Assembly: GCA_947456995.1 (NCBI GenBank)
Contig: CANGVB010000003.1
Location: 1-21,540, forward strand
Direction of reading: 5' to 3'
Length of the DNA: 21,540 bases
Source of the DNA: Bryobacteraceae bacterium
GTDB taxonomy: Bacteria; Acidobacteriota; Terriglobia; Bryobacterales; Bryobacteraceae
The position numbers were made by a program, and so were the translations under genes. Every line of letters starts with the position of its first letter. Positions within the stretch are counted from its first letter, which is position 1. Positions 1-21,540 of the stretch are shown here, piece after piece. Below the pieces are notes generated by a model that saw only the letters and a list, made by a program, of their open reading frames with translations, made no database searches and had not been told where the DNA came from.

Positions 1-19
1 TTCATGTTGATATCCAAAA

Positions 20-73
20 GGAGCGTTCTTCCTTTTGTACGTCTACAGGAAGAAAACGTTCCACATTTTTTTT
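20..73 (+). terminator. Intrinsic terminator-like hairpin of a gene left of the window
   Basis: Positions 20-32 pair with 48-62 in 13 base pairs, including one G-U pair and a 2-nt bulge (53-54). Inside, 36-39 (TGTA) pairs with 44-47 (TACA) around a 4-nt loop. Three bases after the stem comes a run of eight T (66-73). This is the layout of a rho-independent terminator on the plus strand, so a plus-strand gene probably ends just left of the window. An alternative 8-bp stem (15-22 with 30-37) could compete with it. Confidence 0.6.
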
Positions 74-79
74 GTGAGA

Positions 80-85
80 TACGCT
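80..85 (+). promoter_or_regulatory. -10 box of a likely leaderless promoter for the FG-GAP gene
   Basis: TACGCT lies exactly 7 nt before the ATG at 93, so transcription would begin at or next to the start codon. There is no purine-rich ribosome binding site before the ATG, and an in-frame stop at 75-77 rules out an earlier start. No convincing -35 box is visible. The same spacing recurs at three other genes in the window. Confidence 0.45.
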
Positions 86-92
86 AGACACG

Positions 93-1202
93 ATGAATGT
101 CTTCGTTCTTTTGCTGATGGCCCAAAACTTTGAGCCGACCATACTCGCCACCGATCTTCGCGGAGGCTATCAGGTGCTGGCTGTAGACCTGAATCAGGAT
201 GGACGACAGGATCTGATCGGGCTGGCCCAGGGAATGACGCATCTCGACTGGTTTGAGAATCCTGGCGCGGCGGGTAAAGAGTGGAAGCGTCACGTACTGG
301 CCTCAGGCCTGAACCAGCCGATCAATGTCGCGGCGATGGATATTGACGCGGACGGGATCCCGGAATTGCTGCTGGTTCATGAGTTTTCGAGCACACCAGC
401 GAAATCAAAAGGTACCGTTTCATTGCTGACGCATAACGGAGATCCTGCTCAGCCCTGGAGCAGAAAAGACATCGATGCGATCCCGACTTCGCATCGCATC
501 AAGATTGCCAATGGGGCCTTTATCAATGCACCCCTTTCAGACCCCAAGACGGCGCCGCCTGAGTATCTTGGCAAGATTCCGCTTACAGCCTATCCGGGCA
601 AGACGTTGAAGCCGACCCTACTTAACGACGAAGATTCAGGAGTGATGCACGGGCTGCACGTCGATGACTTTAATGGCGACGGGCGAATGGATATCCTGAC
701 CGCGAGCTTTAAGGGCATCGCTTTGCTTGAGGCGCAGAAGGATGGCAGCTACAAGCGGCGTTTGCTGCATGCCGGGAATGAGCAGCCGTGGCCGAAGTCT
801 GGATCAAGCGATGTGACTGTTGCGCGTGCTGATGGCAAGAAGTTTCTGGCGACGATTGATCCCTGGCACGGTCATGAGTTTGTGATCTACACGCCAAAAA
901 GCAAAGGCTACGAGCGTAAGGTGATGGAGTCGAAACTGGATCAAGGACACACGGTGCTGGCCGTGGATCTGGATGGCGATGGGAATGATGAGGTGGTGTA
1001 TGGGTCTCGCATGGGCGCAGTGACACTGCGCTACGTGCGTTATGACAAGAAAACGAAGGAGTGGAAAATCATCCCGATTCTGGACGGAAAGATCGCAACC
1101 AGTTCTTGCGTGACGGCCGACTTTAATGCGGATCGCCGGCCAGACCTGGCCTGTATCGGCGGGACGACACAGAACCTGATGATTTTCGAGAATCGCCCCT
1201 AG
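93..1202 (+). CDS. Secreted FG-GAP/VCBS-repeat beta-propeller protein
   Basis: The 369-residue protein has several calcium-loop motifs typical of FG-GAP/VCBS blades: D32-D40, D83-G88, D192-D200, D292-E300 and a degenerate one at D343-D351. Such proteins fold as beta-propellers and are usually extracellular or periplasmic. The N-terminus is a very short hydrophobic stretch without a positive charge (residues 1-10, ending in MA before Q11), probably a minimal signal peptide. The middle, roughly 100-190, lacks the motif and may be an insertion. Related bacterial propellers include some resembling the propeller of aldos-2-ulose dehydratase, but no enzyme activity can be claimed here. The gene converges on the transglutaminase gene and its TAG stop directly abuts that gene's stop. 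Confidence 0.85.
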   Translation: MNVFVLLLMAQNFEPTILATDLRGGYQVLAVDLNQDGRQDLIGLAQGMTHLDWFENPGAAGKEWKRHVLASGLNQPINVAAMDIDADGIPELLLVHEFSSTPAKSKGTVSLLTHNGDPAQPWSRKDIDAIPTSHRIKIANGAFINAPLSDPKTAPPEYLGKIPLTAYPGKTLKPTLLNDEDSGVMHGLHVDDFNGDGRMDILTASFKGIALLEAQKDGSYKRRLLHAGNEQPWPKSGSSDVTVARADGKKFLATIDPWHGHEFVIYTPKSKGYERKVMESKLDQGHTVLAVDLDGDGNDEVVYGSRMGAVTLRYVRYDKKTKEWKIIPILDGKIATSSCVTADFNADRRPDLACIGGTTQNLMIFENRP

Positions 1203-2180
1203 CTATTGCTGTTGCTGTTGTTGCTGCTGTTGGGCCAAAGCGTCGTCGATGGTAGCGATACGCTCGCCGAAGACGGGCGGATTGGCGTTGAAGAGAAGCT
1301 CCTTGGTGGGGTCTTCGAGCGTAGGAGCCTCAGACTTCGTGACCCGCACCAGAACATCCAGATCGCTCTGCGCGCCGCCGCGGAAGGTTCCTCGCGTGGG
1401 AGGAACGTCGGAGTAATCTCGACCCAGCGCAGTGCGGATATGACGTTCTCCCGCAATCAAGTTATTTGTAGGATCGACGCCAACCCAACCGAGCCCGGGA
1501 AGCATGGCTTCTACCCAGGCGTGAGATGCGCCATCAACCGATCGATCCTGATTCTTCTTGCTGTGAAAAAGATAACCAGAGACGTAGCGGGCCGGAATTC
1601 TGAGGCCTCTAAGAAGGGCGATCATGATGTGGGCAAAATCCTGGCAGACGCCTTTGCGGTCTTGAAGAGCGTGATCGATTGGCGAGTTTACCTGGGTATG
1701 TTTGGGGACATAGTCAAAGGTCTTGAAAATGGCCTGATTCAACTCAAGCAGCAGCGAGAGAGGATCTTCGCGACGGGTAACATTGAGATCTTTTGCGAGG
1801 GCCTCGAGCAGTTCGGTGGGCTCGGTAAAGTCACTGGGCATCAGGAATTCCCAATAGTCTTCACACGAAAGAATGCGGTCTAGTTCTTCCCACGCATGAA
1901 CCGGAAGAAAACCAGGTAACTGATTGGGCTCAAAGGTTTCCACTGTAGCCTCAGTGGTAATCAGTAACTGGGTGTGTTTGGGCGCAACGCTGAAGTGATG
2001 AACGTAGTTGCCAAGGTGATCGCGATACTGGAGCACCCTTGCCTTCGGGTTGACCTTGACGAAGTAGCTCAAGCAACGCTGGCTGCCTTCGCTGCGGGGC
2101 TGCATGCGCAATTCCATGATGCTTTCGCTGACTGGCGAATCATAACGAAAGCGAGTTTGGTGTTGGATCGAATAGTACAT
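1203..2180 (-). CDS. Transglutaminase-like protein with bacterial transglutaminase N-terminal domain and nona-glutamine tail
   Basis: The protein has 325 residues. Residues 1-80 match the bacterial transglutaminase-like N-terminal region (YxxxHxTRFRYDSPVS...). Residues 140-240 hold a papain-like transglutaminase core with the full triad: C179 in KGVCQDFAH, H220 in ASHAWVE and D236 in GVDPTNN. There is no signal peptide, so it is probably cytoplasmic. Members occur with alpha-E and circularly permuted ATP-grasp proteins and are thought to hydrolyse or transfer amide bonds; the substrate is unknown. The start ATG overlaps the alpha-E stop (TAATG), so translation is probably coupled. After the catalytic core comes a tail of about 85 residues ending in nine glutamines (317-325), which I do not recall as part of the family. 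It is the last gene of the five-gene operon. Confidence 0.93.
   Translation of the reverse strand: MYYSIQHQTRFRYDSPVSESIMELRMQPRSEGSQRCLSYFVKVNPKARVLQYRDHLGNYVHHFSVAPKHTQLLITTEATVETFEPNQLPGFLPVHAWEELDRILSCEDYWEFLMPSDFTEPTELLEALAKDLNVTRREDPLSLLLELNQAIFKTFDYVPKHTQVNSPIDHALQDRKGVCQDFAHIMIALLRGLRIPARYVSGYLFHSKKNQDRSVDGASHAWVEAMLPGLGWVGVDPTNNLIAGERHIRTALGRDYSDVPPTRGTFRGGAQSDLDVLVRVTKSEAPTLEDPTKELLFNANPPVFGERIATIDDALAQQQQQQQQQ
1206..1232 (-). repeat. CAA/CAG tract encoding a C-terminal nona-glutamine
   Basis: Nine consecutive glutamine codons, read on the minus strand as five CAA and four CAG in mixed order, run up to the TAG stop at 1203-1205. The mixed order means this is not a pure triplet microsatellite. 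Confidence 0.95.
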
Positions 2181-3127
2181 TAGGCGCTCAGTGAAGTCTC
2201 GATCGGATAGTCAATATAGGCTTGGTGGATTGCCGAATGCATTTGAGCGCATTGGCGGATTACGTTGTCCAGCGATAAGTGCAAGCCACTGGAGAGTATT
2301 TCTTCGACGCTGGAATAAAGCAGCGTGGCCGCGAGGCGTCCTGCCAGGCGCTCTACTTTGCCACGCTCACCGCGCGAGGACATTTCAGGCAAAGCCGATA
2401 TCGATTCTTCCAGGCGTCTGACGCTGAAAAGGATCGAATGCGGGTGCTGTGGATTGAGCAGGAGAAACTCGACGATGTTGTCTGCTGAAAACTCGGCAGT
2501 GTTCTTCTTGAGATAGGCTTCAAAGGCATTGCAACTGCGAAGGAGCGCAAGGAGTTCGAGGTGCTCGATGTCGGCTTCGCCGCAGAGTTCGGCGGCATGA
2601 ACTTTGAGCAGTGTTGCGGTGTTAGCAGCCCGTTCAATGTGACGGCCGATTTGGAGGAACCACCATTCTTCACCGTGCGACATGGTCGCGTCGGTTTCGC
2701 CTTTGAAGAGGCTGATGTTCCGCCTTACTTCATTCAGGAATTCGAGAGGCAATTGCTGCTCGAGGTCATCGGCGTCGTAACGTTTGACGAAGTGATAGAG
2801 AGCGTTGAGTTCGCTCCACATTTCACTCGAAATTTGTTCGCGCACCTGACGGGCGTTTTCTCGCGCATTCATCACGCAACTGATGATGGAGGTCTTAACG
2901 CGGGGATCGAAAATCAACGCATGTTCAAGGGCAGGCACGCTGAGCTTTCCCTCAAGCTTCAAGGGCTCGCCCAGGCTCAGGTTGATGCGACGAAGTTGCC
3001 GCTCAACGGCCTGAGGCTTCTGTTCGAGCATCAACTGGATATTGGCATCGAGCAAACGAGTGGTGTGCTCGGCACGCTCCAGGTAGCGCGCCATCCAGTA
3101 CAAACTATCGGCAACTCGAGATAACAT
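2180..3127 (-). CDS. Alpha-E domain protein (COG2307-like)
   Basis: The 315-residue, mostly helical protein begins with the family signature LSRVADSLYWMARYLERAE, followed by TTRLLDANI. The length is normal for a single-domain alpha-E protein. Alpha-E proteins are a poorly understood helical family that almost always travels with circularly permuted ATP-grasp and transglutaminase-like proteins, and it is presumed to act with them in making or modifying a peptide. No catalytic residues can be assigned. The ATG is 10 nt after the ATP-grasp stop, with a GGGGA-type ribosome binding site at the end of that gene, and the TAA stop overlaps the next start by one base. No signal peptide or membrane segment is visible. 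Confidence 0.93.
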   Translation of the reverse strand: MLSRVADSLYWMARYLERAEHTTRLLDANIQLMLEQKPQAVERQLRRINLSLGEPLKLEGKLSVPALEHALIFDPRVKTSIISCVMNARENARQVREQISSEMWSELNALYHFVKRYDADDLEQQLPLEFLNEVRRNISLFKGETDATMSHGEEWWFLQIGRHIERAANTATLLKVHAAELCGEADIEHLELLALLRSCNAFEAYLKKNTAEFSADNIVEFLLLNPQHPHSILFSVRRLEESISALPEMSSRGERGKVERLAGRLAATLLYSSVEEILSSGLHLSLDNVIRQCAQMHSAIHQAYIDYPIETSLSA

Positions 3128-3137
3128 ACCGGTTCCC

Positions 3138-4589
3138 CTAAGATTCGTCGACGACCCAAGTGTCCTTGCTGCCGCCTCCCTGTGAACTATTGACTACCAG
3201 CGAGCCCTTTCGCAGAGCAACTCTGGTGAGACCACCCGGCACGATGGTGATCTTGTCGCCGTACAAAATGTAAGGCCTGAGATCAACGTGTCGAGAGTCA
3301 AATTCGCCGTCAACAAAGCATGGAGCCCTGGACAGCATCAGCGTGGGCTGCCCGATGTAATTCCGCGGATCGGCCAGGATCTTCAAGCGGAATTCTTCGA
3401 TCTCAGCCTTCGAAGCATGGGGCCCGATCAACATGCCGTAGCCACCGCTCTCGCCCACGGCTTTGACTACCATCTTTTCGAGATTGTCGAGAACGTATTG
3501 CCGCGGGCCTTCTTCGGCAAGGATGTGGGTTTCGACGTTGGGGAGAATTGCGTCCTGCCCCAGATAGTATTTGATGATTTTGGGGACGTAGGCGTAGAGA
3601 GCCTTGTCGTCGGCAATGCCTGTGCCGATGGCGTTTGCGAGAGTAACGTTGCCGGCTCGATAGGCGTTAAAGAGACCGGGTACGCCGAGGATCGAATCGT
3701 GGCGGAAGGCAAGAGGGTCGATGAAGTCATCGTCGATACGGCGATAGATGACATCCACACGGGTGAGACCCGAGGTGGTGCGCATGTAGACGATGTTGTC
3801 GTGGACGATCAGATCGCGGCCTTCGACAAGTTCGATACCCATCTGGCGAGCGAGAAAGGTGTGTTCGAAGTAGGCGCTGTTGAATACGCCCGGGGTTAGC
3901 AGTACGATGTTGGGTTCATCGCGGCCTTCTGGCGCAAGCGCGTTGAGGCTTTGCAGCAAAGCTTGCGGATAGCCTTCGATTGGGAGCACTCCGCTCTGGC
4001 GGAAGACTTTCGGGAAGATACGCTTCATCACCTGGCGGCCGGTGAGCATGTAGCTTACGCCCGAAGGCACACGCAGATTGTCTTCGAGGACAGTGAAGTT
4101 GCCATCAAGATCGCGAATCAGGTCGGTACCTGTAACGGCGATATAAACGCCTTTGGGTACCTTGAGGCCGCGCATTTGGCGGCGGAAATATTTGCAGGTG
4201 TAGACGAGTTCGCGAGGGACGACGCCATCGTTGAGGATGCGCCCCCCGTGATAGATGTCCTGCAGAAACAGGTTGAGCGCGGTGATTCGCTGAGTAAGCC
4301 CTGCCTCTACGTGTTGCCACTCTTTGCGAGTGACGATGCGCGGAAGGAGGTCATGAGGGAAGATGCGCTCGGTGCCTTCCTCTTTGCCATACACCGTGAA
4401 GGTGATGCCCTGATTGAGGAAGATCAGGTCACTCTCCTGCTTGGCTCGTTTGAGCTCAGAGGCAGGAGAATCCTGGAGCATTTCAAAGAGAGGGGCATAA
4501 TGGGGCCGGACGGTGCCACTGGAATCGAACATCTCATCGAAGGCACCGGCCAGCTCATATTTTTCGAAAGGGGAACTGAGTTGTGACAA
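3138..4589 (-). CDS. Circularly permuted ATP-grasp protein (type 2, COG2308-like)
   Basis: The 483-residue protein shows the circularly permuted ATP-grasp pattern: [13 protein letters not shown] (168-180), RRIDDDF (283-289), [12 protein letters not shown] (313-324), [13 protein letters not shown] (374-386, nucleotide loop), DLRPY (436-440), PGGLTRVA (451-458) and [13 protein letters not shown] near the end. ATP-grasp enzymes activate a carboxylate as an acyl phosphate and join it to an amine or thiol; this branch is predicted to act as a peptide or amide ligase in the alpha-E/transglutaminase module. The start is TTG at 4589: an in-frame stop lies only four codons upstream and the first ATG (residue 20) would remove conserved sequence. 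The TTG follows the dipeptidase stop by 4 nt with a weak ribosome binding site, so it is probably translated by re-initiation. Cytoplasmic by sequence. Confidence 0.94.
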
Positions 4590-4593
4590 GGTT

Positions 4594-5829
4594 TTATCTC
4601 ATGGATGCGGAGACTTTTTCAACTTCTGAAAACACACGAATCAAATTTCCGTGATAGATCTTCGTGATCATCTGAGGAGTGTAGCCTCTTTCGAGCAAGG
4701 CACGAGTCAGGTTGGGAAATTTGCTGGTGTCTTCGAGACCTTCAGGAGTGCAACTGATACCGTCGAAATCGCTCCCAATGGCAACATGATCGATGCCAAC
4801 CAACTTGACGACGTGATCGATGTGATCGACGACATCTTTCAAGGTGGCTCGCGGGGTTTCACCTCGGTACTTTGCCATCATGGCGCGAAACTGCTTCATG
4901 GCTTCCTGCTGGTCTTTTACTTCAGCCATGATGCGTTCGCGTTCTTTAACAACTTCTGGACGGTTCATGGGGTTGGCGTCTTTAGCCTTCTGACTCAGGA
5001 AGTCGCAGGAAAAATTGATACCCATGATGCCACCCTTTTTTGCCAGAGCTTTGATCATGTCATCGGTGAGATTTCGGCCAGCGTCGCAGAGGATGCGGCA
5101 ACTGGAATGGCTGGCGATGATCGGGGCTTTGCTGGTTTCGATAACAGCCCAGAAGGCACCGTCAGAGATGTGCGAAACGTCGACCATCATTCCGATGCGG
5201 TTCATCTCGAGGACGATGGATTTGCCAAGATCGTTTAGGCCGCCCCAATGCTTGACCTTCGGGTTGTTGATGTCGCCGGAGGAATCGCACCAGTTGTTGG
5301 TGTTGGCCCAAGTGAGGGTCATGTAGCGGGTGCCGAGTTCGTAGAAGCGGCGTAGCAGGCGCACGTCGTCTTCGATAGCGTGGCCGCCTTCAATCCCGAT
5401 CAGAGCGCTCATCTTGCCGGCCTTTTTGTTGGCAAGGATATCAGCCGGGCTGTTTGCCCAATTGAACTGGGCAGCGTTCTTCTTCCAGATGTCCTCTTTG
5501 ATCGAGTCGATCAAACGTAGAGCCTGGTGGGCACTGGAGTTAGTGGTGACGTAATTGGTGGGAACGAATGCAGCAAACATTTGTCCGCCCATGCCACCTT
5601 CCTTCATGCGAATCGCGTCGGTGTGTTGACCAGCGCCACGGAGTGAGAAATCTTTGCCTGTAACCGTGATCATGGGCACATCGTTATGGAGATCGACAAG
5701 GTAGGCTTCCTTGTGGATTTTCATGACTTCGGCATCAGTCCAGGTCTTTTGGGGTTGAGTCTGGGAAAAGCAAAAGGAGCCCGCCAGCGCAAAGGCTGAC
5801 AGGCTCCTCGTTAGTGTTGAGAGCTTCAT
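4594..5829 (-). CDS. Membrane dipeptidase, peptidase family M19 (exported)
   Basis: The 411-residue protein has a signal peptide (hydrophobic 9-22, cleavage near FSQ). All M19 metal ligands are visible: H48 and D50 (DLHND), bridging E147 (GIEGGH), H220 (VDVSHISD), H241 (ASHSS) and the active-site aspartate in GSDFDG (about D354). GNLIRVF near the C-terminus is also typical. M19 enzymes are two-zinc renal-dipeptidase relatives that cleave dipeptides, often accepting a D-residue at the C-terminal position, and some cleave beta-lactams or acylated amino acids. The C20 context (GSFC) is not a proper lipobox, so I predict a periplasmic protein. It starts 8 nt after the receptor gene and ends 4 nt before the ATP-grasp gene. 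Its placement in this operon suggests it trims the substrate or product of the ligase module. Confidence 0.94.
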
Positions 5830-5837
5830 TCGATTGG

Positions 5838-8800
5838 TTACCAGATGAGCTTGAGAGCCAACTGAATGTTACGGGGTTCGCCCTGGCCGAGACCGGGAGC
5901 GCCAGAACCGTTGCGGGTGTTGGTAATGAGGCCAAAGCTGGTGGCAGCGTTGAAGCTGGTTCCAGGATTAGCGAAGTTCGCGCGGTTGAAGAGGTTGAAG
6001 ACTTCAACGCGGAATTCGGTTTTGATTCGTTCGGTGATTGCCGTGCGCTTCAGGATCGAGAAGTCGGTTGCGTTAAAACCGGGGCCACGCAGAGCGTTGC
6101 GTCCGATGTTACCGAAGGTGCCGATTGCAGGCAGCGCGAAGTTAGCAGCGCTAAAGTAGCGACGTGCGCCACCAGGAACGGTTGGTTCCTGAACGCCAAC
6201 GGCGGGAGAACCGATGACATCAACGCGGTCGCGATTGTCAAAGGAGTTAGAACGGTTCACGCCAGCAGTGATGTCGATGGGGGTACCGGTTGTCATCTGG
6301 AAGAGGCTTCCAAATTGCCAGCCCTGAGTGAGCGGCTTCATACGCTGTGTAAACTGAGGCACGTCGTATGCAACGTATCCGGTGAAGATGTGAGCGAGGT
6401 CGATCGCACCCGGACCGTATTCACGACGGAGGTCGTAGCTGTTGGCAGGCAGAACGTTACGAACGTCCGTACCGTTGTCCATCTGACGGCTCCAAGTGTA
6501 ATTGCCGTTTACCATCAAATTCTTCCAGCGAGTGACGCGGATCGAAGACTGCCAGGAGTGGTACTGGGAATTGGCGATCGATTCCAACATGTTGATGGCA
6601 GCAATGGTGGGATAGGCGGAGTTGAAAGGACGACGCGATTGCAGATCACCGGTAGTGCCGGGGATAGGAGCGTTGATGTTTCTCAGGAGGCTGAGCTTGC
6701 GGCCGGTGGAAGCAACATAACCAGTTTGGAAGATGGTTCCGTTACCGAGCTGCTGCTGAATGTTGAGGTTGTAATTCTGCACGTACGGCATGCGGAAGTC
6801 CTGGTTGATGCCATAAGCACCAAAGGGAGGACGGGGAGCAGCAGTACCGAAGATGGCCTGGCCGGCAACGATCTGAGTGGGAGCGCCAGTCAGGTTGATG
6901 TTGAAGACAGGCTCAGGACCACCAGGATTGGCATGGACGCCAGCGGCGCTGCCGTTACCGGGGCTGGTGTTGGCCACGATGAAGTTGAGCGGAGGAGTGT
7001 CATAGAACAAGCCCCAGCTGCCACGAACTACAGTCTTGCCGGAGCCGAAGGGCTGGTAGGCGAAACCGAAGCGCGGAGCAAAGTTATTGAAGTCGTTCGG
7101 GAAGAGACGTTCAATGTCCTTACCGGGAGTAACGAAACCGCGACCGGGAATGAAGTTGGTGATGGTCTTGTCTACGTCGTGAAGAATACCGTTGAAGGTA
7201 TAACGAACACCAAAGTTCAGGTTGAGTTTGCGGTTGACCTGGAAGTTATCGTGAATCCACCAGTCGATGCTGTTCTGGCGATAGTCACGCTGCAACTGGC
7301 CACGGGTAATGGAAGCGCCATTGTTGGATGTGGTGAGCATGGCAAGAAAATCGGCCATGCTGCGGTCTTGAGCAGGAACCGAAGTATCGGCGCGCCATGG
7401 GCCGGCTGAACCATCCCAAGTGAAGCTACCACGCTTGTTGGTGTCGTAGAAGACATCAAGGACAGCGCGGCGGTATTCACCACCAAACTTCATCTGATGA
7501 CGACCGACGGTGTAGCTGAGGTTGTCGGTGATGTGGCCTGTGGTGTCGATGCGACCGAGGGGTTGCGTGAAACCGGCACCGGCGAAATTGGTAATGCGAA
7601 GGGTGGGTGTACCAATCAGGCTGGCTTCGGTGACTCCGGTGTTGAAGCCAAGACCGACGGGATTGAAGCTGGTGTCCTTGTCGTTGAAAACCTGAAGGAA
7701 GTAGTTTGTACCGAGAATCAGGTTGTTGAACATACGGGGTGAGAGTGTGGAGTTGGCTACAACGCTAACGTTGTGCATGCGGCTGGGGGCAACCTGGAAG
7801 TATTCCTGATAGACGCCGCCAGAGGATGCAGATTGCTTGCCGGTGCCACCGTAGTAGCGGGTAGCGATGGAGTGCTTTTCGTTGATGTTGTAGTCGACCT
7901 TGACGATGCCGTTGTAGCTGTCGTAATCGTTCTGATCGCCAGCAACGAGGTTGTTGGCAGTGGCAGGAAGATTATTAAAGCGGCTGGGCCAGGCGGTGAG
8001 AACACGGGTTGCCAATGGGCTTTCCGGAATGTTGTAACGACGCAGGAGAGCGCGGCCCTGTTCGACGAAAGCAGTCGAAGGATGAGTGTCACGAAGGCTG
8101 ATGGCGGCGATGGCCTTCTGAGCTTCGCCCGTCATGAAGTAGAAGAGCTTGTTCTTGATGATTGGACCACCGAGGCTGAAACCGTACTGGTCGTTGCGCA
8201 CGACGCGCTTCTTGGAACCGGGAGCCTGGAAGGGGCTCAGCTCGGCGAGTGCTTCGCGACGGTTGAAGTAGTAGGCACTGCCATGCAGTTCATTGGTACC
8301 GCTCTTGATTACGAGGTTCACGTTGGAACCACCATTGCGGCCCTGTTCGGCGCTGGCATTGGTTGCGATTGCGAACTGGTCGATTGCTTCAACAGGAAGC
8401 AGCGTACCGGCGATACCAGCGACACCGCCCTGGTTTACGGCGGATGTGTTGTGGAATGCATCGTTGTTGTCGGCACCATCGATCTGATAGTTGTTGCCGG
8501 AGGTGCGCATGCCGTTGACGCTGTTGTTGAGAGGGTTCACGCCAGGAGCCATTTTGAGCATCTGACGGAAGTCGCGGCCGTTCATCGGCATTTCCTGCAC
8601 CATCTGAGGATTCACAACATTGGCCAGAGTGGTTGAGGAGGTTTCAATGGAAGCGGCAATAGCACTAATCTCAACGGTGGTTGCCTGACTCGAAACTGCA
8701 AGCTTTACCGGGAGATTGGTGACGCGGCTAACGGCCACTTCGACCTTGTCGACCTTTGTGGTCTGAAAGCCGGACTTGCTAAATGTGAGGGTATAAAAAC

Positions 8801-9026
8801 CCAGTGGCAAATCAGGGAAATTGAAATCCCCACTCGCGCTAGTAGTGCCTTCACGGGCGTAGCCGGTGGCATCATTGATCAACTTGACGGTGGTGTCAGG
8901 CACAGCAGCGCCCGAAGCATCCACTACACTACCGGAGACAGAACCCCGGAATGTTTGTCCGAAAACACTTGTTGCAAGCAGAAGCAACAAGGAAAGAAAA
9001 AGCGAAGACCTTTGAGGTACTTTCAC
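5838..9026 (-). CDS. Oar-like TonB-dependent receptor with carboxypeptidase-regulatory-like domain
   Basis: From the GTG at 9026 the product has 1062 residues. It has a signal peptide (basic start, then a leucine-rich core ending SVFGQ), a carboxypeptidase-regulatory-like beta-sandwich of about 90 residues (GSVSGSVVDASGAAVPD...), a plug with the MPMNGRDFRQMLKMAPGVNP and QIDGADNNDAF motifs, then a long beta-barrel ending in an aromatic residue (LALKLIW). Such outer-membrane receptors are abundant in Acidobacteria and import or bind large substrates, with energy from TonB. A longer reading from an ATG at 9089 would place 21 unlikely residues before the signal peptide; the GTG has AAGGGG six bases upstream. 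It is the first gene of the operon and probably takes up the substrate handled by the dipeptidase and ligase module. Confidence 0.93.
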   Translation of the reverse strand: MKVPQRSSLFLSLLLLLATSVFGQTFRGSVSGSVVDASGAAVPDTTVKLINDATGYAREGTTSASGDFNFPDLPLGFYTLTFSKSGFQTTKVDKVEVAVSRVTNLPVKLAVSSQATTVEISAIAASIETSSTTLANVVNPQMVQEMPMNGRDFRQMLKMAPGVNPLNNSVNGMRTSGNNYQIDGADNNDAFHNTSAVNQGGVAGIAGTLLPVEAIDQFAIATNASAEQGRNGGSNVNLVIKSGTNELHGSAYYFNRREALAELSPFQAPGSKKRVVRNDQYGFSLGGPIIKNKLFYFMTGEAQKAIAAISLRDTHPSTAFVEQGRALLRRYNIPESPLATRVLTAWPSRFNNLPATANNLVAGDQNDYDSYNGIVKVDYNINEKHSIATRYYGGTGKQSASSGGVYQEYFQVAPSRMHNVSVVANSTLSPRMFNNLILGTNYFLQVFNDKDTSFNPVGLGFNTGVTEASLIGTPTLRITNFAGAGFTQPLGRIDTTGHITDNLSYTVGRHQMKFGGEYRRAVLDVFYDTNKRGSFTWDGSAGPWRADTSVPAQDRSMADFLAMLTTSNNGASITRGQLQRDYRQNSIDWWIHDNFQVNRKLNLNFGVRYTFNGILHDVDKTITNFIPGRGFVTPGKDIERLFPNDFNNFAPRFGFAYQPFGSGKTVVRGSWGLFYDTPPLNFIVANTSPGNGSAAGVHANPGGPEPVFNINLTGAPTQIVAGQAIFGTAAPRPPFGAYGINQDFRMPYVQNYNLNIQQQLGNGTIFQTGYVASTGRKLSLLRNINAPIPGTTGDLQSRRPFNSAYPTIAAINMLESIANSQYHSWQSSIRVTRWKNLMVNGNYTWSRQMDNGTDVRNVLPANSYDLRREYGPGAIDLAHIFTGYVAYDVPQFTQRMKPLTQGWQFGSLFQMTTGTPIDITAGVNRSNSFDNRDRVDVIGSPAVGVQEPTVPGGARRYFSAANFALPAIGTFGNIGRNALRGPGFNATDFSILKRTAITERIKTEFRVEVFNLFNRANFANPGTSFNAATSFGLITNTRNGSGAPGLGQGEPRNIQLALKLIW

Positions 9027-9091
9027 GTAAAACCCCTTGAAACAGTTGAATTTTTGATTTTGCCAGAGCAGAACGGGGCTCTTGAGCATAC
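9027..9091. promoter_or_regulatory. Divergent intergenic region between the receptor operon and the P450 gene
   Basis: These 65 bases must hold, or lie next to, the promoters of both the minus-strand operon and the plus-strand P450 gene. A weak -10-like TATGCT reads on the minus strand at 9090-9085, without a good -35. No clear operator palindrome is seen. Confidence 0.4.
9033..9038 (-). promoter_or_regulatory. Shine-Dalgarno site that fixes the receptor start
   Basis: AAGGGG on the minus strand lies six bases (TTTTAC) before the GTG at 9026-9024. It is the best ribosome binding site in the operon and argues for the GTG over the upstream ATG at 9089. Confidence 0.7.
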
Positions 9092-10453
9092 TTGGATTAC
9101 GGAAAGGTTAACACTTCTGCAGCAAAGACTCAAATTGAGTCTTTTGATAAGTCTAATCATCTCTTTGATTTGGGCCTGCCAAATCCCTTTCAGCTCCTGT
9201 CTGATCCGATAGCGTTTTTCCGTGCCGCAGCTGAGGCGCAAGGGCCTGTTGCGCGTATTCAATTTGGAAGTCGCGAGTTTGTGCTGCTCAACGATCCAAA
9301 AATCATTGAAGAGCTGTTCATTCACTATCCTTCGAGCTTTGAGAAATTTCCGCGGATCAATCGCACGCGTGGGCTCTTCGGCGAAGGGTTGCTGACCAGC
9401 GAAGAACCCCTGCACCTGAAACAGCGCCGGCTCGCGCAGCCAGCCTTTCATCGAGATCGGTTGTCTGACTATGCCGGGGAGATGGTTGCCGCAACCACGA
9501 GATTGACTGGCGGATGGAAAGCTGGTGAAACCATCAATGCGGCTCACGACATGGGAAATCTGGCGCTGGATATCGTGTCTCGAACTCTCTTTTCACAGCA
9601 AACAGATTCGCAGGCAGAACAAATCAGCGCGGCACTGGATGAAGTTGTCAAGACACTGAACCACCTGGTAACGCCGTGGGGGAACCTACTGCTCAGTATT
9701 CCTTCTCCTTTGAGAAATCGTTATCGCACGGCTCTGAAGGAACTGGATGCCATCATCTATGGCTTCATCGCAGAACGCAGGATGTCTGCTGTTGAACACA
9801 CAGACTTACTGTCGATGCTGATGAACGCCAAAGACCCGGACACCGGAATGGGGATGCCCGATCTGCAACTACGCGACGAATTGATGACCATTTTCGTGGC
9901 GGGTCATGACACTACTGCAAATGCTCTCGCGTGGACGCTCTATTTGCTCTCGCAGCACCCGCAAGAGCGCAAGCTGATGGAAGAAGAAATTGACGACGTT
10001 CTGCAGGGCCGGCCGGCTCAAATGCAGGACGCCGCCAGGTTGCCTCGCACCGTTGCCATTTTTCGGGAATCTCTTCGGATGTATCCGCCGGTCTGGATCC
10101 TGGGTCGTAGAGCGCTCAAGCCCGTCGAGACGCCTTTGATTCAATTGCGGCGTGGGGCAATTGTGCTGGTATCGATGGCTGTACTCCACCGGCGCCCGGA
10201 GCTTTTCGAGAACGCAGATTCTTTTGTACCGGGGCGGAATGAGCCAAAAGACAGATACGCTTTTCTGCCGTTTGGACTTGGATCGCGGCTCTGCATCGGC
10301 GAGAGGTTCGCCTGGCTTGAAGGAGTGCTTTGTCTTGCAACGATATGCCAAAAATGGCGACTGGATCTGGCACCAGACGCAAAGGTAGAACCACAGCCAC
10401 TGCTGACTTTGCGCCCCCGCTATGGATTGCCGATGACGCCCACACTAAGATAG
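9092..10453 (+). CDS. Cytochrome P450
   Basis: The 453-residue protein has all P450 landmarks: the I-helix oxygen-activation motif AGHDTTA (270-276), the K-helix ExxR (E326-R329 in FRESLRMYPP), and the heme loop FGLGSRLCIG (394-403) with C401 as thiolate ligand. It starts close to the LPNPFQLLSDP proline-rich entry and has no membrane anchor, so it is a soluble class-I type that needs separate ferredoxin and reductase partners; none is encoded here. The substrate cannot be read from the sequence; medium-chain fatty acid-type bacterial P450s look similar. The start is TTG at 9092: a stop at 9083-9085 closes the frame upstream and no ATG follows before the conserved core. The ribosome binding site is weak. 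Confidence 0.93.
   Translation: MDYGKVNTSAAKTQIESFDKSNHLFDLGLPNPFQLLSDPIAFFRAAAEAQGPVARIQFGSREFVLLNDPKIIEELFIHYPSSFEKFPRINRTRGLFGEGLLTSEEPLHLKQRRLAQPAFHRDRLSDYAGEMVAATTRLTGGWKAGETINAAHDMGNLALDIVSRTLFSQQTDSQAEQISAALDEVVKTLNHLVTPWGNLLLSIPSPLRNRYRTALKELDAIIYGFIAERRMSAVEHTDLLSMLMNAKDPDTGMGMPDLQLRDELMTIFVAGHDTTANALAWTLYLLSQHPQERKLMEEEIDDVLQGRPAQMQDAARLPRTVAIFRESLRMYPPVWILGRRALKPVETPLIQLRRGAIVLVSMAVLHRRPELFENADSFVPGRNEPKDRYAFLPFGLGSRLCIGERFAWLEGVLCLATICQKWRLDLAPDAKVEPQPLLTLRPRYGLPMTPTLR
10446..10451 (+). promoter_or_regulatory. -10 box of a likely leaderless promoter at the end of the P450 gene
   Basis: TAAGAT lies exactly 7 nt before the ATG at 10459 and overlaps the first base of the P450 stop codon. 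The GAGGG at 10453-10457 is too close to the ATG to be a good ribosome binding site. The downstream gene may thus have its own leaderless transcript as well as read-through from the P450 gene. Confidence 0.4.
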
Positions 10454-10458
10454 AGGGC

Positions 10459-12198
10459 ATGCCCCTTCGACTCCTCGCCGTTTTCATAGCAATGTCTGCA
10501 GGCCTATACGGCCAGGCTATCCGCAACAACACGAGCTTTTACCAGAACCAGTTGGAGCGCAATGACGATGGGTCGTCCGAACCATTTCAATTGGGCTTTC
10601 GAATCAACTTCTTCGGCCGTTTGCAGGACACGGTCTTCGTCAACAACAACGGCAACATTACCTTTGACGCTGCGCTGCCTGACTACACACCGCAGAGAAT
10701 CGTTGAAACAGGCCGGGTGATCATCGCACCATTCTGGGCAGATGTTGATACGACAGGAACCCGCTCATCACCTGTCACCTATGGACGTGGTGTGGTGAAC
10801 GGAAGGCCAGCCTTTGCTGCAACCTGGCGTAACGTGGGCTACTACGCGCGTAAAGATGACAAGCTGAATTCCTTCCAGGTTGTGCTGATTGACCGATCTG
10901 ATACAGCGCCCGGCAACTTCGACATCGAGTTTAACTACGAGACGATCCAGTGGGAATCCGGAGATGTCTCGGGCGGTGGCGGGGGCACGGGAGGCTATGC
11001 CGCCCGAGCTGGCTATTCCAACGGATCCACCATCCAGGCAGATGCGAACTTCGAATTGCCGGGCTCTGGCTTGTCGCGATCGTTTCTCGATTCCAACGCG
11101 AATGGACTGATCCGCAGACGCCTCAATTCCGATGTGCCGGGAAGACTCGTGTTTGAGGTGCGAGCTGGTGGGGTGGCATCCACGCTCACGATCGAGCCGG
11201 ATGGCTTGCTCTTCACTACAGACCGGCCAGAGAACAAGCCGGCGATCCAGCGCATCAACATGTCGACGAATCAGGGAAGCATCCGGTATAACGTGACAAC
11301 GGCAACCTCGACACCATCGGCTGCAAACTGGCTCTTTGCATCGCCGCAGTCTGGCCAGACACCGGCCTCCATCAACGTCGACGTGACGACAGAAAATCTG
11401 GCCCTTGGCGGCTATGTTGGTTCCGTGCGGATCGGGCCAGCGGGGAGTGTAAACAGTTTTGGCGTACAGGAAGTTTTGGTGGTGCTGGCGGTGGGTAGCA
11501 ATGTGCCGCTGGCGCTGAGAGCTGGAGTAGTAAACGCAGCAAGCTTTCTCCCTGGAGTACTGAGCCCGGGCGGGATCTTCAGCGTGTTTGGGCTGAATCT
11601 GGCGGGAGTGACGCAAGGTGTTACGCAAACGCCAATCCCCGACGTTCTGGGTAACGTGCGAGTGGAGATCAACAACCAGCGGTTGCCCCTGTTTTTTGTC
11701 AGTCCCAATCAGATCAATGCGATGATTCCACACAACTATCAACCAGTGCAGAATGCAGTGCTGCGTGTGATTCGCGATAACGTTCCAGGAACACCGGTGA
11801 GAGTGGATGTGGTGCCGGCTGTGCCTGGCGTCTTCCAACAAGCTGCAGGTGTTGGTGTTGTAGTGAATCAGAATGGCAGCGTGAATGGGCCCAGTTCTGG
11901 AGAGAGGTCGGGACGGGCGATCGTGATTTATGCCACTGGTCTGGGCCCTGTGCGCAATCCCCCGAACCCGGGGGTGCCTGCAAGCCTTACAGAACTGAGT
12001 CCTACGCTACAACCGGCAACAGTATCGATTGGCGGGAGAAATGCCTCAGTCGCCTTCTCTGGGTTGACGCCCGGATTCATTGGCCTCTATCAAATCAATG
12101 CTGTCGTACCGACTGGAATTAGCGCCGGGCCACAGGCGCTGGTCTTGACCAGTGGCGACGGCTATCCAAGCGCACCGGTACTTTTTTACGTTCAATAA
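10459..12198 (+). CDS. Secreted nidogen-like/BACON-like protein with Solibacter-type C-terminal domain
   Basis: The 579-residue protein has a signal peptide (1-18, ending GLYGQ). Residues 40-236 look like a nidogen-type (NIDO) domain: VNNNGNITFD, IIAPFWADVD, FQVVLID and the acidic IEFNYETIQWE segment. Residues 240-346 form a BACON-like beta-sandwich. Residues 355-578 match the C-terminal domain repeatedly found in Solibacter secreted proteins (GVVNAASF, LSPGGIFSVFGLNLA, VSPNQINAMIP, YATGLGPV). The architecture suggests a cell-surface or extracellular adhesion protein; no catalytic site is seen. A longer frame opens at 10330 inside the P450 gene but would bury the signal peptide, so I use the ATG at 10459. 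It begins 5 nt after the P450 stop. Confidence 0.85.
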   Translation: MPLRLLAVFIAMSAGLYGQAIRNNTSFYQNQLERNDDGSSEPFQLGFRINFFGRLQDTVFVNNNGNITFDAALPDYTPQRIVETGRVIIAPFWADVDTTGTRSSPVTYGRGVVNGRPAFAATWRNVGYYARKDDKLNSFQVVLIDRSDTAPGNFDIEFNYETIQWESGDVSGGGGGTGGYAARAGYSNGSTIQADANFELPGSGLSRSFLDSNANGLIRRRLNSDVPGRLVFEVRAGGVASTLTIEPDGLLFTTDRPENKPAIQRINMSTNQGSIRYNVTTATSTPSAANWLFASPQSGQTPASINVDVTTENLALGGYVGSVRIGPAGSVNSFGVQEVLVVLAVGSNVPLALRAGVVNAASFLPGVLSPGGIFSVFGLNLAGVTQGVTQTPIPDVLGNVRVEINNQRLPLFFVSPNQINAMIPHNYQPVQNAVLRVIRDNVPGTPVRVDVVPAVPGVFQQAAGVGVVVNQNGSVNGPSSGERSGRAIVIYATGLGPVRNPPNPGVPASLTELSPTLQPATVSIGGRNASVAFSGLTPGFIGLYQINAVVPTGISAGPQALVLTSGDGYPSAPVLFYVQ

Positions 12199-12239
12199 AA
12201 AGACCGCGACATTCCAAAAAGAACTGTGTTCAATCTGTC

Positions 12240-12551
12240 ATGAAGTCAATTATCTTAATCACAATCACATTGGCTGGTGCCCTGTTTGCACAAGAAGCAA
12301 CCCCGGGAGTTACCAAGCGCCAGACCAACCAACAGAAGCGCATTGCAGAGGGAGTAGCCGACGGCAGCCTCAACAAGAAGGAAACCATCCGTCTTGAAAA
12401 GCAGCAGCGAGAATTGCGAAGGGACAAGCGTGCGGCCAAGGCCGATGGCGTTGTGACGGCCGAAGAACGTAGAGACTTGCATCAGGATCAGAACAAAATG
12501 AGCCGTCGCATCCGGAAGCAAAAGAACGACGCTCAGACGCAGAAGCCGTAA
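12240..12551 (+). CDS. Small secreted basic protein with two helical repeats
   Basis: The 103-residue protein has a clear signal peptide (1-18, ending LFAQ). The mature part is highly charged and helical, with two imperfect repeats of about 33 residues sharing ADGxhxxxE...L...Q......R: ADGSLNKKETIRLEKQQ and ADGVVTAEERRDLHQDQ. It resembles small exported proteins I recall from Acidobacteria and Proteobacteria with paired segments ending in NRxSRRIxRxK, but no function is known to me. It lies 41 nt after the preceding gene. There is no ribosome binding site just before the ATG. Confidence 0.75.
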   Translation: MKSIILITITLAGALFAQEATPGVTKRQTNQQKRIAEGVADGSLNKKETIRLEKQQRELRRDKRAAKADGVVTAEERRDLHQDQNKMSRRIRKQKNDAQTQKP

Positions 12552-12563
12552 AGTACGTTTTGT

Positions 12564-12610
12564 ATAGGGAAGAGTGCAGCGAAGCTATCTTTCGCTACAC
12601 TCTTCCCTAT
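12564..12610. repeat. 20-bp inverted repeat ending on the deacylase start codon
   Basis: Bases 12564-12583 pair with 12591-12610 (19 of 20 pairs, one A-C mismatch at 12577/12597) around a 7-nt loop. The right arm covers the first two bases of the ATG at 12609. It has no T run directly after it, so it is a poor intrinsic terminator in the plus direction. It may be a terminator-like element behind the small protein gene, a hairpin that hides the start codon, or a repressor operator. Confidence 0.85.
12596..12601 (+). promoter_or_regulatory. -10 box of a likely leaderless promoter for the double deacylase
   Basis: TACACT lies exactly 7 nt before the ATG at 12609, inside the right arm of the inverted repeat. 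If used, the mRNA would start at the ATG and the hairpin would act on DNA, or on read-through RNA only. Confidence 0.4.
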
Positions 12611-15600
12611 GCGTAGTTCCTTCCTCTTTCTGTTGGTTGCGGCGCTGGGAGCTCAATCCCCGCAACTGGACTTGATCATTACCAACGCGCGTATCGTGGA
12701 TGGTTCGGGTGCGCCCTGGTATTACGGAGATCTGGCAGTGAGCAAGGATAGAATTGCTCGGATCACACCGCGCGGGATGCTGGCTTCGACCCCTGCCGTG
12801 AAGAAGATCGATGGCCAGGGAACGCTCGTGCTATCGCCTGGCTTCATTGACATTCAGTCTCATTCGCGAGACGCTCTGCTGAACGGCGATGGGCGGGTCA
12901 TCAGCAAAGTCTCCCAGGGCATTACTACCGAGATCATGGGCGAGGGCTCCTCGAATGCGCCGGCCAGTGCGAAGTCTGAGACTGAAGCGGATCGTCAGTT
13001 CATTGGCCCCCATGGCTTCGCGCGCTGGCTTGATGCGATGAAGAAGCATGGCTCCAGTGTGAACTTTGGCTCCTACGTCGGACAGGGTACGATACGGGCC
13101 TATGCCAAAGGGATGGCCGCAGGCAAAGCCACTCCAGCAGAACTGGAAAGCATGAAGGCCGCCATGAAGGAAGCGATGGAAGACGGGGCATTTGGTCTGG
13201 CCAGCGCTTTGATCTACCCGCCTGGCTCTTACTCGGATACCGAAGAGATTGTAGAAGTAGCGAAAGTGATGGCACCGTTCGGTGGAACCTACATCACTCA
13301 TATGCGGTCTGAGGCGGATGATGTCTTCCCTGCTCTCGAAGAAGCGATCCGGATTGGTAAAGAAGCCAAGGTGCCGGTGGAGCTTTACCATTTGAAAGTG
13401 GCTGGGCGAAAGAACTGGCCGAAGTCGGCTGAGTTTCTCGCGACGATCAACAATGCAAGGGCGCAAGGCGTTGATCTGCAGGCGAACATGTATCCATATA
13501 CAGCAGGCTCGACCGGGCTGACCTCTTGCCTTCCCCCCTGGGCTGCGGAGAATGGGAAGCTTTACGAAAACATTGCGAGCCCCGCGATTCGCGAGAAGAT
13601 GCGTGCCGAGATGTTGTCGGATCGAACAAGCTGGGAGAATTTGTGCGGGGCTGGGACGCCAGAAGGCGTGCTGGTGCTTGGCCTTCTGAAGCCAGAGAAC
13701 AAGATTTACGCAGGCAAATACCTGAGCGAAATTGCTGCGATGAAGGGGAAGCCCTGGACCGAGACTGTATTTGAATTGCTGGAATCCGAGCGGCAGCGCA
13801 TCGGGACGGTCTACTTCATGATGAGCGACGAAAACGTCGAGGCTAAGATGAAGCAGCCCTGGATGAAGTTCGGCACCGATGCTGGCGCTGCCGATCCAGA
13901 CAAGGCAACGAGCCTAGTGCATCCACGAAGCTACGGTACAGCGACTCAGATCCTTGGCCATTACGTGCGTGAGCGCAAAGTAATGACGCTCGAAGAAGCA
14001 GTTCGAAAATTGAGCTCGGCTACTGCGCTTCGATTGGGAATCATGGATCGTGGTCTGCTGAAGCCAGGACTTAAGGCAGACATGGTTTTGTTTGATGCAG
14101 CAACTGTTGGTAGCCCTGCAACTTACACGAAACCACATCAGGTTTCTACAGGCATACACTCGGTTATTGTCAACGGGGCTCTTGTCTGGCAGGGTGGCAA
14201 GCACACGGGGGCGATGCCTGGTGAAATCGTGCGCGGGCCGGGCTATGGCAAGTATTCCACGACCGCCTATGACCTTATCTATAGAAACGCGAAGATCATC
14301 GACGGCACCGGTGCCGGCTGGTACTCGGGCGATCTTGCGGTGAAGGATGGCAAGATTGCGGCAATCACTCCTGCGGGGCTGCTGCGAGCGGCCACGGCCA
14401 AGCAATCATTCGACCTGAAAGGCCAGGCTCTCACCCCAGGCTTCATCGATATCCAGTCGCATTCGCGAGATGCATTGACCAATGGTGATGGCCGTCTGAT
14501 CTCAAAGATCACCCAAGGGATCACCAGCGAGATTATGGGAGAGGGTTGGTCTAACGCTCCGGCCAACGAGAAGACGGGGGATCAGGCTGACAAGAACTTT
14601 ACGGGCCCGCATTCTTTTGACCGCTGGCTCAAGGCAATGCAGGCGCGTGGATCTTCGGCAAACTTCGGTTCCTTCGTCGGTGCAGGTACGATCCGCGCCT
14701 TTGGTAAAGGATTTGCGATGGGCGATCCAACAGCCGCCGAACTTAATGTGATGCGGGGAGCATTAAAGGAATCGATGCAGGACGGGGCATTTGGTCTTGC
14801 ATCGGCATTAATTTATCCACCGGGATCTTATGCAACCACGTCGGAATTGACTGAACTTGCCAAAACCATTTCGGGCTTTGGGGGCACCTATATTTCTCAC
14901 ATTCGCTCTGAGGCAGACAAACTGCTTCCAGCTCTCGAGGAAGCCACCTCGATCGGCAAGAATGGATCGGTGCCTGTAGAGATTTACCACCTTAAGGCAG
15001 TGGGCCGGAAGAACTGGAAGCTGCTCGATCCTGCACTGCAATTAATCGAGAAGGCGCGTGTAGACGGCATCGACATCCAGGCCAACATGTACCCGTATGT
15101 GGCATCAGGCACCACGCTCACTGCATTGCTGCCTGACTGGGCAGCAGCCGACGGCAAGCTATATGCAAACCTCGATAACCCCGAAACTCGTACGCGGATT
15201 ATCGCAGACATGCTCAAAGACAACAAAGGTCGAGACGCGGATCTGGTGCAGCCAATTGGCTTACGCAAGCCCGAGAACAAGAAGTACATCGGCCAGCGGC
15301 TTCATAAAATTGCCGAAGCAATGAATCTTGACTGGCCAGAAGCGGCAATCGCATTGTTGCGTTCTGAGCGGCAAGGGATTTCGACAATCTACTACATCAT
15401 CAACGAAACCAACATCGAGAAGCAGTTGAAGATGCCGTGGATCAAGATCTCAACCGATGCTGGAGGCAGCAATCCGGCTGTGGCAAATGGGCCGACGCAT
15501 CCTCGCGGCTATGGCACCTACCCACGAGTACTTGGACTCTACGCGAGAGAGCTGAAAACAATCCCGCTCGAAGATGCAGTATTCAAAATGACGGCCGCTG

Positions 15601-15842
15601 TGGCAACACGTTTATCGCTTCACAATCGCGGCATCCTGCGCCCGGGCATGGCGGCAGATCTGGTGGTCTTTGACCCGGCAACCATTCGTGACCAGGCCAA
15701 CTTTGAAAACCCGCACCAACTTTCAACAGGCATCAAACAAGTTGTCGTGAATGGAGTGGTTGTTGTAAATGATGGAGTCCATACCGGTGCCAAGCCTGGG
15801 GTGATCCTCAGAGGTCCGGGCTACCAGCAGCCCGCTAACTGA
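12609..15842 (+). CDS. Fused double N-acyl-D-amino-acid deacylase-like amidohydrolase
   Basis: The 1077-residue protein has a signal peptide (1-16, ending LGAQ) and two full amidohydrolase units, residues 20-545 and 553-1071. Each begins DLIxxNAxIxDGxGxxWYxGDLAV and ends with the amidohydrolase beta-sandwich. Single D-aminoacylase-family enzymes have about 500-550 residues, so this is an in-frame tandem fusion. Conserved residues in copy 1/copy 2 are H85/H618, E112/E645, H231/H764 (THMRSEAD, SHIRSEAD), H261/H794 (YHLK) and D424/D950 (TDAG). The first histidine of the usual HxH is glutamine in both (Q83, Q616), and the position of the bridging cysteine of D-aminoacylase is glutamate in both. 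Family members remove acyl groups from N-acyl-D-amino acids or cut related amides. The product is probably periplasmic; the substrate is unknown. Confidence 0.92.
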   Translation: MRSSFLFLLVAALGAQSPQLDLIITNARIVDGSGAPWYYGDLAVSKDRIARITPRGMLASTPAVKKIDGQGTLVLSPGFIDIQSHSRDALLNGDGRVISKVSQGITTEIMGEGSSNAPASAKSETEADRQFIGPHGFARWLDAMKKHGSSVNFGSYVGQGTIRAYAKGMAAGKATPAELESMKAAMKEAMEDGAFGLASALIYPPGSYSDTEEIVEVAKVMAPFGGTYITHMRSEADDVFPALEEAIRIGKEAKVPVELYHLKVAGRKNWPKSAEFLATINNARAQGVDLQANMYPYTAGSTGLTSCLPPWAAENGKLYENIASPAIREKMRAEMLSDRTSWENLCGAGTPEGVLVLGLLKPENKIYAGKYLSEIAAMKGKPWTETVFELLESERQRIGTVYFMMSDENVEAKMKQPWMKFGTDAGAADPDKATSLVHPRSYGTATQILGHYVRERKVMTLEEAVRKLSSATALRLGIMDRGLLKPGLKADMVLFDAATVGSPATYTKPHQVSTGIHSVIVNGALVWQGGKHTGAMPGEIVRGPGYGKYSTTAYDLIYRNAKIIDGTGAGWYSGDLAVKDGKIAAITPAGLLRAATAKQSFDLKGQALTPGFIDIQSHSRDALTNGDGRLISKITQGITSEIMGEGWSNAPANEKTGDQADKNFTGPHSFDRWLKAMQARGSSANFGSFVGAGTIRAFGKGFAMGDPTAAELNVMRGALKESMQDGAFGLASALIYPPGSYATTSELTELAKTISGFGGTYISHIRSEADKLLPALEEATSIGKNGSVPVEIYHLKAVGRKNWKLLDPALQLIEKARVDGIDIQANMYPYVASGTTLTALLPDWAAADGKLYANLDNPETRTRIIADMLKDNKGRDADLVQPIGLRKPENKKYIGQRLHKIAEAMNLDWPEAAIALLRSERQGISTIYYIINETNIEKQLKMPWIKISTDAGGSNPAVANGPTHPRGYGTYPRVLGLYARELKTIPLEDAVFKMTAAVATRLSLHNRGILRPGMAADLVVFDPATIRDQANFENPHQLSTGIKQVVVNGVVVVNDGVHTGAKPGVILRGPGYQQPAN
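12666..15821 (+). repeat. Tandem gene-internal duplication of the deacylase unit
   Basis: Copy 1 covers about 12666-14243 and copy 2 about 14265-15821, offset by 533 codons (1599 bp). The two are similar over their whole length at protein level and still share short DNA identities, for example around 13189 and 14779. Synonymous positions have diverged, so the duplication is not recent. Confidence 0.9.
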
Positions 15843-15943
15843 AACGGATTCGACACGAAGAGTAAATCAACAATTCACACTATTGCAATGGCATTTTGAT
15901 TCTGAGTGGATACCCTCTCGTAAGTACTAGAGAGAGGTATCTC
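15843..15943 (+). promoter_or_regulatory. Leader of the phosphatase gene with a ribosome-binding-site hairpin
   Basis: This 101-nt gap separates the deacylase and phosphatase genes. AGAGAGG at 15931-15937 is a good ribosome binding site six bases before the ATG at 15944. Bases 15911-15919 can pair with 15930-15939 (nine pairs, one bulged A), which would cover this site. No clear promoter boxes or Pho-box repeats were recognised. Confidence 0.4.
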
Positions 15944-17896
15944 ATGCAACCAGAAAACACTAATTTACAAGCTCCGTGGCTGGACAAAGAAGCCGAGAAT
16001 GCCGAGACCATCGGCGGAGACAACGCTTCTCCTGACTTCAAGCAGGTTGTCGAAGAAGGCTTGCAACGTCGTGACCTGATCAAGGGTCTCTTTACTGGGG
16101 CAGCCATTGCCGCCAGTGGAGCTATTGCTGCACCGACAGCGCAGGCTGCAGCAAGCACGGGCCTGACATTCAAGCCGATCAAACTGAGCAAGGGCAACGA
16201 CTACATCGACGTGCCTGAGGGTTATGACGCTGGACTTGTGATCGCATGGGGAAATCCTGTCACGCAGAACGCGCCTGAATTTGATCCGACCCGGCAAAAC
16301 GGGGTCAACGGCTCCCAGCAGTTCGGCTACAACTGCGACATGATTACTTATCATTCACTGCCGGCATGGAATTCCACTAACTCGCGTCGTGGTCTGCTTT
16401 GCGTCAATCATGAATACACCGATCCAGTTGCAATGTTTCCCAGCTACACGACACCCACCAAAGATCAAGTGGATGCTGAGCTGGCTGCACATGGCGTAAG
16501 CATTGTCGAAGTGGAAGAGTTCTTTGGGGTCTGGCAGTACAATGCCAACTCGCGCTTTAATCGTCGTCTGACTGGTGAAACCGAAATGCTCATCACCGGG
16601 CCTGCTGCCGGTGATGAATTGATGGCAACATCGGTGGATCGCACGGGGACTCGCGTCAGGGGCACTCTCAACAATTGCGCTGGTGGCCAGACTCCCTGGG
16701 GCACAATGCTCACCGCAGAAGAGAATTTCAATCAGTACTTCGGTAACCGCGCCACGATGCCAACTGGTGTCAATCGTGACAATATGACTCGTCTGGGTAC
16801 GGTTGGTGGAGCTACCGCTCGCAGATGGGAAAGCTTCTATGATCGCTTTGATCAGACCAAAGAGCCGAACGAAGCCAACCGCTTTGGATGGATTGTAGAG
16901 ATCGACCCGTACGACCCCAATTCGATTCCGAAGAAGCGTACCGCCCTTGGCCGCTGTAAGCATGAATGCGCAACCACTACGATTGCAAAGAACGGCCAGG
17001 TTGTTGTTTACTCGGGTGACGACGAACGCTTCGACTACCTCTACAAGTTTGTAACCGCTGGTACCTTCAACCCAGACAATCGCGCAGCCAATATGGACTT
17101 GCTCGATCGGGGAGTTCTTTACGTTGCGAAATTCAACAGCGATGGCACGGGGCAATGGCTTCCGGCAGTTCACAATCAGGGCCCGCTTACGATGGCTAAC
17201 GGCTGGAGAAATCAGGCTGACGTGTTGATCCGGCTCCGCCAGGCTGGTGACGCCCTTGGTGCAACCAAGATGGATCGCCCCGAAGACGTCGAAGTCAATC
17301 CAGTGACCGGCCTCGTTTACCTGGCTTGCACAAACAATACACTTCGTGGAGTTGGTGCCAGCCCCGGAGTAGATGCGGCAAATCCGCGTGCGAACAACCG
17401 TTCCGGCCATATCATCGAGATCAAAGAGTCGGGCAACGACCATACCAGGGACACTTTCAACTGGGGCATCTTCATGCTCTGCGGCGACCCGGATGACAAG
17501 GCGCAAGGTACTTACTTTGCGGGTGCACCCCGAGAAAAAGTATCACCCATCGGGGCTCCCGATAACGTGGCGTTCGACAACCAGGGCAACCTTTGGATCG
17601 GAACCGACGGCATGGAATCAGCCCTCGGCTGGCATGATGCTATCTATGCCTGTGTGACCGAAGGCCCTGACCGTGGAACCTTGCTTCCCTTCATGTCTAT
17701 GCCAATCGGCGCAGAGACCTGCGGACCTACCTTTACACCTGATAATGAGACCTTCTTCATGGCTGTGCAACATCCGGGTGAAGGTGGTACTTACGCTCAA
17801 CCCACTTCAAGATGGCCTTATGGGTCAGGAACCATTCCTCGGCCCGGTGTGGTCTTCGTCAAGAAGAGCTGGGGCCGGGGTACGGTCGGCAGCTAG
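15944..17896 (+). CDS. PhoX-type alkaline phosphatase (DUF839), Tat-exported
   Basis: The 650-residue protein carries a twin-arginine signal late in its N-terminus (QRRDLIKGLF, residues 41-50, then an alanine-rich core to about 70), so it is probably exported folded. PhoX family landmarks are present: CVNHEYTD (153-160), the glutamate-rich TAEENF (257-262), CKHE (338-341), SGDDERFDY (357-365), RPEDVE (445-450) and the propeller-like APDNVAFDNQGNLWIGTDG. PhoX enzymes are iron/calcium phosphomonoesterases used to gain phosphate from organic esters. The length is normal. I chose the ATG at 15944 because it has a strong ribosome binding site; an extended frame from 15896 adds 16 residues without support. 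A strong hairpin follows the stop. Confidence 0.88.
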   Translation: MQPENTNLQAPWLDKEAENAETIGGDNASPDFKQVVEEGLQRRDLIKGLFTGAAIAASGAIAAPTAQAAASTGLTFKPIKLSKGNDYIDVPEGYDAGLVIAWGNPVTQNAPEFDPTRQNGVNGSQQFGYNCDMITYHSLPAWNSTNSRRGLLCVNHEYTDPVAMFPSYTTPTKDQVDAELAAHGVSIVEVEEFFGVWQYNANSRFNRRLTGETEMLITGPAAGDELMATSVDRTGTRVRGTLNNCAGGQTPWGTMLTAEENFNQYFGNRATMPTGVNRDNMTRLGTVGGATARRWESFYDRFDQTKEPNEANRFGWIVEIDPYDPNSIPKKRTALGRCKHECATTTIAKNGQVVVYSGDDERFDYLYKFVTAGTFNPDNRAANMDLLDRGVLYVAKFNSDGTGQWLPAVHNQGPLTMANGWRNQADVLIRLRQAGDALGATKMDRPEDVEVNPVTGLVYLACTNNTLRGVGASPGVDAANPRANNRSGHIIEIKESGNDHTRDTFNWGIFMLCGDPDDKAQGTYFAGAPREKVSPIGAPDNVAFDNQGNLWIGTDGMESALGWHDAIYACVTEGPDRGTLLPFMSMPIGAETCGPTFTPDNETFFMAVQHPGEGGTYAQPTSRWPYGSGTIPRPGVVFVKKSWGRGTVGS

Positions 17897-17925
17897 ATTT
17901 AACTTTTCTACCGCAACATGATTGA

Positions 17926-17969
17926 TTGCTCCTTTGGATCTCGCCTTACGGTTAGATCCAAAGGAGCAA
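17926..17969 (+). promoter_or_regulatory. Perfect 16-bp hairpin covering the next gene's ribosome binding site
   Basis: Bases 17926-17941 are the exact reverse complement of 17954-17969, with a 12-nt loop that can itself form a few pairs. The right arm contains AAAGGAG (17960-17966), the only ribosome binding site before the ATG at 17978. There is no T run after the stem. It may end phosphatase transcription, control translation of the next gene, or both. Confidence 0.85.
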
Positions 17970-17977
17970 AACTATTT

Positions 17978-18415
17978 ATGTCAAAGATTCACGATGTCGG
18001 GGCTGGAGTAAAAATGTATAACGTGTCTCATGCTGTCGGCGAGGGGATGCCTAATTCTAAAGACGATGTCCTGTTGGTGCAGTGGATGCTGAAGGTCCAC
18101 TTCAACCGCGCTGACAAAAAGGCGATGCTGGGCCAGGTCTGGAAGATGGAGACACTCACCGGAACCTGCACGCAGGAACTGATCGAAATCATCAAGATCT
18201 ATCAGTACGACGCCAACCTGAACATTCGCGGCGCAAGGCTAAAGCTGGATGGCAAGATCTACCCGATTCAAGTTTGCCCCGGGCTCAATCAGTCCCCGCT
18301 GGCACTGCTCAACCTGAGCGTTGCCGGACATTCCAAGTTCTATAAAGCACCATCCAAAGATCCCTCACTCTATAGTGAAGCGCGAACGATGTTTGAGCGC
18401 TGCGGCACGGTCTAG
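17978..18415 (+). CDS. Small protein of unknown function, weak peptidoglycan-binding-like pattern
   Basis: The 145-residue protein has no signal peptide or membrane segment. Residues 25-95 loosely follow the peptidoglycan-binding type 1 pattern: DDVLLVQWMLK, a middle segment ending LTGTCTQELIEIIKIYQ, then LKLDGKIYP. The match is by eye only, and the usual glycines are partly missing. The C-terminal 50 residues are not recognised. I chose the ATG at 17978 because AAGGAG lies 11 nt upstream and the alternative ATG at 17918 would translate straight through the perfect hairpin. The gene is followed after 30 nt by the DUF4384-like lipoprotein gene on the same strand. A role linked to the cell wall is a guess. 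Confidence 0.65.
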   Translation: MSKIHDVGAGVKMYNVSHAVGEGMPNSKDDVLLVQWMLKVHFNRADKKAMLGQVWKMETLTGTCTQELIEIIKIYQYDANLNIRGARLKLDGKIYPIQVCPGLNQSPLALLNLSVAGHSKFYKAPSKDPSLYSEARTMFERCGTV

Positions 18416-18430
18416 TGCCGCCCCCTGCGT

Positions 18431-18436
18431 TATATT
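18431..18436 (+). promoter_or_regulatory. Possible -10 box before the lipoprotein gene
   Basis: TATATT lies 9 nt before the GTG at 18446, so the mRNA leader would be at most a few bases. No -35 box is obvious. Confidence 0.35.
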
Positions 18437-18445
18437 CGTAGGGCC

Positions 18446-18985
18446 GTGAGGATATCGAAGGCCCTATTTGTAGTGATCTTTATTTCAGCGTTGTTGAGCT
18501 CCTGTACAGAGCCTCGTGATGCGTTTTCGATTACACTGCTTCGACAGAAGACGAGCGCTGGGAAAAATCTGGGGTCTCAGGAAACGGTGTCCGTGGGTAC
18601 GACCTTTCGCAAGAATGAGCTGGTAGCGATGAAGGTTCAAATTCCGAAGACCGGGTTCTTCTATGCCTTCCAGGCCGATGATCAGGGGACCTTCGATGTA
18701 CTTTATCCGCAAGCTTCGGGAAGTCCTGTTGTGCCATCCGGCAAAGCTTTGCGATTGCCAGTAGAAGAGGAACTCTGGCTCGGCTTCATCAGCTCTTCTG
18801 TAACTCTGGCCTGGAGCCCGCAGCGGATCGAAAGTCTGGAACTTGCCATTGACCGCAGCGAGGTAGAGAAAGACAGCATTCGAGCCATCCGCGACCCCGA
18901 GGATGCGAAGAAACTCGATGAAGAACTCACCCGCCTGCTCAAAAGCAACTTAAGCGTCAAGCGTATTGAGTTGAATGTAGATTAG
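18446..18985 (+). CDS. Lipoprotein with DUF4384-like domain
   Basis: The 179-residue product begins at GTG, with a lipoprotein signal (hydrophobic 6-17, lipobox LSSC with C20). Residues about 50-130 resemble a DUF4384 beta-sandwich: NELVAMKVQIPKTGFFYAFQ, DVLYPQ, LRLPVEEEL and TLAWSP. The same segment is clearly similar to residues 423-497 of the CHAT protein encoded at 19700 (GHLYAFATSGGEIEVLYPR, RLPAEREL, TIIWSPLPLDSLEDAI). The C-terminal 40 residues are a charged helix. DUF4384 domains are typically extracytoplasmic and often attached to caspase-like or kinase signalling proteins; their ligand is unknown. The stop overlaps that of the convergent SH3-like gene by 4 bp. Confidence 0.8.
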   Translation: MRISKALFVVIFISALLSSCTEPRDAFSITLLRQKTSAGKNLGSQETVSVGTTFRKNELVAMKVQIPKTGFFYAFQADDQGTFDVLYPQASGSPVVPSGKALRLPVEEELWLGFISSSVTLAWSPQRIESLELAIDRSEVEKDSIRAIRDPEDAKKLDEELTRLLKSNLSVKRIELNVD

Positions 18986-19614
18986 TCCCGTGCTCGATCG
19001 AGCACCGACAGGCGCCACTTGCCATCTCTCAAGGCGAACTGCCCTCTGGCCATCAGCGGACTTCGAACCACACTCGATTGCACATAGCCTCGGACACCTG
19101 TGGCCGTCTCAACCCAAACCCAATCGAAGCTGCCACTGGTCTTCTTGGCTTCAACGCGCCTGACGATATCAAACCTAAGAGTGGCGACCGTGGCTGCATC
19201 GCGATCGGGAGTCTTCCGTAGCGGCAGCGCATCGCGCAGAACTACTAGATAATCTGCGGGGTCGAGTTCTCTAGGGAACTTCCAGGCCACGTAGGGCGAG
19301 ACGTAAATCGAAGGATCTTCGCGAAAGAAGCCCAGCTCAATCAGGTCAGCGAGAACGTCCCAAACAGCTCCGTCCTTGTTGTCGACCTCCCAAAGAGTCG
19401 AGAACTGAGTCCAACCTTTTTCGTCCTTGCTGCCAAAGCCACCGGCAATCACGTCTTCATCGGTAAGTTTTCTGAGAGCTTTTGCATCTCGCTTTGCCAC
19501 TGCGGACTTCAGCTTTGAAACGAACGAAGAAAAGCCGGGTTCCCGCTTTTCTTCGCTAACAGGAGCAAGTTGTCCAGCCTGGGCCAGAAAAACCATAGCG
19601 AGCACGAGAGTCAT
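18982..19614 (-). CDS. Secreted SH3-like domain protein
   Basis: The 210-residue protein begins with a very short signal peptide (MTLVLAMVFLAQ). Residues 27-115 form a helical, charged domain that I do not recognise (LKSAVAKRDAKALRKLTDEDV..., WDVLADLIELGFF). Residues 121-186 fit a bacterial SH3 domain: YLVVLRDALPLRKTPDRDAA, TLRFDIVRR, WVWVETATGVRGYVQ. Bacterial SH3 domains usually bind cell wall or peptides. The gene diverges from the CHAT gene across 85 bp, with a 10-bp palindrome 3 nt before its ATG, and converges on the lipoprotein gene with overlapping stops. No ribosome binding site precedes the ATG, so a leaderless or very short leader is possible. Confidence 0.75.
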   Translation of the reverse strand: MTLVLAMVFLAQAGQLAPVSEEKREPGFSSFVSKLKSAVAKRDAKALRKLTDEDVIAGGFGSKDEKGWTQFSTLWEVDNKDGAVWDVLADLIELGFFREDPSIYVSPYVAWKFPRELDPADYLVVLRDALPLRKTPDRDAATVATLRFDIVRRVEAKKTSGSFDWVWVETATGVRGYVQSSVVRSPLMARGQFALRDGKWRLSVLDRARD

Positions 19615-19617
19615 CTG

Positions 19618-19627
19618 ACACTAGTGT
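19618..19627. repeat. 10-bp perfect palindrome in the divergent region
   Basis: ACACTAGTGT is a perfect palindrome located 3 nt upstream of the minus-strand ATG at 19614 and 72 nt before the CHAT start. It may be a repressor site for the SH3-like gene; a palindrome of this length can also occur by chance. Confidence 0.5.
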
Positions 19628-19673
19628 GCCACCCAATTTGAAATCTCAATGAGCGATTCATGTGGTGATCGGG

Positions 19674-19679
19674 TAAGAT
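19674..19679 (+). promoter_or_regulatory. Possible -10 box for the CHAT gene
   Basis: TAAGAT lies 20 nt before the ATG at 19700, which would give a leader of about 13 nt. No good -35 box and no clear ribosome binding site are seen. Confidence 0.3.
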
Positions 19680-19699
19680 GAGTGCTCAAGTGACACCAG

Positions 19700-21382
19700 A
19701 TGAATGAAAAAAACAGCGATCTGGAGATCGAAATCTCCCGAGAATCCGACTCGACCTATTCGGTAGAATTGCGTTTTCTCGCGGCTCGCAGCGACACCGA
19801 AACTTGCATCCTCAAGGACAAAACCGATCCTCTGCAGAAGGCTGACATCGATGCATTGAATGATCTCCATCCGGGCTCTAATGAATACGCCGAAACGCTG
19901 ACAAAACTACTCTTCGCGGATCCAATGCTGGCTGTGGCCTTTGAAAGGGCTTTGACATCGGCGAAAACGCTGAACTTGCCGCTTCGCATCAGGGTGCTTC
20001 TGGATTCGAATAGCAAAGAACTTCATGCCGTTTGCTGGGGGTCGTTAAGAGACTTTTCAGGCAAGCCCCTGTTTACAAGCGAGAACGTATTCTTTTCCCG
20101 GTACATCCAAAGTCTGGACGGCTCTGTTAGGGAAAGTCCGGCAGGTCAGAAGCTGAAAGCACTGATCGTCATATCCAATCCGGCCAATCTTGCCAGCTTC
20201 ACCGCCACCGGTGAGTCACTCTTTCCTGTCGAGGCACAAATCGAACTTGAGCATGTCAAAGCTTCGCTGGCAGCCTTTGAAATTTCTGTGCTCGATATGC
20301 CAACGATTCAATCCATTGCGGCAAGGCTGCGCGATGGCTTCGATGTCCTTTATCTTGTCTGCCACGGCGCTGTAGTTGAAGGAGAAGCTCAGCTTTTGCT
20401 CTGCGATGAAGCCGGCAATGTTGACGTCGTGGCCGGAGAACAACTTGCCAATCGGATCGGGGATTTAAAGAGTCCACCACGTTTGGTGGTGATGGCATCT
20501 TGTCAGTCTGCCCAGGGGCTGGAAAGTATCGGGCCAAAACTTGGGAATGCCGGGGTACCTGCAATTCTGGCAATGAATGGCAACATCAGCATGGAAACCA
20601 ATTCGTTGTTCATGCCTCAATTCTTCAGTGAACTCACTGAAACCGGAATCATCGACCAAGCTGTGTCAGTTGCTCGCGGAGCAGTACGGGATCGCCCCGA
20701 TGCATGGATGCCAATCCTCTACATGCGGCTTCGTTCGGGCCAGCTTTTGCCACGAGTTGTCGAAGCCACGCCTGAGCCTCCACCTCCCCCGCCGCCGGTT
20801 CCTCCCAGCCCAGGGCTTCTGCGAAGGTATTGGCTCCATATGGCAGGGGCAACCTTCCTGACTTTGCTTTATCTTGTATTTTTCACAGACCTGATACCCG
20901 AAGACACTCATACACTTTTCTATTCGAAGCTCCAGGACAAAATGGCCAATGGGCAAGAGGGTCGCGGAGTTTTGGTTGACTCGCCACTGGCGGGTCACCT
21001 CTATGCTTTCGCAACCAGCGGTGGCGAGATCGAAGTTCTCTATCCTCGCACTGGAAAAAGTTCCGACGTAGGCGTCGGAACCCAGGTTCGTTTGCCAGCA
21101 GAACGCGAATTGTACGAAGCTCCTTTTGACTATCCAGAAATCACAATCATCTGGAGTCCTCTTCCGCTGGACTCATTAGAGGACGCTATCAAAAAGGGAG
21201 ATAGCGGGACAAGCGGAACTCAAGTGATTTCGGCTGAATCGCAAATCAATGCGCTAAGGACAGAGATCGCCAGGCTCATTGCAGGCGCTGTGACGGAAAA
21301 CATTTCAACGCCGAGCGCCCGCATCAAGGTCACCAAAACGGGAAAAGCTGTTGGCGTCACTCTCAAGCTCGATACTTTGTAA
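19700..21382 (+). CDS. CHAT-domain protease with polyproline linker, membrane helix and DUF4384-like domain
   Basis: The 560-residue protein has three parts. Residues about 95-350 form a CHAT (caspase-like) peptidase with the dyad H222 (LVCHGAVV) and C268 (VMASCQSA), then GVPAILAMNGNIS and FFSELTETGIIDQAV, as in other CHAT proteins. Residues 360-369 are a polyproline linker with seven consecutive prolines. Residues 377-397 are one membrane helix, preceded by two arginines, which predicts a cytoplasmic protease and an external C-terminus. Residues 423-497 are DUF4384-like and match the lipoprotein at 18446. Residues 1-90 are not recognised. There is no N-terminal signal peptide. An in-frame stop at 19691-19693 fixes the ATG. 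The layout suggests an envelope-sensing protease; no substrate is evident in the window. Confidence 0.88.
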   Translation: MNEKNSDLEIEISRESDSTYSVELRFLAARSDTETCILKDKTDPLQKADIDALNDLHPGSNEYAETLTKLLFADPMLAVAFERALTSAKTLNLPLRIRVLLDSNSKELHAVCWGSLRDFSGKPLFTSENVFFSRYIQSLDGSVRESPAGQKLKALIVISNPANLASFTATGESLFPVEAQIELEHVKASLAAFEISVLDMPTIQSIAARLRDGFDVLYLVCHGAVVEGEAQLLLCDEAGNVDVVAGEQLANRIGDLKSPPRLVVMASCQSAQGLESIGPKLGNAGVPAILAMNGNISMETNSLFMPQFFSELTETGIIDQAVSVARGAVRDRPDAWMPILYMRLRSGQLLPRVVEATPEPPPPPPPVPPSPGLLRRYWLHMAGATFLTLLYLVFFTDLIPEDTHTLFYSKLQDKMANGQEGRGVLVDSPLAGHLYAFATSGGEIEVLYPRTGKSSDVGVGTQVRLPAERELYEAPFDYPEITIIWSPLPLDSLEDAIKKGDSGTSGTQVISAESQINALRTEIARLIAGAVTENISTPSARIKVTKTGKAVGVTLKLDTL

Positions 21383-21402
21383 TGCAATTTAAGTGACTAG
21401 GA

Positions 21403-21408
21403 TAGAAT
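21403..21408 (+). promoter_or_regulatory. -10 box of a likely leaderless promoter for the cytochrome gene
   Basis: TAGAAT lies exactly 7 nt before the ATG at 21416, and no ribosome binding site is present. It is the closest to the TATAAT consensus of the four boxes with this spacing. Confidence 0.5.
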
Positions 21409-21415
21409 CGGCACA

Positions 21416-21540
21416 ATGCCTTTGAAGTTCCTATGGATGGTCAGTCTGTGTGCTGCGGCATGGGGTGACACCCCCGGCGAAGAGTTTTTTGAAAAGAAGA
21501 TTCGACCGACCCTGACCACTCAATGCATCGGTTGCCACAA
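21416..21540 (+). CDS. Planctomycete-type cytochrome c protein, N-terminal fragment
   Basis: Only the first 41 codons are in the window; the frame runs off the right edge. The start is a signal peptide (MPLKFLWMVSLCAAAWG), followed by GEEFFEKKIRPTLTTQCIGCH. The CIGCH heme c site and the FFEKKIRPxL lead-in are typical of planctomycete cytochrome c (PSCyt1) domains, which often precede DUF1549/DUF1553 domains in large secreted proteins of Acidobacteria and Planctomycetes. The downstream domains cannot be seen. Confidence 0.75.
   Translation, partial: MPLKFLWMVSLCAAAWGDTPGEEFFEKKIRPTLTTQCIGCH

Follow-up and report, generated by a model that had tools for sequence, protein, structure and literature searches.

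A recurrent glutamine tract on the transglutaminase of a widespread ATP-grasp/alpha-E module, with a genus-specific receptor and dipeptidase in Bryobacter

The window, by which we mean the whole 21,540-nt stretch of the Bryobacteraceae contig CANGVB010000003.1 analysed here, carries five genes on the minus strand, separated by gaps of 8, 4, 10 and -1 nt in its list of open reading frames (ORFs) (Table 1). The first-pass annotation had described these genes, their families and their gaps, with an exported M19 dipeptidase directly upstream of an ATP-grasp/alpha-E/transglutaminase module and an Oar-like receptor leading; the ORFs and Pfam matches bear this out. All five proteins exceed the Pfam cut-offs (OMP_b-brl_4 and CarboxypepD_reg; Peptidase_M19; CP_ATPgrasp_2/1; Alpha-E; Bact_transglu_N and Transglut_core). 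The last three genes lie consecutively on one strand with matches above curated cut-offs, and thus form the known but uncharacterised ATP-grasp/alpha-E/transglutaminase trio. With dN/dS values of 0.01-0.04 (window versus locus L004), all five genes look to be under purifying selection. The longest receptor ORF spans 5838-9089, with an ATG start at 9089; the alternative GTG start at 9026 agrees with the signal peptide by inspection. The inverted repeat upstream is the same in the window, L004 and L005; L007, L079 and L165 contain no exact copy of it.

Table 1. Positions of the five genes and associated sequence elements in the window.
Feature	Position	Strand	Details
Oar-like outer-membrane beta-barrel receptor	5838..9026	-	GTG start 9026; PF25183 592 bits, PF13620 66 bits
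Exported M19 dipeptidase (putative)	4594..5829	-	Peptidase_M19 (Pfam)
Circularly permuted ATP-grasp protein	3138..4589	-	TTG start; PF14403 551 bits
Alpha-E protein	2180..3127	-	PF04168 292 bits
Transglutaminase-like protein	1203..2180	-	Bact_transglu_N and Transglut_core (Pfam)
C-terminal run of nine glutamine codons (both CAA and CAG) in the transglutaminase gene	1206..1232	-	abutting the TAG stop
15-bp stem-loop, then TTTTGCTTTT	5774..5809	-	within M19 codons 7-19 (signal peptide)
Perfect inverted repeat AAAGACTCAA-T-TTGAGTCTTT, operator-like	9124..9144		in the space separating the receptor gene from the divergent P450 gene

The receptor combines CarboxypepD_reg with a beta-barrel, as Oar-like TonB-dependent receptors do; it differs from these in being one of dozens of paralogues, and no match to the plug domain PF07715 was obtained at E 1e-3 (Pfam). 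The M19 protein matches the Streptomyces dipeptidase 3id7 across residues 38-411 and conserves five positions that we take to be metal ligands (H, D, E, H, H). It is a putative dipeptidase related to the M19 membrane dipeptidases, including human renal dipeptidase, and differs from them in that the codons for its signal peptide also encode an RNA stem-loop. The ATP-grasp protein is related to the solved structure 3n6x; for the alpha-E protein, a search of solved structures at E 0.01 gave no relative by sequence. In the transglutaminase, C179, H220 and D236 are invariant across 54 aligned sequences and presumably form the Cys-His-Asp triad; the cysteine motif is missing from two of the 360 fetched homologues (P0032, which has the glutamine tail, and P0209). 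The RimK/RimB and RloABC systems likewise encode an ATP-grasp protein with a peptidase, and Rlo also has a transglutaminase-fold protein (PMC12239564). As described there, the Rlo transglutaminase is inactive and membrane-bound and the Rlo peptidase is an aspartic protease, whereas the window transglutaminase has an intact triad and, by inspection, no evident membrane anchor, and the window peptidase belongs to M19.

The three core families occur in the same order in the ATP-grasp/alpha-E/transglutaminase/Anbu operon of Iyer et al. 2009, as described in PMC5666114 and PMC6376114. The window differs in having the receptor and M19 genes in front and in lacking Anbu. No proteasome-fold match was obtained among the 15 window proteins scanned with Pfam, so the locus is not an Anbu operon, in agreement with the first-pass annotation. 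A PF00227 search returned no match in the window's own incomplete genome and one 170-residue match in each of the seven other genomes of the genus, either on a different contig from the module or at a great distance from it; this length fits HslV. The Proteasome family was matched by two of nine hand-picked genes upstream of or neighbouring module loci elsewhere (L045 and L213).

The ATP-grasp/alpha-E/transglutaminase core is widespread, and the receptor and M19 genes are a genus-specific addition to it. Within Bryobacter, the receptor stands directly upstream of the module in all seven core-holding genomes and M19 in front of it in six; the receptor yields one match at E <= 1e-120 in seven of the eight genus genomes. 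The first-pass annotation had asked whether this adjacency extends to related genomes. It is kept inside Bryobacter and absent outside it: among the best 80 of 95 module loci, which were retained, 75 lie outside the genus, and neither gene adjoins the module in any of these by tblastn (for 71 of them, 900 nt or more of upstream sequence is available). The ORF callers are mechanical and mis-called some antisense ORFs; the surroundings of M19 were therefore rechecked by tblastn, and the tail counts below are taken from HMM-found ORFs. An ancient five-gene system was ruled out, the receptor/M19 adjacency being confined to one genus in the loci surveyed.

A stem-loop beginning 28 nt past the receptor stop codon would act as a strong terminator-like element separating the receptor from the rest. 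In the window and in L005, a stable G+C-rich stem is followed by a U run, the pattern of an intrinsic terminator; in L007, L165, L079 and L006 the stem is present and the U runs are weaker by inspection. Eight genus genomes were searched, and each of the seven that hold the core has a single copy, which rules out a dispersed repeat. None of 100,000 synonymous recodings reached the 15 pairs of the stem, which rules out that it arises simply from encoding the signal peptide. Terminator-like sites are not in excess over positions 1-9400 (11 against 10.1 in shuffles), nor are stem pairs changed on both sides (two, equalled in 220 of 500 column shuffles); the case for the stem-loop is made by stem length, conservation, a slid control and the recoding. 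Such 3' hairpins are not general for the receptor paralogues, a stem of at least 13 bp being found in four of the 20 sampled. Because this element lies within M19 signal-peptide codons just past the receptor, the five genes may not be one simple unit. It offers a clean case of dual coding, and a caution against inferring one operon from tight gene spacing.

Whether the five genes share a pathway was considered in this light. The first-pass annotation proposed a single co-transcribed route of peptide import, trimming and ligation; the gene identities and operon-like spacing behind that proposal stand, and the single pathway itself is weakened to the point of being unlikely. It draws support from the tight spacing, from the purifying selection on all five genes and from a gene order kept in six of seven genus genomes, two of which (L079 and L165) differ in one or both flanking genes. 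Genus-level synteny alone is, however, weak evidence for shared function, since a convergent FG-GAP neighbour also stays directly adjacent in three of the five other genus loci that extend to it. Against a single pathway stand the absence of the arrangement from the 75 non-genus loci, the terminator-like stem-loop, and genome G001 (locus L005), which has lost M19 and keeps the receptor, stem-loop and core; in a midpoint-rooted tree it falls within the genus, although the two relevant nodes have supports of 66 and 79. Gene strings headed by a receptor also look ordinary in the window's genome, where the receptor family gives 71 match rows including fragments. Among 20 paralogues chosen by hand from the upper part of the match list, with C-termini off contig ends, and thus not a random sample, 11 are followed by a same-strand ORF within 30 nt; ten of these 11 ORFs were scanned with Pfam and belong to varied families.

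Tentatively, and with somewhat less than even odds, the receptor and M19 may instead be neighbours that share only a promoter region, with the module working alone as it does elsewhere. This reading accords with the 75 of 75 non-genus modules that have neither gene beside them, and with four non-genus receptor homologues at other locations, where the surrounding stretch contains neither M19 nor module homologues and, in three cases, the receptor has a 3' hairpin of its own. It is opposed by the M19-ATP-grasp spacing, which stays at 4-5 nt across six diverged genomes and suggests translational coupling.

The window transglutaminase ends in nine glutamines, and such a tail recurs in several bacterial phyla, as judged from homologous sequences. 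At least five glutamines are found among the last eight residues in every one of the best 120 of 7,968 homologues of the window protein. Searches from two distant members gave a terminal glutamine in 115 of the best 120 (6,209 found) for L069 of Candidatus Eremiobacterota and in 106 of the best 120 (7,644 found) for the alphaproteobacterial L213, which has an adjoining proteasome-fold gene. The three sets combined have 341 glutamine-terminal proteins among the 360 homologues listed, with terminal runs of 0 to 11 residues. In the alphaproteobacterial set, many members have tails of one to three glutamines, and a short QQ or QQQ directly follows the last core strand. The tail is a low-confidence segment (pLDDT 54-56) of an AlphaFold2 model with a mean pLDDT of 90.5, and is probably flexible. 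A literature search returned no published description of it; the available portions of the Anbu operon papers (PMC5666114, PMC6376114) do not mention a conserved glutamine tail, and the terms glutamines and polyglutamine are absent from PMC6376114. Nor was the tail mentioned in the first-pass annotation.

The tail tracks module type, accompanying the three-gene module and not a fused paralogue. The transglutaminase is complete in 74 three-gene modules: 58 have a run of at least three glutamines on that protein, six others have such a run on the ATP-grasp protein instead, and seven have neither a run of at least two on the former nor one of three on the latter. This count leaves out, from 103 ATP-grasp rows, 20 without a transglutaminase within 2.5 kb and three cut by contig ends. 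None of six tested transglutaminases beside a fused ATP-grasp-alpha-E paralogue has the tail; an exception is L067, where the neighbour of an apparently fused paralogue ends in five glutamines. No terminal run of at least three occurs in 1,300 other neighbouring ORF calls. The tract is not always terminal: four glutamines are followed by 12 residues in L025, L029 and L040, nine by an alanine in L079, and further residues also follow in L050. All four actinobacterial loci examined carry the tract on the ATP-grasp protein, again with residues following it, and the four actinobacterial and two Deinococcus transglutaminases examined have no glutamine tail.

Taken as a whole, the tract is best explained as a built-in acyl-donor substrate, a reading to which we assign a probability of about 0.35. 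C179, acting within its own molecule or on an adjacent one, would attack a side-chain amide of the tract, releasing ammonia, and the thioester would be resolved by an amine; this might be an amino acid or peptide that the ATP-grasp/alpha-E pair synthesises or presents. The transglutaminase would itself become the carrier or conjugated protein. That the tract is non-terminal in some loci, and lies on the actinobacterial ATP-grasp protein, points to the side-chain amides rather than the terminal carboxylate. No module transglutaminase is known to us to act on glutamine, and tails of only one to three residues would offer scant substrate and suit a docking motif equally well.

The main rival reading, itself somewhat unlikely, is a docking tail: the glutamines would sit, chemically unchanged, in a groove on one of the partner proteins (ATP-grasp, alpha-E or Anbu) and hold a complex together. 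The short conserved C-terminal QQ or QQQ of the alphaproteobacterial set and the low model confidence of the tail agree with this. A docking motif, however, is seldom a homopolymer whose length ranges as widely as here (0 to 11 residues), and in some loci the tract is internal or is carried by the ATP-grasp protein. A precedent in favour is HslV, a proteasome relative, which is docked by the C-terminal tails of HslU (PMC6376114); against docking, in the same source, co-expression of a Yersinia Anbu operon gave no specific complex with Anbu, although the transglutaminase was FLAG-tagged at its C-terminus. Such a tag would cap a glutamine tail, if that protein has one. A further possibility, which we consider quite improbable, is that the terminal alpha-carboxylate is the substrate, activated by the ATP-grasp ligase for the addition of amino acids, with the tail as a primer in the manner of RimK acting on ribosomal protein RpsF (PMC12239564). 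ATP-grasp ligases activate carboxylates and the Yersinia ATP-grasp protein releases phosphate from ATP (PMC6376114), and the preponderance of glutamine-terminal homologues in the three sets is in keeping with a primer; the residues that follow the tract in L025, L029, L040, L050, L079 and the four actinobacterial ATP-grasp proteins are not. Neutral slippage of a codon repeat would account for a homopolymer of variable length, yet it is very hard to reconcile with the mixed codons (222 CAG and 120 CAA), with a tail kept despite large synonymous divergence and common to several phyla, and with the confinement of (CAR)6 plus stop to the transglutaminase gene, where it occurs once in each of five genus genomes, with no other occurrence in the eight searched.

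The acyl-donor reading has a likely setting in nitrogen scavenging or amide recycling, since nitrogen limitation induces the module in other bacteria. PP_2685 and PP_2688 of Pseudomonas putida KT2440 are reported to rise by 4.4 and 4.0 log2 on nitrate versus ammonium (PMC8050072), the NtrC/sigma-54 regulon of B. cenocepacia takes in the cluster (PMC5491218), and across marine metagenomes the module families vary together with domains of urea metabolism (PMC3597751). Nitrogen regulation was shown in Pseudomonadota rather than in Bryobacter; when the DNA ahead of the receptor was scanned with a simple pattern in six loci of the genus, no sigma-54-like site was seen. A search under mycobacterial locus names found nothing on module function in the accessible text. 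In Bryobacter, the receptor and dipeptidase would supply peptides as a front end peculiar to the genus, and their expression would be partly separate owing to a stem-loop that limits or trims read-through. The full proposal is a self-conjugating module for nitrogen shortage, in which the encoded tract (on the transglutaminase, or on the ATP-grasp protein in the Actinomycetota examined) is the acyl donor, the enzyme is both catalyst and tag, and the stem-loop ties in the receptor and dipeptidase; in this complete form we regard it as rather doubtful.

For the predicted but uncharacterised ATP-grasp/alpha-E/transglutaminase(/Anbu) module, the glutamine tract provides a concrete handle on function. 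The tail may be the first clue to the role of this enzyme trio. If the acyl-donor reading is true, a widespread amide-chemistry module would carry its own genetically encoded substrate.

The five genes lie on one strand with intergenic gaps of 8, 4, 10 and -1 nt in the ORF calls, as the first-pass annotation had it, and Pfam assigns their products, in order, to a beta-barrel with CarboxypepD_reg, Peptidase_M19, CP_ATPgrasp, Alpha-E and transglutaminase, the families it had named. The beta-barrel receptor is of the Oar-like kind. Inspection finds a signal peptide at the M19 N-terminus, in keeping with the export proposed for this dipeptidase, and residues 38-411 align with the Streptomyces dipeptidase 3id7, whose metal-ligand positions are conserved here. 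The genome containing the window is a 4.0 Mb draft (634 contigs, 79 % completeness), and its closest named relatives are Bryobacter records.

Nine glutamines form the C-terminus of the transglutaminase. Scanning genome contigs with the ATP-grasp protein located relatives at 95 places, the best 80 of which were kept; among their transglutaminase ORFs scoring over 250 bits, 43 of 54 end in a run of at least three glutamines. Of the remaining 11, three are truncated at contig ends (L006, L051, L056), locus L079 ends in Q9A, and seven have an earlier run or only QQ. Such a terminal run occurs in 3 of 1,303 other ORF calls, all three being distant transglutaminases. A search of 5.8 billion proteins with the window transglutaminase found 7,968 homologues, and each of the 120 listed carries at least five glutamines within its last eight residues. 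With two distant queries, glutamine is the last residue in 115 of the 120 matches listed (Candidatus Eremiobacterota) and in 106 of the 120 matches listed (an alphaproteobacterial protein with a proteasome-fold gene next door), against a glutamine content of 3-4 % in the protein bodies; many sequences are related, and the tail counts are not independent. Six glutamine codons followed by any stop occur once each in five of the eight genus genomes, at the transglutaminase gene, and nowhere else in the available sequence of the eight; the remaining genomes are cut at the tail (G002), end in QA (G004) or are without the module (G006). Tail codons are mixed, with 222 CAG and 120 CAA.

Tallying by profile from 103 ATP-grasp rows gave 74 three-gene modules in which the transglutaminase is complete. 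This protein carries a run of at least three glutamines in 58 and a shorter glutamine-rich tail in three, while in six the transglutaminase is without a run and the ATP-grasp protein has one of at least three on an extended C-terminus instead (Q8-Q9 in the four actinobacterial modules L080-L083, Q3 in two from Deinococcus). Neither protein has such a run in the other seven (L061, L222-L226, L231); L225 ends in a single glutamine and L231 has alternating ones. Beside fused ATP-grasp-alpha-E paralogues, the transglutaminase is tailed in 0 of 6 cases, in genomes that also have an unfused ATP-grasp gene; in L067, a transglutaminase beside an apparently fused protein does have Q5. Bryobacter loci L215, L216 and L218 encode a fused protein, in open frames of 846-908 aa, together with a tailless transglutaminase that belongs to it, and no fused protein was found in the incomplete genome containing the window. 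In the Acidobacteriaceae locus L045, a proteasome-fold, Anbu-like gene (9042-9854 of that locus) precedes the ATP-grasp gene by 20 nt, and the module transglutaminase ends in Q4.

The catalytic residues of the transglutaminase are invariant across 54 aligned sequences, and the cysteine motif is missing in 2 of 360 fetched homologues. One homologue, P0032, retains the tail with its active-site cysteine changed to glycine, and is possibly a tail-bearing inactive form or a sequencing error. The AlphaFold2 model has a mean pLDDT of 90.5, falling to 54-56 in the tail. In some modules further residues follow the tract, and in others it is found on the partner enzyme, so the target is more likely to be its side-chain amides than the carboxylate at the terminus. 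For this reason we tentatively favor the tract as a built-in acyl donor, at a probability of roughly one in three, only slightly ahead of a docking element.

The order ATP-grasp, alpha-E and usually transglutaminase recurs in Acidobacteriota, Chloroflexota and others (tblastn of the window genes, best 80 of 95 loci), whereas among the same loci a receptor and M19 gene adjoin it in Bryobacter only. The first-pass annotation had proposed one operon that imports a peptide-like compound, trims it and uses the pieces, or that recycles the surplus of a peptide made by the cell. The adjacency holds within Bryobacter, where the receptor lies upstream in 7/7 and M19 in 6/7 genus genomes having the module, and does not extend to the 75 non-genus loci among the best 80, none of which has either gene adjacent by tblastn (upstream DNA at least 900 nt in 71, less than 300 nt in four). 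Elsewhere in the stretch, two of them (L014, L021) contain a distant M19 at about 30 % identity, and three (L008, L023, L060) a gene resembling that of the receptor. The module is present in seven of eight genus genomes; in the eighth, G006 (1,080 contigs, 88 % complete), searches for ATP-grasp, alpha-E, M19 and receptor found no match. Genome G001 (locus L005) has no M19 at the locus, and its best match genome-wide reaches only E 6.9e-13. A midpoint-rooted ATP-grasp and alpha-E tree nests G001 within the genus, next to the window pair, at support 66, and has L007, which carries M19, as its first branch at support 79; M19 loss in G001 is therefore the simplest reading. Outside the genus, M19 homologues have other neighbors: 20 fetched stretches, each with an M19 homologue 40-53 % identical, hold no ATP-grasp, alpha-E or transglutaminase relative by tblastn, and three (L149, L158, L161) hold a receptor relative, none immediately beside M19.

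This synteny is in part general within the genus. A convergent FG-GAP gene is the direct neighbor of the transglutaminase gene in L004, L007 and L165, is 0.9 kb off in L005 and is absent from L079; the divergent P450 gene is kept in L004, L005 and L007. Since the five genes remain in L079 without either neighbor, and in L165 without the P450, this turnover somewhat favors a five-gene block. Receptor-led gene strings are ordinary in this genome, where the receptor family gives 71 match rows, fragments included: 11 of 20 hand-picked paralogues have a same-strand ORF within 30 nt behind them, and the ten trailing ORFs scanned bear mixed Pfam names (fucosidase, lipase-like, acetyltransferase, TPR and others).

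A stem-loop at the receptor 3' end has the longest stem among the terminator-like sites of the region. The same stem occurs in the six genus loci that have M19 and in the same place in G001, where it is intergenic and followed by TTAATTTT; a pattern search found one copy per genome in 7/8 genus genomes, always here. Over seven sequences, pairing holds in 98.1 % of cells (slid controls, 34-52 %), and two pairs are changed on both sides. The covariation score and the cells changed on both sides are higher than in any of 500 column shuffles; the number of pairs so changed is not. Folding z-scores run from -3.9 to -7.1 (six loci), and random synonymous recoding of M19 codons 7-19 never attained 15 pairs in 100,000 trials. 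On these grounds the stem appears to be under selection as nucleic acid rather than as protein. The U-runs that follow it are, by inspection, good in three loci (window, L004, L005) and weaker in the others, so the element may trim or protect receptor mRNA instead of terminating transcription at every locus. Among 33 non-genus genomes, four (G011, G010, G022, G021) encode receptor homologues, 61-43 % identical; three of the four carry a hairpin of their own past the stop codon, and their fetched stretches contain no M19 or module homologue. A receptor ending in its own hairpin may thus have come to stand before the module, with the M19 frame crossing that hairpin.

Features of the window and their possible readings
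Feature	Position	Strand	Evidence	Remarks
Five-gene series	1203-9026	minus	ORF calls	
Stem-loop, 15 bp stem and T-rich tail	5774-5809	minus	terminator-like site scan	inside M19 codons 7-19
Perfect 10-bp inverted repeat AAAGACTCAA-T-TTGAGTCTTT	9124-9144			between divergent receptor and P450 genes; same in L004, L005; a likely operator
Cytochrome P450, divergent to receptor	9092-10453	plus	Pfam/NCBIfam	pentalenene oxygenase and albaflavenone monooxygenase are among the closest NCBIfam models, far below cut-off
1,077-aa protein, two Amidohydro_3 stretches	12609-15842	plus	Pfam	suggesting a tandem enzyme
Small genes beside CHAT-domain gene	17918-21382		one weak DUF4384, one weak SH3_4, both below cut-off	possible caspase-like module

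The module is already known; its conserved glutamine tract, like the front end specific to the genus, appears to be undescribed. Among the papers listed, titles and abstract openings, in a literature coverage mostly outside subscription journals, gave no description of the tail or the five-gene order, and the available portion of PMC6376114 contains neither "glutamines" nor "polyglutamine". Published reports place the module in a nitrogen setting: it responds to nitrogen limitation in P. putida (PP_2685, PP_2688; PMC8050072), belongs to the NtrC regulon in B. cenocepacia (PMC5491218), and its families co-vary with urea-metabolism domains in marine metagenomes (PMC3597751); Anbu is expressed under nitrogen limitation, as cited in PMC5666114. 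A receptor and dipeptidase would be in keeping with a supply of peptide nitrogen.
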